A stretch of 64,000 nt of DNA, from contig NZ_KB905021.1 of NCBI RefSeq assembly GCF_000377405.1, positions 272,038 through 336,037 of the forward strand. Reading direction: 5' to 3'. The translations under genes and the position numbers were made by a program. The notes under the pieces were generated by a model that was not told the origin of the DNA, did not search any database, and worked only from the letters and a program-made list of their open reading frames with translations. Position 1 is the first letter of the stretch. Each line of letters starts with the position of its first letter. Source of the DNA: Thioalkalivibrio sp. ALE31. Lineage in GTDB: Bacteria > Pseudomonadota > Gammaproteobacteria > Ectothiorhodospirales > Ectothiorhodospiraceae. Shown one piece after another: positions 1 to 64,000 of the stretch.

Positions 1-291
1 GCGCCGAAGATCCGGGCACTGGAGATCATCGACGAGTTGGAACCGGTCAAGCGCGGCCCGTACTCCGGCGCGGTCGGCTACCTCTCCTGGTCCGGCAACA
101 TGGACACCGCGATCGCCATCCGCACGGCCGTGCTGCACGACGGCGAGCTGCATATCCAGGCCGGGGCCGGCGTGGTGCACGACTCGGTACCCGAGAGCGA
201 GTGGCAGGAGACCCTGAACAAGGGACGTGCGGTGGTGCGCGCGGCCGAGACCGCCCTGGGTGGCCTGGGGCCCCGGCGCCACCGCGACTGA
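1..291 (+). CDS. trpE: Anthranilate synthase component I, C-terminal fragment
   Basis: This is the last 96 codons of TrpE, open at the left edge of the window. TrpE converts chorismate to anthranilate with ammonia supplied by TrpG, the first committed step of tryptophan synthesis. The fragment shows the chorismate-binding family C-terminus: [15 protein letters not shown], then [18 protein letters not shown] and a segment reading [16 protein letters not shown], which carry the Mg-chorismate pocket motifs of the family. PabB and isochorismate synthases share this fold, but the trpG-trpD-trpC genes downstream favour TrpE. The reading frame ends in TGA and a hydrolase gene begins 11 nt later. Confidence 0.93.
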
Positions 292-302
292 GAGGGCCAA
301 CT

Positions 303-1097
303 ATGCGCGGCCGCCTTCGCATCTTGTTGCTGGCGCTGCTGGTATGGCTGCTACCGGGGCTGGCGGCGGCGCAGATCGTGGTGCTGGTGCCCGGTGGCTG
401 GGATCGCGGCGACGGCTTTCGCCATGCCGGCGTCACCGCGGCCCTGAACGCCGCCGGGTATGCCGATGGAGGCCGGGCTCGGCCGGAGGCCCCCTGGTTC
501 GATCGTGCTCCCGACCCGGCCCCGCGCCAGTTCTATACCGTGGACCTGCCGGCGGGCGGAGTGCCGCCCGAGCGCGCGCGGGCGCTGGGTCAGGTCGTCG
601 AGGCCCTGGCGCGGCGCCATCCGGGGCAGGAACTGGTGCTGGTCGGGCATTCCAGTGGCGGTGTTGTGGCGCGCGAGCTGCTGGTGCGCCAGCCGCACCC
701 GGCAATCTCCACTCTGGTGACGTTTTCCGCTCCGCATGCGGGGAGCGGCTGGTCCGCCCTGGCGCGTTCGGTGACGGATGCGCTGGCCGATTCGGCCCTG
801 GGGTTGTATGCCCCGTTTATCGGGATCGAGGGTATGCACCGGCGCGAGGGTCTCTGGGGGCCGGAGGGCACCTCGCCGGATGCGGCCCACCTCGAGTGGC
901 TGAATACGCGGGAACACCCGCCCATCCGCTACGTGTCGGTGGTGCGCCTGGCCGACCCGTGGGTGGATGCGGCCAGTCAGGACATGAATCGTCTCCCGGC
1001 CCTGCGCGGCCGGGCGCATACCCTGCCGAGCCCCGGCGGGCACCGGCTGGAGGCCGCCGACGGCACCCTGCTGGCCGCGCTGCTGTTGCCGCGATGA
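303..1097 (+). CDS. Secreted alpha/beta-hydrolase (lipase-like)
   Basis: A 264-residue exported hydrolase. Residues 1-22 form a signal peptide (arginines, a leucine-rich core, then LAAAQ). The mature part has the nucleophile elbow GHSSGG preceded by a beta strand (VLVGHSSGGVVA) and an early LVPGGWDRGDGF segment that could supply the oxyanion region; a late GGHRLE may hold the catalytic histidine. The ATG at 303 was chosen because the signal peptide starts there, 11 nt after trpE; longer in-frame starts run into trpE. The substrate cannot be told. Its position between trpE and trpG suggests cotranscription with the trp genes, although 142 nt separate it from trpG. Confidence 0.8.
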   Translation: MRGRLRILLLALLVWLLPGLAAAQIVVLVPGGWDRGDGFRHAGVTAALNAAGYADGGRARPEAPWFDRAPDPAPRQFYTVDLPAGGVPPERARALGQVVEALARRHPGQELVLVGHSSGGVVARELLVRQPHPAISTLVTFSAPHAGSGWSALARSVTDALADSALGLYAPFIGIEGMHRREGLWGPEGTSPDAAHLEWLNTREHPPIRYVSVVRLADPWVDAASQDMNRLPALRGRAHTLPSPGGHRLEAADGTLLAALLLPR

Positions 1098-1175
1098 GCG
1101 TGCCGGGTTTCGCCAGCGCCCATGCGGTTGCGGGCCGGCGGACCCGGGGCCGGGTTATGCTGGGCCCTGTCCGCT

Positions 1176-1203
1176 CTACGCGCGTGAACATCGATTCGCG
1201 TAG
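1176..1203 (+). other. Stem-loop upstream of trpG
   Basis: CTACGCG at 1176-1182 and CGCGTAG at 1197-1203 form a perfect 7-bp inverted repeat with a 14-nt loop, 36 nt before the trpG start. No T-run follows, so it is not an ordinary terminator. It could be part of a trpG leader or an operator; no Trp-rich leader peptide was seen. Confidence 0.25.
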
Positions 1204-1239
1204 CGGTCCTGTTTCCTCCGTTCTGCAGGGACGTTCGAC

Positions 1240-1829
<590 letters not shown>

Positions 1830-1833
<4 letters not shown>

Positions 1834-3044
1834 CCCAGACTCGACGCACCCGGTGGCGCTTCGCGTTGCTGGTGGCGCCGCTGTCGATGCTGGCGCCGTT
1901 CTCGCTGGACACCTATCTGCCCTCGTTCCCGGCGATGGCGGAGGCCCTGCGGGTCGACTCCGGCGCGATGCAGGCGACCCTGTCGGCGTACCTGGTCGCC
2001 TTTGCGCTCGCCACCCTGGTGGCTGGTCCGCTGTCGGATACCTTCGGTCGGCGCCCGGTCGTTCTGTGGGCGCTCGCCGGATACGTGCTCAGCTCGCTGC
2101 TGCTGGTGCTGGCGGTGGAGTACTGGCAGGTGATCGGGTTGCGGGTGGCCCAGGGGCTGTCCGCGGCGGCCGGGATTGTGGTCGGGCGTGCAGTGGTGCG
2201 CGATCGCTTCGAGGCCACCGATGCGCGCCGTGTCCTGGCGCTGATCACCATGATGTTCGCGATTGGCCCGGCGGCCGCCCCGATTGTCGGCGGCTATTTG
2301 CAGGCGGGGTTCGGCTGGCGCTCGGTATTCCTGTTCCTGACCCTGTACGGCGTGATCCTGTTACTGGCGATCCGGGCCTGGCTGCCGGAGACCCTGCCAC
2401 CGGTCGGCCGCGCCTCCGGCAAGCCGGCCCTGATCCTGCGGGGGTATCTCGGGACCCTGCGCAACCCGCCGTTTCTGCGCCCGGCCCTGGTACATGCCGG
2501 GCTGTTCGGGGCGATGTTCCTGTTCGTCGCCGCCTCGCCAACGGTGATCTATGTCCACCTGGGCGGACAGGAACAGGACTTCTGGTGGCTGTTTCTGCCG
2601 CTGGTGGGCGGCCTGGTGGTGGGCGGTTTTGTGGCCGGGCGCACCGCCAGTCTGCTGAGTCCGCCGCTGGCGATCAGTATCGGCGTGGGGCTGGCCGGGA
2701 TCTCGCTGGCGCTGGTGGCGCTGGGGATCCTCACCGAGGGTTCGGTGGTCGCGGTGACGCTCCCGTTCGCGCTGTACAGCTTTTCCCTGGCCACGGCCGT
2801 TCCGTCGCTGAACCTGCTGGCGCTGGACTGCTATCCGGGCGCCCGTGGCATGGCCTCGGCCATGCAGGCCTTCCTGCAACTGGGGTTCAGTGCCCTGCTG
2901 GCGCTGTTCCTGGTGGACCGACTGGACGACCACCTGCCGTGGCTGATCGGCGGGTCGCTGGTAATCTGGGCCGCCGCGGCGCTGCTGTGGTGGAGCGGGC
3001 CGGAGGCGCGCGGTCGTCGCGCCCCGGCGCGGACGTTAAACTAG
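1830..3044 (+). CDS. Bcr/CflA-type MFS drug-resistance transporter
   Basis: A 404-residue inner-membrane transporter of the major facilitator superfamily with about 12 hydrophobic segments. The first helix carries the Bcr/CflA hallmark [13 protein letters not shown], and the loop between helices 2 and 3 is [12 protein letters not shown], the MFS motif A. Family members export drugs, sulfonamides or dipeptides by proton antiport. The start is GTG at 1830, inside the last codons of trpG (GTGA overlap); this gives the family length and a short cytoplasmic N-terminus of arginines. Location inside a trp operon is unusual and might point to export of an aromatic compound, but that is only inference. 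Confidence 0.9.
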
Positions 3045-3072
3045 CGGCTTCGATTTTCCGCAGGAGCAACCC

Positions 3073-4107
3073 GTGACGGTGCAACAAGCGATAGCGGCTC
3101 TCATCGAGCGCCAGGACCTGGACGCGGCAACCATGACCGCGGTGATGCAGGCGGTGATGACCGGCGAGGCCACCGATGCCCAGATCGGGGGGTTCCTGGT
3201 GGCCCTGCGCATGAAGGGCGAGACGATCGAGGAGATCCGCGCGGCGGCCGGCGTGATGCGCTCGCTGGCCACTCGGGTGGATGTGCCGCGAACCGGACTG
3301 GTGGATACCTGCGGGACCGGCGGCGACGCCTCCGGCACCTTCAACATCTCCACCGCCTCGGCGCTGGTGGCGGCGGCCGGCGGGGTGCGGGTGGCCAAGC
3401 ACGGCAACCGTTCGGTGTCGTCGAAATCCGGCTCCGCCGATGTTCTGGAGCACCTGGGGATCCATCTCGGGCTGTCGCCGGAGGCGGTCGGGTCCTGCAT
3501 CGAGGAGGTCGGCGTCGGCTTCCTGTTTGCCCCGGCCCATCATGGCGCGATGAAACACGCGATCGGGCCGCGCAAGGAACTCGGCGTGCGCACGCTGTTC
3601 AATGTGCTGGGGCCTCTGACCAACCCGGCCGGGGCGCCGAACCAGGTGCTCGGCGTGTTCTCGGATGCCTGGGTGCGGCCGCTGGCCGAGGCCCTGAAGG
3701 GCCTGGGCAGCGAGCATGTGCTGGTGGTGCATGCCGAGGACGGCCTGGACGAGATCAGCATCGCGTCGCCCACCCGGGTGGCCGAGCTCAGGGACGGCGA
3801 GATCCGCGAATACACCATCCGTCCGGAGGACTTCGGGCTGGCGACCACCGCACTGGATGCCGTGCGCGTCGACAGCGTGGAGGCCTCGGCCGACATGCTG
3901 CGCGGTGTGCTGGACGGCCAGGCGGGCGCGGCGCGTGACATCGTGCTGCTGAACGCCGGGGCGGCGATCTACGCCGGCGGTGGCGCGGACACGCTGGCCG
4001 CGGGCGTCGAGGCCGCCGCCCGGGCCATCGACTCCGGCGCGGCCCGCGAACGGCTGGAGCGCCTGCAGGCGACCAGCGCACGACTGGCAAACAAGGAAGC
4101 ACAATGA
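3073..4107 (+). CDS. trpD: Anthranilate phosphoribosyltransferase
   Basis: A 344-residue enzyme that joins anthranilate to PRPP in the second tryptophan-pathway step. The PRPP-binding loop DTCGTGGD, the [15 protein letters not shown] segment and the GPLTNPAG motif are all present. The start is GTG at 3073, preceded by CAGGAG at 3061-3066. The stop overlaps the trpC ATG by four bases (ATGA at 4104-4107), which couples translation of the two pathway enzymes. Confidence 0.97.
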
Positions 4108-4919
4108 CCGAAGCCAACGCAGTACCCGATATCCTGCAGCGCATCCTGGAGCGCAAGCGCGAGGAGCTGAAGGAGCGCGAGGCGTTCTGGCCGCTGCGCG
4201 AGCTGCGCGGCTGGATGGGCTCGGCGCCTGCGCCGCGGGGGTTCCGCGCGGCGTTGCAGCGCGACATCGACGCCGGCCGCGCCGCGGTGATCGCGGAGAT
4301 CAAGAAGGCCAGCCCGAGTCAGGGCCAGATCAGCCCCAACTTCAACCCGGAGGCCTTCGCCCGCAGCTACGAGGAACACGGGGCCACCTGCCTGTCGGTG
4401 CTGACCGACGTGGACTTCTTCAAGGGGCGCGATGGCGACCTGCGCGATGCGCGCGTGGCCTGCAAGCTGCCGATCCTGCGCAAGGACTTCGTGATCGACC
4501 TCTATCAGGTCTACGAGGCGCGGGTGCTGGGGGCGGACTGCGTGCTGCTGATCGCCGCGGCGCTGGACGATACGGCCCTGCACGAGCTGTACTTCCTGAC
4601 CCGCGAGCTGGGCATGGACGCCCTGGTGGAGGTCCACGACGCCGAGGAGCTGGAACGGGCGAAGAAGATTGGCGCGGACCTGATCGGCATCAACAACCGC
4701 GACCTGCACAGCTTCGAGACCCGGCTGGAAACCACGCTGGAGCTGAAGGATCAGGCGCCCGAGGGCGCGCTGCTGGTAACCGAGAGCGGCATCCACACCC
4801 GCGAGGACGTCGCGCGCATGCAGGCCGCCGGGATCCATGCCTTCCTGGTGGGCGAGGCCTTTATGCGGACCGAGGATCCGGGCAAGGCCCTGGGGCAGTT
4901 GTTCCGCGGCGAATCGTAA
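4104..4919 (+). CDS. trpC: Indole-3-glycerol-phosphate synthase
   Basis: A 271-residue TIM-barrel enzyme that closes the indole ring from carboxyphenylaminodeoxyribulose phosphate. Family motifs are visible in order: [10 protein letters not shown] (catalytic Lys), the [11 protein letters not shown] loop, [41 protein letters not shown] and [11 protein letters not shown] with the phosphate-binding end VGEAFMR. It is the stand-alone type with no fused TrpF. Translation is coupled to trpD by ATGA. The gene ends against a strong hairpin facing the convergent CRP gene. Confidence 0.97.
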
Positions 4920-4960
4920 CCGCCTCCAGCGGGGCGTCGTGCCTTCAGGCTGGAGGCGGT
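4919..4960. terminator. Hairpin between convergent trpC and CRP gene
   Basis: A 12-bp perfect inverted repeat (4919-4930 with 4949-4960, core CCGCCTCCAGC / GCTGGAGGCGG) with an 18-nt loop begins at the last base of the trpC stop codon. There is no clean T-run on either strand, so termination efficiency is uncertain, but the position between converging genes fits a bidirectional terminator. Confidence 0.5.
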
Positions 4961-5013
4961 GGCCAGGTACTACGCCCTTTCCGGCCGCAGGGCCCGGGGC
5001 GGCGGCACGGGCG

Positions 5014-5661
5014 TCAGCGCGTGCCGAACACCACGATGGTCTTGCCGTGCGCGGTGATCAGGCCGCGCTCTTCCAGATCCTTCAGCACGCGACCGGCCAT
5101 CTCGCGCGAGCAGCCGACAATGCGCGCGATCTCCTGGCGGGTGATGCGCAGCTGCATGCCGTCCGGGTGGGTCATCGCGTCGGGCTGGCGGGCGAGATCC
5201 AGCAGGGTGTGGGCGATACGGCCGGTGACGTCGACGAACGCGAGGTCCATCACCTTGCGCGAGGTCTGACGCAGGCGGGTGGCGATCTGGCTGGTCAGCA
5301 GCATCAGGATCTCGGGGTCGCGCTGGACGATCTCGCGGAACTGGGTGTAGGGGATCTCCGCGGTCTCGGTGTCCTCGCGGGTGGTGACGGTCGCGCTGCG
5401 CGGGTCGTCCTCGAACATGCCCAGCTCACCGAAGAACTCGCCCTTGTTCAGATAGGCCAGCACCAGCTCGTGCCCGTTGTTCTCGCCCAGTACCGAGACC
5501 GACCCGCTGACGACGTAGTACAGCGTGTCGGGAACCGTGCCCGAATGGATGATGGTGGTGCGCTTGCGGTACTGGCGGCGGTGGCAGTAGCCGAGAAAAC
5601 GCTCCAGCGCGGGCGACGGCTGGGCCGGGCGGTAGACGAACGGGTTGTTCAAGGCTTCCAT
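5014..5661 (-). CDS. crp: CRP/Vfr-family cyclic AMP receptor transcription factor
   Basis: A 215-residue homologue of E. coli CRP and Pseudomonas Vfr. The N-terminal cyclic-nucleotide domain has LYYVVSGSVSVL and the phosphate cassette GELGMFEDDPRSATV, with the Arg-Ser pair that binds cAMP; it is one residue shorter than CRP here. The hinge LAFVDVTGRIAHTLLDLA and the helix-turn-helix TRQEIARIVGCSREMAGRVL keep the Arg, Glu and Arg that read the TGTGA half-site. ATG at 5661 was chosen because it gives the family length; the frame is open for another 71 codons upstream without similarity. It is divergent from an OsmC gene, as crp and yhfA are in E. coli. A CpdA-like phosphodiesterase lies in the window at 38.8 kb. 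Confidence 0.95.
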   Translation of the reverse strand: MEALNNPFVYRPAQPSPALERFLGYCHRRQYRKRTTIIHSGTVPDTLYYVVSGSVSVLGENNGHELVLAYLNKGEFFGELGMFEDDPRSATVTTREDTETAEIPYTQFREIVQRDPEILMLLTSQIATRLRQTSRKVMDLAFVDVTGRIAHTLLDLARQPDAMTHPDGMQLRITRQEIARIVGCSREMAGRVLKDLEERGLITAHGKTIVVFGTR

Positions 5662-5894
5662 GGTCACGTCCGATAGCAGCTTCCTGTGGATGTGCGCCAG
5701 TGTAATGCAGCATCTGGCCCCCGCACGCCGGGGTGGCTGGAACCGTTCACAAAATCCGCCGACAGGCCACTGATTTTGTGCAGCAGGTCCGCCCTGAGTA
5801 GAGTCCCACTGAAGTATAGGCATGGATCCCTTCATCCAACAGCAGGAAGGGAGCACTGGTTCATTGATCGGCACCTCTTTAAAGGACGAGCGCG

Positions 5895-6323
5895 ATGCAG
5901 GTGAAAGTGAAATGGCTGGACCAGGTGGCCTTTGTCGGCGAGACCGACAGCGGTCATGCGGTGGTGATGGACGGCGCGCCGGACGCGGGCGGCCGCAACC
6001 TGGGGGCGCGGCCGATGGAGATGCTGCTGCTGGGGATGGGCGGTTGTACCAGCTTCGACGTGATTGCGATGCTGAAGAAGGCGCGCCAGCAGGTGCTGGA
6101 CTGCGAGGTGACGGTCGCAGGCACCCGGGCGGAGACCGTGCCCAAGGTCTTTACCGATATCCACGTGCATTTTCGGGTGTACGGCCATGACCTGTCGGAG
6201 AAGCAGGTGGGGCGCGCGGTCGGGCTCTCGGCCGAGAAGTACTGCTCGGCTTCGCTGATGCTGGGGGCCTCGGCGAAGGTGACCCACGACTTCGAGATCG
6301 TCGAGGGGCCGGCCCCGCGCTGA
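5895..6323 (+). CDS. OsmC/YhfA-family protein
   Basis: A 142-residue OsmC-like protein. OsmC and Ohr proteins are thiol peroxidases; the YhfA branch has no firm function. The two cysteines of the family are in [14 protein letters not shown] and [13 protein letters not shown], and [12 protein letters not shown] is the typical entry to the central helix. It lies head-to-head with the CRP gene, the same pair as crp-yhfA in E. coli, which supports the YhfA branch. GGACGAG upstream of the ATG can serve as ribosome-binding site. Confidence 0.88.
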
Positions 6324-6409
6324 ACGGGAACCCGGGTTCTTTCCTTGGACTCGGAGGCCGAGGCGTCTACAATTCGCCGCTCGCTGCGGCCCGGGCAAGA
6401 GGACACGCC

Positions 6410-7219
6410 ATGCCTCGTCACAAGAAGCAGATCAAGCTCCACGGTTTCAACAACCTGACCAAGAGCCTGAGCTTCAACATCTACGATATCTGCTATGCCT
6501 CGGGTGACCGGCATCGCGACGAATACATCGCGTACATCGACGAGGCGTACAACGCCCAGCGGCTGACGCAGATCCTCTCCGATGTGGCCCATCTGATCGG
6601 GGCCAATATCCTCGATATCTCGCGCCAGGACTACGATCCGCAGGGCGCGTCGGTGACCATGCTGATCTCGGAGGAGCCGGTTGCCACCGAGAAGATCGGC
6701 TACACCGAGGGCCCCGGCCCGCTGCCGGAGACGGTGGTCGGTCACCTCGACAAGAGCCACATCACCGTGCACACCTATCCGGAGGCGCACCCGGAGGGCG
6801 GGATTGCAACCTTCCGTGCCGATATCGATGTGTCCACCTGTGGGCGCATCTCGCCGCTGCGCGCCCTGAACTACCTGATCCACAGCTTCGAGTCGGACAT
6901 TGTGATCATGGACTACCGCGTGCGCGGTTTTACCCGCGACGTGCGCGGCAAGAAGCACTTCATCGATCACAAGATCAATTCCATCCAGGACTTCCTCTCG
7001 CGCGATACCAAGGAGAAGTACCAGATGGTGGACGTGAACGTGTACCAGGAGTACCTGTTCCACACCAAGATGGTGCTGAAGGACTTTGACCTGGACAGCT
7101 ACCTGTTCGGGCTGGGCAAGGATGACTACTCGGCCAAGGAGGCCAAGCGCATCTCCAAGCTGCTCAAGCACGAGATGATGGAGATCTTCTACGGCAAGAA
7201 CATGAGCCGCCCGAGCTGA
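6410..7219 (+). CDS. speD: S-adenosylmethionine decarboxylase proenzyme
   Basis: A 269-residue E. coli-type SpeD, which makes decarboxylated AdoMet as the aminopropyl donor for spermidine. The proenzyme cleaves itself at Ser116 in [13 protein letters not shown] to form the pyruvoyl cofactor; the N-terminal piece becomes the beta chain. Other conserved parts are [20 protein letters not shown] at the start, the [16 protein letters not shown] segment and [12 protein letters not shown]. Length is within a few residues of E. coli SpeD (264). No speE is visible next to it. Confidence 0.97.
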
Positions 7220-7229
7220 GACGGCATGC

Positions 7230-7248
7230 GCCGCGCATTGCGCGCGGC
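7230..7248. terminator. Short hairpin between speD and coq7
   Basis: GCCGCGC and GCGCGGC (7 bp, 5-nt loop) sit between convergent speD and coq7. No T-run follows, so this is only a candidate bidirectional terminator. Confidence 0.35.
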
Positions 7249-7277
7249 ACCTGACGCCCGTCCTCTCGCCTGGCGAG

Positions 7278-7919
7278 TCAGATCCAGTAGGCAGTGCGCG
7301 TCATCACGCTGGAGGTCAGGGGCATCAGCAGGTTCCGGACCGGCCACGGTGGCGCCTTGCCGCCCAGCGCCATGGCATGCGCGCCGTGTTCCACCTCGTC
7401 CTGCTTCATCTGCGCCAGGATGCGCGCCGAGACCTCGTCCTGTGCCGGCAGCCGCTCCAGGTGGCGGTCCAGGTGGCGTTCCACCTGGCGCTCGGTCTCG
7501 TCGATAAAGCCCAAGCTGTAGGCGTCGCCGGTCAGGCCGGCCAGGGCACCCATCCCGAACGAGCCGACATACCAGAACGGCCCCAGCAGGCTGGTGCGCC
7601 CGCCCAGGTCGTGCACCCGGCGCGCGCACCAGTGCAGGTGGTCGCCCTCCTCGCGCGAAGCCTGGTCCAGGTGGTCGCGGATCGCGGGGGTGCGGGCGGT
7701 CAGCATCTGGCCCTGGTAAAGCCCCTGCGCCGCGACTTCCCCGGCGTGGTTCACGCGCATCAGACGGGTGGACAGGTCGCGCTCATGATCCTCCAGATGC
7801 GGGCCGATATCGTCCCCGCCCGGCGACGGGCGGCCGGTGGAACGGGCCTGGCCGGAGATGACCTTGACGAAGGCATCGGCCTGGTTGATCAGGTGATCCA
7901 GCGGGGAGAGTCGGCGCAT
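7278..7919 (-). CDS. coq7: 3-demethoxyubiquinol 3-hydroxylase (Coq7)
   Basis: A 213-residue di-iron carboxylate hydroxylase of ubiquinone synthesis, catalysing the C6 hydroxylation of demethoxyubiquinol at the membrane. The iron ligands appear as two four-helix-bundle pairs: RVNHAGEVAAQGLYQGQ and EEGDHLHWC in the first half, DETERQVERHLDRHL and KQDEVEHGAHA in the second, each supplying Glu and ExxH. Length fits the bacterial family (about 210). It is convergent with speD. In the window ubiA provides another ubiquinone step. Confidence 0.95.
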   Translation of the reverse strand: MRRLSPLDHLINQADAFVKVISGQARSTGRPSPGGDDIGPHLEDHERDLSTRLMRVNHAGEVAAQGLYQGQMLTARTPAIRDHLDQASREEGDHLHWCARRVHDLGGRTSLLGPFWYVGSFGMGALAGLTGDAYSLGFIDETERQVERHLDRHLERLPAQDEVSARILAQMKQDEVEHGAHAMALGGKAPPWPVRNLLMPLTSSVMTRTAYWI

Positions 7920-7982
7920 GGTTCCGGTCCGGTTGGGGCATCAAGGCGTACCCCTCAAGAGTACCGCAAGCGGGGCCCGGGA

Positions 7983-9281
7983 TCAGCGCCCAGCGGGGTC
8001 GTGAGCAGGGTTTTTCAGGCGCCGCGCCAGGAATCGCGCGGGCGACAGGATGGCCGGCATATCCGCCTGGTCGCCGGCCAGGGCGCGCAGGTGCACGCTG
8101 CACCCGACATTTGGACTGATGATCACGTCCGGCGTGCCATCGCAGAGCGCCTGCAGCGTCTCGGTGCCCAGGCCGTCCGCCATGGCCGGCTGGGTCAGCA
8201 TCGCAGTGCCACCCGCGCCGCAGCAATTCGGTGCGCCCGAGACCGGTGTCAGCGCGACCCCGGGCAGGCGCTCCAGCAAAGCGGGCAGTTCGCGCGCCTC
8301 GCGGGTGACGTTGCGCTGGGTGCAGGGCAGATGCAGCGCGATCCGGACGGGGGTGTCATCCCAGAGGTCCGCGGTGGTGTCCGCTTCCAGGTGCTGCGCC
8401 AGGAAGCGCGTGAGGCTCAGGCTGCGCCGGCCCAGGGTGCCCTCGGGGTATTCGCGCAGCGTGGCCTCGCAGCCACTGTCGAGGGCGATGACTGGCTGAT
8501 CTCCGCTGCCGAAGGCCTCGAGGTTTCGTGTCTGCAGGGCCTGCGCGGCCGCGCGATGGCCGGTGTGCTGATCCAGCGCGCCGCAGCAGACCTGCCGCTG
8601 CGGGATCGCCACGCGCAGACCGAGGGCCTCGAGGACGTGCAGCGCCGCGTCCAGGTCGGGCCCGGTAAAGAAGCGGTCCATACAGCCGGTGAACAGCAGG
8701 ACGTCGGCGTCGTCCGGCCTCGCGGTTGGGCGCAGCCGGGGGGCGGGGACCAGGGAGTCCCGGGTATGGGCGAGGCTGCGCTCCCAGCTGCCGTGCGGGA
8801 GCACGCGCTCCAGCCCCAAACGGGCCCCGGCCCGCGCCGCCAGGGCGCCGAGACCGCGCAGGGGCGGATGCATCAGGGCCTGGTGCTGGACGCTGCGCCG
8901 CCAGCGGTCCGCCCGCGAGGGGGTGGCCGGGTGCTCGTCGAGGATCTCGCGGGCGCGATCGATCAGCGCCCCGAAGGGTACCCGTGCCGGGCACACCGCC
9001 TCGCAGGAACGACAGCCCAGGCACCCCTCGAGGTGCCCGCGCAGGCGCTCGGATTCGGGCGCAAGCCGGCCCTGCGCCAGACCCTGCATCAGGGTCAGTC
9101 GTCCACGCGGAGAGTCGCCCTCGACGCCGTGCCAGCCATAGGTCGGGCAGTGCGGCAGGCACAGCCCGCAGTGTACGCACTGGTCGGCGGCGGAAAGCCC
9201 CGAGAATCTCAGGGGCTGGTCCGATGCCCCCAGCGGCTTTGCTAGGGTTTCGCCTTCATTTGATTCCGGGAGGTTTCCCAT
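7983..9281 (-). CDS. glcF: GlcF-like (4Fe-4S) glycolate oxidase iron-sulfur subunit
   Basis: About 432 residues. Two 4Fe-4S ferredoxin clusters are near the N-terminus (CVHCGLCLPHCPTY and CLGCRSCEAVCPARVPFG), followed by two CCG domains (RQVCCGALDQHTGH and APNCCGAGGTA) that bind non-canonical clusters in heterodisulfide-reductase and GlcF proteins. The PRGRLTLMQGL segment between clusters is GlcF-like. GlcD and GlcE subunits are not nearby, so a related lactate or glycolate oxidase role cannot be excluded. The start is uncertain: the ATG at 9281 overlaps the start codon of the divergent DUF481 gene; earlier in-frame starts would lie deeper inside that gene. Confidence 0.82.
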   Translation of the reverse strand: MGNLPESNEGETLAKPLGASDQPLRFSGLSAADQCVHCGLCLPHCPTYGWHGVEGDSPRGRLTLMQGLAQGRLAPESERLRGHLEGCLGCRSCEAVCPARVPFGALIDRAREILDEHPATPSRADRWRRSVQHQALMHPPLRGLGALAARAGARLGLERVLPHGSWERSLAHTRDSLVPAPRLRPTARPDDADVLLFTGCMDRFFTGPDLDAALHVLEALGLRVAIPQRQVCCGALDQHTGHRAAAQALQTRNLEAFGSGDQPVIALDSGCEATLREYPEGTLGRRSLSLTRFLAQHLEADTTADLWDDTPVRIALHLPCTQRNVTREARELPALLERLPGVALTPVSGAPNCCGAGGTAMLTQPAMADGLGTETLQALCDGTPDVIISPNVGCSVHLRALAGDQADMPAILSPARFLARRLKNPAHDPAGR

Positions 9282-10017
9282 GCTCGTGCGTTCGTTTCGG
9301 CCCGTCGGGTCCGCGTTTGCCTCGCTCATCCTGCTGAGCATACCAGTCTCGCAGGGCCTGGCCTGGGAGGCCGAAGGCTGGCAGTCGACCATCGAGCTGG
9401 GGGCTTCCATGACCACCGGGAATACCGAATCCACCACGGCCTCGGGGCGCTTCCGCGCGGAGCACACCACCATCGACTGGCGGAATCGCATCCGGCTGGA
9501 TGCCTACTTCCACGAGGAGGATGACGAGACTACCGGCGAGCGTTACGTCGCCGGCTACCAGGCGGACCGCAAGCTGGGCGAACACGACTATCTGTTCGGA
9601 GCGCTGCGCTACGAGCGGGATCGCTTCAGCAACTACGACTACCAGGGCTCGGCCACGGCCGGTTACGGTCGTCGCCTGATCGACGGCGAACGCGTGCGGC
9701 TGGACGGCGAGATCGGTGCCGGTATGCGCCAGGTGCGCATCCGCACCACTGGCGAGACCGAGAGCGAGCCGGTCGGTCGCCTGGCCGGCAATTTCCGCTG
9801 GGAGATCAGCGAGAACGCACGTCTTACCGACGAGCTGCTGGTCCTGACCGGCAGCGACAACACCGAGATCGAGAACATCCTCGCCCTGACCGCTGACGTC
9901 ACCAGTCGGATGTCCCTGCGCACCAGCTTTACCGTCAAGCACAACACCGACGTCGAGCCCGGCGTGGAAAATACCGACACCATCACGGACGTCAGTCTGG
10001 TTTATCGCTTTCGCTGA
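9280..10017 (+). CDS. DUF481 (YdiY-type) outer-membrane beta-barrel protein
   Basis: A 245-residue exported protein with a signal peptide at residues 1-28 (VGSAFASLILLSIPVSQGLA then WEAEGWQ). The mature part begins STIELGASMTTGNTESTTASG, the repeated TGNT-type start of DUF481 proteins, and continues as alternating short beta strands ending in LVYRFR, a typical barrel C-terminus with a terminal aromatic pair. Its function is unknown; E. coli YdiY of this family is acid-induced. GGGAGG at 9268-9273 is a good ribosome-binding site for the ATG at 9280. Confidence 0.88.
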   Translation: MLVRSFRPVGSAFASLILLSIPVSQGLAWEAEGWQSTIELGASMTTGNTESTTASGRFRAEHTTIDWRNRIRLDAYFHEEDDETTGERYVAGYQADRKLGEHDYLFGALRYERDRFSNYDYQGSATAGYGRRLIDGERVRLDGEIGAGMRQVRIRTTGETESEPVGRLAGNFRWEISENARLTDELLVLTGSDNTEIENILALTADVTSRMSLRTSFTVKHNTDVEPGVENTDTITDVSLVYRFR

Positions 10018-10018
10018 A

Positions 10019-10045
10019 GCGTCGGCGCGCTGAAGGCACCGACGC
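10019..10045 (+). terminator. Hairpin after DUF481 gene
   Basis: GCGTCGG (10019-10025) and CCGACGC (10039-10045) pair with a 13-nt loop directly after the stop codon. No T-run follows. Candidate terminator or 3' stabilising hairpin. Confidence 0.35.
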
Positions 10046-10114
10046 GAACATTGCCATCCGTCGTGTTGCGGGCGGCAGCGTTATCATAAGCCGCAGGGAT
10101 CACTGGAGACTTCC

Positions 10115-10420
10115 ATGGGCTACTACCAGCGCCATATCTTCTTCTGCACCAACTGCCGCGAGGACGGCAACTGCTGCGAGGACCACGGGGCGACCGAGAT
10201 GCGCGCCTACGCCAAGACCCAGGCCAAGGCCATGGGCATCCACGGCAAGGGCCAGGTACGCGTGAACACCGCCGGTTGCCTGGATCGCTGCAACGAGGGT
10301 CCGGTCGCGGTGGTCTACCCGGAGGGCGTCTGGTACACCTACCAGGACGAGCGCGACATCGACGAGATCCTGGAAGAGCACCTCAAGAACGGACGCGTGG
10401 TCGAGCGCCTGCAGATCTGA
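10115..10420 (+). CDS. Thioredoxin-like [2Fe-2S] ferredoxin
   Basis: A 101-residue protein of the thioredoxin-fold [2Fe-2S] ferredoxin family (related to Aquifex Fd and to the NuoE C-terminal domain). The cluster ligands are Cys in FFCTNCREDGNCCEDHG and in NTAGCLDRCNEGPVAVVYPEG, spaced as in the family. The C-terminal DERDIDEILEEHLKNGRVVERL is the usual helix. Its electron partner is unknown. It sits directly upstream of the tRNA-Met gene. Confidence 0.92.
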   Translation: MGYYQRHIFFCTNCREDGNCCEDHGATEMRAYAKTQAKAMGIHGKGQVRVNTAGCLDRCNEGPVAVVYPEGVWYTYQDERDIDEILEEHLKNGRVVERLQI

Positions 10421-10443
10421 ACCCTGCCCCGTGCCCCGCTGGC

Positions 10444-10472
10444 TTGACTTTATGCGCCCGCCTCCGGAGAAT
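10444..10472 (+). promoter_or_regulatory. Sigma-70 promoter of tRNA-Met
   Basis: TTGACT at 10444-10449 and GAGAAT at 10467-10472 are separated by 17 bp, placing the transcription start about 7 nt before the mature tRNA. The -10 hexamer is imperfect but the spacing is ideal. Confidence 0.55.
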
Positions 10473-10485
10473 TCGCAGCCCGCGT

Positions 10486-10562
10486 GGCTACGTAGCTCAG
10501 CTGGTTAGAGCACATCACTCATAATGATGGGGTCCCCTGTTCGAATCAGGGCGTAGCCACCA
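10486..10562 (+). tRNA. tRNA-Met (elongator, anticodon CAT)
   Basis: A 77-nt tRNA with encoded CCA. The acceptor stem is GGCTACG with CGTAGCC, discriminator A, then CCA at 10560-10562. The D arm is AGCTCAGCTGGTTAGAGC; the anticodon stem CATCA/TGATG encloses the loop CTCATAA with CAT at 10520-10522; the T arm is CCCTGTTCGAATCAGGG. It closely resembles E. coli elongator tRNA-Met. A CAT anticodon is also used by tRNA-Ile2 and initiator tRNA, but the GGCTACG acceptor argues for elongator Met. Its 3' portion is the island attachment site. Confidence 0.96.
10516..10562 (+). repeat. Left attachment repeat (within tRNA-Met)
   Basis: The 47 bases from the anticodon stem to the CCA end are repeated exactly at 29225-29271. 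The shared block begins CACTCATAATGATGG and ends CGTAGCCACCA. Integration at the 3' part of a tRNA gene is typical of tyrosine-recombinase elements. Confidence 0.9.
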
Positions 10563-10951
10563 CCAATTCCAGTACTCAGGCCCCGCTTGGTTGTGCCCTT
10601 GGTCCCTGGGGACCACATGGGGACCAAGCGGGGACCATTTCTCGAAGTCCCCATTCTCGGTGAAGCCGCCCGGTTTCCCTTGTCCCATCAGTCGTCTTTC
10701 TGGTCAGCACTCTCTGTTGCCACGGCGTATCCCTTGCCGGGCCCATTTCCTGGTCTCGGCGTTCTACCAGGTCCTGGCTTTTTTGCGTTGTTCGGTTCCC
10801 GTGTTCGCCTCTCCAATGGAGTTGGGCGCGTTGCCTTGTCGGGTATTGCAGCGGGGCGGAATGTGAGAGGGTGAGCGCGAAAACTGCAGGGTCGATCACG
10901 CCCGGGTCGCTGGACGGGCCTTGAACGGCGCGCCTCAAGGAGACTGATGCT
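10563..10951. other. Non-coding stretch after tRNA-Met
   Basis: 389 bases with no supportable gene. Repeated GGGGACC words at 10614-10642 are noticeable, but no hairpin terminator or integrase remnant was seen. A promoter for the nfeD-qmcA pair should lie at its right end; AAGGAG before the ATG at 10952 is the ribosome-binding site. Confidence 0.5.
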
Positions 10952-11440
10952 ATGGAAGCAACCCCCTGGATTCTCTCACTGGACCCCTGGCAGTACTGGC
11001 TGGTCCTGGCCGTCACCATTCTCGTGCTGGATCTGCTCTTGTTCGGCGGCCTGATGTCCGGCGGGGGCGGGGTTACGCTGATCCTGGCCGGTGGTGCCTT
11101 CGGGGCGATCATCCCGGCCGCCTTCGGAGCCGATATGGCGGGCCAGATCCTCGGCGGGATCGCCGGCATGATCGTAATGGGGATTTTCGTCTTCTGGATC
11201 GGCAGGCGGTGGGTGCGCGGGGATGACCGCAACCTGGCCGGGCAGGACATTCGTGCCGGTCGCGAGATCCTGCAGGTCGAGGATCGCGACGGGCGACTGG
11301 GCGTGACCCTGCTCGGGGATTTCTATCCTGCGCGCCCCGAGTCGGCGGACTACGCCTTGAGCGAAGGTGAGCGCGTGCACCTCGTTCGTTTCGAAGGGGT
11401 CACGGCGATCGTGAGCCCTGAAGCACAAGACCACGCATAA
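10952..11440 (+). CDS. NfeD-like membrane protein (YbbK type)
   Basis: A 162-residue short NfeD family protein with three or four N-terminal membrane segments (residues about 17-90, including WLVLAVTILVLDLLLFGG and glycine-rich helices) and a C-terminal OB-fold domain (about 105-155: GREILQVEDRDGRLGVTLLGDFY and GERVHLVRFEGVTAIV). It lacks the ClpP-like protease domain of long NfeD proteins. Such proteins partner with the SPFH protein encoded directly downstream (18 nt gap), as YbbK does with QmcA in E. coli, and act in membrane quality control or microdomain organisation. Confidence 0.9.
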   Translation: MEATPWILSLDPWQYWLVLAVTILVLDLLLFGGLMSGGGGVTLILAGGAFGAIIPAAFGADMAGQILGGIAGMIVMGIFVFWIGRRWVRGDDRNLAGQDIRAGREILQVEDRDGRLGVTLLGDFYPARPESADYALSEGERVHLVRFEGVTAIVSPEAQDHA

Positions 11441-11458
11441 CCGCAAAGGAAGGCAACA

Positions 11459-12457
11459 ATGGAAGGACTTGTGATGTTTCTCGTGCTGGCCGTTCTGGTC
11501 GGCGTATTCCTCAGTATGGGGATCACCATGATCCCGCAGCGCCGGGCGATGGTGATCGAGCGCCTGGGCAAGTTTCACCGAGTGCTGAACCCGGGCCTGA
11601 ACCTGATCATCCCGTTCATCGATCAGCCGCGGCCGATCACCATCCTCCAGTTCAAGGGGGCGGATAAGCTGGTGCGCACCGAGACCAAGATCGACATGCG
11701 CGAGATCCTGCTCGACTTCCCGCAGCAGGCGGTGGTTACCAAGGACAACGTCGGCGTGACCATCGACGGCGTGATCTACTACCAGATCATGGATCCGCAA
11801 TCGGCATTGTACGGCGCCGAGAACCTTGTCCTCGCGATCCAGACCCTAGCCCAGACCACCCTGCGCTCGGAGATCGGCAAGATGGAGCTGGACGACATCT
11901 TCGAGAACCGCGAGACCATCAACAAGCAGATGGAGGCGGTGATGGACGAGGCCGGACAGAAGTGGGGCCTCAAGGTGAACCGGGTCGAGATCCGCGACAT
12001 CTCCATGCCGGAGGACATCGTGCAGGCGATGAACCAGCAGATGGTCGCGGAACGCACCCGTCGCGCCACCGTGCGCGAGGCCGAGGGCTACAAGGAGGCG
12101 GAAATCCGTCGCGCCGAAGGCGACCGTGATGCTGCCATCGCGCGCGCCGAGGGTGACAAGCAGGAGGCCGTGCTGCGTGCCCAGGGTGAACGCGAGGCCA
12201 TCGAACTCATCGTGGGCAGCCTGCGCGACCACCCCGAAGGCGCCAAGGCCGGCGTGAACTACCTGATCGCCCAGCGCTACATCGGCATGCTGCCGGAGCT
12301 GGCGAAGGATGGCGACCGCGTGTTCGTGCCGATGGAGGGCACCGCCCTGCTGTCGAGCCTGGGTGGCATGCGCGATCTGTTCGGGCCCGGTGCGATGGGG
12401 GCGGTGGACGCCGTTGGTGGTTCGGCCCCAACGGCGACTGGATCAGGCCAGAGCTAA
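11459..12457 (+). CDS. qmcA: SPFH/band-7 (stomatin, QmcA-like) membrane protein
   Basis: A 332-residue SPFH protein: one N-terminal membrane anchor (residues about 3-22), then the band-7 domain (MVIERLGKFHRVLNPGLNLIIPFID) and a long charged helix with AEGYKEAEIRRAEGDRDA-type repeats of about 11 residues that forms coiled coil, followed by a glycine-rich tail. Family members oligomerise at membranes; E. coli QmcA is close in length (305). The upstream NfeD gene is its usual partner. An intrinsic terminator follows. Confidence 0.93.
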   Translation: MEGLVMFLVLAVLVGVFLSMGITMIPQRRAMVIERLGKFHRVLNPGLNLIIPFIDQPRPITILQFKGADKLVRTETKIDMREILLDFPQQAVVTKDNVGVTIDGVIYYQIMDPQSALYGAENLVLAIQTLAQTTLRSEIGKMELDDIFENRETINKQMEAVMDEAGQKWGLKVNRVEIRDISMPEDIVQAMNQQMVAERTRRATVREAEGYKEAEIRRAEGDRDAAIARAEGDKQEAVLRAQGEREAIELIVGSLRDHPEGAKAGVNYLIAQRYIGMLPELAKDGDRVFVPMEGTALLSSLGGMRDLFGPGAMGAVDAVGGSAPTATGSGQS

Positions 12458-12478
12458 CCGCCCATCTCGTCCGAGAAA

Positions 12479-12512
12479 GCCCGCCCGGGTTCCGATTCGG
12501 GTGGGTTTTCTT
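12479..12512 (+). terminator. Intrinsic terminator after qmcA
   Basis: GCCCGCCCG (12479-12487) pairs with CGGGTGGGT (12498-12506) through two G-T wobbles, with a 10-nt loop, followed by TTTTCTT. It lies 22 nt past the qmcA stop codon. Confidence 0.8.
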
Positions 12513-12533
12513 GTGCCGGGTTATGATGAGGGG

Positions 12534-12599
12534 GTCTCAAAGTGCGTTTCCGGGTTGTGGTGAAGATGTCTCAAAGCGAATTTCCGGGCTCATAGTGAA
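12534..12599 (+). repeat. Two imperfect 31-32 bp direct repeats
   Basis: Copy 1 is 12534-12564 and copy 2 is 12568-12599; both start GTCTCAAAG, share TTTCCGGG in the middle and end GTGAA. Paired repeats of this kind with a GTCTCAAAG word occur at ends of some transposons (IS21-type ends carry multiple short repeats), but no transposase is present. They may be a remnant end or a regulator-binding pair for the gene at 12627. Confidence 0.45.
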
Positions 12600-12626
12600 T
12601 TTTGTGGTTGGCGGCATGGAGGCTTG

Positions 12627-12977
12627 ATGTCTACACCGATCGTTACGTTGATACAGTCGCAGCCTGGCTCACCCGAACTTGCGGCTGTTTTGGTGCGGGG
12701 AGTCATGATTGCTTACTCCGACGGAATTGAACCCGGAACTGAGGATCGTCCGGACTCCTGTGGTGCGTGCATTCTGTCCGTGAAAGAAGTCGATGCCCTG
12801 GCCCATCTCCTTGCCATGGCGTTCGGCGAGAAACCTCGCGTCGTTACACTTGAAAACGTCAATGAAAACGACACGTGGGTGGATGTGCAGGACTTCCTCT
12901 GCTGGATGGGTGTCGCAGACGCGGAAGGGGCCTTTTCGACCGATCTGGGGCAGGGGTCTGATGCGTCTCGCCACTGA
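12627..12977 (+). CDS. Hypothetical protein
   Basis: A 116-residue soluble protein that I do not recognise. It has no signal peptide or membrane segment; it is rich in acidic residues (DGIEPGTEDRPDSCGACIL, NVNENDTWVDVQDFL) with two close cysteines in SCGAC and one more in FLCW. The ATG at 12627 has GGAGG at 12619-12623, four bases upstream, which supports expression. A TTG precedes it directly. It lies alone between the qmcA terminator and the ATPase gene. Confidence 0.6.
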   Translation: MSTPIVTLIQSQPGSPELAAVLVRGVMIAYSDGIEPGTEDRPDSCGACILSVKEVDALAHLLAMAFGEKPRVVTLENVNENDTWVDVQDFLCWMGVADAEGAFSTDLGQGSDASRH

Positions 12978-13233
12978 GTAGCGGCCGGCGCTTGTGTCCT
13001 ATCGAACCGACCTGCACTTCCGGGCGGGATGGACTTGAAGCTGCGGCCTTAATCCACTTCTCCTGGCGTTGGTCAGGCAGGCACCGTTCCCTGGTCGCAC
13101 GCGAAAACGATTCGACTGTGATCTCGTGTGCTAACCCGTGTTCTCCTCGGGTTGTGCATTACACAGTGTGGGAGCAGACGTGGCGCATCGCGCGGCGCAG
13201 CGCGGTCGAACAGCGGTGCAGAGGGGGTTGGGT

Positions 13234-14529
13234 ATGGCGCACGTCATGGTTCAGGGCATCCGGTATTCGGGAAAGACCTGGATGATCCAGCGGCTTGTGC
13301 GAGCGGAGCTGGCTCGGCCGGTCGAGAAAGATGGGCCATCCCGACGAATCTACATCCTGGATTCCGACGGAGCCCACGAGGATCTGGCGGACCAGACTTT
13401 CCCGGTGGGTGGGGGTGGGCCTTGGGGCTACAACCCGTTGCAGCTTTCCGCGGAACATCCGGAGTCGACTCCGGCGGATCGAGCGGAGTTTGTGGCGCGG
13501 GCATTGAGTGTGGGTTACGGGGCGTTTCGGGCGCGTTTGGGCGCGGCTTTGCGGGCTCTGCTGCGCGAAGCCTATGCGGAAAGAGGATTGCTTCCGGATC
13601 GCCCGATTCGGGAGTCGCGTCCCCATGGGTCCGTTGCGGCTGAGGATGCGCCGACACTGGAGGGTGTGCGGCAGCTGGCATTGGCTCGGCTGCGCGCCAG
13701 CCGCGACAAGAAAGTGCGCGCTGCGGAGCAGCGTTGGGATGCGGTGGATCTTGCAGCGGTGCGCGAGATCGCCGGTGTGGACGGTGGCCCGGACCTTGCT
13801 GGAACTATGGGCATGGATCCCAATGCTATTGGGGCGTACAGCGAGTATCTCCGGAGCCTTGCAGTGGATCCCTTGCAGGGGCCGGATCATCAGGTGTTCC
13901 CGGTTTCCCTTCTGGAAGGGTTGATCGAGCAACTGGATCCTGTCTGCTCGTCATCCATGTTGGTTGGTGATTCGCCGCGGTGGGATCCTGATGCCGTAGT
14001 GCGGCGCTATGACGTGTCGGCTCTCGGGCGCCCGGAACGCGCCGTTCTGGTTCAGTGTTGCTTGCGGGATATTCTTTTGGAGGCCGAAGCGCATGCAGCG
14101 AATGACCGGCGCACGCTAGTGGTCCTGGACGGTGTTGAAGAACATCTCTATACCCGCCGGGGAGCCGTTGAGGCCATGATGCGTTTCGGGCCTGCGGTCG
14201 GCTTGGAGGTGTTGATGTCTGCCTATGACCCCCACCCCATGCTGGGCGACGAGTTGCGTGCAACGCTCGGGGCACACGTACTGCTGGGGGACTACGACCG
14301 CGAGGCGGTCGACGCCGTCTCAGCCGGACTGAATGTGCCACCGGAGTTACTTTGGTGCGTGGTCCCGCGGCGCCGGTGTGTTGTGCGCACCCGCCAGGCC
14401 GACGGCTCGGCCCGTCAGGGCAAGGTGATGATCGATGGGGTTGTGGGTGCGCTGGGCTGGGATGAGCAACCCGGGACCGCTCCAGGTCGTGAGCGAGCCG
14501 GGTGGGCTGCGGCAGTGGTTCGCAGGTAA
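13234..14529 (+). CDS. P-loop ATPase, HerA/TraD-like
   Basis: A 431-residue protein with Walker A GIRYSGKT at residues 8-15, directly at the N-terminus, and a Walker B strand TLVVLDGVEEH with Asp299. The RIYILDSDGAHEDLAD strand after Walker A and the GYNPLQL motif resemble HerA, VirD4/TraD and other FtsK-superfamily pumps. A late strand GAHVLLGDYDREAVDAV fits the end of the ATPase core. There is no membrane segment, unlike a TraD coupling protein. GAGGG at 13221-13225 supports the ATG at 13234; a longer frame starts at 13138 without a ribosome site. No nuclease or relaxase partner is adjacent, so DNA translocation for defence or mobilisation is inference. Confidence 0.7.
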   Translation: MAHVMVQGIRYSGKTWMIQRLVRAELARPVEKDGPSRRIYILDSDGAHEDLADQTFPVGGGGPWGYNPLQLSAEHPESTPADRAEFVARALSVGYGAFRARLGAALRALLREAYAERGLLPDRPIRESRPHGSVAAEDAPTLEGVRQLALARLRASRDKKVRAAEQRWDAVDLAAVREIAGVDGGPDLAGTMGMDPNAIGAYSEYLRSLAVDPLQGPDHQVFPVSLLEGLIEQLDPVCSSSMLVGDSPRWDPDAVVRRYDVSALGRPERAVLVQCCLRDILLEAEAHAANDRRTLVVLDGVEEHLYTRRGAVEAMMRFGPAVGLEVLMSAYDPHPMLGDELRATLGAHVLLGDYDREAVDAVSAGLNVPPELLWCVVPRRRCVVRTRQADGSARQGKVMIDGVVGALGWDEQPGTAPGRERAGWAAAVVRR

Positions 14530-14730
14530 CACCCGAGTCCACCGTGATCCTGTGATCGAGCATTCGCAGAACAGCCGGGGCATGTTTTTCGACGTCAACG
14601 TAGTAATCCTCGCCGATACGCCGGGCTCGCATTACTTGGACCTGTTGCAGGATTTCAGGGGCTTTTCAGGGATGCGAAGTCCGCAGTTCCCGCAGAGTGG
14701 GTGCAGTAACACGCCGGGCTGGGATCGTTG

Positions 14731-15462
14731 CTAGATGTGTCCTTTCAGAAGGCTGGCTTCGTCCAGTACTCCGTCCTTTTCGTTCCAGCGGACGACGCCT
14801 GCTTCGCCTACGCCCAGCACCTGAGTGCCGCACTCGAGCCGGCTATCGTACCGCTCGTGGTGGTGACCGTGGACGATCATCGTGGCACCCATGGTTCTGG
14901 CGATCTCGTCCAGAACCGGGAACCCGTGCCGGTGGGTCGAGGGTGCCTCGTGCGTGATGAGCAGGTCGGCGCCCAGCGTCTTTAGCTGTTCGATATCCTC
15001 TGGCCAGATCGCGGCCAGTGCATGCCGGGGCATGCCTTGTCGCCAATCCTGCGGGATGCCGGATTTCTTCTGTGAGGCCAGCACACGTTCGTACTCGATC
15101 CTCGAATTGAACTTGGCGGGCGCGGGCGGCATCCACACTTTCTTCCGGAAATGCCCCCCGAGCCCGCCGACACGAACCCCCTGGAGGGTGTGGGTGCGGC
15201 CGTCGAGATTGATGGCCCGCCCAGGAGAGCCCAGCAGGTGATCGTAGAACCGGGTCTGGTCGTAGTCGTGATTGCCGGGGATGTACGCGACTTCCATGGA
15301 GTCCGGGAGTGTCTGGATCGCGGTGTCCAAAGGCCCGGCGAGATCCAGGTCCCCTAGCAGGACCACCACCCCGGCGTCGGCATGCTCACGTGCGATATAG
15401 GCCAGGATTTCCGGAAGACGGCCATGGGGATCGCCGACAAAAAGGAAGTCTCGATTTCGCAC
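14731..15462 (-). CDS. Calcineurin-like metallophosphoesterase
   Basis: A 243-residue metallophosphoesterase with all five metal-binding blocks: VGDPHGR, LLGDLDL, IPGNHDYD, ITHEAPSTHRHG and VHGHHHERY. Such enzymes hydrolyse phosphodiesters or phosphoproteins with two metal ions. The DPHGR start and compact size recall small Ser/Thr or diadenosine phosphatases rather than Mre11. The start is GTG at 15462 with CGGAG nine bases upstream. It is convergent with the P-loop ATPase gene and not clearly linked to any other gene. The substrate is unknown. Confidence 0.85.
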   Translation of the reverse strand: MRNRDFLFVGDPHGRLPEILAYIAREHADAGVVVLLGDLDLAGPLDTAIQTLPDSMEVAYIPGNHDYDQTRFYDHLLGSPGRAINLDGRTHTLQGVRVGGLGGHFRKKVWMPPAPAKFNSRIEYERVLASQKKSGIPQDWRQGMPRHALAAIWPEDIEQLKTLGADLLITHEAPSTHRHGFPVLDEIARTMGATMIVHGHHHERYDSRLECGTQVLGVGEAGVVRWNEKDGVLDEASLLKGHI

Positions 15463-15709
15463 GCGTGGTACTCCGGGGGGTGCCGGCGGAGATTGTCGCT
15501 GATGTTGGCTTTATGGAGCCACTCCACATTGGGGTAACCGAGCCTTGCCGGTAACTTGGGGTGGGCCGCGCGTCCGGAACGTTCGCTACACGGGTCTCTG
15601 ATCGATTGACCTATCCGAAGTGGGGTGTTTATGCTCGACCGGCCACCAGCGCAGCGAGTGGCTCCAGGAAAGGATCTATTCGGTCAAACTTCGCACAAGG
15701 ACGTACACC

Positions 15710-15940
15710 ATGAAAAAACTGCTATTCGCCGCCCCGCTTGCTTTCTTCCTCGGCGCCTGCGGTGCCCCTTCGGTGGAGCATCTGATGGAAAACCCCGAGA
15801 AGCTTCAGCAGGTTACTGTCGAATGCATGGAAATGATGGCGCAGGGCAAGGACGTTGATACTGCGGCCTGCAACAACGCGGCCGAAGCGCAAAGCCGTAT
15901 GGCCGAAAATGTCATGCGGGGCCTTCTGGATCAGCTTTAA
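15710..15940 (+). CDS. EexN-family entry-exclusion lipoprotein
   Basis: A 76-residue lipoprotein: MKKLLFAAPLAFFLGAC is a type II signal peptide with lipobox LGAC. The mature region, SVEHLMENPEKLQQVTVECM followed by a short Cys-containing tail (AACNNAAEAQSR), matches the EexN pattern (a P-x-SV-x-hydrophobic start, NPE, conserved Glu-Cys). EexN proteins on IncN/IncW-type conjugative plasmids block entry of a second copy. Here it is an orphan with no type IV secretion genes. The ATG at 15710 starts the signal peptide; the frame extends 30 codons further up. Confidence 0.72.
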   Translation: MKKLLFAAPLAFFLGACGAPSVEHLMENPEKLQQVTVECMEMMAQGKDVDTAACNNAAEAQSRMAENVMRGLLDQL

Positions 15941-16109
15941 TTCCTCAAATACACCGGCGAATCGTCTGCCAAGGTGCGGTGCCCTCTGTTCCTTGCGTAC
16001 GCATCTTCCATGATTTCCGGTTTTCGGGCGCGCTGGTCATGGTTTGCCGTGGCTGTACCACCCCCTCCGAGGTCATTTGGCCTCGTCCTCTAATAACAAG
16101 GATGTATCT

Positions 16110-16358
16110 ATGCGCGATTTTCTGTTCTTTGACACGATGCTTACCCCGAAGATCATCACCATCGTCTACTGGCTATTGCTGCTTGTGGTGGTGGTGAGTG
16201 GTCTGGGCGCGATGTTCTCCGGGAGCGGGCTTATGGGCCTCCTCATTGGGCTCGCGATTCTCGTGTTCGGAGCGATTGGTGCCCGGGTCTGGTCCGAGCT
16301 TCTGATCGTGATTTTCAAGATCAACGAGAACACAAAGAAGATGGCTGACAAGGCCTGA
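16110..16358 (+). CDS. DUF4282 small membrane protein
   Basis: An 82-residue protein starting MRDFLFFDTMLTPKIITIVYW, the DUF4282 signature, with two hydrophobic stretches (about residues 14-36 and 40-60) and a RVWSELLIVIFKINENTK end typical of the family. The function of DUF4282 is unknown. AAGGAT 12-7 bases before the ATG is a ribosome-binding site. It may be cotranscribed with the EexN-like gene 169 nt upstream. Confidence 0.85.
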   Translation: MRDFLFFDTMLTPKIITIVYWLLLLVVVVSGLGAMFSGSGLMGLLIGLAILVFGAIGARVWSELLIVIFKINENTKKMADKA

Positions 16359-16773
16359 TCAGGCTTCTTGCGACGGTAGTCCCGGACCCCTCGACCCGCA
16401 TCGAAATCGTTGCGCTGGCCGAGGGATCCGGGAACCTTTGACCGGCGTCATCTGCTTAAAGCCGCTGGGCAGACTTGCCTATCCCGATCCTCGGTCACGC
16501 AGCTCTAACCTCTATGGACCGTCCGCGGTAAATGCCCTCTCGCTAGAGATCCGTGCGTGTCTGGCGTCATCTACTCTGTCGGGTTGGCACTCGCATGGCC
16601 GGTCGGTGAGTGGTGACCTGCTTTGCGATCGGTTTCTCTACCGCATTCATCGGCCTATCGAGTGAAATTGGTGCGCGCCAGTACGCGGATGTGCGCAAGG
16701 CTTCCCAAGCCCAGCTCCAGCCCCAGACCAGGCGCAGTACGATCGAGACCGGACGAAATAGGGGTGTCTTCTC
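16359..16773. other. Non-coding stretch
   Basis: 415 bases of mixed composition with no reading frame that looks like a protein and no strong hairpin. Nothing can be assigned. Confidence 0.4.
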
Positions 16774-17085
16774 GTGCGGTATAGAATCATCCGTTACCCA
16801 ACAGTTAACGAGGATGGTCTGTGCGGCAAACAGAACTGGCGCCTTCCGAATCGAGACGATCACTTCACGCTCAACGCAGCGATTTTCGGGGAAAGCCTGA
16901 GCAGCATGTCTGGAGAGTATCGTGATGCGTTGGAACTGTTCGGCCCCACGGAGTGGGGATGGAGTTCTGAGATGTCTGGGGGTGCGGGTAACGTTATGAG
17001 GATCCGCCTGCGACATCAGGTTTCTTCTCAGGCGCGACACGCTACTGATGAGTGGACGGGGGCGAGGCTCGTAGCCGACAATTAA
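16774..17085 (+). CDS. Possible hypothetical protein
   Basis: A 103-codon frame from GTG at 16774, with AGGGGT eight bases upstream. The translated start MRYRIIRYPTVNEDGLCGKQ and an ELFGPTEWGW segment look moderately protein-like, and a 12-bp hairpin follows 7 nt after the stop. There is no recognisable family. An antisense frame overlaps it (16567-17040), so coding status is uncertain. Confidence 0.3.
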   Translation: MRYRIIRYPTVNEDGLCGKQNWRLPNRDDHFTLNAAIFGESLSSMSGEYRDALELFGPTEWGWSSEMSGGAGNVMRIRLRHQVSSQARHATDEWTGARLVADN

Positions 17086-17091
17086 CGGGCA

Positions 17092-17130
17092 AAGGAGGGG
17101 TGGAGCCTACGTGTGGGGCCACCCCTTCTT
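17092..17130 (+). terminator. Hairpin after the possible gene at 16774
   Basis: AAGGAGGGGTGG (17092-17103) pairs with CCACCCCTTCTT (17119-17130) with a single G-T wobble and a 15-nt loop. A separate T-run is lacking, but the stem is strong and positioned as a terminator. Confidence 0.45.
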
Positions 17131-17380
17131 GCTGTTGGGTCGATAAATACAGACCGTTGACCATTAGTATCCCTCGAGCTCCTCTAAAAGCTCGTCAATT
17201 GCGCCAGAGATCGCTGCGCCCATTTCGTTGAGGAACTCGTTTCGGGTTATTCCATCTGTGCCTTACCCCGCATCCAACCCGTCATCGCCCACAGAAACCC
17301 GAGAATCTCCACACCTGGACCTTCGGTTAGAGCGGCGGGCCGCTTCCCTGTGCTGAAAAAGAAACTCTCGCATTGTCGCG

Positions 17381-17438
17381 TTGACCAAGAATAAGCGATC
17401 GTTTAGCGTGTCCCTTTCAGAGGAAGCGATCGCTTATT
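17381..17438 (+). promoter_or_regulatory. Promoter with twin palindromic operators of the Fic gene
   Basis: The palindrome AAGCGATCGCTT at 17424-17435 and its near copy AAGCGATCGTTT at 17393-17404 are centred 31 bp apart, about three helical turns. A TTGACC at 17381-17386 with TAGCGT at 17404-17409 (17-bp spacing) would put the first operator in the promoter spacer and the second just before the ribosome site. The two halves also allow a long hairpin (AATAAGCGATCG with CGATCGCTTATT). The regulator could be the Fic protein's own C-terminal winged helix; that is inference. Confidence 0.6.
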
Positions 17439-17449
17439 TTTGAGGACCC

Positions 17450-18610
17450 ATGAAACGCGTAACCGGCACCTTTGAGCGCAGCACCGTGGCTGGGGAGTCA
17501 GTCGAGGCCTTCATTCCCCATCCGCTGCCGCCCAAGGATCCCCCTCTTGACCTCGGCGGCGAGCTCAGTTCGCTGCTCGGCCTGGCGAACGAGAGTCTGC
17601 GGTTGCTCGAATTGGCGGGCGACCTGATCCCGTCGGTCGAGTGGTTCGTATACGCGTTCGTTCGTAAGGAAGCGGTGCTCTCGGCGCAGATCGAAGGGAC
17701 GCAGGCAACGCTGATGGATCTGCTCGAGATCGAGGCCTCCGGGGAGGCGCCGGCCGACGCAGACGTTGAGGAGGTCTGCGGTTACGTCGATGCGCTCAAC
17801 TTCACCTGGGACGAGGTCGGGCGAGCAGACGGCCTGCCCCTCTCGATGCGCCTCCTGTCGCAGGCGCACGCACGGCTGCTTAGTGGTGCGCGCGGCGCGC
17901 AAAAACAGCCGGGCGAAGTACGGCGCTCGCAGAACTGGATCGGCGGGACACGCCCGGGCAACGCTGCGTTCGTGCCTCCACCCCCGCATCGACTCGGCGC
18001 GCTGCTCAGCGAGTTCGAGCGGGCAATCCACGACGAGAGTGAGCTTCCGCCACTCATCCGGGTAGGACTCCTCCATGCGCAGCTCGAGACGCTGCATCCG
18101 TATCTCGACGGCAACGGCCGCATCGGACGCCTGCTCATCACGCTACTACTGCGGCACTGGGATCTACTCACCCGGCCTCTTCTCTATCTGAGCCTGTTCC
18201 TCAAAAGGCAGCGTCAGGAATATTACCGGCGGCTCAGAGCGATACGTGACGAGGGCGACTGGGAGGGGTGGCTGTCGTTCTTCCTGGAAGGCGTGGCGGA
18301 GGTCGCTGACGAGGCCGTCGCCACCGCGCGCCGGCTTCACGTCATCATTGGCGAGAACCGAAATCGCCTCCTCGCCCGCGACGACGCGACTGTGTTGAGC
18401 CTCCGTTTGTTCGAACTACTTCCAGACCACCCAATTCTCACGGTGAACCGGGCCATGGAGCTCCTCGACTGCTCGCGGCCTGCGGCGGCCAAGGCCATGC
18501 GCGTCCTTGAGGCGGCGGAAATCGTACACGCGCTCGACGAGCGCAAGAAAAATAGGGCCGTCCTGTTCGAGGACTACCTTGCGCACTTGCGGCAAGGAAC
18601 CGATATCTAG
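17450..18610 (+). CDS. fic: Fic/DOC family protein, class II, with C-terminal winged helix
   Basis: A 386-residue Fic protein. The Fic active-site motif HPYLDGNGRIGR starts at His216; family enzymes use this His to transfer AMP or another nucleotide part to a protein hydroxyl. The inhibitory helix motif SAQIEG (Ser78, Glu82) lies N-terminal to the Fic core, making it class II, self-inhibited. The N-terminal region with LPPKDPPLDL and the VEWFVYAFVRKEAVLSA helix is usual for this subfamily. Residues about 300-380 form a winged helix (LTVNRAMELLDCSRPAAAKAMRVLEAAEIV), likely DNA-binding. GAGGA precedes the ATG, and twin palindromes lie just upstream. Confidence 0.93.
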   Translation: MKRVTGTFERSTVAGESVEAFIPHPLPPKDPPLDLGGELSSLLGLANESLRLLELAGDLIPSVEWFVYAFVRKEAVLSAQIEGTQATLMDLLEIEASGEAPADADVEEVCGYVDALNFTWDEVGRADGLPLSMRLLSQAHARLLSGARGAQKQPGEVRRSQNWIGGTRPGNAAFVPPPPHRLGALLSEFERAIHDESELPPLIRVGLLHAQLETLHPYLDGNGRIGRLLITLLLRHWDLLTRPLLYLSLFLKRQRQEYYRRLRAIRDEGDWEGWLSFFLEGVAEVADEAVATARRLHVIIGENRNRLLARDDATVLSLRLFELLPDHPILTVNRAMELLDCSRPAAAKAMRVLEAAEIVHALDERKKNRAVLFEDYLAHLRQGTDI

Positions 18611-18886
18611 CGACCATTACTCTGGCCGGCTGTGTTGCCTCATTAGGAAACGTTACCGACTTGTCCACTTCCCCCGATTAGGTCCACGCATCACTGGAGG
18701 TTTCCGGGTGTAGCGCCCAATCTTGGACCGGCATTCGAATCCTCGCAGTGATCTGTGTGCTTCCCGAATTCGGTGGGCGTCTACATTGACCGAATGGACG
18801 GGAGGGAGGCATTGCGTGTGGCCTTCCCATCCGCAGATCCGGCACTGTGTCGGTCAAATACCTGTTTTGGGTCGTCGGGTGGCCTC

Positions 18887-21800
18887 ATGAGTCAAGAAGA
18901 TCCCTTCCCGGATACGGCGCACACTGCTGATCTCTTTAGCGACTTCCCGGAAGAGTCGTGCGAGGGGCAGGGTGTTTGGCCACCGCCGGATCGTTTCCCG
19001 CTAAACGTCGACGGGCGGACGGTGCGCGAGCGGGTGATTGCGGACCTGGTGTCTGCGGACTCGCCGTTGGTGGTGACAGGCTACGGGGCGCTGGAAGAGC
19101 TCATTCGTCTGGAGGCGGATCTGGGGGAGGTTCGGCCGCTTCGCGTTCTCTTTGGTAACGAGCCGAGTGCGGGGGAGGGCGGTCACCGCAGTCTGAAGGC
19201 GTCGAGTTTTCCCGAAGAGGTCGAGCAGTACTGGCTGGATCGAGGGATCTCCCTGCGTCTGTCGGCCCGGCTGATTCATTTTCGGGAGCGACTCCGGGAG
19301 GGCGCCGTCGAGGCGCGGTACTGGCCCGACACGCAGCGGCCACTGCACGCCAAGATCTATCTCGGGGAGGGGGCTGTAACGCTCGGTTCGAGCAATTTCA
19401 GCAAGAATGGGCTGGAGCGTCAGCATGAGGCGAATGCGCGGTTCACTGCAACGGGTGAACCGAGGCGTTACCGCGAGGCGGCGGCGCTGGCCGAGCAGTT
19501 CTGGTCGCTTGGGCATGACTACACCGATGCGTTGCTCGCGCTGCTCGAGCGTCTGCTGCATGTCGTCGGGTGGCGCGATGCGCTGGCCCGCGCCTGTGGG
19601 GAGCTGCTGGAGGGTGACTGGGCGAAGGGTTTTCTGCAGCAGGTCGACCGCGAGGCTTTCCGTGCGCTGTGGCCGGCCCAGCGTCAGGGGATCGCACAGG
19701 CGCTGTATCTGCTGGATCGTCAGGGGGCGGTGCTGATTGCAGATGCGACGGGTTCCGGCAAGACGCGCATGGGTGCGCATCTCCTGCGGGCGCAGCAGGC
19801 GCGGATCCAGGGGGCAGGCGGGATGCCCCGCTCGGTCATGATTGCACCCTCGACGGTCGTGGAGGAGTGGGAGCGGGAGGCCTCCCGGGCCGACACCGCG
19901 CTGGATGTCTTTTCGGTTGGCCTGCTCAGTCACGGCAGCCGCAAGGCATGGCAGCTGGATGATGCCCTGAGGCGGGCGCGCCTGCTCGCCGTGGACGAGT
20001 GCCACAACTTCCACAATCGCCGCTCGCGCCGGACACGCCGACTGTTTACCAACCATCTTGCCGATGACGTGCTGCTGTTTACCGCTACGCCGATCAACCG
20101 GAATGTCGATGACCTAGTCCGGATCGCGGATCTCCTCGGCGCCGACAACCTGCAGCCGAGCACGCTGAAGGCCCTGGAGCGGGTCAATCGCCCCGGTCGT
20201 TGGCACGGACTGGGCGACGATGAGGCCGCCCGGCTGCGGGACGAGATCCGCACATTTACGATTCGCCGTACCAAGCGCATGTTCAATGCCCTGATTGATC
20301 GCGAGCCCGAAGCCTATCGGGATCACTCGGGACGGCCCTGCCGGTATCCGGAGCACCGCTCGTACAGCTATTCCCTGGGGGAACCGGCTGCCGACCGTGA
20401 ACGCGCCAGCCGAATCCGGGGGCTCCTGGACGAACTCTACGGTGTGGTCCAGATTCCGGTGGTCCTGGAACTGAGCGCCGTACAAAGGCAGCAGGGGCTC
20501 ACCGAGGACCAGTATCGCGACAACCTGCTGCTCGGGGCGCACAAGCTGGTCCGCTACCGGGTCATGGCGGCCCTGCGGTCTTCGCGTGCGGCATTGGTTG
20601 AGCACCTGTGCGGAACGGCGGTGGCTCGGGCCGAGTTCGGGTTGGAGCATTACGCCAAGTCCGCCGACACAGGAGATGTCTTGGGCAAGCTCAAGCAACC
20701 CGGGCGTGTGCCCGAGAACCGGCTGGGCGTGCCCTTGCCTGCGTGGCTTACCGATGCGGACGCCTGGGCATCAGCCCACGCGCACGATCACCGGATCCTC
20801 TCGCAGGTCCTGGACGAGGTGCGCGCCATGAGTCCGGCGCGGGAGCACGCCAAGGTCGCCCATCTGGCTAGACTGGCGGCGCGCCACGAACGGGTGCTGG
20901 CTTTCGACAGCCGTCTGATTACCATCGCGGCCCTGAGCGCGCAGCTCGAAGAGCGGCTGCCGGGCGTCGAGATCTGGCAGGCCACGGGCAGCGACGAGCG
21001 AAGCCGCCAGGCGGTACTCCGCGCATTTCGGCCGGGCGACGGCGAGCAGGCCGGCGTGGCGCTGTGTTCGGACAGTCTGTCCGAGGGGGTGAACCTGCAG
21101 GCGGCCTCGGCGCTGGTCCATCTCGACATGCCCTCGGTGATACGCGTGGCCGAACAGCGAACCGGACGCGTCGATCGTCTCGACAGCCCCCATGCCGAGG
21201 TCGAGGTCTGGTGGCCTCGGGATGCCGAGGAGTTCGCTCTCAGCGCCGATGCTCGCTTCCTGGACCGGGCCGATGCGGTGACGGAGCTTCTCGGGACCAA
21301 TCTCCCGTTGCCGGAAGACCTGCAGCAGCGGTCACGGGATAGCGTTGACGCTGACACCCTGATCCGCGAATACGAGCGTACCGCTCGCTCCATCGAGGAA
21401 GCCGAACCGCATGATGCCTTTGCCGCAGTGCGCGGACTGGTGGAAGGCGCGGGTGCGCTGGTCGAGCCCGACATTTATGAGTATTACCGTCAGCGCTCCG
21501 TGCGAGTGCTCTCAAGAGTCAGCGTGGTGGCCAGCGACACCGTCTGGGCCTTCTTCTGCCTGGCCGGCAGTGCGGACCGCGCACCGCGCTGGTTCTTCTT
21601 CTCCGGCCCGGATGCCGAAGCCACGACTTCACTGGACAAGGTGGCCGCCGCCCTTCGCGAGCGACTGGCGCCGGATCCACCCAACGGTGAAATCGACGAG
21701 CCGGCCGCGAGATGGCTGGCGCACTTTTCCGAACGCCTCCCGGAGGCCGAGCGGGCGCAGTTGCCGCTGCGCAAGCAACGTGCCCTGCAGGAGATGGCCG

Positions 21801-22153
21801 AGGTCCTCAAGGGCTTTTGCGAGGCGGCGGCTCGCCAGAGGGAGCAGACACGACTCGACGCCTATCTCGATCTGCGCAATCTGCTGGAGCGGAAGCCGGA
21901 GACTCTGACGGGCGGCGAGCCGGATTGGGAGGCACTGGCCAATCGCTGGCTGGAGCTCATCCGTCCCTACTGGTATCGCCGTCTGACCCAGCAGCGCCGG
22001 GGGTTTCTCCGCCTGCGGGATCTGCGCAAGGAGCTCATTGAGGCGGAAGCCGAACTGGGACCCGAGGTGCTGGAGGCGTTTTCCACCCTCCCGCTTCACA
22101 GCTCCGCCGAGGAGCGGGTAGTCGCGGCCATTCTCGGCATGCCCGTTCGGTGA
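18887..22153 (+). CDS. PLD-like nuclease / SNF2-type helicase fusion
   Basis: A 1088-residue multidomain protein. Residues about 50-210 contain a phospholipase-D-like domain: RPLHAKIYL with His154 and Lys156, then LGSSNFSKNGL. A superfamily 2 helicase follows: Walker A DATGSGKT (286-293), PSTVVEEWERE motif Ia, DECH box (370-373), TATPIN motif III (399-404) and EQRTGRVDR motif VI near 756-764. The C-terminal 300 residues are unassigned. PLD and SWI2/SNF2 domains co-occur in phage-defence loci (DISARM has separate PLD and SNF2 proteins), so defence or DNA repair is likely but not proved. ATG 18887 was chosen; a GTG at 18818 with GGAGG eight bases upstream is an in-frame alternative. Confidence 0.85.
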   Translation: MSQEDPFPDTAHTADLFSDFPEESCEGQGVWPPPDRFPLNVDGRTVRERVIADLVSADSPLVVTGYGALEELIRLEADLGEVRPLRVLFGNEPSAGEGGHRSLKASSFPEEVEQYWLDRGISLRLSARLIHFRERLREGAVEARYWPDTQRPLHAKIYLGEGAVTLGSSNFSKNGLERQHEANARFTATGEPRRYREAAALAEQFWSLGHDYTDALLALLERLLHVVGWRDALARACGELLEGDWAKGFLQQVDREAFRALWPAQRQGIAQALYLLDRQGAVLIADATGSGKTRMGAHLLRAQQARIQGAGGMPRSVMIAPSTVVEEWEREASRADTALDVFSVGLLSHGSRKAWQLDDALRRARLLAVDECHNFHNRRSRRTRRLFTNHLADDVLLFTATPINRNVDDLVRIADLLGADNLQPSTLKALERVNRPGRWHGLGDDEAARLRDEIRTFTIRRTKRMFNALIDREPEAYRDHSGRPCRYPEHRSYSYSLGEPAADRERASRIRGLLDELYGVVQIPVVLELSAVQRQQGLTEDQYRDNLLLGAHKLVRYRVMAALRSSRAALVEHLCGTAVARAEFGLEHYAKSADTGDVLGKLKQPGRVPENRLGVPLPAWLTDADAWASAHAHDHRILSQVLDEVRAMSPAREHAKVAHLARLAARHERVLAFDSRLITIAALSAQLEERLPGVEIWQATGSDERSRQAVLRAFRPGDGEQAGVALCSDSLSEGVNLQAASALVHLDMPSVIRVAEQRTGRVDRLDSPHAEVEVWWPRDAEEFALSADARFLDRADAVTELLGTNLPLPEDLQQRSRDSVDADTLIREYERTARSIEEAEPHDAFAAVRGLVEGAGALVEPDIYEYYRQRSVRVLSRVSVVASDTVWAFFCLAGSADRAPRWFFFSGPDAEATTSLDKVAAALRERLAPDPPNGEIDEPAARWLAHFSERLPEAERAQLPLRKQRALQEMAEVLKGFCEAAARQREQTRLDAYLDLRNLLERKPETLTGGEPDWEALANRWLELIRPYWYRRLTQQRRGFLRLRDLRKELIEAEAELGPEVLEAFSTLPLHSSAEERVVAAILGMPVR

Positions 22154-22169
22154 TCCGGCGCCGGTCGGA

Positions 22170-22931
22170 TCACCCTGCGTCTTCGGATAGATGGCTCATG
22201 GGCTCCATGCACGATCCACAGATAACCTCGGTTTCTGGTCGCGCCCAGACGCGCGCCTCGCAGGTCGGGCAGTTCATGCGCAGACGGGGATCCGGGCGTG
22301 GCGTGGGCGGCGCGAACACCGCCGGTTTGTCGGCATCGTCGCGCATTGCGATCGTCTCGGCCGGCGCGGGGGCGCTGGCGACGGCCAGACCCTGGTGGGC
22401 CAGCATCTCCTGCACTTGGGCAAGCGATTCCGGATCGGTGGGAGCATGCCGGTCGAACCAGGGCAGTTCGAACCCGGTGGCCAGCAGGTCCGAGCAGGCC
22501 CGGGCGAACGGACCGTCGGGCTGGATGTAGTGCGTGACCCGGCGTCCGGTCTGTTTGCCATCCGGCAGGCCGGTATCGCTCGGCACCAGACCGATTGCTT
22601 CCATCTTGCCGACCCACTCCCGGTTATGGTGGTTTGATCGGCTCGGCCGGCCGAAGCACTCCTGCCAGTGATGCACCATCTCGTGTACCAGCGTGGACAG
22701 CGCGACCTCCAGCGGATTCAGGGTGAAGTACCCCGGATGAACACCCAGCTCATGGACGATCGTGCCATCCGAGGAGATGAAGCGTTCGGCGTGGTGGTAA
22801 CCTCGCTGCCGGCGGGAGCTGCGCAGCGTGATCAGACAGGGAGGCAATTCGTTGTCGAACAGCCGTTCGTTGAAATGATCGAAGGCCCGCTGCAGGGCGG
22901 AGTACATCGACAGGGTGGGGGAGTCGGTCAT
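22170..22931 (-). CDS. SprT-like zinc metalloprotease-domain protein
   Basis: A 253-residue SprT family protein. The active-site helix LSTLVHEMVHHWQECFG holds HExxH, with a further His in NHHNREWVGKMEAIGL. The N-terminus MYSALQRAFDHFNERLFDNELPPCLITL is the SprT start. The C-terminal CPTC-x-CGSC zinc ribbon matches SprT and Spartan proteins, which degrade DNA-crosslinked proteins in eukaryotes; bacterial members on mobile DNA are uncharacterised. It is convergent with the helicase gene, 16 nt apart. ATG at 22931 is the natural start. Confidence 0.9.
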   Translation of the reverse strand: MTDSPTLSMYSALQRAFDHFNERLFDNELPPCLITLRSSRRQRGYHHAERFISSDGTIVHELGVHPGYFTLNPLEVALSTLVHEMVHHWQECFGRPSRSNHHNREWVGKMEAIGLVPSDTGLPDGKQTGRRVTHYIQPDGPFARACSDLLATGFELPWFDRHAPTDPESLAQVQEMLAHQGLAVASAPAPAETIAMRDDADKPAVFAPPTPRPDPRLRMNCPTCEARVWARPETEVICGSCMEPMSHLSEDAG

Positions 22932-23080
22932 GGTGCGTTTCCGGCATCGAGTCTTGAGTCCCGAGATTGTATCGCCCCGTTTTTGTCACAAATCCGGTCA
23001 CAAACCTGGCGAGCCGAGACCTGTCCCGTCCAGGATCGAGGTCGTCCATAGGATCGTTTCACTAAATGCTTGGAGAGAAA

Positions 23081-23107
23081 TTGAAGGGTTATATATCAAA
23101 CCCTTAA
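23081..23107 (+). promoter_or_regulatory. AT-rich inverted repeat upstream of the HipA-like gene
   Basis: AAGGGTT (23084-23090) and AACCCTT (23099-23105) form a 7-bp inverted repeat around ATATATCA, in an unusually AT-rich block 45-70 nt before the start codon. It could be an operator or overlap a -10 element. The HipA-like protein carries its own N-terminal HTH and might bind here; this is inference. Confidence 0.4.
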
Positions 23108-23151
23108 TGAGGTAGTATCTTCTCAATAATCATTTCAATAGGCAGGTTCGG

Positions 23152-24546
23152 ATGAGGAGCAAGCGAGAGGCAGCGCATCAGCGGCTCGGCCAGGCGCTTG
23201 CCAGGCTCGCCCCGGCGCGCGCAGCCGATCTTGCCCGCGAACTGGGGCTGTCGGTCCCCACCCTTCACCGACTGCTGCAGGAGACGCCCGAGCCCGTGCT
23301 TGCGGCCGGGCGGGCCCGGCGCACTCGCTACGCTCTGCGCAGAGCGCTGCGAGGCGACTTCGCGCCCACTCCCATCCGTGTGATTGATGAAGCCGGCCAG
23401 CCGCACGAGTTCACGGAGCTCTCGCCCATCCAGCCGCAGGGCTGCCATGCCGACTTCGGTGGCTCGGATTGGCCTTTGGAGGATGACGACGAGAACCCCG
23501 AAGGATGGTGGGCCGGTCTGCCATACCCTTTGTACGATATGCGCCCCCAGGGCTACCTCGGGCGCCAGCTGGCGCATCGCTTGCAAGACACGCTCCAGGT
23601 GTCACCTAATCCAGAGGCCTGGAGTGACGACGATCTTCTGTGGGTTCTGAGTCGTGTGGGCTTCGATCTCCCGGGCAACCTGGTCGTTGGTGATGCCGCA
23701 TTCAAGGGCTGGCAGAAGGCCCGCCTGGATCCCCCTCCGATTCTCGGGGCGGATGAACTCGAAGGGATGTATGTGAAGGCAGCGGAGGAGGCCATCTCGC
23801 TGGGCCTTGCGGGCTCCAGTGCCGCGGGTGAGTTCCCGAAGTTCACCGCCCTTCGGGACCTGCAGGGCAGTCATAGTCCGCACGTCATCGTGAAGTTTTC
23901 GGGTGCGGACGAGTCCGCGACCGTGCAGCGCTGGTCCGATCTGCTGGTGGCGGAGCATCTGGCACTGGAGGCGGTCGCAGGGCTGCCCGGTGTGCAGAGT
24001 CCGCCCAGCCGAATCCTCCAGCAACAGGGCCGCACGTTCCTGGAGATCGAGCGCTTCGATCGCCACGGACTGTTCGGCCGCAGCGCGGTGGTGACGCTGG
24101 AGACCGTGAACGCGGCCTTGCTCGGTCATGCGCCTTCGGCATGGGACGCCCTCGCCCAGGGGCTCGCCGACAAGCGTCTGCTGGCGCCGGAGGCGGTTGC
24201 AGCCATCCGTCACATCACCTGGTTCGGAAGACTGATTGCCAATAACGACATGCACCCGGGCAACCTCGCCTTTCGACCGGAGGGCGGCCGGCTCCTCCTG
24301 TGCCCGGTCTACGACATGCTCCCGATGGCGTACGCGCCGCTCCCGGGTGGGGAACTGCCGCGCGTGACGTTTGAGCCTGCCCTACCATTGCCTCGTGAAC
24401 ATGGCGTGTGGGTCACCACTTGTCACGCCGCGATCGGCTACTGGCAAACCGTGGCGGATGACACCCGCGTCAGTTCCACGTTTCGCAGGATTGCATCCGA
24501 AAACGCCCTCGAAATGCAAAGGCGCCTGGCACTTGTTGCGCCCTGA
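23152..24546 (+). CDS. yjjJ: HipA-family toxin, YjjJ/HipH type
   Basis: A 464-residue single-gene HipA homologue. Residues 1-60 form a winged helix (AADLARELGLSVPTLHRLLQ) where classical systems have a separate HipB. The middle LPYPLYDMRPQGYLGRQLA is the HipA N-subdomain motif; the kinase part has FPKFTALRD with a conserved Lys, VIVKFSG, IERFDRHG, the catalytic loop NNDMHPGNLAF and CPVYDMLPM (the DFD-like metal motif). This architecture matches E. coli YjjJ/HipH. HipA kinases phosphorylate aminoacyl-tRNA synthetases; YjjJ's target is less clear. No hipB gene is adjacent. A degenerate copy of its 3' end lies at 25410-25470. Confidence 0.88.
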   Translation: MRSKREAAHQRLGQALARLAPARAADLARELGLSVPTLHRLLQETPEPVLAAGRARRTRYALRRALRGDFAPTPIRVIDEAGQPHEFTELSPIQPQGCHADFGGSDWPLEDDDENPEGWWAGLPYPLYDMRPQGYLGRQLAHRLQDTLQVSPNPEAWSDDDLLWVLSRVGFDLPGNLVVGDAAFKGWQKARLDPPPILGADELEGMYVKAAEEAISLGLAGSSAAGEFPKFTALRDLQGSHSPHVIVKFSGADESATVQRWSDLLVAEHLALEAVAGLPGVQSPPSRILQQQGRTFLEIERFDRHGLFGRSAVVTLETVNAALLGHAPSAWDALAQGLADKRLLAPEAVAAIRHITWFGRLIANNDMHPGNLAFRPEGGRLLLCPVYDMLPMAYAPLPGGELPRVTFEPALPLPREHGVWVTTCHAAIGYWQTVADDTRVSSTFRRIASENALEMQRRLALVAP

Positions 24547-24578
24547 TCGCCGGTCGTGCTGTGCCAACCGACCGCTGG
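24518..24578 (+). repeat. 61-bp imperfect direct repeat, copy A (hipA-like 3' end)
   Basis: This covers the last codons of the HipA-like gene and 32 nt beyond. About 52 of 61 positions match 25410-25470. The CopG-RelE module sits between the two copies. Confidence 0.75.
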
Positions 24579-24624
24579 CGTCTACCCTGCTTCGGGTTGG
24601 TTTCAGCCCGGTTGAGTCGCAAGC

Positions 24625-24692
24625 CTGTATACAGCCTGTGTATACAGAGATCTGATAGTGGACTCGCAGGGGAAAGAGACGATAGAGTATCG
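24625..24692 (+). promoter_or_regulatory. Palindromic candidate operators of CopG-RelE
   Basis: CTGTATACAG (24625-24634) and TGTATACA (24639-24646) are two palindromes centred 13 bp apart; a third, CGATA-GAG-TATCG, is at 24680-24692, 30 nt before the CopG start. Ribbon-helix-helix antitoxins repress their own promoters at such short repeats, so one or more of these probably serve autoregulation. Confidence 0.5.
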
Positions 24693-24722
24693 AAAGGTAT
24701 TACCATGTGATAAGAGGCCGCT

Positions 24723-24995
24723 ATGGCAACCTCCCTGAAGATTGACGACGTGTTGAAAAGTCGGGTCCAGCATCTCGCCAGCCAGCGTCGGCGCTCGTCT
24801 CACTGGATCATGCTCGAAGCGATTCGGCAATATGTCGAGCGCGAAGAAGCTCGCGAGGGCTTCAGGCAGGAAGCCCTCGCGAGCTGGGCTGCTTATCAGG
24901 AAACCGGCCGACACGTGACCGGGCAGGAAGCACGCGCCTGGTTGAACACCTGGGGCACGGATGAGGAAAAGGCTGCTCCGGAGTGCCACAAGTAA
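24723..24995 (+). CDS. CopG-family ribbon-helix-helix antitoxin
   Basis: A 90-residue antitoxin-type protein. The N-terminal ATSLKIDDVLKSRVQHLA strand-helix followed by SSHWIMLEAIRQYVEREE is a ribbon-helix-helix DNA-binding unit; the rest (about residues 45-90) is acidic and likely wraps the toxin. It overlaps the toxin start by 13 nt, a tight coupling usual for type II systems. It would repress its own promoter, consistent with the palindromes upstream. Confidence 0.9.
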   Translation: MATSLKIDDVLKSRVQHLASQRRRSSHWIMLEAIRQYVEREEAREGFRQEALASWAAYQETGRHVTGQEARAWLNTWGTDEEKAAPECHK

Positions 24996-25276
24996 TCGTC
25001 ACCGAAGGAGCGCTGGATGGTCTGGACCGATGCCGGCGTTTTCTTTCCACCAAATCGCCGGATGCCGCCCGGCGAGCAGCCCAGGTGATCGAACGGCAGC
25101 TCCTGCTGCTGGAAACGTCACCGCATATGGGGCGCCCCGATGCCGAAGTACCCGAACTGCGCGAGTTGCTGATCGATTTCGGTGATTCCGGATTCGTAGC
25201 CCTCTATCGACACGATCCGGCCGAGGACACGGTTTACGTGCTGGCCTTCCGACATCAGAAAGAGGCGGGCTACTGA
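24983..25276 (+). CDS. RelE/ParE-family toxin
   Basis: A 97-residue toxin of the RelE/ParE fold. It starts at GTG 24983 inside the antitoxin gene. Family features are QVIVTEGALDGLDRCRRFL, the helix DAARRAAQVIERQLLLLETSPHMGRP, PELRELLIDFGDSGFVALYRHD and a final VYVLAFRHQKEAGY strand. The C-terminal RHQKEAGY matches ParE-like members, which poison gyrase; RelE-like members cleave mRNA on ribosomes. Which activity applies cannot be told from sequence. Confidence 0.9.
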   Translation: MPQVIVTEGALDGLDRCRRFLSTKSPDAARRAAQVIERQLLLLETSPHMGRPDAEVPELRELLIDFGDSGFVALYRHDPAEDTVYVLAFRHQKEAGY

Positions 25277-25409
25277 TAAGGACCGCACGCACCGGTTGTC
25301 GGGACGGCTCCGTACCACGGAACTTCGATCAGAGTGCTTCGTTTCAGGAATGTTGCGCATGGCTGGGGTGCCATTGAACCGCTTCTGCGGACACCTTTCA
25401 GCTTGTAGC

Positions 25410-25470
25410 AAAGTCGCCAGGCACTCGTCGCACCCTGATCGCTGGTCGTGCTGTGCCAATCGGGCGCTGG
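25410..25470 (+). pseudogene. Vestigial 3' end of a hipA-like gene (repeat copy B)
   Basis: Translated in the matching frame the copy ends SRQALVAP-stop, aligning with QRRLALVAP-stop at the end of the intact gene; an in-frame TAG precedes it, so it is dead. Similarity continues about 32 nt past the stop codon. It is either a duplicated flank created when the CopG-RelE module arrived or the remains of a second hipA-like gene. Confidence 0.55.
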
Positions 25471-25556
25471 TGCTGCCCTTCCTCCGATAGGCGAGCCCGC
25501 ATCGGCCTGATTGAAGACGGTGGAACCGCTCCGACCGTTTTGGCCGTCTTAGCCTG

Positions 25557-25592
25557 CATGTGCGGTTGTTCCTGCTACACGTGCTGCCGTCT
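25557..25592 (+). repeat. 36-bp imperfect direct repeat flanking the Fic pseudogene (left)
   Basis: Matches 27042-27077 at 30 of 36 positions, including the exact 14-mer ACGTGCTGCCGTCT. The pair brackets the second Fic gene and may mark the ends of a moved module. Confidence 0.55.
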
Positions 25593-25910
25593 CTGCTTGC
25601 TCACATTCATCTCCAGGTACCCATCCGTGTGGCTTAACTGGGGTGTCCGCTGTCATTGGACCACTTCACACCGGCACTCCACTGATAAGTGGTGAGTCCG
25701 CCTTGCTGCATGCCTCAGTCCACGAGGAAACTCCATCCGCGGGTTTCGTCCCGCATCCAGGTGCATGATCCGGTGACTCTTCCCAGAGGGCCGACGAATC
25801 GGCTTTGCAACACGGGAATCATTGCGATCTCCTTGGTTTTTTCGTTTATCGCCCATGCATGATTGAAGTGGGGTAGAACCCGTCTACGCATTGGAAATGC
25901 GGAGATTGGC

Positions 25911-27037
25911 GTGCGATATATCTGGGAACTGACCGGCTGGCCCCACTGGCAGTGGGACGCGGAACATATCGCGCCGATGCTGGCCGCGGCCGCGCGCGAG
26001 CAGGGCAGGCTGCTCGGGCGGATGCAGGGGTTGGGTTTCGCGTTGCGCGAGGAAGCGTCGCTGCGGGTGCTGTCGGAGGATATCGTGGACTCCGGCGCGA
26101 TCGAGGGCGAACGTCTCCCCATGGATCAGGTGCGCTCTTCCCTGGCACGTCGCCTCGGCCTGGAGGCCGGGGGACCGGTCGCTTCAGGGCGAGATGTCGA
26201 CGGCATGGTCGAACTGATGCTGGATGCCACGAAGGCCTTTGATCGTGAGCTGACAGTGGATCGGCTGTTCGACTGGCATGCGGCCCTGTTTCCGACGGGG
26301 CGTAGCGGAATGACGTGGATTCCGGTCGCGCGCTGGCGGGATGCCGAAGAAGGGCCGATGGGTGTGGTGTCGGGTCCCGTTGGCCGGGAGACGGTGCACT
26401 TCTCCGCGCCACCGGCCGAACGAATCCCGGGGGAGGTCGACGCTTTCTTCGCCTGGTTTAAGACACCCGGCCCGCTGGATCCGCTATTGGTGGCGGGGCT
26501 GGCTCATCTCTGGTTCGTGACGATTCACCCCTTCGCGGATGGAAACGGGCGTATCGCGCGGGCGATCGCCGATATGGCGCTGGCACGAGCGGATGGTTCG
26601 GCGGAACGTTTCTACAGCATGTCCGGGCAGATCCTTCGGGAACGCAGCGACTATTACGCGATCCTGGAGCGGACCCAAAACCAGGGGGGGGGCTGGACAT
26701 CACCCTGTGGCTGGAATGGTTCCTGGGCTGCCTGCAGCGTTCGCTGGCCAGCGCTCAGGATGCACTCGAGCACGTGCCGTTCAAGGCGCAATTCTGGGAG
26801 CGGTTCGCCACGGAGCCGCTCAATGCCCGACAGATCAAGGTGCTCAATCGTCTGCTGGACGCCTTCGAGGGTCGGATGACCTCTTCGCGTTGGGCCCGGA
26901 TGGCCAAGTGTTCGCAGGACACGGCGCAGCGTGACATTGCGGACCTGGTGGATCGAGGTGCATTGAAAAAGAACCCGGGCGGTGGACGCAGTACGAGCTA
27001 TTCCTTGCCGGACACGCGCGGTTTCTTCTCGTTTTAA
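25911..27037 (+). pseudogene. fic: Fic protein (DUF4172 type) split by a frameshift at a 9-G tract
   Basis: From GTG 25911 (GGAGA five bases upstream) the protein starts MRYIWELTGWPHWQWD, the DUF4172 N-terminus, has the inhibitory motif SGAIEG (Ser61, Glu65) and the Fic motif HPFADGNGRIAR from His206. After RTQNQ the frame meets nine G at 26684-26692. The downstream part continues in another frame as LDITLWLEWFLGCLQRS and a winged helix ending GFFSF at 27037. Seven or ten G would restore one protein of about 375 residues. As read, translation stops at 26879 after unrelated sequence. Phase variation, decay or a sequencing error are all possible. A longer TTG-started frame begins at 25863. Confidence 0.85.
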
Positions 27038-27041
27038 TCTA

Positions 27042-27077
27042 CATGAGCGGTTTCTCGTGCCATACGTGCTGCCGTCT
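27042..27077 (+). repeat. 36-bp imperfect direct repeat flanking the Fic pseudogene (right)
   Basis: Second copy of the repeat at 25557-25592 (30 of 36 identical), five nt past the end of the Fic frame. Confidence 0.55.
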
Positions 27078-27130
27078 ACGAATTTCGAGTCGCGGAGCGA
27101 TCGAGAGTATTTGAGATATTCGCTGTAATC

Positions 27131-27208
27131 GTAGTCAGGCTACTGGTTAAACCAGTCGTCTTGGTTGATGTTGGGCGAAATTGTGTGGTTTATTCGTAGT
27201 GTGGCTAC
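27131..27208 (+). promoter_or_regulatory. Paired inverted repeats, candidate AbiEi operators
   Basis: GTAGTCAGGCTAC (27131-27143) and GTAGTGTGGCTAC (27196-27208) share 11 of 13 bases; each is a GTAG/CTAC inverted repeat with a 5-nt spacer, and they are 65 bp apart. AbiEi antitoxins repress their promoter by binding inverted repeats upstream, as shown for Streptococcus AbiE. The right copy overlaps the proposed GTG start at 27201. Confidence 0.6.
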
Positions 27209-27938
27209 GATAACGAGATCCAATCTAAAGGCGCTCTATACCAGAGTGCCTCCGGGAACGCCGCTGACCACGGCCGACCTCAATGAGCTGGGCATTTCGG
27301 CCGACCTGGCGGTCTATTACGTCCGGTCGGGGTGGCTGGAACGCCTCGCGCGGGGTGTCTATTGCCGCCCGGGTGAGGATCTGGGGTTGGAGCCCAGTCT
27401 TGTCATGTTGCAGCGAAAGTTTCCGGGCATGCACGTGGGGGGCAAGTCAGCCCTGGAGTGGTACGGCATTCGGCACTACGTCATGCGCCAACCCACGCTG
27501 CAGTTGTATGGCTGGGCCTCTGGGCGGCTTCCGGGCTGGTTTTTCGAGCGGTTTCCGGCCGAATATCATCGCAAGCGCCTATTCAACGAGACGCCGGAGG
27601 CCATGCTGCATGTCGGCCCCTTCGAACATCAGGCGGGGGCACCTGATGTTGCGGCGCCGGAACGGGCGCTCCTTGAGCTCCTCAGTGAAGTGGGTGTACG
27701 GCAACCGTTGCAGGAGGTACGCGAGATCGTCCAAGGGACCTACAGTCTGCGAGCCAATGTCCTTCGCGAGCTCCTGTGCAAGACGAAGAGCATCAAGACT
27801 GTTCGTCTGGCTCTGCAGTTGGGACGCGAGTTCTCGCTCCCCTGGGCGGCTCAATTGGATCCCGTCGAGCTCCCAACCGGCAGTGACCGGCCCTGGGTAT
27901 CCGGCACCGGCGATGATCTGCTGGTCCTCAAGCCATGA
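27201..27938 (+). CDS. abiEi: AbiEi-type antitoxin/transcriptional repressor
   Basis: About 245 residues. The N-terminal MATITRSNLKALYTRVPPG and TTADLNELGISADLAVYYVRSGWLERLARGVYCRPGED form the AbiEi winged helix; the C-terminal domain holds GGKSALEWYGIRHYV and the APERALLELLSEVG segment of the AbiEi family. AbiE is a type IV toxin-antitoxin and abortive-infection system in which AbiEi represses transcription and neutralises toxin effects. The start is uncertain: GTG 27201 gives the usual N-terminus, but no ribosome site is visible there or for the ATG at 27168. The stop overlaps the toxin ATG by four bases. Confidence 0.87.
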   Translation: MATITRSNLKALYTRVPPGTPLTTADLNELGISADLAVYYVRSGWLERLARGVYCRPGEDLGLEPSLVMLQRKFPGMHVGGKSALEWYGIRHYVMRQPTLQLYGWASGRLPGWFFERFPAEYHRKRLFNETPEAMLHVGPFEHQAGAPDVAAPERALLELLSEVGVRQPLQEVREIVQGTYSLRANVLRELLCKTKSIKTVRLALQLGREFSLPWAAQLDPVELPTGSDRPWVSGTGDDLLVLKP

Positions 27939-28849
27939 ACTCGGCCTACCTTGAAACGGCGCGCCTGCTGACGCAGGTCGCTCCCTTCGTGTTCGCGGAC
28001 GATACCTTCGCGTTGAAAGGTGGAACGGCCATCAACCTCTTCGTCCGCGACATGCCGCGGTTGTCCGTGGATCTCGATCTGGTGTTTCCCGATCACGCGG
28101 CATCGCGAGACGAAGCACTGGCTCGCATCAACGCCGCCATTGAGCGTATGGGGAGGCAGTTGGCCGAGCGTGGCTTCCAGACGTTTGCCCCCACAACCGA
28201 AGCCGGAGCCACCAAGCTTCTGGTTCGGCGCGGTCATGTCGAGGTCAAGATCGAAGCGAACTACGTCCTGCGCGGTACCGTTCAGCCGGTCCGTTCGGCT
28301 TCGTTGAGCCCTCTAGCCCGCGACAGCCTTATGGCCGACCTCGACATTCCAGTGGTGTCACTCGAGGACCTCTATGGCGGCAAGCTTGTTGCGGCCCTAG
28401 ACCGGCAGCACCCACGGGATCTCTTCGACGTCATGCAGCTCTTTGAGCATGAGGGGATCACACCGGGCATTCGCCAAGCCGCTGTCGTTTACCTAGCCAG
28501 CCATAATCGCCCCGTACATGAAGTGCTGTCTCCGGCGCTACGGAACATTGAGCGGGACTACCGGCATAACTTCCAAGGCATGACAGCCGAGCCGGTGCCA
28601 ATAAGCGACTTGCTGACGACACGCGATCGACTTATCCAGGGTCTCCACCAAGGGCTGGAAGACCGCGAGCGAAGGTTTCTACTCTCTCTGGTCGAGGGAG
28701 CGCCCGACTGGAGCCTCATGGATATCGCGCATGTCGAGCAGTTGCCGGCCATCCGCTGGAAGCTTCAGAACCTGGGTCGCCTCCGGGAGAACAGCCCGCA
28801 GCAATTTGTCGAGCAGGCCGACGCGCTGCGGCAACTCCTCAACCTTTGA
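27935..28849 (+). CDS. abiEii: AbiEii-type nucleotidyltransferase toxin
   Basis: A 304-residue toxin of the DNA polymerase beta-like nucleotidyltransferase superfamily. Motif I is KGGTAINLF (residues 28-36), motif II is RLSVDLDLVF with Ser44, Asp46 and Asp48, and motif IV is LEDLYGGKLVAALDRQHPRDLFD. Relatives (AbiEii, MenT) transfer nucleotides to tRNA 3' ends or bind GTP to stop growth during phage infection. It is coupled to abiEi by ATGA. It is the last gene before the right island boundary. Confidence 0.93.
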   Translation: MNSAYLETARLLTQVAPFVFADDTFALKGGTAINLFVRDMPRLSVDLDLVFPDHAASRDEALARINAAIERMGRQLAERGFQTFAPTTEAGATKLLVRRGHVEVKIEANYVLRGTVQPVRSASLSPLARDSLMADLDIPVVSLEDLYGGKLVAALDRQHPRDLFDVMQLFEHEGITPGIRQAAVVYLASHNRPVHEVLSPALRNIERDYRHNFQGMTAEPVPISDLLTTRDRLIQGLHQGLEDRERRFLLSLVEGAPDWSLMDIAHVEQLPAIRWKLQNLGRLRENSPQQFVEQADALRQLLNL

Positions 28850-29224
28850 GGGTGCCTAGGGTCGCTGTTTCCCCACGATGCTGGAACAGACATCGGGGAG
28901 CCATCTTTGTCCCGGATGCCGAGTGTTGAATGTCATGAGCGGGGCTCGTCAGGCACGCGCTGACGGCTTCATTGGCGCCCGTTTCGCGCCCGCGAAACGA
29001 CGGTTGGGGCCCGGCTTGGAGAGTTCATCGAGCTCAATGTGGAAGATCATCTGATGGTCAGGCTGGCACACATTCTGTGCCACCGCGGTACAGTTTTATG
29101 CGCGCTTGGAGGGCGCAATCGGCGCGAATTGGTTTTTTGGTGGATGGGGTTGCGGCCCTTTGGAATCGCTTCATAGAGCCGTTTAAGGCCGATCCAGGGT
29201 GTTGGGAAACCATCTGAGGGTGCG
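28850..29224. other. Non-coding right end of the island
   Basis: 375 bases between abiEii and the right attachment repeat. No frame resembles an integrase or excisionase, and no hairpin terminator or direct-repeat set was seen. Confidence 0.45.
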
Positions 29225-29271
29225 CACTCATAATGATGGGGTCCCCTGTTCGAATCAGGGCGTAGCCACCA
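29225..29271 (+). repeat. Right attachment repeat (3' fragment of tRNA-Met)
   Basis: An exact 47-base copy of 10516-10562: CACTC of the anticodon arm through the T arm to CCA. The 5' 30 bases of the tRNA are absent, so it is not a functional tRNA. The sequence to its right continues as core DNA. Confidence 0.9.
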
Positions 29272-29282
29272 TCGAATCCCGG

Positions 29283-29317
29283 ACAGGGGCTGTCAGCGAT
29301 ATGGCAGCCCCTGTTTT
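29283..29317 (+). terminator. Intrinsic terminator beyond the right attachment site
   Basis: ACAGGGGCTG pairs with CAGCCCCTGT around a 12-nt loop, then TTTT. It starts 12 nt after the tRNA-Met 3' fragment and is most simply the terminator of the original tRNA transcript, displaced by the island. Confidence 0.85.
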
Positions 29318-29438
29318 GTTTGGGGCCCCGGGTGGGGCGGTGTTGTATTGCCGGTATGCAGGGGCTCGGATAGACTGCGCGCCGGGTCGCGTGCCTGCGC
29401 GCGGGCGGCCCCTCAAGGGAGCAACCTCGGACGAATCC

Positions 29439-29648
29439 ATGAAACGCTACGGAATCCGCATCCGCCTGCCGGAAGGCAGCACCATGGCCATGCCGCACCT
29501 GCTGGGGCCGGACTGGGAATCCTATCGCTGGTACGACAGCGAACAGGCGCGCGAGAAGGCGCTGGCCGACATGCAGCGCGACCTCCCCAACTACCGCAAG
29601 GGTGATCACGTCGCCCAGGTCCTCGAGCGCGTCGAACGCGACGCCTGA
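29439..29648 (+). CDS. Hypothetical small protein
   Basis: A 69-residue protein starting MKRYGIRIRLPEGSTMAMPHLL, with WESYRWYDSEQAREKALADMQR and a final helix QVLERVERDA. It is soluble and charged, with no known family that I can name. The pattern RYGIRIRLP.. plus a W-Y-D-E-AR helix looks like a conserved small domain rather than random sequence. A clear ribosome site is missing (AAGGGAG is about 17 nt away), so coding status is moderate. Confidence 0.55.
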   Translation: MKRYGIRIRLPEGSTMAMPHLLGPDWESYRWYDSEQAREKALADMQRDLPNYRKGDHVAQVLERVERDA

Positions 29649-29859
29649 CCGCCTCCGTCTGTCCGCCGGTCGCCCGACCGGTGCTCGCATGATCACGTCA
29701 TCCTGACCGACTGGATGCCGCGAACGGCGTCCTTCGCATCTTTGTGCCTCCTCGTGGTTGAAACATGCCCCCCTGCGTGCTTTAGTGCGGGGCACAAACG
29801 GAATTGCATCACATTTTTGGGGCCTATTCCGGCCGCTCGGACTGCAGGAGTCGTTGACC

Positions 29860-32109
29860 ATGCCGACAGAAGACACCAGCGAGAACATGGACCACGCAGT
29901 GCAGACCGAGCCGGAGGCGACCCGGACTGCCGATACCGAGACCTCGATCCGCAATCCATCGCGGGCGGCCCGGGCGACCCAGCCGCGCAACGCGGCGCGG
30001 TCGAATGTCCTGGAGGGTCAGGTCGAGCGCGGCGGCGAGCCCCACTACTTCACCGAACGCGATCTGGACCGGATCCTCGAGAATCTGGACCACCTGCGCA
30101 ATTCGGTCTTCCCGCGCCTGACCAAGGGCAGCCCGACCGAGGAACAAAAGCAGCAGTTCTTCCCGTCGGTGTGTCTTATTGGCGTTGGCCGCTGCGGTTC
30201 GAACATCGCGCTGGACGTGGCGGCGCTGGTGCACAGTGCGCGCTCCAACTATCTGCGCGAACTGGATAACGAGGAGGCCGGTGGGCGCGAGAAGGAAGGC
30301 CGTCCGCTGCGCTGGATTCGCAAGAGCCTGAATCTGCCGCCAGCCAACGCGGTGAAGCCCGTCTTCCTGATCGAGCCGATGGTGATGCTGGGCGACCTCG
30401 ACAAGGACATCGAGGGCCGCATCCGCTTCTCCAACCGGGCGGGGCAGAACAACTTCATCGACAACTACAACAAGATGAAGATCATGGACCTGTCCGAGGT
30501 GCACGCGGGTGGCGCGGGCAATGCCCCCATCCTGGGCCAGTACCTTGCGCGCATCATTCTGAACAAGGACACCGACCAGTTCGCCAACGAGGACTGGAAG
30601 TTCATCCATTCCTATCTGATCGATTCCTGCGGTATTAAGGCGAATCAGTCACGACTGTACTTCTATATCTTCAGTGCCGGCGGCGGCACCGGCTCCGGGA
30701 TGGCCTCCGAATTCGGCCTCGCGCAGCAGTACTCCTATATGCGCAAGACCTTCGATCCCAAGCTGGAGAAGCGCGAGGCCGCGAATCGCGACCATTCCTT
30801 CGTGTTCGAGCCGATCTTCGCGGCGGGGATCTGCATCCTGCCGAACATCCAGGACAACCGCGTCGAGATGTCCGAGGCGCTGCACATCAACGCGGGGCGT
30901 CTGCTGTGCAAGTACCTGGCGGAGGAATGGGACTTCTCCTACAACTTCGAGGCCGAAGAGACGCGTGACGAGGACATGATGCATCGCATCCGGCCGTGGA
31001 ACGCGATGATGCTGATATCCAACGACATCATGCGCTACGCGGAGGAGACCGACGACGGCAACATCCGCCACGTCGACGTGAACGCGATGGAGCGTTACGC
31101 CAACCAGTACATCTCCCAGCAGATCTTCAACATCCTGACCGCGCAGGCGGTGACCACCGACTACGACGAGGACTACTTCCGGCGTGCCGGGGTGGATATC
31201 GGCGAAACCATTCGCCTGGATGCCAACGACCTGTTCATGAGTCTGGCCGGTCCGGTTGCGGTCGCCTACGCGGAATCGGAGGTGACTACTGGCGAGGAGG
31301 CTTCCTCCAAGAGCTCTGCGCTGGATATCGACGACTTGTTCTTCCGCTCGATCGACCTGCCCCACTTCAACAAGCAGACCGAGGCCATCGAAGGGATCAG
31401 CCTGCTGCCGATCGACGCCCCGCGCTACCGCGAGGCACTGAAGGGGTACAAGGAATCGGACATGGACGCGACGCACCTGCGCGATCTGCATTTCTTCAAG
31501 AACTGCTCGTCCATTGTCACGATTCTGTCCCTGCCGAAGGACTACAAGCTGTCCTACATGGACCTGAATCGCCTGAAGTCCCACCTGAACGGCCTGTTCC
31601 CGAATACCACACTCAAGCGCTACGCCCTGGTTATTGGCGCCTCGGCCAATCTGTCGCTGACCACCCTGGTGGTGAAGAGCCCGTGCCTGTCGGACGACTT
31701 CCTGACCCTGTTCGTCGCCTACATCAAGCGCTGCTTTGCCAACGACAAGACGCGCTTCGACGACACCCTGGACCATGCGGTGCTGGATCTCATCCGGGCC
31801 GAGGAGTTCGACGAGGCGCGCATCGACGAGATGCTGAACGAACACGAGAACCCCACGCGCATCCTCGATACCAACTGGTACGCGATCAAGCCGATGTACG
31901 AGAAGAAATACCGCGAGATGTGCAGCAACGAGAAGAGCTTTGTCTCGATTAACGACATCCGTCTGAGCCGCGAGAACGTCAAGCAGGCGATCCGTTACCT
32001 GCGCGAGATCTACCGTCACCGCACGAGCAAGACGCAGATCATCAGCCTGAACGACGGCGGCAAGGCGGCTACGGCGGCGTCGAAGCGCCGCGCCAGCAGC
32101 AAGAAGTAG
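29860..32109 (+). CDS. Divergent tubulin/FtsZ-like GTPase
   Basis: A 749-residue protein. Residues 1-60 are low-complexity. From about 100 a tubulin-type GTPase core can be followed: T1 VCLIGVGRCGSN (GVGxxGSN at 108-115), the signature T4 loop FSAGGGTGSGMASEF (GGGTGSG at 274-280), a strand FAAGICILPN near 320-329, T6 ISNDIM (Asn388-Asp389, as in FtsZ PNDRLL), and a T7-like IRLDANDLF (Asp454, Asp457, spaced as in the FtsZ NxDFAD loop). A second domain includes YALVIGASANLSLTTLVV, then a long C-terminal helical region and a basic tail. It is about twice the size of FtsZ. CAGGAG at 29845-29850 supports the ATG. It stands alone, so its role (filament, membrane remodelling, DNA positioning) is unknown. 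Confidence 0.82.
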   Translation: MPTEDTSENMDHAVQTEPEATRTADTETSIRNPSRAARATQPRNAARSNVLEGQVERGGEPHYFTERDLDRILENLDHLRNSVFPRLTKGSPTEEQKQQFFPSVCLIGVGRCGSNIALDVAALVHSARSNYLRELDNEEAGGREKEGRPLRWIRKSLNLPPANAVKPVFLIEPMVMLGDLDKDIEGRIRFSNRAGQNNFIDNYNKMKIMDLSEVHAGGAGNAPILGQYLARIILNKDTDQFANEDWKFIHSYLIDSCGIKANQSRLYFYIFSAGGGTGSGMASEFGLAQQYSYMRKTFDPKLEKREAANRDHSFVFEPIFAAGICILPNIQDNRVEMSEALHINAGRLLCKYLAEEWDFSYNFEAEETRDEDMMHRIRPWNAMMLISNDIMRYAEETDDGNIRHVDVNAMERYANQYISQQIFNILTAQAVTTDYDEDYFRRAGVDIGETIRLDANDLFMSLAGPVAVAYAESEVTTGEEASSKSSALDIDDLFFRSIDLPHFNKQTEAIEGISLLPIDAPRYREALKGYKESDMDATHLRDLHFFKNCSSIVTILSLPKDYKLSYMDLNRLKSHLNGLFPNTTLKRYALVIGASANLSLTTLVVKSPCLSDDFLTLFVAYIKRCFANDKTRFDDTLDHAVLDLIRAEEFDEARIDEMLNEHENPTRILDTNWYAIKPMYEKKYREMCSNEKSFVSINDIRLSRENVKQAIRYLREIYRHRTSKTQIISLNDGGKAATAASKRRASSKK

Positions 32110-32145
32110 GGTGGCGGCCGCCGCAACGGCAGCCGCTGGGGCGCG

Positions 32146-33159
32146 TCAGGGAAGGGACAGCGGCTCCATCAGGTAGCACAGGCAGTCCTGGGCGATGACC
32201 CGGGTGTCCAGTGTGAGCATGGACGGCATGGCCGGGCGCTTGAGCCGGATCTCCTGGCCGGCGCGCTCCAGATAATCCCCGGTGACCTCGGAGCCGTCCT
32301 CGGCGATCGCGACCAGCGGCTCGTCGGCATCTTCGTGCACCTGTACCAGACGGGAACCGGCGGGCAGCAGCTGGAAGTTCAGGCCGTCGAGATCGGGTTC
32401 CAGGCGCACGTCGTGCTGTGCCTCCAGCCCGGCCTGCAAGCCGGGGCGCACCCGGACCTGCGCGACGGTGTGGAAGAGCTCGATGGCGCCCTCGCGTGGC
32501 GGCTCGGGCACGAAGTGGTCCAGGTGCAGCACCGCGTCGATCATCTCCCGGGCGTGGTCCACGCCGGCGGCGTCACCGGGGTGGCCGCACTCCAGAGTGA
32601 CGGCCGGCGCGATGCGTGCCAGGGCCATGGAGGCAACCCCGCGCGGCCGGGTGAAGTAGACCACGGTGCGCCCGAACAGCGCGGCCAGGTTCAGAAACGG
32701 GGACTCCAGGCGATTGATGCAGGCGTAATGGGGGTTGCGCCCGGTGTTGTTGTGCAGGTCGATCGCGGCGAACAGGCCGCGTCCCTCCAGGCGGCGGCAG
32801 AGCTCGGCAAAGACATCGGCCTCGCGCGAACCGGCCTGTTCGGTGCCCGGCCAGATGCGATTGAAGTCCGGCTGGTCGTCCAGGTGGCGCTGATTGACGG
32901 CCGCCGCCTGCGGGTTGCCCACGATCAGCGTCAGGGCGCGTGGCAGCGGCCGCCCGGTGTAATGACGCAGGAGCTGCTGTACCGCGTGCAGGCCCACCGG
33001 TTCGTTGCCGTGCAGCAACAGGACCACGGCCACCGCGGGTTCGCGCTGGCCTTCCAGGTGGATCAGGGCCGGGCCGGGCACGCACTGGTGCAACGTCTCG
33101 GGCGTGGCTTCGAGGAAGCCGTCGGGGAGTTCGAAGTGTTCGATGATGGATTGCGTCAC
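32146..33159 (-). CDS. Succinylglutamate desuccinylase/aspartoacylase-family zinc hydrolase
   Basis: A 337-residue M14-type zinc hydrolase of the AstE/AspA family. Zinc and catalytic residues are in LLLHGNEPVG (HxxE), PDFNRIWPG, AAIDLHNNTGRNPHY and VTLECGHPG (Glu general base). The C-terminal half is a beta-rich domain. Family enzymes cleave N-acyl amino acids such as succinylglutamate or acetylaspartate. The start is GTG at 33159 with TGAGGAAA upstream. It follows the GCS2-like gene by 8 nt in what looks like a three-gene operon; the arginine succinyltransferase genes are absent, so a different acyl amino acid is likely. Confidence 0.85.
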   Translation of the reverse strand: MTQSIIEHFELPDGFLEATPETLHQCVPGPALIHLEGQREPAVAVVLLLHGNEPVGLHAVQQLLRHYTGRPLPRALTLIVGNPQAAAVNQRHLDDQPDFNRIWPGTEQAGSREADVFAELCRRLEGRGLFAAIDLHNNTGRNPHYACINRLESPFLNLAALFGRTVVYFTRPRGVASMALARIAPAVTLECGHPGDAAGVDHAREMIDAVLHLDHFVPEPPREGAIELFHTVAQVRVRPGLQAGLEAQHDVRLEPDLDGLNFQLLPAGSRLVQVHEDADEPLVAIAEDGSEVTGDYLERAGQEIRLKRPAMPSMLTLDTRVIAQDCLCYLMEPLSLP

Positions 33160-33167
33160 GGGTTTCC

Positions 33168-34607
33168 TCAGAGTCCCCAGGTGTGGACCGGCGCGCCGGT
33201 GTTCTGCCAGCCACGATAGGCGCGAACCAGCCCGGGCCAGTCGCGCCCGTGGCGTGCGACCCAGTCCCGCTGCCAGCGTGCGCCGGTCTGGCGGCTGGCC
33301 ACGCGCGCGGCGATGATCCCGAGCAGGGCGTCGCGTTCGCTGCGCTCGATGCCCAGGCGCTCCAGGCCTTCGGCTGCTCGGGGCAGCAGGTCGCGGGTGA
33401 TCAGGCGGGGCGCCGGGGCCGGTTCGCGGTGGCCCCAGCGCAGGCGAGCGTCCAGTCCGTGCCGGGCTGCATTGTAGAAGTTGTCGCGGGCCTCGGAAAA
33501 CGGGGTCTCCAGCGTGCCGTCCGGCGATTCGGCGACCAGGTGCTCGATCAGGCCCAGGGCGAAGGCCGTGTTGGCCAGCATGTCGATCAGTGAGGGGCCT
33601 GCGGGCAGGCAGCGGAACTCCAGGCGCAGACTGCGGTGGCCATCGGCGTCGCAGCCGACGATGGGGCGGTTCCAGCGCCAGATGGTCCCGTTGTGGAAGG
33701 CGAGGTGAGCCAGCTGGTCGGCCGGTTCGTCCAGTGCCACCGGCAACAGGACCGGAAAGTGCTCCAGGTTCTCGGTGAACAGCTCGCCGATCGAGTCATG
33801 CAGATAGCCGGTGCCGAAGGTCACGCGCCGGATCGGGCCGCGTGCCGAGTTGGCGAATCCGCCTACCTCCACGGACTGCTCGAACAGCGGGATGCGGCTC
33901 TCGGCCCACAGGTCGTGGCCGAAGATGTAGGGCGTGTTCCCGGCGGCGGCGAGGACCGGAGCGGCCGCCACCAGCGAGGCGTTGTAGGCCCGATGGGCGC
34001 GATCGGGCCGGGTCTCGATATGCACCTGGAAGGAGGTCGCCGCCGCCTCCAGCATCACATCCGCGTGGCGGTGCTGCAGGTGTTCGTGGCCGACGATATC
34101 CACCTCCAGCGGGCGCTGGGCGCGCTGTTCCAGGATGGCGCTGTTCAGCGCCCGGTAGCGGGCCTGCCGGGACATGTGGTGGAGCCCGAGATCGGCTGGC
34201 TCCAGGGTCGGCAGGCTCCCGGCCATCAGCAGGTCGGCTCCGGCATGACGGGCGGCTCGCCGCGCCTGGCGCAGGGTCTCGCGCAGCTCCTCGAGGATCG
34301 CGCCGAAGCAGCCGGGGCCGGCGCGGAAGACGCTACTGTTCAGTTCGACATTGAACTGGGCCAGCTCCCGGGTGGCCAGCGGGCTGTCCATCGCCGCGAG
34401 AAAGGCCTCGTTGACCGGCAGCGGGCGCCCTTGCGCGTCGCACAGCCAGGCCTCGATCTCGAAGCCGAGCCGCGGCGGCGGCGCGGAGTCGGTCGCCGGC
34501 TGTGTGCGCAGCCAGTCCAGCAGCCGGGCCGTCTCGTCGGCCAGGGCCTCGTGGAAACGGTCGAAATCCGCCGCGCCGAAGTGCTCTTCGCGGATTTCCC
34601 GGCCCAA
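33168..34607 (-). CDS. Glutamate-cysteine ligase (GCS2)-like carboxylate-amine ligase
   Basis: A 479-residue protein of the glutamate-cysteine ligase 2 superfamily. The active-site strand RLGFEIEAWL (the EIE-type metal ligand), FNVELNSSVF, TSFQVHIETRPDRAHRAYN and EFRCLPAGPSLIDM fit the YbdK/GshA-like fold, which forms amide bonds between a glutamate-type carboxylate and an amine. The start is TTG at 34607, with GAGGA seven bases upstream inside the end of the preceding gene. Co-localisation with an AstE/AspA-like hydrolase recalls amidoligase gene neighbourhoods that make modified peptides; the actual product is unknown. Confidence 0.82.
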   Translation of the reverse strand: MGREIREEHFGAADFDRFHEALADETARLLDWLRTQPATDSAPPPRLGFEIEAWLCDAQGRPLPVNEAFLAAMDSPLATRELAQFNVELNSSVFRAGPGCFGAILEELRETLRQARRAARHAGADLLMAGSLPTLEPADLGLHHMSRQARYRALNSAILEQRAQRPLEVDIVGHEHLQHRHADVMLEAAATSFQVHIETRPDRAHRAYNASLVAAAPVLAAAGNTPYIFGHDLWAESRIPLFEQSVEVGGFANSARGPIRRVTFGTGYLHDSIGELFTENLEHFPVLLPVALDEPADQLAHLAFHNGTIWRWNRPIVGCDADGHRSLRLEFRCLPAGPSLIDMLANTAFALGLIEHLVAESPDGTLETPFSEARDNFYNAARHGLDARLRWGHREPAPAPRLITRDLLPRAAEGLERLGIERSERDALLGIIAARVASRQTGARWQRDWVARHGRDWPGLVRAYRGWQNTGAPVHTWGL

Positions 34608-34610
34608 GAT

Positions 34611-35069
34611 CTAGTCCTCGTCCCGGTCGTCGGTGTCCGGGGCCTCGTCGTAGAGGCTCTCCAGGAGGTCGCCCCAGATCTGTTCGTGGTGCTCGATGAA
34701 GGCCAGCAGGTGCTTGCGGAAGGCGAGGTAGTCGGCCTCGAAGGTCTCGAAATCGGCACCACCGTTCAGCAGCTTGGCGGCGCGGTCGGTCTGCTGCAGG
34801 CTGTCGCGCAGGTTGAGGCTGGCGGCCATCGCGCCCTTCACGCGTTCGCGTTCGTGCGGGATCCAGGCGCGGTCCGACAGCATGGAGCGCAGGTTCTCGC
34901 CCAGCTCCAGCAGGCGCTTGCGCAGGCGCGGGACGGCCCCGATGGTGCCGGTCTTGAGTTCGCCCCAGACCGCGTCGGTGATCAGCCGTGACCAGCGCTC
35001 GCGCAGGTCCTGCACGGTGTCGGGGTCGAACGCGAACGCGCGCTCCAGTTGTTGCGGATCGAATGGCAT
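34611..35069 (-). CDS. Hypothetical protein
   Basis: A 152-residue soluble, mostly helical and acidic protein starting MPFDPQQLERAFAFDPDTV, with LITDAVWGELKTGTIGAVPRL and a C-terminal acidic tail (DTDDRDED). I do not recognise the family. Its stop codon is three bases before the TTG start of the GCS2-like ligase, so the two are very likely cotranscribed and translationally coupled. The ATG at 35069 is preferred; the frame extends 73 codons upstream without plausible content. It is divergent from the ECF sigma factor. Confidence 0.65.
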   Translation of the reverse strand: MPFDPQQLERAFAFDPDTVQDLRERWSRLITDAVWGELKTGTIGAVPRLRKRLLELGENLRSMLSDRAWIPHERERVKGAMAASLNLRDSLQQTDRAAKLLNGGADFETFEADYLAFRKHLLAFIEHHEQIWGDLLESLYDEAPDTDDRDED

Positions 35070-35131
35070 TGGGTATCCTGATCGACGGAATCGGGGATGC
35101 GCGATTTGTGCGGTCGCAAGGCCGGAGTATC

Positions 35132-35157
35132 GGAATAGCCCCGCGCCCGGTAGCGTC
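35132..35157 (+). promoter_or_regulatory. ECF-type promoter of the sigma factor operon
   Basis: GGAAT at 35132-35136 and CGTC at 35154-35157 with a 17-bp spacer match the GGAAC-N16/17-CGTC pattern read by RpoE-type ECF factors. It lies 60 nt before the sigma gene's start codon, consistent with autoregulation. Confidence 0.5.
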
Positions 35158-35217
35158 CTACAGGGTACAAGAACAAGCAAGGCCGCATGTACGGCCTGCG
35201 GATGGAGGAAACACAAC

Positions 35218-35781
35218 ATGGCAACCTGGTTCGCGCAGCGCAGGCTGCGCCAGAAGGTATGCGACCTGCGGCCCCAGATGTACCGCATGGCCTTTGCGTG
35301 GTGTCACGATGCCGCGCTGGCGGATGATCTGGTGCAGGAGGCGATGATGAAGGCCCTGACCCGGCTGAAGTCGCTGCAGGACGAGAGCGCCCTGAAGGCG
35401 TGGGTGTTCCGGATCATGACCAACTGCTACCGCGACTGGGGACGGCGGCAGAAGGACACGGTGGACGTGGACAGCATGGAGCTGCCCTGCGAGGACTGCC
35501 CGGAGCAGCAGACCGAACGCAACCGCATGGTGGCGGACGTTCACCGGGCGATGGCCGAACTGAGCACCGATCACCGGCAGGTGGTCGCGCTGGTGGACCT
35601 CGAAGGCTTTGCCTACTCCGAGGTCTCGGAGGTGCTGGATGTACCCATCGGCACCGTGATGAGTCGCCTGAGCCGGGCTCGGGCACAGTTGAAGAAGGTG
35701 CTGCTGGAGCAGCAGGCCGACACGGGGAAAGCGGCCGATACACCCTATCTCAAGGTAGTGAGGAATCGGCATGTCGAATGA
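35218..35781 (+). CDS. ECF-family RNA polymerase sigma factor
   Basis: A 187-residue ECF sigma factor. Region 2 is LADDLVQEAMMKALTRLKSLQDE with the ALKAWVFRIMTNCYRDW core that melts the -10 element; region 4 is STDHRQVVALVDLEGFAYSEVSEVLDVPIGTVMSRLSRAR, a helix-turn-helix for the -35. The inter-region linker carries Cys residues (LPCEDCPEQQ). GGAGG at 35204-35208 supports the ATG. The anti-sigma gene overlaps its 3' end by 11 nt, so the pair is coexpressed. Confidence 0.94.
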   Translation: MATWFAQRRLRQKVCDLRPQMYRMAFAWCHDAALADDLVQEAMMKALTRLKSLQDESALKAWVFRIMTNCYRDWGRRQKDTVDVDSMELPCEDCPEQQTERNRMVADVHRAMAELSTDHRQVVALVDLEGFAYSEVSEVLDVPIGTVMSRLSRARAQLKKVLLEQQADTGKAADTPYLKVVRNRHVE

Positions 35782-36595
35782 ACGACTGAGTGCAAGGAAC
35801 CGCCCCAGCGAGGAGATCCTCAACGCCTTCGTGGATGGCGAGTTTTCTCCCGAGGATCGTCTCCACACCCTGAAGACGATTGCCTCCAGCGAGCACCTGA
35901 GCCGCGAAGTCTGCGACATGCACCAGCTCAAGGAGCTGGTGAACATGGCGTACGAGGATGTGCCGGCTGGTCGCACCGGGGCCCCCGGCGGGCGCTGCCG
36001 GTTGTCGCGCGGCGGTCGTTCGGCCTGGTTCCCTTCGGTCGCCGCCGGAGTGCTCGCGCTGGTCGTGGGTTCGCTGGGCGGCTACGAGATCACCCGGGAT
36101 GCTGGTTTCTTCGGCGGCGAGCCGTCGGCCGCGATCGATCAGGACGCCGGGGCCATGGCGCAGATGGCCGCCAGCGATGACGTCGCGGGCGGCGCGGCGG
36201 CGCCACAGCAGGTGTTTTCCGCCACCGAGACCGACCAGATCCTGCTGCATATCAATGAAGCCGATCGCCGCGCGATGGCGGAGCTCCTGGATGACATCGA
36301 GAGCATGTACCGCGAGGCGGCCACCGTCGGGCGCGATCTGAACGTGCAGGTCGTGGTGCACAACAATGCGATGGACCTGCTGCGTACCGACAGCGCCCCG
36401 TATCCGGAGCGGGTTGCCAGCATGGCGCAGGATTACCCCACGCTGCGCTTCACCGCCTGTGCCCAGACCCTGAACCGCCTGGCGCGCGAGGAGGGCAAGA
36501 CGGTCGACATCCTGCCGCAGGCCGAGCTGATCGATTCTGGCGTCGCCGAGGCGGCCCGCCGTCAGGCCGAGGGCTGGATCTACATCAAGGTCTGA
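35771..36595 (+). CDS. Membrane anti-sigma factor with periplasmic DsrE-like domain
   Basis: A 274-residue protein. Residues 1-60 (SEEILNAFVDGEFSPEDR..) match the N-terminal cytoplasmic domain of ECF anti-sigma factors; no HxxxCxxC zinc motif is complete. A membrane segment lies at about 86-104 (WFPSVAAGVLALVVGSLGG). The outer part, about 150-274, has a DsrE-type fold: LLHINEADRRAM, NVQVVVHNNAMDLL, LRFTACAQTLNRL with Cys230, and AARRQAEGWIYIKV at the end. DsrE-family proteins carry or sense sulfur on a Cys. Together with the sigma factor this suggests signalling of a periplasmic sulfur or redox state, which is inference. Confidence 0.75.
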   Translation: MSNERLSARNRPSEEILNAFVDGEFSPEDRLHTLKTIASSEHLSREVCDMHQLKELVNMAYEDVPAGRTGAPGGRCRLSRGGRSAWFPSVAAGVLALVVGSLGGYEITRDAGFFGGEPSAAIDQDAGAMAQMAASDDVAGGAAAPQQVFSATETDQILLHINEADRRAMAELLDDIESMYREAATVGRDLNVQVVVHNNAMDLLRTDSAPYPERVASMAQDYPTLRFTACAQTLNRLAREEGKTVDILPQAELIDSGVAEAARRQAEGWIYIKV

Positions 36596-36617
36596 TCCGG
36601 CCTTGCCGGCACCCCGC

Positions 36618-37106
36618 ATGTCGCCCGCGAACCGCACAAGACGCCCCGGCTGGTTTCTGGCCGGGGCGTTTCTGTTGATGCTGATCGCGGGCGGCGCGAC
36701 GGCATTGTTGTTTGGCACGGTCGCCGACGCCCCGGCCGCCGACGAGCCGCTCCGGGTGGTTTATCACATCAATTCCGATGACCCGGAGCTCCACCTGAAT
36801 GCCCTGCGTAATCTGCAGAATCACATCGATGGCAGCCCTGATGGCTCACCGCTGGAGATCAAGGTGCTGATGCATGGCAGTGGCATCACCCTGCTGCAGC
36901 ACGCGCGCAGCGATCCGGATCTGCGCAGTACGGTGAATACCCTGAAACTGCAGGATGTCCGTTTTCTGGTGTGCGGCAACACGATGGCCTCGCGCGGGCT
37001 GGAGCGCGAGGATCTGCACGAGGTGGCGGAGCAGGATGTGGTGCCCAGCGGCATCGTGGAACTGACCCGGTTGCAGCGCGCCGGGTATACCTACATCAAG
37101 CCCTGA
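36618..37106 (+). CDS. Membrane-anchored DsrE-family protein
   Basis: A 162-residue protein with one N-terminal membrane segment (about residues 12-34, WFLAGAFLLMLIAGGATALLFG) and a periplasmic DsrE domain: LRVVYHINSDDPELHLNALRN, LEIKVLMHGSGITLL, VRFLVCGNTM with Cys119, then VVPSGIVELTRLQRAGYTYIKP. The same domain, with the same YIK end, terminates the anti-sigma factor just upstream, so the two are probably paralogues. It follows by 22 nt and is likely in the same operon. A TTG at 36603 is an alternative start; neither has a clear ribosome site. Confidence 0.83.
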   Translation: MSPANRTRRPGWFLAGAFLLMLIAGGATALLFGTVADAPAADEPLRVVYHINSDDPELHLNALRNLQNHIDGSPDGSPLEIKVLMHGSGITLLQHARSDPDLRSTVNTLKLQDVRFLVCGNTMASRGLEREDLHEVAEQDVVPSGIVELTRLQRAGYTYIKP

Positions 37107-37151
37107 TCGGGGCGATGGCGCGGGTGCCGTTCACTTCGTGACGGCGGGCGC

Positions 37152-37847
<696 letters not shown>

Positions 37848-38843
37848 CTAGTTGTCCTGCAAGCGTTCGGGCATGTCGGTACGGAACCAGGCAGCGACCG
37901 GCCCCAGCTCCGGATGCATCAGCCCCTGCGCCAGCAAGCGGTGCAGGCGGGGCAGGTGCTCCAGGTAGCGGGGCTTGGCATCGCGCCGCGCGAGGCGCAC
38001 GAAGATCCCGAGGATCTTGGTGGTGCGCTGGACGCCGAGGACCCGGTAGTGGTGCATGAATGCCGCGCGGTCCCAGGATGCAGCCGCGAGGTAGCGCTCC
38101 AGGCCCTGCGCCACGGTGTCCGGGGACACCTCGCGGCGGGCATCCTCCAGCAGCGAGACGACATCGTAGGCCGGGCTGCCGATGACTGCGTCCTGAAAAT
38201 CCAGCACGGCGCAGGCCCGGTCCTCGCCGGGGGGCAGCATCAGGTTGTCAACGTGGAAATCGCGCAGGACCAGGGTCCCGTCCAGGCTCGGGCGCCCGTC
38301 CAGCGCCGATCGCCAGGCCTGCAGGAAGGCGTCGCGCCGGGCCGTCGCCAGCGGCGCTCCCCGCTGTTCCGGCCAGTACCAGTCGACAAACAGGGCGACC
38401 TCGTCGAGCAGACGCGGCATGTCGTAGGCGGGCAGGGCCGGGGCCGTCGCGGCCCTGGCCGGCCAGGCGCTGTGGAGCTGGAGCAGGGTGTCGATGGCGC
38501 GGTCGTACAGCGGGCCTTCTGTGGACCCCTCGGCCAGTGCCCGGGTAAAGGTCCGGTCACCCAGATCCTCGAGCAGGACGAATCCGGCTGCCGGGTCGTG
38601 CGCCAGCACGCGCGGCGGGCGCAGACCCAGCGACTCCAGCAGCCCCGCGATCTGCACGAACGGTTCGGTGGCCTCGCGCTCCGGCGGGGCGTCCATCAGC
38701 ACCACCGGCTCGCCATCGCGGTGCAGGCGGAAATAACGGCGGAAACTGGCATCCGCACGCAACAGGGCAAGGTCCGTGAAATCGCCTGGTTGGCGCGCGA
38801 GCCAGGCCTGGAGCTGATGGCTGCGGGCGTCATCCGGGATCAT
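37848..38843 (-). CDS. amgK: N-acetylmuramate/N-acetylglucosamine kinase
   Basis: A 331-residue aminoglycoside-phosphotransferase-fold kinase. It has LRADASFRRYFRLHRDGEPVVLMDAPP at the start, FVLLEDLGDRTF, the catalytic loop LVLRDFHVDNLML, and AVLDFQDAVIGSPAYD with the metal-binding Asp, as in AmgK proteins. AmgK phosphorylates the anomeric carbon of MurNAc and GlcNAc for MurU. The murU gene follows within about 20 nt. The start overlaps the stop of the phosphodiesterase gene by ATGA, so all three are likely one operon. Confidence 0.92.
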   Translation of the reverse strand: MIPDDARSHQLQAWLARQPGDFTDLALLRADASFRRYFRLHRDGEPVVLMDAPPEREATEPFVQIAGLLESLGLRPPRVLAHDPAAGFVLLEDLGDRTFTRALAEGSTEGPLYDRAIDTLLQLHSAWPARAATAPALPAYDMPRLLDEVALFVDWYWPEQRGAPLATARRDAFLQAWRSALDGRPSLDGTLVLRDFHVDNLMLPPGEDRACAVLDFQDAVIGSPAYDVVSLLEDARREVSPDTVAQGLERYLAAASWDRAAFMHHYRVLGVQRTTKILGIFVRLARRDAKPRYLEHLPRLHRLLAQGLMHPELGPVAAWFRTDMPERLQDN

Positions 38844-39649
38844 GTGCGAGCCTCCTCGCTCACGCGCTGGATGCGGGTGTCGATCCGCCCGTCCGGGTGC
38901 AGGTCCAGCACCCGATAGCCGGCGGCCTCGGTATCCAGCGCGAAGCGTTCGGATTCGGGGGCGAACTGGATACAGGTGGAGGGGCAGCCGAGCAGCTCGA
39001 TGCCCTGGCGTTTGCCGCGGAAGTCCTGGTGGATGTGGCCGAACAGGCAGGCGCGCACACGCGGGTGGCGATCCAGCACCGCGAACAGGTCGTCCGGATT
39101 CGACAGGCCGATCCGGTCCATCCATGCGCTGCCAATCGGGACGACCGGGTGATGAATCGCGATCAGGCCCCAGTGGTCCGGATGGGTGGTCAGCACCTGA
39201 TCCAGTCGATCCAGCTCGGCGGGTTCGATACGGCCGGCCGCCTGGCCCGCGACCGCCGAATTGACGCCGATCAGGAGCCAGCCGCCCAGTATGCGATGGC
39301 CGTCCAGGGGGTACCCGGCCGCGTCGAACGCGCGGTGCAGGGTGTGCCAGTCGTCGTGATTGCCGGCCAGCCCGGCGACGGGCCAGCCCTTTACGTGCTG
39401 GTCGAGCAGGTGCAGCAGACGCGCATAGGCGGCCGGCGCCGGATCCTCGGCCAGGTCGCCGGTCAGCCAGAGCAGGCCCGGGCGATCCTCGTTCCGGGCC
39501 AGTGCCTCGAGGACCCGTGCGAGCTGGCGGTCGCTGTCGGGGTAGCCGGCCCGGATCGGGCCTGGCTCCCGTCCCAGGTGGGTGTCGCTGATCTGGAGGA
39601 TGCGCTGCATGCGGGCTGTGTCGGTGTCCGTGGTTCCAGGGATGTGCAT
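38840..39649 (-). CDS. cpdA: CpdA-like 3',5'-cyclic AMP phosphodiesterase
   Basis: A 269-residue class III phosphodiesterase with the calcineurin-like metal motifs LQISDTHLG, LTGDLAED, LAGNHDDWH, AIHHPV and LFGHIHQDF, plus CPSTCIQFAP typical of CpdA. It would lower cAMP and so tune the CRP/Vfr protein encoded near 5.3 kb. The start may be ATG 39649 or ATG 39610; neither has a strong ribosome site. It is divergent from dksA and upstream of amgK-murU, with which it shares an ATGA overlap. Confidence 0.85.
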   Translation of the reverse strand: MHIPGTTDTDTARMQRILQISDTHLGREPGPIRAGYPDSDRQLARVLEALARNEDRPGLLWLTGDLAEDPAPAAYARLLHLLDQHVKGWPVAGLAGNHDDWHTLHRAFDAAGYPLDGHRILGGWLLIGVNSAVAGQAAGRIEPAELDRLDQVLTTHPDHWGLIAIHHPVVPIGSAWMDRIGLSNPDDLFAVLDRHPRVRACLFGHIHQDFRGKRQGIELLGCPSTCIQFAPESERFALDTEAAGYRVLDLHPDGRIDTRIQRVSEEART

Positions 39650-39728
39650 CGGGGCGGGTTTTTCTGTTTGCCGCCCGACGGGGGGATTGCCCTATACTCG
39701 ATCGGGTGTACCGCGTATCGCGCCGGGG

Positions 39729-39751
39729 CCTTTCCGCATGGGGCGGAAAGG
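39729..39751 (+). promoter_or_regulatory. Hairpin in the dksA leader
   Basis: CCTTTCCGC (39729-39737) and GCGGAAAGG (39743-39751) form a perfect 9-bp stem with a 5-nt loop ending 20 nt before the dksA start, close to the AGGGG ribosome site at 39760-39764. It could affect translation initiation. Confidence 0.4.
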
Positions 39752-39771
39752 GGCCTGGCGAGGGGCCCGAG

Positions 39772-40197
39772 ATGAGCCAAGATGCCAAGACCCGCCCGGA
39801 TTCCGGGTACCGCCCGTCCGAGGACGAACCCTACATGAATCCGCGTCAGCTGGACTACTTTCGCGCCAAGCTCGAGGCCTGGCGTGCCGAGCTGATCGAG
39901 GAATCGGAACAGACCCTGGAGCACCTGCGCAGCGAGAGCTGGCAGGAGCCTGACCCCAACGACCGGGCGAGTCACGAAACGGATGCCGGCTTGGAGCTGC
40001 GCACGCGGGATCGCTACCGCAAGCTGCTGAACAAGATCGACGCGGCGCTGGCGCGCATCGACCGCGGCGAATACGGCTACTGCGAGGAGACCGGCGAGCC
40101 GATCGGGATTGCCCGACTGGAGGCGCGGCCCATCGCCACCCTGAGCGTTGCCGCCCAGGAGGCCCACGAGCGCGACGAGGCCCGCTACGCGCAGTAG
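39772..40197 (+). CDS. dksA: DksA-type RNA polymerase-binding regulator without C4 zinc finger
   Basis: A 141-residue DksA homologue. The coiled-coil tip carries DPNDRASHETD, the DxxDxA motif that reaches the polymerase secondary channel with ppGpp. The globular domain reads YGYCEETGEPIGIARLEARPIATLSVAAQEAHER: only the first of the four zinc cysteines remains, the others being Thr, Leu and Ala. This is the zinc-independent pattern of alphaproteobacterial DksA and Pseudomonas DksA2. AGGGG precedes the ATG at 39772; upstream in-frame codons are leader. Confidence 0.93.
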   Translation: MSQDAKTRPDSGYRPSEDEPYMNPRQLDYFRAKLEAWRAELIEESEQTLEHLRSESWQEPDPNDRASHETDAGLELRTRDRYRKLLNKIDAALARIDRGEYGYCEETGEPIGIARLEARPIATLSVAAQEAHERDEARYAQ

Positions 40198-40204
40198 TCC
40201 CTGG

Positions 40205-41572
40205 CTATGCTTCGGTCAGGTTGCGGGTGAAGACCCGCGAGTTGCGCGCCTGGTTGTACCGGGTCTGGCGGCTCGCGGGGAGGTCATCCACCTGGCCCGG
40301 GGTGTAGCCACGCTCCTGGAACCACTGCGCGGTGCGCGTGGTCAGCACGAACACCCGCCGGATCCCCTGCTCCCGCGCCAGCTGTTCCATCGCCTGCAGT
40401 AGTCGGTCGCCGCGCCCGCTGCCGCGGTAGTCGCCATGCAGGGCCAGGCAGGCGATCTCCGCCGCATCCGCCTCGAACGGATACAGCGCGGCCGTGCCAA
40501 TGATCAGGCCGTCCGCCTCCAGCACCTGAAAGCGGTCGATCTCCAGCTCCAGGTGTTCACGCGCGCGGTGCACCAGGATGCCTTCGGCCTCCAGCGGTTC
40601 CAGCAGCGCGTGGATGCCGCCCACGTCGTCGAGCGTGGCCGGGCGCAGGCGTTCCAGCGGCTCGCGCGAGACCAGGGTCCCGATCCCCTGACGGGTGAAG
40701 AGTTCGGTCAGCAGCCCGCCGTCGTCGTGCCGATCCACCAGGTGCACCCGCATCGCGCGCTGGTGGCAGGCATCGATCGCGCTCCTCAAATGGTTCGCCA
40801 GTTCCTCCGGCAGGTCGGGGCTGGTCTCCAGCAACTCCTGCGCGGCCGGCACGGTGAGCTGGTCGAGCACGCCGTGTTCCGGGTCACGCAGCACGCCGGC
40901 CTCGGTCAGGAAGATCAGCTTGTCGGCATTCAGTGCGATCGCCACCTGGGTGGCGACGTCTTCCCCGGAGAGATTGAAGACCTCGCCGGTGGGGGAGTAG
41001 CCCAGCGGTGACACCAGGGCGACCTGCTCGCGCTCCAGCAAGGCCGCGAGCCCGTTGGTATCCACCCCGCGGACCTCGCCGGTGTAATGGAAGTCCACCC
41101 CGTCGCGCACACCCAGCGGTCGGGCGGTCACGAAATTGCCGCTGGCCACGCGCAGCCGCGCGTTCCCGGTGCCGGGTTGGCCCAGGCTGCGGGACAACAG
41201 CCCCTCGATCTGCAGGCGCAGCCGGCCGACCGCGTCCAGCACGGCCTCCAGCGCCGGGGCATCGGTTACGCGCAGCCCGTTGGCGTACGCCGGCGTCAGC
41301 CCGCGCTCGGTCATGCGGGCCTCGATCTGCGGGCGCGCGCCATAGACCAGCACCACCCGGATGCCGAGGGCATTGAGCTTGGCGATGTCGCGCATCAGCG
41401 CCGGAAACTCCGGCGCCAGGGCCGCCTCGCCCGCCAGCGCGATCACCATGGTGCGTCCGCGGTGGGCCGCGATATAGGGCACGGCATCGCGGAACCACGC
41501 GAGTTCCCCGGGCTGCGGGGCTCGCCGCGACGGTGTGTGCTGGCCTGCGGGTGTTGGGGGGGCGGTAGCCAC
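40205..41572 (-). CDS. argA: Amino-acid N-acetyltransferase (N-acetylglutamate synthase)
   Basis: A 455-residue two-domain ArgA, catalysing the first step of arginine synthesis. The N-terminal amino-acid-kinase-like domain (residues about 25-290: VVLVYGARPQIEARM, LVSPLGYSPTGEVFNLSGEDVA) binds the feedback inhibitor arginine; the C-terminal GNAT domain (about 310-450) has IACLALHGDYRGSGRGDRLLQ, the acetyl-CoA loop. The start is GTG at 41572. It lies 7 nt from the end of convergent dksA. Confidence 0.96.
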   Translation of the reverse strand: MATAPPTPAGQHTPSRRAPQPGELAWFRDAVPYIAAHRGRTMVIALAGEAALAPEFPALMRDIAKLNALGIRVVLVYGARPQIEARMTERGLTPAYANGLRVTDAPALEAVLDAVGRLRLQIEGLLSRSLGQPGTGNARLRVASGNFVTARPLGVRDGVDFHYTGEVRGVDTNGLAALLEREQVALVSPLGYSPTGEVFNLSGEDVATQVAIALNADKLIFLTEAGVLRDPEHGVLDQLTVPAAQELLETSPDLPEELANHLRSAIDACHQRAMRVHLVDRHDDGGLLTELFTRQGIGTLVSREPLERLRPATLDDVGGIHALLEPLEAEGILVHRAREHLELEIDRFQVLEADGLIIGTAALYPFEADAAEIACLALHGDYRGSGRGDRLLQAMEQLAREQGIRRVFVLTTRTAQWFQERGYTPGQVDDLPASRQTRYNQARNSRVFTRNLTEA

Positions 41573-41672
41573 GGCGCGTTCCGTTTCCTTCGGATGTCCT
41601 GAGCCGACAGTCTAGGGAAACACGGATCAATTTGCGCGTCGGCAGCCCGGGCCGCGTTGTGCTGGAAAGGTG

Positions 41673-42146
41673 TCAGTCGTTCCCGCCGACGATTCGCTCC
41701 AGGTCGGGTACGCGATCGCCGGCCGCGACGCCGTGCCGCTCGAACCAGCCGGCATTGACCTCCAGCGCGTAGCGCACGGGGCGTTTCGCCTCATGGATGC
41801 GGGTGGAGTGGGGTGTCATGGATGCGATGTTGGTGATGGTGAAATCGGCATCGATAAAGGCCACATCCAGCGGGATGCGGGTGTTATGCATCCACATGCC
41901 GTACTGCGCCGGACGCGGCCATATGAACAGCATGCCGTGGTCGTCCGGCAGGTGGTCGCGGTGCATCAGGCCGATCCGGCGGGCGCGGTCCGTCGCGGCG
42001 ATCTCGACGGTAAGGGTCTGTTCACCGATGTCCAGGTCGGCCGTCGGGAGCCCGTTTTCGGCCTGCGCGCACCCCGCGCCAAAGCCGACGAACAGGATCA
42101 GCCAGGCCAGCCCGGCCCAGGCCCGGCCCGGCGATCGGAGTGGCAC
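41673..42146 (-). CDS. DUF192 exported protein
   Basis: A 157-residue protein with a signal peptide-like N-terminus (WAGLAWLILFVGFGAGCAQA; the GAGC could be a lipobox) and a DUF192 domain: ARRIGLMHRDHLPDDHGMLFIWP, MWMHNTRIPLDVAFIDADF, and a final YALEVNAGWFERHGVAAGD. The function is unknown. The start is GTG at 42146, three bases after the stop of the HMA protein gene, so the two are probably coupled. Confidence 0.88.
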   Translation of the reverse strand: MPLRSPGRAWAGLAWLILFVGFGAGCAQAENGLPTADLDIGEQTLTVEIAATDRARRIGLMHRDHLPDDHGMLFIWPRPAQYGMWMHNTRIPLDVAFIDADFTITNIASMTPHSTRIHEAKRPVRYALEVNAGWFERHGVAAGDRVPDLERIVGGND

Positions 42147-42149
42147 GGC

Positions 42150-42422
42150 CTAATCGCCGCTCATGCGCCCCACAGCGCAGCTGGCGAAGGACTTGGCCTT
42201 GGCACTGGTGGAACGCCAGCCGGAGACCGATCCCACCTCGGGGTAGCCCATGCTGGCGAGCTTGGCGGCGACCGCTTCGCGGGCGCTGTCCGGGGCCTGG
42301 ACCTCGACGGCGCCGCCTTCCACGTCGACCTCGGCCTCAGTGACGCCTTCGACCTGCAGCAGGCCCTTGCGGATGGAGCTGGCGCAGCCGCCGCACTTGA
42401 TGTTCTCGACCTCGATTTTCAT
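42150..42422 (-). CDS. HMA-domain metal-binding protein
   Basis: A 90-residue small protein whose first 66 residues are a heavy-metal-associated domain: [21 protein letters not shown] with the metal-binding CxxC (here CGGC), [18 protein letters not shown] and a typical second half. Such proteins chaperone Cu(I) or similar ions. The last 24 residues ([23 protein letters not shown]) are an extra tail. GAGG is nine bases before the ATG. It is divergent from ilvD with 82 nt between. Confidence 0.88.
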
Positions 42423-42504
42423 TGCCGGGACCTCGGGATACTGGGGTTTGTACGACTCATTATGTACGATTCCGCTTCTGCGTAAACGTTCACGAGACCC
42501 GACC

Positions 42505-44358
42505 ATGCCCGCCTATCGCTCCCGCACCACCACCCACGGCCGCAACATGGCCGGTGCCCGCGCCCTGTGGCGCGCCACCGGCATGAAGGATGGCGACTTC
42601 GGCAAGCCGATCATCGCCATTGCCAACTCCTTCACCCAGTTCGTGCCCGGGCACGTGCACCTGAAGGATCTGGGCCAGCTGGTCGCCGGCGAGGTGGAGA
42701 AGGCCGGTGGTGTGGCCAAGGAGTTCAACACCATTGCGGTGGATGACGGCATCGCGATGGGTCACGGCGGGATGCTCTATTCGCTGCCCTCGCGCGAGAT
42801 CATCGCCGACTCGGTCGAGTACATGGTCAATGCCCACTGCGCCGACGCGCTGGTGTGCATCTCCAACTGCGACAAGATCACCCCCGGGATGCTGATGGCC
42901 GCGATGCGCCTGAACATCCCGGTGGTGTTCGTCTCCGGCGGCCCGATGGAGGCCGGCAAGGTGCAGGCCCCGGGTAGCGACAAGGTCATCCATCTGGACT
43001 TGGTGGACGCGATGGTCAAGGCCGCCGACTCCAGCGCCAGCGACGAGGAGGTGGAGTCCATCGAGCGCTCCGCCTGCCCGACCTGCGGCTCCTGCTCCGG
43101 CATGTTCACCGCCAACTCGATGAACTGCCTGACCGAGGCCCTGGGCCTGTCGCTGCCGGGCAACGGCTCGCTGCTGGCCACCCATGCCGGCCGCAAGTCG
43201 CTGTTCGAACAGGCCGGCCGGCGCGTGGTCGAGCTTGCGAAGCGCTATTACGAGCAGGACGACGCATCCGTGCTGCCGCGTTCGATCGCTACCTTCGAGG
43301 CCTTCGAGAATGCGATGAGCCTGGACATCGCCATGGGCGGCTCCACCAACACCGTGCTCCATCTGCTGGCGGCCGCGCGCGAGGGCGAGGTCGACTTCAC
43401 CATGGCGGACATCGACCGCCTGTCGCGCAAGGTCCCGAACCTGTGCAAGGTGGCCCCGGCCACCCAGCTCTACCACATGGAGGACGTGCATCGCGCCGGT
43501 GGCGTGGTCGGCATCCTCGCCGAGCTGGATCGTGGCGGGCTGATCCACCGCGACATCCCGACGGTCCACGCCGACACCATGGGCCAGGCCCTGGAACAGT
43601 GGGACGTGATGCGCCACGCCGCCGAATCCGAGACTCTGTACAAGGCCGCGCCGGGCGGCGTGCCCACCCAAGTCGCGTTCAGCCAGGACAAGACCTGGGA
43701 CAGCCTGGATATCGACCGCGAGAACGGCTGTATCCGCGATATCGAACATGCCTACTCGACCGACGGCGGCCTGGCCGTGCTCTACGGCAACATGGCCCCG
43801 GACGGCTGCATCGTGAAGACCGCGGGGGTCGACGAGAGCATCCTGAAGTTCTCCGGCCCCGCGCGGGTGTTCGAGAGCCAGGACGCGGCCGTCGAGGCAA
43901 TCCTCGGCGACCGCATCCAGGCGGGTGACGTCGTGATCATCCGCTACGAGGGCCCGAAGGGCGGCCCCGGCATGCAGGAGATGCTCTACCCGACCTCGTA
44001 TCTGAAGTCCAAGGGGCTGGGCAAGGAATGCGCGCTGATCACCGACGGGCGCTTCTCCGGCGGCACCTCCGGGCTGTCCATCGGGCACGTCTCGCCGGAG
44101 GCCGCGCAGGGCGGCGCGATCGGCCTGATCGAGGAGGGCGACACCATCGTGATCGACATCCCCGGGCGCGAGATCCGCATCGACGTCGACGACGCCACCC
44201 TGGCGGCCCGGCGCGAGGCGATGGAGGCCCGCGGCGCGAAGGCCTGGAAGCCCGAGTCGCGGACCCGTCCGGTCACCCAGGCCCTGCGCGCCTACGCCCT
44301 GATGACGACCTCCGCCGCCTTCGGCGCGGTGCGCGACATCTCCCGCTTCGAGGACTAG
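42505..44358 (+). CDS. ilvD: Dihydroxy-acid dehydratase
   Basis: A 617-residue IlvD, almost the length of the E. coli enzyme (616) and strikingly similar to it ([20 protein letters not shown] at the start). It dehydrates dihydroxyisovalerate and dihydroxymethylvalerate in valine and isoleucine synthesis. Cluster ligands are in [13 protein letters not shown] and [18 protein letters not shown], typical of the [4Fe-4S] class. The ATG at 42505 is fixed by the family N-terminus. Confidence 0.98.
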
Positions 44359-44390
44359 CCTGCGGCTGGGCCCGCTACCAGGCAGGCGGG

Positions 44391-44424
44391 CCGGGGCCAT
44401 CGTGCACACCAGGGCCGGCCCCGG
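44391..44424. terminator. Hairpin between convergent ilvD and chemoreceptor gene
   Basis: CCGGGGCC (44391-44398) and GGCCCCGG (44417-44424) form an 8-bp GC stem with an 18-nt loop. No T-run follows; candidate bidirectional terminator. Confidence 0.35.
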
Positions 44425-44470
44425 GGGCAGCCATCACTGGCACCGGGGTGGGCGTCCCCTGTTGTGGGTG

Positions 44471-46507
44471 TCACCCGCGCTGCGAGATGGTGAACGAGCT
44501 GGTCTGGTCCTGAAGCTCGGCCGCCAGGCGTGCCAGCTCGTCGCTGGCCGAGGTGGTCTGCTCGGAGCCGCTGGCCGTCTGCTCCGCTATCTCGCGGATG
44601 CTGACGATGCTGCGGTTCATCTCCTCGGTGGTGGCGCTCTGCTGTTCGGCCGCCGAGGCAATCTGGGTGTTCATCTCGCTGATGTTGCCCACCGCTTGCG
44701 TAATGGCCTGCAGGGCCTGCGCGGCCTGGTCGGCCTGTTCGACACCCGTCTGGGCCTGCTCGCGGCTTTGGTTCATCACCTTGACCGCCTCGCGGGCGCC
44801 GCCTTGCAGGCGTTCGATCATCTCCTCGATCTCCTGGGTCGAGTCCTGCGTGCGCGAGGCCAGGGTGCGGACCTCGTCGGCGACCACCGCGAAACCGCGG
44901 CCGGTCTCGCCGGCTCGCGCGGCCTCGATTGCGGCGTTCAGGGCGAGCAGGTTGGTCTGTTCCGCGATGCCCTTGATGACGTCAAGCACGCTGCCGATCG
45001 TTTCGCTGTCGGCTGACACGCGCTGGATCACCTCGGCGGCGCTTTCGAGTTCGCGGGCCAGTTGTGCGATGGATTTCGAGTTGGAGGCGACCACCTCCAG
45101 GCCGTTGTTTGCCTCGCGGTCGGTATTGCGGGTGGTGTCGGCCGCGCTTGCGGCATTGCCGGCGACATCCTGCACGGTGGCCGTCATCTCGTTCATGGCG
45201 GTGGCGACCTGATCGGTCTCCTGGCGCTGGCGTTCCACATTGGCGGCGCTCTCGCGGGAGACGGTGGCCAGTTCCTCGGAGGCCGAGGCGAGTTGGGCGG
45301 TGGCCCCGATGATCTGCTGGATCAGCCCTTCGAACTGGGTGGCCATACTGTTAAAGCGTTCCCCGACATCGTGCATCTCGTCCTGGGTCTGGATGGCGAC
45401 CCGGGTCGTGAGATCGCCGCCCGCCATGCGCTGGGTGGCGTCATTGAACTGTTCAACGCTGGCCTTGATCGAGCGATACAGCCCGACGAAGAGATACGCG
45501 AGCAGCAGGAGTACGCCCACAACAACGGTGATCGCCAGGTTGCGCACAAGCGTGTCGCTGCGAATCCGGTCGGCGAAAATGGCGTCCAGTTCAGGGACGG
45601 TTGCGTCGTACAGCGCAAAGGTGGTGTCAATGGAGCGCGTGGCGGCGTCGAACACCTCGCGGGCGGCGATGTCGATGGTGTCGGTGTTCAGTAGTTGCGA
45701 CTGCACGATGAGGGAGAATTCTTCAACCGCAGCTTCGTTACGTTCGACATGTTCGCGGAGCCGGTCTGCAAGTTCCGGGTTGGCCGAGAACGCGGCCTCC
45801 AGGCCCGACTCGAGGTCTCCAGTGATGGATTCCATGTTGGCGGACAGCACGGCAAGCCGGACGCGGGTGTCCCCATCCAGTTCGCCTGCCGCTGCGGCGC
45901 CGGAGCCCACCGCCCGGGCCTGTCCCATGGTCTCGGTCAGGTTCGGCAGGCGGTTCACAAGGGCATCGCCGAGGTAATAGCTGTCGAGGTATGGGTCCAG
46001 GGTGATCTCGGAGGCATCGGCGACATTGCCGATCAGGTCGAGCAGGTCGGCGACCAGATCGGTATGGCGTTGCAGGCTCTCCGACGGTGTCATCGAATCT
46101 CCGTCCGCCTGGATCCCTCCCCAGGTCTGACGAATGCGATCGAACTGGCTCCGAGTTCCCAGGGTAGCGCCAAGGCCCCGGTCGACCGCTGCAAGATCCT
46201 CCAGCGCCCGGTCGACCTGGCGACCGATCTCGCGTAGCCGGGCACGCGCGCCGTCATCGCCGCCCAGCAGGGCGGCCATCATGCCGCGGTGCTGCTGAAT
46301 ATATTCCACTGGTTCGCGCGCGGCCTCAATATAAGCCAACCCCTGGCGTTCATTGCTTACGAACCGGATGTTGTCGTTCAGGTTGACCAGCGTGATGCCG
46401 CTGAGCATCAGCAATGGCAACAAGACGACGACGAAGATCAGCCCGAACTTGATCGGATACCGGAAGCGATTCATCAGCCAGGTGGCTGGGTGGAAGATGG
46501 CGTCCAT
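44471..46507 (-). CDS. Methyl-accepting chemotaxis protein
   Basis: A 678-residue chemoreceptor. Membrane helix 1 is about residues 21-43 ([21 protein letters not shown]) and helix 2 about 325-347 ([21 protein letters not shown]), enclosing a large periplasmic helical sensor. A HAMP domain ([26 protein letters not shown]) and a long coiled coil follow, with the signalling tip [37 protein letters not shown]. No cytoplasmic C-terminal CheR-binding pentapeptide is seen. AAGGAG precedes the ATG. Its ligand is unknown; no che genes are in the window. Confidence 0.95.
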
Positions 46508-46900
46508 GGAATTCTCCTTAGTGGTGCACGTCCAGCCCTTGGGAGTCTGGAGCGCGAGCCCCGTCCCTGCCCCAGCCTTAACGGTCGCAAACAGCGGTTC
46601 TTTAGGCCTGTGTCAGGCCTGGCGGGGGGCAGGAGGGGGCGCCGCTGCGTATTTTCCGGCGCGGCGAGGGAGGCCCGGCCTGGGCCCGGGAACGGCTGTG
46701 CCCGCCGCCTCGCGGCATTTGTGGCAAGATGCGAGGCTTGAACAGCTCCGGCCCCGGGACTGTTTGTGAATGACGCCCGTGTGGGCGGAGGCACCCAGGA
46801 CAGCTTCTTCCGATACGGTGCCCGCCGTTACGATGAACGAAGCAGAAGGCACAAGAGCGCTCGCGCTGCGTGCCCCAATCTCGGCCACAGGGAGGTGGCT
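46508..46900. other. Intergenic region between divergent chemoreceptor and radC genes
   Basis: 393 bases holding the promoters of both genes. No further gene, hairpin of note or repeat could be supported; the frames that cross it look like GC-rich chance frames. AGGGAGG at 46889-46895 is the radC ribosome site. Confidence 0.45.
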
Positions 46901-47572
46901 ATGGCGATTACCGACTGGCCCGCGGCCGAGCGTCCGCGGGAGAAGCTGATCGAGCGCGGCGCGGCCGCGCTTTCCGATGCGGAGCTGCTGGCGATCTTTC
47001 TGCGCACCGGCGTGGCCGGCAAGAGCGCGGTCGATGTCGCGCGCGACCTGCTCGGCCGCTTCGGCGGGCTGCGGCCGCTTTTACAGGCCGATCAGGCGGG
47101 GTTCTGCGCGGCGCCGGGGCTGGGCGATGCCAAGTACGCCCAGCTCCAGGCGGTGCTCGAGATGGGGCGGCGGCACCTGGCCGCCGATCTGGAGCGTGGC
47201 GATGCGCTGACCTCGCCGACCGCGACCCGCCAGTTCCTCGCGGCGCGCCTGCGCGACTATCCCTTCGAGGTCTTTGCGGTCCTGTTCCTGGACAACCGCC
47301 ACCGGGTGATCGCCTTCGAGGAGCTCTTTCGCGGCACCATCGACGGTGCCTCCGTACACCCGCGCGAGGTGGTGCGGCGTGCCCTGCGGCACAACGCGGC
47401 GGCGGTGATCCTGGCGCACAACCACCCCTCGGGCGTGGCCGAGCCGTCGCGCTCGGATGTCGCCATCACCCGCCGCCTGGCCGATGCCCTTGGGCTCGTG
47501 GACGTCCGGGTCCTCGATCATGTGATCGTCGCCGACGAGAGCGTGTCCCTGGCCGAGCGCGGCGAGTTGTAG
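46901..47572 (+). CDS. radC: RadC-family JAB-domain protein
   Basis: A 223-residue RadC protein. The N-terminal half has a helix-hairpin-helix-like region ([37 protein letters not shown]); the C-terminal JAB/MPN domain has [35 protein letters not shown], with the HxH-x-D metal motif and an upstream Glu. Despite its name, no repair function is firmly proved; relatives are common on mobile elements, but this one is in core-like surroundings. AGGGAGG eight bases upstream fixes the ATG at 46901. Confidence 0.94.
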
Positions 47573-47599
47573 CGCCTTGTCCCTGGCTGGCCCCGCCGG

Positions 47600-48178
47600 T
47601 CAGCCGCGGATCTCCCAGTGCCCGGGCTCCGACGGACAGGCGGTGCCGGTGTGACGCTGGCCGTCGATGGTCATCTCGAAGTCGCGGCAGCCACTGTCGC
47701 GGTTGCGGCGCGGGGTCAGCTGTACCGGCTGGTCATGGGCATTGCGCCAGTGCACGGTCTGGCCGGTCTCGGCCAGTTCCAGGGCGTGTCCCATGCAGGC
47801 CTGGTCGTTGCGATCCATCTGGCGGCCGATCATGCCGCCCAGCACCGCGCCGCCGGCCGCGCCAATCAGGATCGCGACCGGGTCGCCATCGCCAACCCGA
47901 TGGCCGATCACAGCCCCCGCGCCGCCACCGATCGCGGCCCCGATCGCGTCGCGGTTGCAGCGCCCGTCCATCACGCCGTAATCCCGCTCCCAGCGGTCAT
48001 AACTGTGACCGTGGTAGCCGTGATAGCCCGGGTCGTTCTGCGCGCGCCAGCCGTGGGCCGGTGCCCAGGGCGGTGGCGAGGCCAGGGTATCGGCGGCAAA
48101 TCCGAACAGCAGTGCGGCGGCCAGTACCTTCAGGTGCGCGGGCAGGCCGCGACGGGATTGGGTGCGTTTCCGTGCCAT
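47600..48178 (-). CDS. Glycine-zipper 2TM-domain exported protein
   Basis: A 192-residue protein with a signal peptide (residues about 16-33, HLKVLAAALLFGFAADTLAS), a His/Tyr-rich linker (GYHGYHGHSYDRW), and a glycine-zipper block GAAIGGGAGAVIGHRVGDGDPVAILIGAAGGAVLGGMIGRQMD. The C-terminal half with paired cysteines resembles RT0821/Lpp0805-like surface antigens. Function unknown, probably envelope. AAAGGAGA precedes the ATG at 48178. Confidence 0.82.
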   Translation of the reverse strand: MARKRTQSRRGLPAHLKVLAAALLFGFAADTLASPPPWAPAHGWRAQNDPGYHGYHGHSYDRWERDYGVMDGRCNRDAIGAAIGGGAGAVIGHRVGDGDPVAILIGAAGGAVLGGMIGRQMDRNDQACMGHALELAETGQTVHWRNAHDQPVQLTPRRNRDSGCRDFEMTIDGQRHTGTACPSEPGHWEIRG

Positions 48179-48299
48179 GGTCCGTCTCCTTTTGATCGGA
48201 TACGGGCCCAGCTTGGCGTTGTTTCGCTGAACGGTTGTTTAACGTGGCGGGGTGTTTTGCGGAAGCGTGAACGGCTGCGTGTCGGGACTGTGCGCGGTT

Positions 48300-49478
48300 T
48301 CACGTGGTGGTGGCGAGCGCGTGCTCCAGCGCCCGTAGCAGCGTATCCACTTGAGACTCGGTGTGGCTGGCGGACAGCGTGATGCGCAGCCGCGCCTGGC
48401 CCTCGGGGACCGTCGGCGGGCGGATGGCCGGGACCAGGAAGCCGGCGGCCAGCAGTCTCTCGGCTACGGCACTGGCGCGGCGGGCGTCACCGATGTGGAC
48501 CGGCTGGATCGGGGTCAGGGGCGGCGGGTGCTGCAGGCCGAGCCGGTCCAGGCCTGCCCCCAGGCGTTGCAGCAGGCCCTGCAGGTGCGCACGGCGATCC
48601 TCGGCGGCCTCGGCAATGCGCACGGAGGCGAGCGTGGCGGCGGCCAGGGCGGCCGGCATCGCGGTGGTGTAGATGTAGGGGCGCGCGGTCTGGATCAGGG
48701 TCTCGATCAGGGCCTCGGAGCCGGCGACGAAGGCCCCGGCGGTGCCGAAGCCCTTGCCCAGCGTGCCCATCAGGATCGGGACGTCGTCCGCGCCGAGGCC
48801 GTGGTGCTGGCAGCTGCCGCCGCCGGTCGCGCCCAGCACCGACAGGCCGTGGGCGTCGTCCACCATCAGCCAGGCGTCGAACTCGCGCGCCAGCGCGGCC
48901 AGTTCCGGCAGCGGGGCGATGTCGCCGTCCATGGAGAACACCCCGTCGGTCACGATCAGACGGTGACCGCGATCGGGAGCCTGCTCCAGACGTTCGCGCA
49001 GGTGCCCGGGATCGGCATGGTGATAGCGCTGGCTGCGCGCGCCGGCCAGGCGCACGGCGTCGATCAGCGAGGCATGGTTCCAGCGGTCCTCGAATACCGT
49101 GTCGTGGCGGCCGGCCAGCGTCTGTACCAGCGCCAGGTTGGCCATGTAGCCGGTCGAGAACAGCAGCGCGCGCTCGCGCCCGGTGAAGCGCGCCAGCGCC
49201 TGCTCCAGTTCCACATGGGCGCGGGTGTGGCCGTTGATCAGATGGGCGGCCCCGGCCCCGACCCCGTAGCGGTCGAGGGCCTCGCGGGCGGCGGCGGCGA
49301 CGGCCGGATCGGCCGCCAGACCCAGGTAGTCGTTGGAGCAAAAGGCGACGATAGATTTACCGTCGATGACCTGCTCCGGCTGCTGCGGCCCGTCCAGCGT
49401 GCGCAGACGGCGCCAGCGACCGTCCGTGCGCACGCGGTCGAGGCGGGCCTGCAGAAAGGCCTGCAGCGACTCGCTCAT
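48300..49478 (-). CDS. bioF: 8-amino-7-oxononanoate synthase
   Basis: A 392-residue PLP enzyme that condenses pimeloyl-ACP (or -CoA) with alanine in biotin synthesis. Motifs are FCSNDYLGLA, GAGAAHLINGHT, FSTGYMANLA, the cofactor segment VDDAHGLSVLG and the PLP lysine in MGTLGKGFGTAGAF. Length fits the family (about 385). It is the last gene of a block with a methyltransferase and bioB upstream on the same strand. Confidence 0.95.
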   Translation of the reverse strand: MSESLQAFLQARLDRVRTDGRWRRLRTLDGPQQPEQVIDGKSIVAFCSNDYLGLAADPAVAAAAREALDRYGVGAGAAHLINGHTRAHVELEQALARFTGRERALLFSTGYMANLALVQTLAGRHDTVFEDRWNHASLIDAVRLAGARSQRYHHADPGHLRERLEQAPDRGHRLIVTDGVFSMDGDIAPLPELAALAREFDAWLMVDDAHGLSVLGATGGGSCQHHGLGADDVPILMGTLGKGFGTAGAFVAGSEALIETLIQTARPYIYTTAMPAALAAATLASVRIAEAAEDRRAHLQGLLQRLGAGLDRLGLQHPPPLTPIQPVHIGDARRASAVAERLLAAGFLVPAIRPPTVPEGQARLRITLSASHTESQVDTLLRALEHALATTT

Positions 49479-49488
49479 GGTGAATCGC

Positions 49489-50241
49489 TCACGGCCGCAG
49501 CCCGGCGCGCAGGAAGATCGGCCAGTGCACGCGGGCGGTGATGTCCGTATTCGGCCACAGCGCGCGCAGGGCCGGCTCCAGCACGGCCAGTGGATCCTGC
49601 CCGACGGCCTGCGCGCGGCGGATGGCCGACCAGGTGCCGAGGTAGCCGAGCAGGGTGTCGCGGTCCCAGTCGCGGTCGATCCGAAACTCGGGCGTTTCGA
49701 TCTCCGGCCAGGGGAACGGCAGGTCGCTGTAGTGGCTGCGGATGTGGCTGCGCTCTTCCGGCCACCAGGGCGCCAGGGTGGTGTCGTGGAAGTCGGTCAG
49801 CAGGCGGTCCAGCGCCGGGTCCTCGGCGCGCAGGATGCCGTAGCCCCAGATCGCCAGCAGGCCGCCCGGGCGCAGGACGCGTGCAACCTCGTGATGGAAG
49901 TCGGCATGGCGGAACCAGTGCGCGGCCTGGGCGACACAGGCGAGATCTATCGAGGCGTCGGCCAGCGCGCAGGCCTCGGCGGCGCAGGCGATGCGGTCGA
50001 TGCCGGTGGTCGCCGGCAGGGCGGCCAGCAGGGCCGGGGCGGCATCCGTCGCCACGACCTGCGGGAAGTGCGGCTGCAGGCCCTGCGCGGCCTGGCCGTT
50101 GCCGCTGGCGCAGTCCCAGGCCCGTTCGTGGCGCGGGGTGTGCGCGGCCAGCCAGTCAAACAGCTCGGCGGGGTAGTCCGGACGGTGGCGGGCATAGTCC
50201 CCCGCCACGGCGGAAAAATGATCGGGGAATCCGCCGCCCAC
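49489..50241 (-). CDS. Class I SAM-dependent methyltransferase
   Basis: A 250-residue methyltransferase starting GFPDHFSAVAGDYARHRPDYP, with the AdoMet motif AWDCASGNGQAAQGL, VVATDAAPALLAAL and the post-motif VARVLRPGGLLAIWGYG. The N-terminal pattern matches the trans-aconitate-methyltransferase-like/TMT1 group rather than E. coli BioC. It sits between bioB and bioF, where bioC is often found, so a role in pimeloyl-ester synthesis is possible but not shown by the sequence. The start is GTG at 50241. Confidence 0.82.
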   Translation of the reverse strand: MGGGFPDHFSAVAGDYARHRPDYPAELFDWLAAHTPRHERAWDCASGNGQAAQGLQPHFPQVVATDAAPALLAALPATTGIDRIACAAEACALADASIDLACVAQAAHWFRHADFHHEVARVLRPGGLLAIWGYGILRAEDPALDRLLTDFHDTTLAPWWPEERSHIRSHYSDLPFPWPEIETPEFRIDRDWDRDTLLGYLGTWSAIRRAQAVGQDPLAVLEPALRALWPNTDITARVHWPIFLRAGLRP

Positions 50242-50265
50242 TGTTGTGCCCTCCTCTCGTCTGGC

Positions 50266-51261
50266 TCAGGCCGATGCGGAGGCGGGCCGATCCGATTCCG
50301 CAGGGGCCTCTGGTCCGGTCTCCGGGCGCAGGCCCAGGCGTTCGAACAGCGCGAGGTCGTGGTTCTCGCCGGGGTTTGGTGTGGTCAGCAGGGTGTCGCC
50401 GTAGAACAGCGAGTTGGCGCCGGCCAGGAAGCACAGGGCCTGCATCTCGTCGGACATCTCGGTGCGCCCGGCGGACAGGCGCACGTAGGAGGCCGGCATC
50501 AGGATGCGGGTCGCGGCGATGGTGCGCACGAACTCCAGCGGGTCGAGGTCCTCGATCCCGTGCAGCGGCGTGCCCTCGACCTGGATCAGCTGATTGATGG
50601 GGACCGATTCCGGGTGCTTCGGCAGGTTGGCCATCTGCTGCAGCAGGCGCGCGCGGTCGCGCCGCGACTCGCCCATGCCGAGGATGCCGCCGCAACAGAC
50701 GTTCATGCCGGCCTCGCGCACATGCTCCAGGGTCTCCAGGCGGTCCTCGTAGGTGCGCGTGGAGATGATGTGCCCGTAGAACTCCGGCGAGGTGTCGAGG
50801 TTGTGGTTGTAGTAGTCCAGCCCCGCCTCGGACAGGCGTTTCGCCTGCTCGGCCTTCAGCATGCCGAGGGTCATGCAGGTCTCCAGCCCCTCGTCCTTGA
50901 CGGCGCGCACCATCTCGATCACGCGCTCCAGGTTCTTGTCGGTGGGGTTGCGCCAGGCGGCCCCCATGCAGAAGCGGGTCGCGCCCTGGGCGCGGGCATT
51001 GCGCGCGGCCTCGAGCACTTCCTCCAGCGGCAGCAGGCGCTCGCGCTCCAGCTCCACGTCGTGGTGCGCGCTCTGCGGGCAGTAGGCGCAGTCCTCCGGG
51101 CAGGCCCCGGTCTTGATCGACAGCAGCGTGCTCACCTGCACCGCATTGGGGTCGAAGTGCTCCCGATGCACCGTCTGCGCGCGAAAGATCAGGTCGTTCA
51201 GCGGCAGGTCGAGCAGGGCCTCGACCTCGTCGGTATTCCAGTCGTGGCGGGGCGTGCTCAT
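50266..51261 (-). CDS. bioB: Biotin synthase
   Basis: A 331-residue radical SAM enzyme inserting sulfur into dethiobiotin. The radical SAM cluster motif is [14 protein letters not shown]; further ligands of the [2Fe-2S] cluster are Cys in [18 protein letters not shown] and [14 protein letters not shown], and the conserved Arg is in YVRLSAGR. The ATG at 51261 overlaps the stop codon of the upstream membrane protein gene (ATGA). Confidence 0.97.
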
Positions 51262-51716
51262 AGGTGGTGGTCCTCGTCGGATTCGGCGGGGATCTCGACA
51301 TCCGCCCAGGGCTCGCGGTAGATGGTGAACAGCGCGTAGATCGTCCAGGGCAGCAGGATGGCCGCGGCGATCGCCCAGTAGGCGCGGTAGTAGTCGAGAT
51401 CCGGGGGGAAGAAGGTGGCGACCACGATCAGCGCGCCCATCAGGGCGTAGTAGCGGTACGCGGCCCACTGGGTGTGATGGCCGACGCGCGGATCGGGGTG
51501 GTGTTTGTTCAGGGCGTAGACCAGCATGGAGCCGCCGAACCACAGGACCAGCGGGACGATCCCCATGATCGCGGCGATGATGAAACCGACCCCGACGCCC
51601 TCGCTGCTGACCACGAACAGCGGGATGCCGGCGATCGACACGCTGATCAGGTTGCCGATGTCGAACATCGACGCGGCGCGCCGAGAGCTGCGCCCGGAGA
51701 CGGTCCTGGTGGCCAT
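51258..51716 (-). CDS. Hypothetical membrane protein
   Basis: A 152-residue protein with about four hydrophobic segments ([67 protein letters not shown]) and an acidic His-rich tail (ESDEDHHL). No family recognised. It overlaps bioB by four bases and is likely cotranscribed with it, but a role in biotin metabolism cannot be inferred. ATG at 51716. Confidence 0.7.
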
Positions 51717-51752
51717 GGTCTACCCTGCATGCAAAACGCAGAGCATACCATC

Positions 51753-52523
51753 ATGCCCCTGACCCCTTCATCGCAACCGGGCCCTGTGCATGCCGTGGCC
51801 GCGCGCTGGACGGCCTGGTCCGCTGCCTGCGCCGAGTGGCTGGCGGAGGCCCTGTACCCGTCCCATTGCGGCCTGTGCCTGGCGCCCGGACCGGCGGTCT
51901 GCACGGGCTGCCGGGGCGATCTGCCACCACTGGAGCGCCCGTGTCCCACCTGTGCGCTCCCCTTGCCGACGGCCGGGGTGTGCCCGGCCTGCGTGCGCCA
52001 GCCCCCGGCGCTGGACGCGCTGCACGCCGGATGGGCCTATGCCTGGCCGCTGGACCAGTTGATCCTCGCCTACAAGCATGGCGGCAATGTTCGGGCCGAG
52101 CGGGCCCTGGCGGCGCTGGCGGGCCATGTCGCCCGGGTGGCCTTTGACGGTGGCGGCCAGGGACGTCGGTCCTCGCCCGATACGGTGCTGCCGGTGCCGC
52201 TGCACGGGCGGCGGCTGCGCGAGCGCGGTTTCAATCAGTCGGATGTCCTGGCCCGGCGCGTGGCGGCGGAATTGGGGGCGGCGCTGGAGACCCGGGCGTT
52301 GCGGCGCATTCGGGCCACCGCGTCGCAACAGGCGCTGGGCCGCAAGGCCCGCCGGAGCAATGTGAAGGGGGCCTTTGCCTGGCGCGGCGAGGATCTCGCG
52401 GGGCGGCATGTGCTGCTGGTGGATGATGTGGCCACCACCGGGGCGACGCTGTCGGCGCTGGCCGGCGTGCTGCGGCGGGCGGGTGCCGAGCGGGTGGAGG
52501 GGCTGGTACTGGCGCGTGCCTGA
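51753..52523 (+). CDS. ComF-family phosphoribosyltransferase-like protein
   Basis: A 256-residue ComF protein. A double zinc ribbon at the N-terminus has CGLC, CTGC, CPTC and CPAC pairs; the C-terminal phosphoribosyltransferase fold includes LILAYKHGGN, VLPVPLHGRRLRERGFNQS and the PRPP loop VLLVDDVATTGATL. ComF and GntX are linked to DNA uptake and use as a nutrient, but the biochemical activity is unproven. The ATG at 51753 was chosen for family length. It is divergent from the bioB block and convergent with ubiA, 17 nt apart. Confidence 0.92.
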   Translation: MPLTPSSQPGPVHAVAARWTAWSAACAEWLAEALYPSHCGLCLAPGPAVCTGCRGDLPPLERPCPTCALPLPTAGVCPACVRQPPALDALHAGWAYAWPLDQLILAYKHGGNVRAERALAALAGHVARVAFDGGGQGRRSSPDTVLPVPLHGRRLRERGFNQSDVLARRVAAELGAALETRALRRIRATASQQALGRKARRSNVKGAFAWRGEDLAGRHVLLVDDVATTGATLSALAGVLRRAGAERVEGLVLARA

Positions 52524-52540
52524 GCCGCCCAGGGGGCGCG

Positions 52541-53410
52541 TCAGGCGCCGAGGTGATGGTCGGCGATCATCGCTAGCAGGACCACGGCGCCCAGGTAGTG
52601 GTTGTTCTTGAAGGCCCGCAGGCAGTCGGCAGGCTCGCGCTCGAAGATCAGGAACTGCTGGTAGAACATCAGCATCGCCACGATCACCAGCCCGGCCGTG
52701 TAGTAGCCCCCGAACCCGGCGTGCTGGCCGACCAGGTAGAGCCCGTACCAGACCAGGACCTGCAGCCCGGCGGTGATCAGGCGGTCCAGCTCGCCGAAGG
52801 CGATCGCGGTGGACTTCACGCCGATCTTCAGATCGTCCTCGCGATCCACCATGCCGTAGAAGGTGTCGTACACCACGGTCCAGGCCAGAACCGTCACGAA
52901 CAGCAGCCAGGCGACGGGCGGTGGATGCTCGCCGGTGACCGCGGTGAAAGCCATTGGCACGGCCCAGGCAAAGGCCGCGCCCAGATGGACCTGCGGGAAG
53001 TGGTGGAAGCGCTTGGAGAACGGATAGGTGCCGGCCAGCGCAACGGCCACCAGGGAATACAGGATGGTCAGCACATTGGTGAACAGCACCAGCACGAAGG
53101 CGACCACGCTGAGCGCCACGAAGGTGCCCAGGGCCTCGCGCGGGGTGATCGTGCCGATCGCCAGCGGACGGTCGCGGGTACGGGCCACGTGGGCGTCGAA
53201 GTCACGGTCGGCGTAGTCGTTGATCGCGCAGCCGGCCGAGCGCATCAGGACCACGCCGGCGGTGAAGATGAAGATCAGATAGGCGGGCGGCCAGCCGTCG
53301 GCCGCTACCCACAGGGCCCAGAAGGTGGGCCATAGCAGCAGGTAGATGCCCACCGGGCGATCCAGTCGGATCAGGCGGGCGAGTTCCCACAGGCGTTCGC
53401 GCTCGGTCAT
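52541..53410 (-). CDS. ubiA: 4-hydroxybenzoate octaprenyltransferase
   Basis: A 289-residue membrane prenyltransferase of ubiquinone synthesis. The two Asp-rich motifs are CAINDYADRDFD and YDTFYGMVDREDD; LLLWPTFWALW and an RPLAIGTITPREAL segment are typical. About nine hydrophobic helices are visible. The ATG at 53410 lies 6 bp from the end of a MITE-like element, which must have replaced its native upstream region; no good ribosome site is seen in the new leader. Confidence 0.96.
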   Translation of the reverse strand: MTERERLWELARLIRLDRPVGIYLLLWPTFWALWVAADGWPPAYLIFIFTAGVVLMRSAGCAINDYADRDFDAHVARTRDRPLAIGTITPREALGTFVALSVVAFVLVLFTNVLTILYSLVAVALAGTYPFSKRFHHFPQVHLGAAFAWAVPMAFTAVTGEHPPPVAWLLFVTVLAWTVVYDTFYGMVDREDDLKIGVKSTAIAFGELDRLITAGLQVLVWYGLYLVGQHAGFGGYYTAGLVIVAMLMFYQQFLIFEREPADCLRAFKNNHYLGAVVLLAMIADHHLGA

Positions 53411-53416
53411 GGCGGC

Positions 53417-53704
53417 TTAGGGAGACACTGATTGGATTGCACGCTCGCGCTCGAGTCGCTTTTGCGTGCGAACAAGGCACGGTGACTGCCGTGCAGTCAT
53501 TCTGCACAAGGGAACCGTAACGCCGTTCCCACGCAAAAGCGGCCGAGCCCCTTCGTGAAATAAATTGTGGGGGTGGCACCCCCTGTTCCCCGATCCTGCG
53601 TTGCGGCCCTTGCCGGTAGAACCACTACCGGCTGCGCACCGCGCCTTGTCTCGAGAAACAGGGGGTACCAACGCGAGCGTGCAATCCAATCAGTGTCTCC
53701 CTAA
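53417..53704. mobile_element. MITE-like element with 33-bp terminal inverted repeats
   Basis: A 288-bp non-coding element. The ends 53417-53449 and 53672-53704 are a perfect 33-bp inverted repeat (outer part TTAGGGAGACACTGATTGG). If the element proper starts at GGGAGAC, a TA dinucleotide flanks both sides, as in Tc1/mariner-IS630 type insertions. A second hairpin, GCCGGTAG/CTACCGGC, is inside (53612-53632). It has no transposase and lies between ubiA and a TlpA-type gene. Confidence 0.85.
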
Positions 53705-53760
53705 CTTACCAGCCTTGTGGCGCAAGGGCGCCGGGCGCGCCACTCCGGCACTTGGGGATG

Positions 53761-54327
53761 CTACAGGTGCGCCTCCAGCCACCCGTCCAGGTCTTCCGGT
53801 TCCACCTCGCCGCGATGGGTGTCGAGGATGGTGCCATCGCGGGCGATCAGCACGGTGTAGGGCAGGGCGCCAATGCGGTTGCCGTATTCGCGGCCCACGG
53901 CGACCGCCTCGTCCTGACCGATCAGGACCGGGAATTCGATCCCGAAGTCGTCCACGAAGTGCTGGGTGGCTGTCTGTTCGTCCACCGCCACCGCGACGAT
54001 GGTGAAGCCGTCGTCCCGGTGCGCCTCGTAGGTGTCCTGGAACAGCGGCATTTCCTTCTTGCAGGGCGGACACCAGGTGGCCCAGAAGTTCAGCACGATC
54101 AGGTCGCCGTCCCATTCGCTGAGCTGGCGTTCGTCCCCCGCGAGATCGGGCAGGGTGAAGTCGATGCGCTGGTTACCCGAGGCCTCCTCGGCTGCGACCT
54201 CGGGGGCCGCGTCGGTGGTGGCGCCAGCGGTATCCATCTCCGGTTCCGGATCGCCGCAGGCGGCCAGCATGAAGGCGCCGGCCGTGGCGAGTGCCAGCCC
54301 GGGGAGCGCGTGCGTGTGATGCCTCAT
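53761..54327 (-). CDS. TlpA/ResA-type thioredoxin lipoprotein
   Basis: A 188-residue exported thiol-disulfide protein. Residues 1-24 are a lipoprotein signal peptide (AFMLAAC lipobox). After an acidic linker the thioredoxin fold has VLNFWATWCPPCKKEMP (active-site CPPC) and GALPYTVLIARDG with the cis-Pro. Such proteins reduce periplasmic partners, often for cytochrome c maturation. It is coupled to the DsbD gene by ATGA, and DsbD is the likely electron donor. Confidence 0.92.
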   Translation of the reverse strand: MRHHTHALPGLALATAGAFMLAACGDPEPEMDTAGATTDAAPEVAAEEASGNQRIDFTLPDLAGDERQLSEWDGDLIVLNFWATWCPPCKKEMPLFQDTYEAHRDDGFTIVAVAVDEQTATQHFVDDFGIEFPVLIGQDEAVAVGREYGNRIGALPYTVLIARDGTILDTHRGEVEPEDLDGWLEAHL

Positions 54328-56654
54328 GGTGTCACCCCGATGGCGCTTTCCACATGCGCCAGGAAACGGTCGGCATTCAGGTACCCGACGTTGCGGTAGT
54401 TGCGCAGTTCATTGCCGTCAGCGTCCCAGAAGATCATGGCCGGGGGCCCGAACAGGTTGAACTCGCGCATCAGGTTGCGGTGCTCCGAGGTGTTGTCGGT
54501 GACATCGGCCTTGAGCAGGTGCACGTCCGCCATCGCGTTGATGACGCGCTGGTCCTGGAAGGTGGTGCGGTCCAGGCGCACGCAGTCCACGCACCAGTCG
54601 GCGTAGAAGTCCAGAAACACCGGCTGGTTATTGCCCTGTGCCTGCTCCAGCTCGCGTTCGAGATCTTCGAGGCTGTCGATGTAGGTGAACTGCATCTCCG
54701 TCGGCCCGGCCTGTTCGCCGCTGGCGGTCACCGCGGGCTGATTGAGCGTGGCCAGCGGGCGGAAGATGTCCTTGCCGCCGGTGGCCGCGCCCAGCATCAG
54801 CAGCACGCCGTAGATCAGGAGCACCACGCCCAGGCCTTTCCACAGGGTGTGCCAGCCGGAGGTGCCCTCCGGCAGGGTCTTGAGTGCACCCATATAGACC
54901 GCGGTCACGATCAGCAGGATGGCCCACAGGAACATCGCGATCTCGCCCGGGATGACCCGTTCGAGCAGCCAGATGCCGATGGCCAGCAGGCCGACCCCGA
55001 AGGCCGCCTTGATGGTGTCCATCCACGGGCCGGCCTTCGGCAGCAGGCGTCCGGCGGAGGTGCCGATGGCCAGCAGCGGGGCGCCCATGCCCATGCTCAG
55101 CGAGAACAGGGCGATACCGCCCAGCACCGCGTCACCGGTGTGGCTGATATAGAGCAGGGCCCCGATCAGCGGCGCGGTCACGCAGGGGCCGACGATCAGG
55201 GCGGAGAGAAAGCCCATGATCCCGGCGCCGACGTAGGTGCCGCCTTCCTGCTTGTTGCTGATCTGCGACAGCTTGCTCTGTACCCCGGCCGGCATCTGCA
55301 GGTCGTAGAAGCCGAACATCGACATCGCCAGCGCGATGAAGATGGCGACGAAGGTGCCGATGATCCAGGGGTTCTGGAACGCGGCCTGCAGGTTGGCACC
55401 CGCCAGGCCCGCGAACACCCCGGCCACGGTGTAGGTCACCGCCATCGCCAGCACGAACACCAGCGAGATCAGGAACGCCTTGCGCGTGGTCAGGTTCTTC
55501 TGCCCGATGATGATGTTCGACAGGATAGGGATCATCGGGAACACGCAGGGCGTGAACGTCAGCAGCAGCCCGAAGCCGAAGAACGCCAGCGCCACCAGCC
55601 AGATCTGGCCGTCGGCCAGCTGGGCCGCGATGCGGTCCTGCTGGGTGACGGGCGCGGCGGCCTCGTCGTCCTCGCGCGGCTCGTCGCCGGTCTCCGGCAG
55701 GGCATCGGTGTCGGCCTCGGCGGCCAGGTCGGAGGCGAAGGTGACCGACACCTCCTGGGTCAGCGGCGGGTAGCACACGCCGGCGTCGGCGCAGCCCTGG
55801 TAATCGATCGCCAGGGTGATGTCGGCGACGTCGTCCGCGTCACGCAGCACCGGGACGAGGATCTCGACCTGGTCGCGAAACACCTGGCTCTCGCCGAAGA
55901 ATTCGTCTTCCTGCAGCTCGCCGTCCGGCGGGTTGACCGGGCCCAGTTCGATGCCGTCGCCCTCGGCGATGCGCACATCCAGCTGTTCGCGGTAGAGGTA
56001 GTAGCCCTCGGCGATATCGAAGCGCAGGATCACCGCGTTCTGGCTGATGGCCTCCAGCGATGCGGCGAAGGCCTTTTCCGGTTCCAGCAGGTCATCGGCG
56101 GCGCCCAGATCACCGGACAGTTCGCCAAGGTCGCCCAGCGCGCTGCGTTCCTCCGCGGGCTCGTCGCGGGGTTCTTCGTCCGCGTCGGCCTCGCCGTTCC
56201 CGCCCGGCAGGCCGGGCAGCTCGATGGAGACGGTCTGGAAATGCGGCGGATAGCACACGCCGAGATCCGCGCAGCCCTGCGAGCGCGCGGTCAGTTCGAT
56301 GGTTGTGCTCTCGGCCGCCACGATCGGCAGCTCGACCTGCACCTGGCCACGATAGGTCTCGACCCGGCCGAAGAACTCGTCTTCCTTGACCTCGCCGTCC
56401 GGGATCCGGGCTTCGCCCAGTTCGAGTCCGTCGCTCTCCGGCATGAACTCGAATTGCTCGCGGTACATGTAGTACTCGTCCGCGATGTCCCAGGTGAGGC
56501 GCACAGTGTCGGCGTCGATCGCTTCGGCACTGAGGGCGAAGGCGTCGTCCGGGTCCAGCAGGTCGTCCTCGAAGACGGCCTGGGCCAGGGCGGGCAGCAG
56601 CGTCAAGGCGAGGAGCAGGCTCGCCAGCCAGGTGCGCGGGTTCAGGAGGTGCAT
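54324..56654 (-). CDS. dsbD: DsbD thiol:disulfide interchange protein with duplicated N-terminal domain
   Basis: A 776-residue protein that moves electrons from cytoplasmic thioredoxin across the membrane. After a signal peptide (LASLLLALTLLPALAQA) come two tandem DsbD-alpha domains, residues about 25-150 and about 185-315, each with a matching core (ADEYYMYREQFEF.. GCADLGVCYPPH and AEGYYLYREQLDV.. GCADAGVCYPPL) and the reactive Cys pair. The eight-helix beta domain (LTFTPCVFPMIPILSNI, IVGPCVTAPLIGAL) and a C-terminal thioredoxin domain (FYADWCVDCVRL) follow. E. coli DsbD has 565 residues with one alpha domain. It overlaps cutA by 13 nt and TlpA by ATGA. Confidence 0.95.
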   Translation of the reverse strand: MHLLNPRTWLASLLLALTLLPALAQAVFEDDLLDPDDAFALSAEAIDADTVRLTWDIADEYYMYREQFEFMPESDGLELGEARIPDGEVKEDEFFGRVETYRGQVQVELPIVAAESTTIELTARSQGCADLGVCYPPHFQTVSIELPGLPGGNGEADADEEPRDEPAEERSALGDLGELSGDLGAADDLLEPEKAFAASLEAISQNAVILRFDIAEGYYLYREQLDVRIAEGDGIELGPVNPPDGELQEDEFFGESQVFRDQVEILVPVLRDADDVADITLAIDYQGCADAGVCYPPLTQEVSVTFASDLAAEADTDALPETGDEPREDDEAAAPVTQQDRIAAQLADGQIWLVALAFFGFGLLLTFTPCVFPMIPILSNIIIGQKNLTTRKAFLISLVFVLAMAVTYTVAGVFAGLAGANLQAAFQNPWIIGTFVAIFIALAMSMFGFYDLQMPAGVQSKLSQISNKQEGGTYVGAGIMGFLSALIVGPCVTAPLIGALLYISHTGDAVLGGIALFSLSMGMGAPLLAIGTSAGRLLPKAGPWMDTIKAAFGVGLLAIGIWLLERVIPGEIAMFLWAILLIVTAVYMGALKTLPEGTSGWHTLWKGLGVVLLIYGVLLMLGAATGGKDIFRPLATLNQPAVTASGEQAGPTEMQFTYIDSLEDLERELEQAQGNNQPVFLDFYADWCVDCVRLDRTTFQDQRVINAMADVHLLKADVTDNTSEHRNLMREFNLFGPPAMIFWDADGNELRNYRNVGYLNADRFLAHVESAIGVTP

Positions 56655-56983
56655 TGTGTAATCCAGTCCAGGTAATCGGGCAGCCCGTGTTCGATCGGCA
56701 GGGCGATGATCTCGGGTGTCTCGTAGGGGTGTTGGTCCGCCAGGCGCGTCTGGAGTTCGTCGAGACGTGCGGGCGAGGTCTTGATCAGTAGAGTGACTTC
56801 CGCGTCGATCTCGATATTCCCTTTCCACAGGTAGACCGAGCGTCCGGGCGGCAGGATGTGCACGCAGGCCGCCAGGCCCTGTTCCACCAGGGTGCCGGCC
56901 AGGGTGTCGGCCGCGGCCGGGTCATCCAGGGTGGTGATCACCAGCCAGGCGCGGGCTTCGGTGGCTTGCCGGGTGGTAGTCAT
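56642..56983 (-). CDS. cutA: Divalent-cation tolerance protein CutA
   Basis: A 113-residue CutA1 protein: trimeric, ferredoxin-like fold, with VITTLDDPAAADTLAGTLVEQGLAACVHILPPGRSVYLWKG and KTSPARLDELQTRLADQHPYETPEIIALP. Its role in copper tolerance is debated. Overlap with the DsbD start (13 nt) keeps the E. coli cutA-dsbD arrangement. Confidence 0.95.
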   Translation of the reverse strand: MTTTRQATEARAWLVITTLDDPAAADTLAGTLVEQGLAACVHILPPGRSVYLWKGNIEIDAEVTLLIKTSPARLDELQTRLADQHPYETPEIIALPIEHGLPDYLDWITQCTS

Positions 56984-56986
56984 GGT

Positions 56987-57784
56987 TCAGGAATCCCGTT
57001 CGATGCGCGCTGTCTGGCCCGGCCGCAGCGGCACACCGTCCGCCGGGGAGAACTCGACCTCGACGCGGTAGCCGCGTTCGGGCTCCTCGCCGGTCGGCTC
57101 CCAGCCCACGCGCGCGATGGTGCCGGGCAGGCGCTGGTCGCCGACTACGACCGTAACCGCGGTCCCGGGTTCCAGGGTCGTGGCCGTGTCGGCCGGGACG
57201 GTCGCCGTGGCACGCATCGGGTCGGTGGTGCCGAGGATCGCGAGCACCGGCGGCAGCAGGGCCGGGTTCACGTACTGGCCGGGGTTGGCCTCGACGCGCA
57301 CCAGGCGCCCGCTGGCCGGGGCGCGGATGGTGGCGTCGTCAAGATCGGCGCGGATGCGGTCACGCTGGGCGCGGGCCTCGGCCAGGCGCGCGGCGACCGT
57401 CGCGTAGTCGATGCGGGCCAGTTCCAGCTCGCGCGCGGCGATCAGGGTCTGGTCGTAGAGGTCCTCGGCCTTGTCGCGTTCGCGTTCGGCCTCGTCCAGT
57501 TCCATCTGCAGGCGCTCCAGCGTGGCCCGGGCGGCCCGCAGGTCGGCATCGGTGCGTCGAGTGTCCAGGCGGAACAGGACGGCATCGGCCTCGACCCGAT
57601 CGCCGGCGCTCGCCTCGATGGATTCGATGCGGCCGGCAACCGGGGCGGTGATGCGGTAGCGCTCGCCCCAGTCGAGCTGGGCCGCGAAGCCGTCCTCGGC
57701 CAGCACGGGCGCCGGGGTGACGGCGAGCAGGGCCAGCAGGCTGGCCGTGGTCAGCAGGGATGGGCTCGTGAATACGCGGGACAT
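56987..57784 (-). CDS. HlyD/RND-type periplasmic adaptor subunit
   Basis: A 265-residue short membrane-fusion protein with a signal peptide (TTASLLALLAVTPAPVLA). A lipoyl-like half motif (YRITAPVAGRIESIEASAGDRVEADAVLFRLD) is followed by a coiled-coil hairpin rich in Arg and Glu, the second lipoyl half (DDATIRAPASGRLVRVEANPGQYV) and a beta-barrel domain. It would link an inner-membrane pump to the TolC-like protein encoded just upstream; no pump gene is adjacent. ATG 57784 has GGGAG eight bases upstream; a TTG at 57826 overlapping the upstream stop is an alternative. Confidence 0.88.
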   Translation of the reverse strand: MSRVFTSPSLLTTASLLALLAVTPAPVLAEDGFAAQLDWGERYRITAPVAGRIESIEASAGDRVEADAVLFRLDTRRTDADLRAARATLERLQMELDEAERERDKAEDLYDQTLIAARELELARIDYATVAARLAEARAQRDRIRADLDDATIRAPASGRLVRVEANPGQYVNPALLPPVLAILGTTDPMRATATVPADTATTLEPGTAVTVVVGDQRLPGTIARVGWEPTGEEPERGYRVEVEFSPADGVPLRPGQTARIERDS

Positions 57785-57822
57785 GGGCAGTTCTCCCGTC
57801 CGGTCGCCAGTGGGCCGGCGGC

Positions 57823-59199
57823 TCAAGGGGTTTCCTGGGTGGCGCGGAACGGGCTCAACTCGTCACGGCCGCTTAGCAGGGCCAGGCGCTCGTAGGCCAG
57901 GGCCAGTTGGTATTCGGTGCTGGCATTGAAATGCGCCGCGGCACTTTGCTGCACCATCGAGTCGCCCAGATCGGCCTGGTCCTCGATGTCGTAGAGGTAG
58001 CGCGCGCGGTCGATGTAGAGCTCGCGGTAGTCCATGCGCCAGGCGGCCTCGTCGCGCTGGGTGCGCAGGGCACGGATCTCGTCGTGCAGTTCGCGCAGGC
58101 GGTTGCGGGCCTCGATGCGTGCCTGGCCCAGTTCGGCCTCGGCGCGGTGACGGGCGGCGACGGCCTGGCCGACGCGGCTGTCGTGGCGACGGCCTTCGTA
58201 CAGCGGGATCTCCAGCACCAGGCCGGCGGCGAACGGGTTGCGGTCTCCGCCGCCGAGGTCGCGGTTCCACCAGCCGGATTCGGCCTCCGCATACAGGCGC
58301 GGACGGCGCTGGGCGCGCGAGGCGGCCACCTCGCGGCTGGCGGCCTCGACCTGGCGGCGTTCGGCCAGCAGGCGCGGGCTGGTGTTGTCGAGCTCGGCCA
58401 GCAGGGTGTCCAGATCCGGCAGTTCCGGCAGGTCCAGCGGAAGCATGGGGGCGAGCACGGTGCGCACACGCCGGTCCGGGCGGTTCAGGGCCTCGGCCAG
58501 GGCGGCGCGGGTGCGGGCCTGGTTCTGCAGGGCGCGGGTGCGCTGAACGCGCAGGGTCTGATATTCGGATTCAAGGCGAAAGACCTCGATATCCGACACC
58601 TGACCGCGCTGGTTGCGCTCCTCGGCGCGTTCCTTGGAGACGTAGGCCGCGGCCATTGCCTCGGTGTCGCGGGCAAAGGCCAGATCGGCCAGCAGCACAT
58701 CGAAGTAGCGCTCGAGGACGTGGATGCGGTGGCGGGCGTGGGCCAGTTCCTCGTGCTGGCGGGCGGCAACCAGACGCTGCTCGCTGGCCGATTCGCGCGC
58801 GTGGGACTGGCCGAAGTCGCTCAGCAGCTTGCGCGCCACGATGGCGGCGCGTGAGTCGTTGCGGCTGCGGTCCTCGATCTGGTCGTTGGGTTCGATCCAG
58901 CGGGCCTCGAGCCGGGCGTTTACGCTGACGTCGCGTTCGGCACGGGTCGCTTCCAGCTCCGCGCGGGCCTGCTCGCGTTCGGCGCGTGCTGCGCGCACCC
59001 GTGGGTGCAGGGCGTCGACGCGTTCCAGTGCGTCACCGACCCGCATGGGGTTGGGCAAGGGCCCGGCATCGGCCGCGCCGACGCTGTCCTGTGCCATTAC
59101 CGCTCCGGCCAGCGGCCACAGGAGCAGGCCGGCCAGCAGCAGGCGGGCCAGTCGGCGCCGGTGGTGGGGGCCGGACGAGCGGGGGTGCATCGGCGACAT
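57823..59199 (-). CDS. TolC-family outer-membrane protein
   Basis: A 458-residue TolC-like channel protein. A signal peptide (LARLLLAGLLLWPLAGAVMAQ) is followed by two repeats of long helices (ALERVDALHPRVRAARAEREQAR; SPRLLAERRQVEAASREVAA) with short strand regions, and the family ending EYQLALAYERLALLSG. It is in one operon with the adaptor gene downstream. The export substrate is unknown. ATG 59199 has GAGGAT upstream; ATG 59190 is also possible. Confidence 0.9.
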   Translation of the reverse strand: MSPMHPRSSGPHHRRRLARLLLAGLLLWPLAGAVMAQDSVGAADAGPLPNPMRVGDALERVDALHPRVRAARAEREQARAELEATRAERDVSVNARLEARWIEPNDQIEDRSRNDSRAAIVARKLLSDFGQSHARESASEQRLVAARQHEELAHARHRIHVLERYFDVLLADLAFARDTEAMAAAYVSKERAEERNQRGQVSDIEVFRLESEYQTLRVQRTRALQNQARTRAALAEALNRPDRRVRTVLAPMLPLDLPELPDLDTLLAELDNTSPRLLAERRQVEAASREVAASRAQRRPRLYAEAESGWWNRDLGGGDRNPFAAGLVLEIPLYEGRRHDSRVGQAVAARHRAEAELGQARIEARNRLRELHDEIRALRTQRDEAAWRMDYRELYIDRARYLYDIEDQADLGDSMVQQSAAAHFNASTEYQLALAYERLALLSGRDELSPFRATQETP

Positions 59200-59234
59200 C
59201 AGGCGTCGATCCTCGCGGGTTGAGCGGATGGGGC

Positions 59235-59774
59235 TCAGCGGCCGTCTTGTTCGCGCTTGAAGCGCGTGAAGTTCTGGTCCTTGTAATGCCCCTCGGCTAC
59301 GAACTCGCCCAGCTGGAGGAACTCGCGGACGTCGCGCGTGGCCCCGGTGAACCGGGCGATGGGTTCGCCCTCGAGGTTGAAGAACTGGAACACGGGCGTG
59401 GCGCGCACCCGGTAGTCACGGGTGGCCCAGTCCATTTGGGTCTTGGTCTCGCCCTCGAAGGTGACGATCTCGATGGCGCCCTCGACGTCGACGCTGAATA
59501 CGAGAAAGTGCTCGCTGAAGTATTCCTGAACCTCGGGCTGGTTCAGCACCTGGTTCTTCATGCGGTGGCAGAACGGGCAGTCGGCCATCTCGAAGAAGAT
59601 CAGGATGCCCTTCTTGCCGGCCGCGCGCGCCTCCTCCAGCTCCTCGGGGAACTCGCCGAAGGTCGGGTCGAAGAAGTGGTGTTCCGGATCGCGCGGGTCT
59701 TCCACGGCGGCGGTCGTCAGGGCCGGGACGAGGAAGGCCAGCAGGGCCAGCATCAGGATCGGTGTGCGCAGCAT
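59235..59774 (-). CDS. SoxW-like periplasmic thioredoxin
   Basis: A 179-residue exported thioredoxin-fold protein. A signal peptide (ILMLALLAFLVPALTTA) precedes ILIFFEMADCPFCHRMKNQVL, with a CPFC active site, and ATPVFQFFNLEGEPIARF with the cis-Pro. The motif and length match SoxW-type thioredoxins that keep sulfur-oxidation proteins reduced, but no sox genes are in the window. It heads the TolC/adaptor/cutA/dsbD operon and may receive electrons from DsbD. Confidence 0.88.
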   Translation of the reverse strand: MLRTPILMLALLAFLVPALTTAAVEDPRDPEHHFFDPTFGEFPEELEEARAAGKKGILIFFEMADCPFCHRMKNQVLNQPEVQEYFSEHFLVFSVDVEGAIEIVTFEGETKTQMDWATRDYRVRATPVFQFFNLEGEPIARFTGATRDVREFLQLGEFVAEGHYKDQNFTRFKREQDGR

Positions 59775-59991
59775 GGTTCGTTTGCTCTCCGGAATATCTC
59801 GTCAGGCGTATGCACCAAAGACGTGCGGAAGACTGGCTTAATTCCCTTCCCCTTGCAAGGACAAAACGGGTCGCGGCCAGCGCGTTCCGGTGTCAATGGT
59901 TTTTGGAGTATCCGCGTCGCACCGGGGTTCCAATCGACAGCACCCGGGGGGCATGTTCCAATAATCGGGCCTGATCTGCGGAACCCCCTCG

Positions 59992-60474
59992 ATGCGCAAC
60001 CCCCTCTTTCCCCTGTTTGTCTTTCTTGGTCTGGTACTGCTCGAGATCTTCGGCTTTGCCTGGGTAGGTGACGCCGTGGGCGCCCTGATGACGGTGGCGC
60101 TGGTGATTATCACGGCCGCGGCCGGGCTGCTGCTGTTCCGGTTGCAGGGTTTCTACCACTGGCGCCGTCTGCAGCAGAGCCTGGCGCGCGGGGAGGTGCC
60201 GGCGCGGGGTCTGGTCGAAGGCTGGCTGCTGATGAGCGCCGCCGTGTTGCTGTTGCTGCCGGGTTTTTTCACCGATGCCGCCGGCTTCGTGCTGTTGATC
60301 CCGCCGCTGCGGCGCTGGGCGGCGGACGGCATCCTGCGTCGCGGCATGGTCCGCGCGCGTGGGGCTGGCCCTGGCGGCGCACAGGGCAGCGACACCATCG
60401 AGGGCGAGTTCCGCCGTCACGAGGACGGTGGCGAGCCGCCTGACGACCGGCTCGATCACGACGACCGTCGCTGA
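59992..60474 (+). CDS. fxsA: FxsA-family membrane protein
   Basis: A 160-residue membrane protein starting MRNPLFPLFVFLGLVLLEIFGFAWVGDAVG, the FxsA signature, with further helices ALMTVALVIITAAAGLLL and WLLMSAAVLLLLPGFFTDAAGFVLLIPPLRR. E. coli FxsA suppresses F-plasmid exclusion of phage T7; its cellular function is not known. It lies upstream of groES, as it does near groSL in E. coli. The charged C-terminal tail is not conserved. Confidence 0.92.
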   Translation: MRNPLFPLFVFLGLVLLEIFGFAWVGDAVGALMTVALVIITAAAGLLLFRLQGFYHWRRLQQSLARGEVPARGLVEGWLLMSAAVLLLLPGFFTDAAGFVLLIPPLRRWAADGILRRGMVRARGAGPGGAQGSDTIEGEFRRHEDGGEPPDDRLDHDDRR

Positions 60475-60509
60475 TCTCCCCGCGGTCTCCGGATTTGTAA
60501 CGCGCGCCC

Positions 60510-60563
60510 TTGACTCGCCTTTGTGTGCCCCTATTATTAGCACTCGTCAGGGGCGGGTGCTAA
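60510..60563 (+). promoter_or_regulatory. groESL promoter with CIRCE operator
   Basis: A CIRCE element occupies 60537-60563: TTAGCACTC, nine bases, GGGTGCTAA (one mismatch from GAGTGCTAA). It overlaps a sigma-70 -10 (TATTAT 60532-60537) that is 16 bp from TTGACT at 60510-60515. CTTGACT and CCCCTATT also resemble a sigma-32 promoter. HrcA would repress here, with heat shock giving relief. Confidence 0.9.
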
Positions 60564-60624
60564 CAGGGTGCCCGTCCGACACCCCAACTTTCCTGTTGCA
60601 GACACTTTATAAGGAGTTCGCACC

Positions 60625-60915
60625 ATGAACCTGCGGCCTTTGCACGATCGAGTCATCGTGAAGCGTATGGAAGAAGAGCGCACCACCCCCGGCGGCATCG
60701 TGATCCCGGATTCCGCGGCCGAAAAGCCGATCCGCGGCGAGGTCCTGGCGGTGGGCAACGGCAAGATCCTGGATAACGGCGAGTCTCGTCCGCTGGACGT
60801 GAAGGCCGGTGACAAGGTCCTGTTCGGCAAGTATTCCGGCACCGAGGTCAAGGTCGAGGGCGAAGACGTCCTGGTGATGCGCGAAGACGACATCATGGCC
60901 GTCATCGAGGGCTGA
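60625..60915 (+). CDS. groES: Co-chaperonin GroES
   Basis: A 96-residue GroES. It begins [21 protein letters not shown] and has the mobile loop [13 protein letters not shown] that docks on GroEL, the [17 protein letters not shown] segment and a final [14 protein letters not shown] precedes the ATG. CIRCE and heat-shock-like promoter elements lie upstream, and groEL follows by 50 nt. Confidence 0.98.
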
Positions 60916-60938
60916 GCCCCCGCCCCGCGTCCGTCTAA

Positions 60939-62630
<1,692 letters not shown>

Positions 62631-62665
62631 GCCGCGCCTTCTCCGTACATCGCCGATGTACCCGG

Positions 62666-62690
62666 GACCCCGCTTCGGCGGGGTCTTTTT
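62666..62690 (+). terminator. Intrinsic terminator of groESL
   Basis: GACCCCGC, loop TTCG, GCGGGGTC, then TTTTT (62666-62690). A perfect 8-bp stem with a UUCG tetraloop. A second palindrome (TACATCG-C-CGATGTA, 62646-62660) precedes it. Confidence 0.95.
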
Positions 62691-63057
62691 GTCTGGCGAG
62701 ACGATCGGCCCCAGTGTGGTCTCGTGGGTCGGCGCCGCGTCAGGGAACCCTTAATGCGACTGTGTGTCCCTTGAGATACGCGGGATCCCCGCAGGGGCTG
62801 TTGCAATGACGTGACAGTCCGGCCGAAAGTGGCTGGATCCCGGCCAGTTTGCGGAATGTGACGGCGTTGTGATGCCGACACAAAAATTGCGTCTCGTTGC
62901 GTGCAAAACCAGAACTTGTGTGCCAGTATCAGGGTACTGTAGAGGGCTTGGCGCAAGGAGCTCGCTGCTTTGGATTGCGGATGCGCGTGCGACTACTGAT
63001 TTCCGCACGACCGCAAACGGGGTCCGACGTCGATTGTTTTTACAAGGAGGCTATGCA
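62691..63057. other. Non-coding region upstream of the OmpA-domain gene
   Basis: 367 bases with no gene. It presumably holds the promoter and a long leader of the OmpA-like protein; no promoter could be placed with confidence. AAGGAGG at 63044-63050 is a strong ribosome-binding site. Confidence 0.5.
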
Positions 63058-63699
63058 ATGAATCATAAGCTCGTTAAGAATCTTCTGGCCGCGTCCGTGG
63101 CTTCGCTGGTGCTGGGCGCCGCCGGGCAGGTCGTTGCGCAGGAACCGCCGGCCGCGAACGTCACTGACCGCAGCGGCAAGGTCGTGGTCGATCGCTCTGG
63201 CGAGTGCGTGCGCACGCGTTCCTGGGCCCCGGAAAACGTGAAGTTCGAACAGTGCGCGGGCTACATCCAGGAAACCGCCGAAGCCCCCGAGCCCGAGCCC
63301 GCCGCTGCCCCGCAGCCGGAGCCGGAGCCGGAATTCACCACTACCACGCTGAGCGCCCAGGCGCTGTTCGACTTCGACAGCGCCGAGCTGCGCTCCGAAG
63401 GCCGTTCCGCCCTGCGTGACCTGGCCCGCAGCCTGACCGCCGACGACGCCGAGTACAGCTCGGTGCTGGTCGAAGGTCACACCTGCACCATCGGCCCGGC
63501 CGACTACAACCAGGGTCTGTCCGAGCGTCGTGCCCAGGCCGTCGCCGACTTCCTGGCCAGCGAAGGCGTGCGTGAAAGCGACATCCGCACCGTCGGCTAC
63601 GGCGAAGACCGCCCGACCGCCGACAACTCCACCCAGGCTGGTCGTGAGGCCAACCGCCGCGTGGAAGTGACCTCCGACGTGCGCCAGCGCGCCAACTAA
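63058..63699 (+). CDS. OmpA-domain outer-membrane/peptidoglycan-binding protein
   Basis: A 213-residue exported protein: signal peptide (residues 1-27, AASVASLVLGAAGQVVAQ), a short region with two cysteines (GECVRTRSWAPENVKFEQC), a Pro/Glu-rich linker (EAPEPEPAAAPQPEPEPE), and an OmpA C-terminal domain: LFDFDSAELRSEGRSALRD, VEGHTCTIGPADYNQGLSERRAQAVADFL and REANRRVEV, with the Asp and Arg that bind diaminopimelate. It lacks an N-terminal beta-barrel, so it probably links peptidoglycan to partner proteins. A clean terminator follows. Confidence 0.94.
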   Translation: MNHKLVKNLLAASVASLVLGAAGQVVAQEPPAANVTDRSGKVVVDRSGECVRTRSWAPENVKFEQCAGYIQETAEAPEPEPAAAPQPEPEPEFTTTTLSAQALFDFDSAELRSEGRSALRDLARSLTADDAEYSSVLVEGHTCTIGPADYNQGLSERRAQAVADFLASEGVRESDIRTVGYGEDRPTADNSTQAGREANRRVEVTSDVRQRAN

Positions 63700-63748
63700 G
63701 GTCGCTCGCAACACCCCGGTCGCCGGTTCGCCGGCGAGCCGGTGCAAG

Positions 63749-63772
63749 GCCCCGCTCCAGCGGGGCTTTTTT
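63749..63772 (+). terminator. Intrinsic terminator of the OmpA-domain gene
   Basis: GCCCCGC, loop TCCA, GCGGGGC, then TTTTTT (63749-63772), 50 nt after the stop codon. Confidence 0.93.
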
Positions 63773-63908
63773 GTGCGAGTTTCCCCGCCAGGTCGCCGAT
63801 GAACCCCTCTCCGCTCCCGGGCTGGCCGGGTTGGCGCGAAACCCCCTTCAGTCTGCGTTAATCTTGTGCCCCTAGACTGGGACCAGATATCTGGAGAGGC
63901 CGATCATC

Positions 63909-64000
63909 ATGACGATCCATCGAATCCCGAGACGCAATCCGTTCGCGGCCCTGCTGGGGGGCGTTACCCTGATGGCGGGCTTGCTGCTGACGACCCCCGC
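63909..64000 (+). CDS. Start of an exported protein (truncated by window end)
   Basis: An open frame from ATG 63909 running to the last base. The 30 visible residues (MTIHRIPRRNPFAALLGG, then VTLMAGLLLTTP) form a signal peptide: basic N-terminus, hydrophobic core and a Pro-Ala end. GGAGAGG lies about ten bases upstream. Nothing can be said about the mature protein. Confidence 0.6.
   Translation, partial: MTIHRIPRRNPFAALLGGVTLMAGLLLTTP

Follow-up and report, generated by a model that had tools for sequence, protein, structure and literature searches.

Besides an ordinary FtsZ of 385 aa encoded elsewhere in its genome (G000:C4), Thioalkalivibrio sp. ALE31 has a gene for a protein of 749 aa with motifs of the tubulin/FtsZ GTPases. 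Two questions are raised by this locus: what kind of GTPase the protein is, and what a bacterium that already has FtsZ might do with it. The window referred to below is the whole stretch of DNA analyzed, 64,000 nucleotides of contig NZ_KB905021.1.

The gene and its family

The full open frame extends from 29758 to 32109 on the plus strand. Starting at the ATG at 29860, which by eye is preceded by CAGGAG, it gives 749 aa; the in-frame TTG upstream at 29758 is the poorer start and was judged less likely. The ORF of 749 residues claimed for 29860-32109 in the preliminary description is therefore present and complete on the plus strand. It is a genuine gene and not a chance frame, because relatives are encoded by 560 stretches of a species-level collection (80 of the 560 were kept) and because dN/dS of its core to three relatives is 0.025-0.10. 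The gene stands alone within the window, as had been stated, and has one copy in the genome. Its immediate surroundings are as follows.

29361..29648, plus strand: small conserved gene, upstream flank and one edge of a presence/absence site
29715..29859, plus strand: promoter-like TTGAAA...TTTAGT and ribosome site, by eye; similar in three Thioalkalivibrio carriers
29860..32109, plus strand: FtsZl2-family GTPase gene, 749 aa, ATG start, stop ending at 32109
32146..33159, minus strand: AstE/AspA-like gene, convergent downstream, other edge of the presence/absence site

By eye, 44 upstream regions showed no promoter motif common across genera, a weak negative because the start codon was wrongly picked in at least 8 of the 44.

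The preliminary description suggested a GTPase of unknown kind. That suggestion does not hold, as the protein fits FtsZl2, a proteobacterial family that Makarova and Koonin described from sequence in 2010, having found it by the motif GGGTG(S/T)G (PMC2875224). The prototype, PFL_1302 of Pseudomonas fluorescens Pf-5, gave an HHpred E of 0.0033, has T1, T4, T6, T7 and H7, and ends in a region of about 300 aa without relatives; the available part of that account gives no function and no associated genes (PMC2875224), whereas GGDEF neighbors were enriched in some lineages here. We matched the window protein to the family on architecture, range and motifs, and to PFL_1302 by its description. Like the family as described there, it is proteobacterial, has T1, T4 and putative T6 and T7 with inserts between T1 and T4, shares its genome with FtsZ, and has a C-terminal region (274 aa) with no known relatives. 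Best-segment identity to named Pseudomonas loci was 70-75%. The statement that the function is open still stands: a literature search, with subscription journals mostly outside its range, gave no work on FtsZl2 function. Of the membrane-vesicle, magnet and gas-vesicle-like systems mentioned in the preliminary description, none is suggested by anything that came up in the analysis. New here are the wide distribution in Pseudomonas, a history of gain and loss with a scar, the strength of selection on the gene, and a single hint at function that can be tested.

It was fair to say that the protein is unlike FtsZ, TubZ and BtubA/B, although the family had been described in 2010. With bacterial FtsZ the window protein shares T1, T4 and, in its T7-like motif, the DxxD spacing, but it is about twice as long, has no Pfam FtsZ_C match and is missing from close relatives. 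A search with PF00091 at E ≤ 0.001 hit a single place in each of the 14 genomes searched, three of them from the Pseudomonas-containing genus, and every hit was FtsZ by sequence. In Pseudomonas, FtsZl2 is accordingly a second GGGTG(S/T)G family, separate from FtsZ and FtsZl1. The GGGTGSG form of T4 is shared with tubulin, BtubA/B, TubZ and PhuZ; FtsZl2 differs from these in having no Pfam Tubulin_C match and no representative among the plasmid and phage records searched. The T3-T4 region of FtsZl2 gave a match to FtsZl1 (Tubulin_2, PF13809) in every one of 101 members. FtsZl1 differs in its coiled coil, its operons with vWA, OmpA and GTPase genes, and, in the available description, its lack of a clear T6-T7 (PMC2875224). 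At E ≤ 0.001 Tubulin_2 was found in 0 of 100 sampled genomes, the window genome included, and a study of FtsZ/tubulin evolution, in its available text, sets the Tubulin_2 group aside (PMC9871819).

Motifs and probable membership of the tubulin/FtsZ superfamily

The T1, T4, T6-like and T7-like motifs claimed in the preliminary description were found in the claimed order, at aa 108, 274, 385 and 453.

30181..30204, plus strand: T1 loop GVGRCGSN, aa 108-115; aligns to FtsZ T1 with T4 masked
30508..30522, plus strand: putative T3 loop GGAGN, aa 217-221; aligned to FtsZ GAG..P
30679..30699, plus strand: T4 signature GGGTGSG, aa 274-280; PF00091 and PF13809 matches below cut-off
31012..31029, plus strand: putative T6 loop LISNDI, aa 385-390; invariant in alignment A4
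31216..31233, plus strand: putative T7 catalytic loop LDANDL, D-x-x-D, aa 453-458; invariant in A4
31285..32106, plus strand: C-terminal region, 274 aa, no recognized domain, short variable tail

All residues of T4, T6 and T7, and all residues of T1 but the second, are invariant in 101 aligned sequences that include the window protein. T4 has its tubulin-type form here, GGGTGSG, and we take GGAGN to resemble the T3 of tubulin. The cysteines of FPSVC, RCGSN and DSCG in the GTPase region are also invariant, which is presumably unusual for an FtsZ relative. A Pfam scan of the C-terminal region gave no confident match. A conserved basic C-terminal tail was considered and rejected, as the charge of the tail was positive in 26 of 59. 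At the DNA level, a degenerate pattern for GGGTG[ST]G had 3 matches in the genome, namely FtsZ, the window gene and a third whose frame reaches a stop codon after 37 further residues; its reversed control also had 3, so the pattern alone is no evidence.

For the window protein itself the E values were 0.0065 with PF00091 and 0.11 with Tubulin_2, both matches falling below cut-off; the Tubulin_2 scores were 12.1 bits for the protein and 14.3 bits for its GTPase region against a cut-off of 27. Across the GTPase regions of the 101 members, with E up to 1, Tubulin_2 matched in all 101 and Tubulin in 100, with best E values of 5.5e-5 and 2.2e-4, respectively. The remaining Pfam families matched at most 3 members, except for DUF6562, which matched weakly in 59. 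In the HMM search against these two families, which the preliminary description proposed as a check, nearly all members match, the matches of the window protein being below cut-off.

The family was also compared by hhalign with a broad FtsZ profile built from 15 bacterial and archaeal sequences. One match placed T3-T4 and another placed T1, and for each of two alignments the FtsZ matches beat 150 of 150 column shuffles. Unmasked reversed alignments scored nearly as high (29.0 vs 30.9, and 30.9 vs 31.8) because the glycine motif is near-palindromic, and the T4 match is inseparable from the reversed control. When T4 was masked on both sides, T1 still matched the FtsZ profile with a score of 32.1, compared to 17.2 for the reversed alignment and with 0 of 100 shuffles as high. 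When T1 and T4 were both masked the match was lost (23 of 100 shuffles were as high), and the putative T3 was non-significant. The hhalign probabilities of the FtsZ profile comparisons were low, 2-15%, and that of alignment A1 against gammaproteobacterial FtsZ alone was 2.1%. We regard T1 as independently supported and T4 as supported by its literal motif and by Pfam. The T3, T6 and T7 assignments are putative, made by eye and from invariance; the T7-like LDANDL is invariant and in the correct order, and was aligned by none of the profile tests.

A sequence search of PDB structures gave nothing for A1 and only terpene synthases for A4, which were rejected as structural relatives at E 2.3. AF2 models had low confidence, with a pLDDT of 37.7 for the 691-aa core (28 sequences) and 37.5 for the 379-aa GTPase region (101 sequences). 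This is attributable to shallow alignments, the hhalign Neff being 1.6-1.8 and the lowest identity among 124 aligned FtsZl2 cores 61%. Such models, together with the sub-threshold Pfam matches, the high reversed controls and the uninformative DNA motif count, could be expected of a non-tubulin Rossmann-like protein that carries GGGTGSG by chance. That reading is very unlikely, given that T1 matches FtsZ with T4 masked and lies in the correct order relative to T4, and given the HHpred E published for the prototype (PMC2875224). The window protein very probably belongs to the tubulin/FtsZ superfamily. The original call of a tubulin/FtsZ GTPase is favored by Pfam over the members and by the masked T1 match; each of these tests is weak, and all are consistent.

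The distance from T1 to T4 is long, and this or the additional C-terminal region could prevent a lattice from forming; the C-terminal tail is not conserved. These features would suit a protein of tubulin fold that binds GTP as a scaffold or switch without polymerizing. However, none of the 101 sequences departs from the T7-like DxxD, an invariance most readily understood if the motif completes the site of a neighboring subunit, and we consider a non-polymerizing protein unlikely.

Distribution, history and selection

FtsZl2 is common in Pseudomonas and patchy elsewhere. Of 249 species sampled from the genus containing Pseudomonas sp. ML96, 163 had a match, a count that takes in two weaker matches (G1085 and G1256). 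Matches were also found in 7 of 96 genomes of relatives, in 12 of 397 in a sample of the phylum (one of them, G423, a broken copy), in 2 of 369 in a sample of the class, and in 28 of 295 in one order, where G423 and G598 had broken pieces only. Broken ones aside, carriers have one place for FtsZl2 per genome. No more distant relative was found at E 0.01 in the 369 class genomes. A probable tubulin/FtsZ relative is thus widespread in the Pseudomonas-containing genus; it is single-copy, many close relatives lack it, and tractable Pseudomonas are among its carriers. The broken or partial copies in G423 and G598 (L099-L101, L172-L175) contain stop codons and are probably recent pseudogenes.

At the Thioalkalivibrio site FtsZl2 lies between the small conserved gene and the AstE-like gene, and it is in place in two other aligned carriers. 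In 10 of 10 fetched non-carriers the site is empty, with 35-85 bp between the aligned flanks. One non-carrier (G029) keeps a scar of 20 nt identical to the 3' end of the window gene (L184, about 1680-1705, minus strand), of which the nearest aligned carrier, G025, has 16. In an AstE tree of 28 rows, from 28 of the 30 genomes of the genus, all 6 Thioalkalivibrio carriers fall in one 14-row clade (support 93/93). At least 3 presence/absence changes are needed on this tree, and well supported branches force 2. One gain with later losses, for instance, would account for this, the numbers of gains and losses being unfixed by the AstE tree.

Between families, FtsZl2 sequences resembled each other more closely than FtsZ sequences did in 22 of 24 genome pairs, and within families less closely in 4 of 4. 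Reading horizontal transfer from pairwise identity was dropped, since an invariant-site plateau would give the same pattern, and a gene tree was used for this question. In the midpoint-rooted FtsZl2 tree, Thioalkalivibrio groups with Marinobacter and Halomonadaceae (support 100/100), and Paraglaciecola and Cellvibrio stand among Rheinheimera/Alkalimonas-type sequences, with some forks open. This one gene tree, with its midpoint root, suggests horizontal transfer of FtsZl2 into Thioalkalivibrio.

The dN/dS values of the FtsZl2 core to the three relatives were 0.025, 0.059 and 0.10, compared to 0.107 and 0.184 for AstE in the first two of these genomes. Purifying selection on the core is strong, and FtsZl2 is dispensable yet nearly frozen in sequence.

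Taken together, we think it probable that FtsZl2 is a dispensable, horizontally moving and most likely filament-forming chromosomal GTPase that acts outside division. By analogy with the superfamily, FtsZl2 would bind GTP through T1-T4-T6 and polymerize head to tail, with the site for GTP hydrolysis completed by the T7 loop (DxxD) of the adjoining subunit, as in FtsZ and tubulin. Its work would probably lie outside division, since an ordinary FtsZ is present in the same genome. It would be a self-contained accessory function, gained into one Thioalkalivibrio clade (probably by horizontal transfer), which selection holds almost constant in its carriers and which has been lost by deletion on more than one occasion.

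The tubulin-type T4 and the evidence of transfer would also suit a TubZ/PhuZ-like segregation filament left behind by a plasmid or phage. No match to FtsZl2 was found on mobile DNA, however, in 72,556 plasmid records, 50,697 phage records or viral contigs; no partner gene is common to the genera examined, and the flanks in Thioalkalivibrio are chromosomal. We hold this origin to be extremely unlikely. As a separate observation, a plasmid gene of Marinomonas algicola annotated as hypothetical (L202 551-1513) has a match to FtsZ at 38% that covers 45% of the query and is possibly, judging from this match, a divergent plasmid gene of FtsZ/TubZ type.

Gene neighbors and possible roles

A survey of gene neighbors, also proposed in the preliminary description, was informative in part: no synteny partner was common to the genera examined, but GGDEF was enriched beside the gene in some lineages. 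The survey covered 137 loci, some genomes twice, and 59 after dereplication at 93% identity. Of the resulting 118 neighbor slots, 109 were scanned; another 8 were left out because of length or distance, and in 1 no gene had been called. Gene calling used a crude codon method. ETF genes near FtsZl2 were common to related genera, and a pseudouridine synthase adjoined it in several Rheinheimera-type loci and in Thalassomonas.

GGDEF was the commonest Pfam domain among the immediate neighbors (14 of 109), followed by ETF-QO (10 of 109), MFS (8 of 109) and pseudouridine synthase (7 of 109). In third-away genes a local HMM found GGDEF in 0 of 99, and the domain was absent from the 25 families listed. 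With homologues collapsed, GGDEF occurred in 5 of 58 neighbor families vs 0 of 71 third-away families. Adding L261, which had been skipped for length and is assumed to be a family of its own, makes this 6 of 59 vs 0 of 71; taking the background to be 1% gives a binomial P of 3e-5, and taking it to be 2% gives 1e-3. In Pseudomonas, two unrelated enzymes, MHYT-GGDEF-EAL and NMT1-GGDEF, each lie on either side of FtsZl2 on the same strand. Further cases occur in Alkalimonas (L019, convergent), in Paraglaciecola (L065, 1.5 kb upstream on the opposite strand) and in families f152 (L249) and f64 (L261).

If it holds, this neighborhood is the only functional hint found for FtsZl2. It could mean that FtsZl2 serves c-di-GMP signaling as a cytoskeletal partner, with filaments that position the neighboring diguanylate cyclase or phosphodiesterase or are switched by it, coupling cell organization to the motile-sessile switch; we regard this as a tentative possibility. 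Slightly more doubtful is a tubulin-type filament that organizes or reads out local c-di-GMP, beside which unrelated diguanylate cyclases and phosphodiesterases repeatedly became direct neighbors. If true, FtsZl2 would be the cytoskeletal arm of the motile-sessile switch in many Pseudomonas species.

Several results count against a link to c-di-GMP. There is no GGDEF/EAL gene within 10 kb of FtsZl2 in the window, nor one beside it in most non-Pseudomonas loci. Most Pseudomonas GGDEF cases are one locus where the MHYT enzyme is resident, with or without FtsZl2: 57 genomes have the enzyme without FtsZl2, and the 6 that were fetched keep it at the same locus, with other genes or nothing in the place of FtsZl2. 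Across the 249 species, both genes were found in 130, FtsZl2 only in 33, the MHYT enzyme only in 57 and neither in 29, a weak co-occurrence (P 0.02, uncorrected for kinship). GGDEF was also noticed before it was counted, so that the data used for the count were those that had prompted the hypothesis, and the genes were called crudely. Moreover, ETF-QO, MFS and pseudouridine synthase recur beside FtsZl2 as well.

In Pseudomonas loci without FtsZl2 (L289, L291, L292 and L293), the slot beside MHYT-GGDEF-EAL holds, for example, a protein of about 1400 aa of unknown kind or a protein of 363 aa that by eye is glycosyltransferase-like. The slot is a possible gene-swap site.

Upstream of the gene, a tRNA-Met lies at 10486-10562 of the window, and the 3' part of this tRNA recurs as an exact copy of 47 bp at 29225-29271. 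The 18.7 kb between tRNA-Met and repeat (10486-29271) is a probable genomic island, with genes for Fic/SoFic, an SNF2-PLD helicase, a HipA-like protein, Fic/DUF4172 and AbiEi/AbiEii; no integrase was found among the subset of ORFs scanned there. FtsZl2 as part of this mobile island was rejected, the gene being just outside the tRNA repeat.

Being patchy, moved and lost, and lying 0.6 kb beyond a defense/toxin-antitoxin island in the window, FtsZl2 could be thought of as a single-gene anti-phage or stress-abortive GTPase. It lies outside the tRNA-bounded island, however, with other flanks in other genera, and PADLOC gave no match. A match in 163 of the 249 species sampled from the Pseudomonas-containing genus is a high frequency for a defense gene, and the nearly frozen sequence sets FtsZl2 apart from most defense genes. 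A defense role is accordingly improbable. In G025, the tRNA that bounds the island in the window lies directly ahead of the small gene that adjoins FtsZl2.
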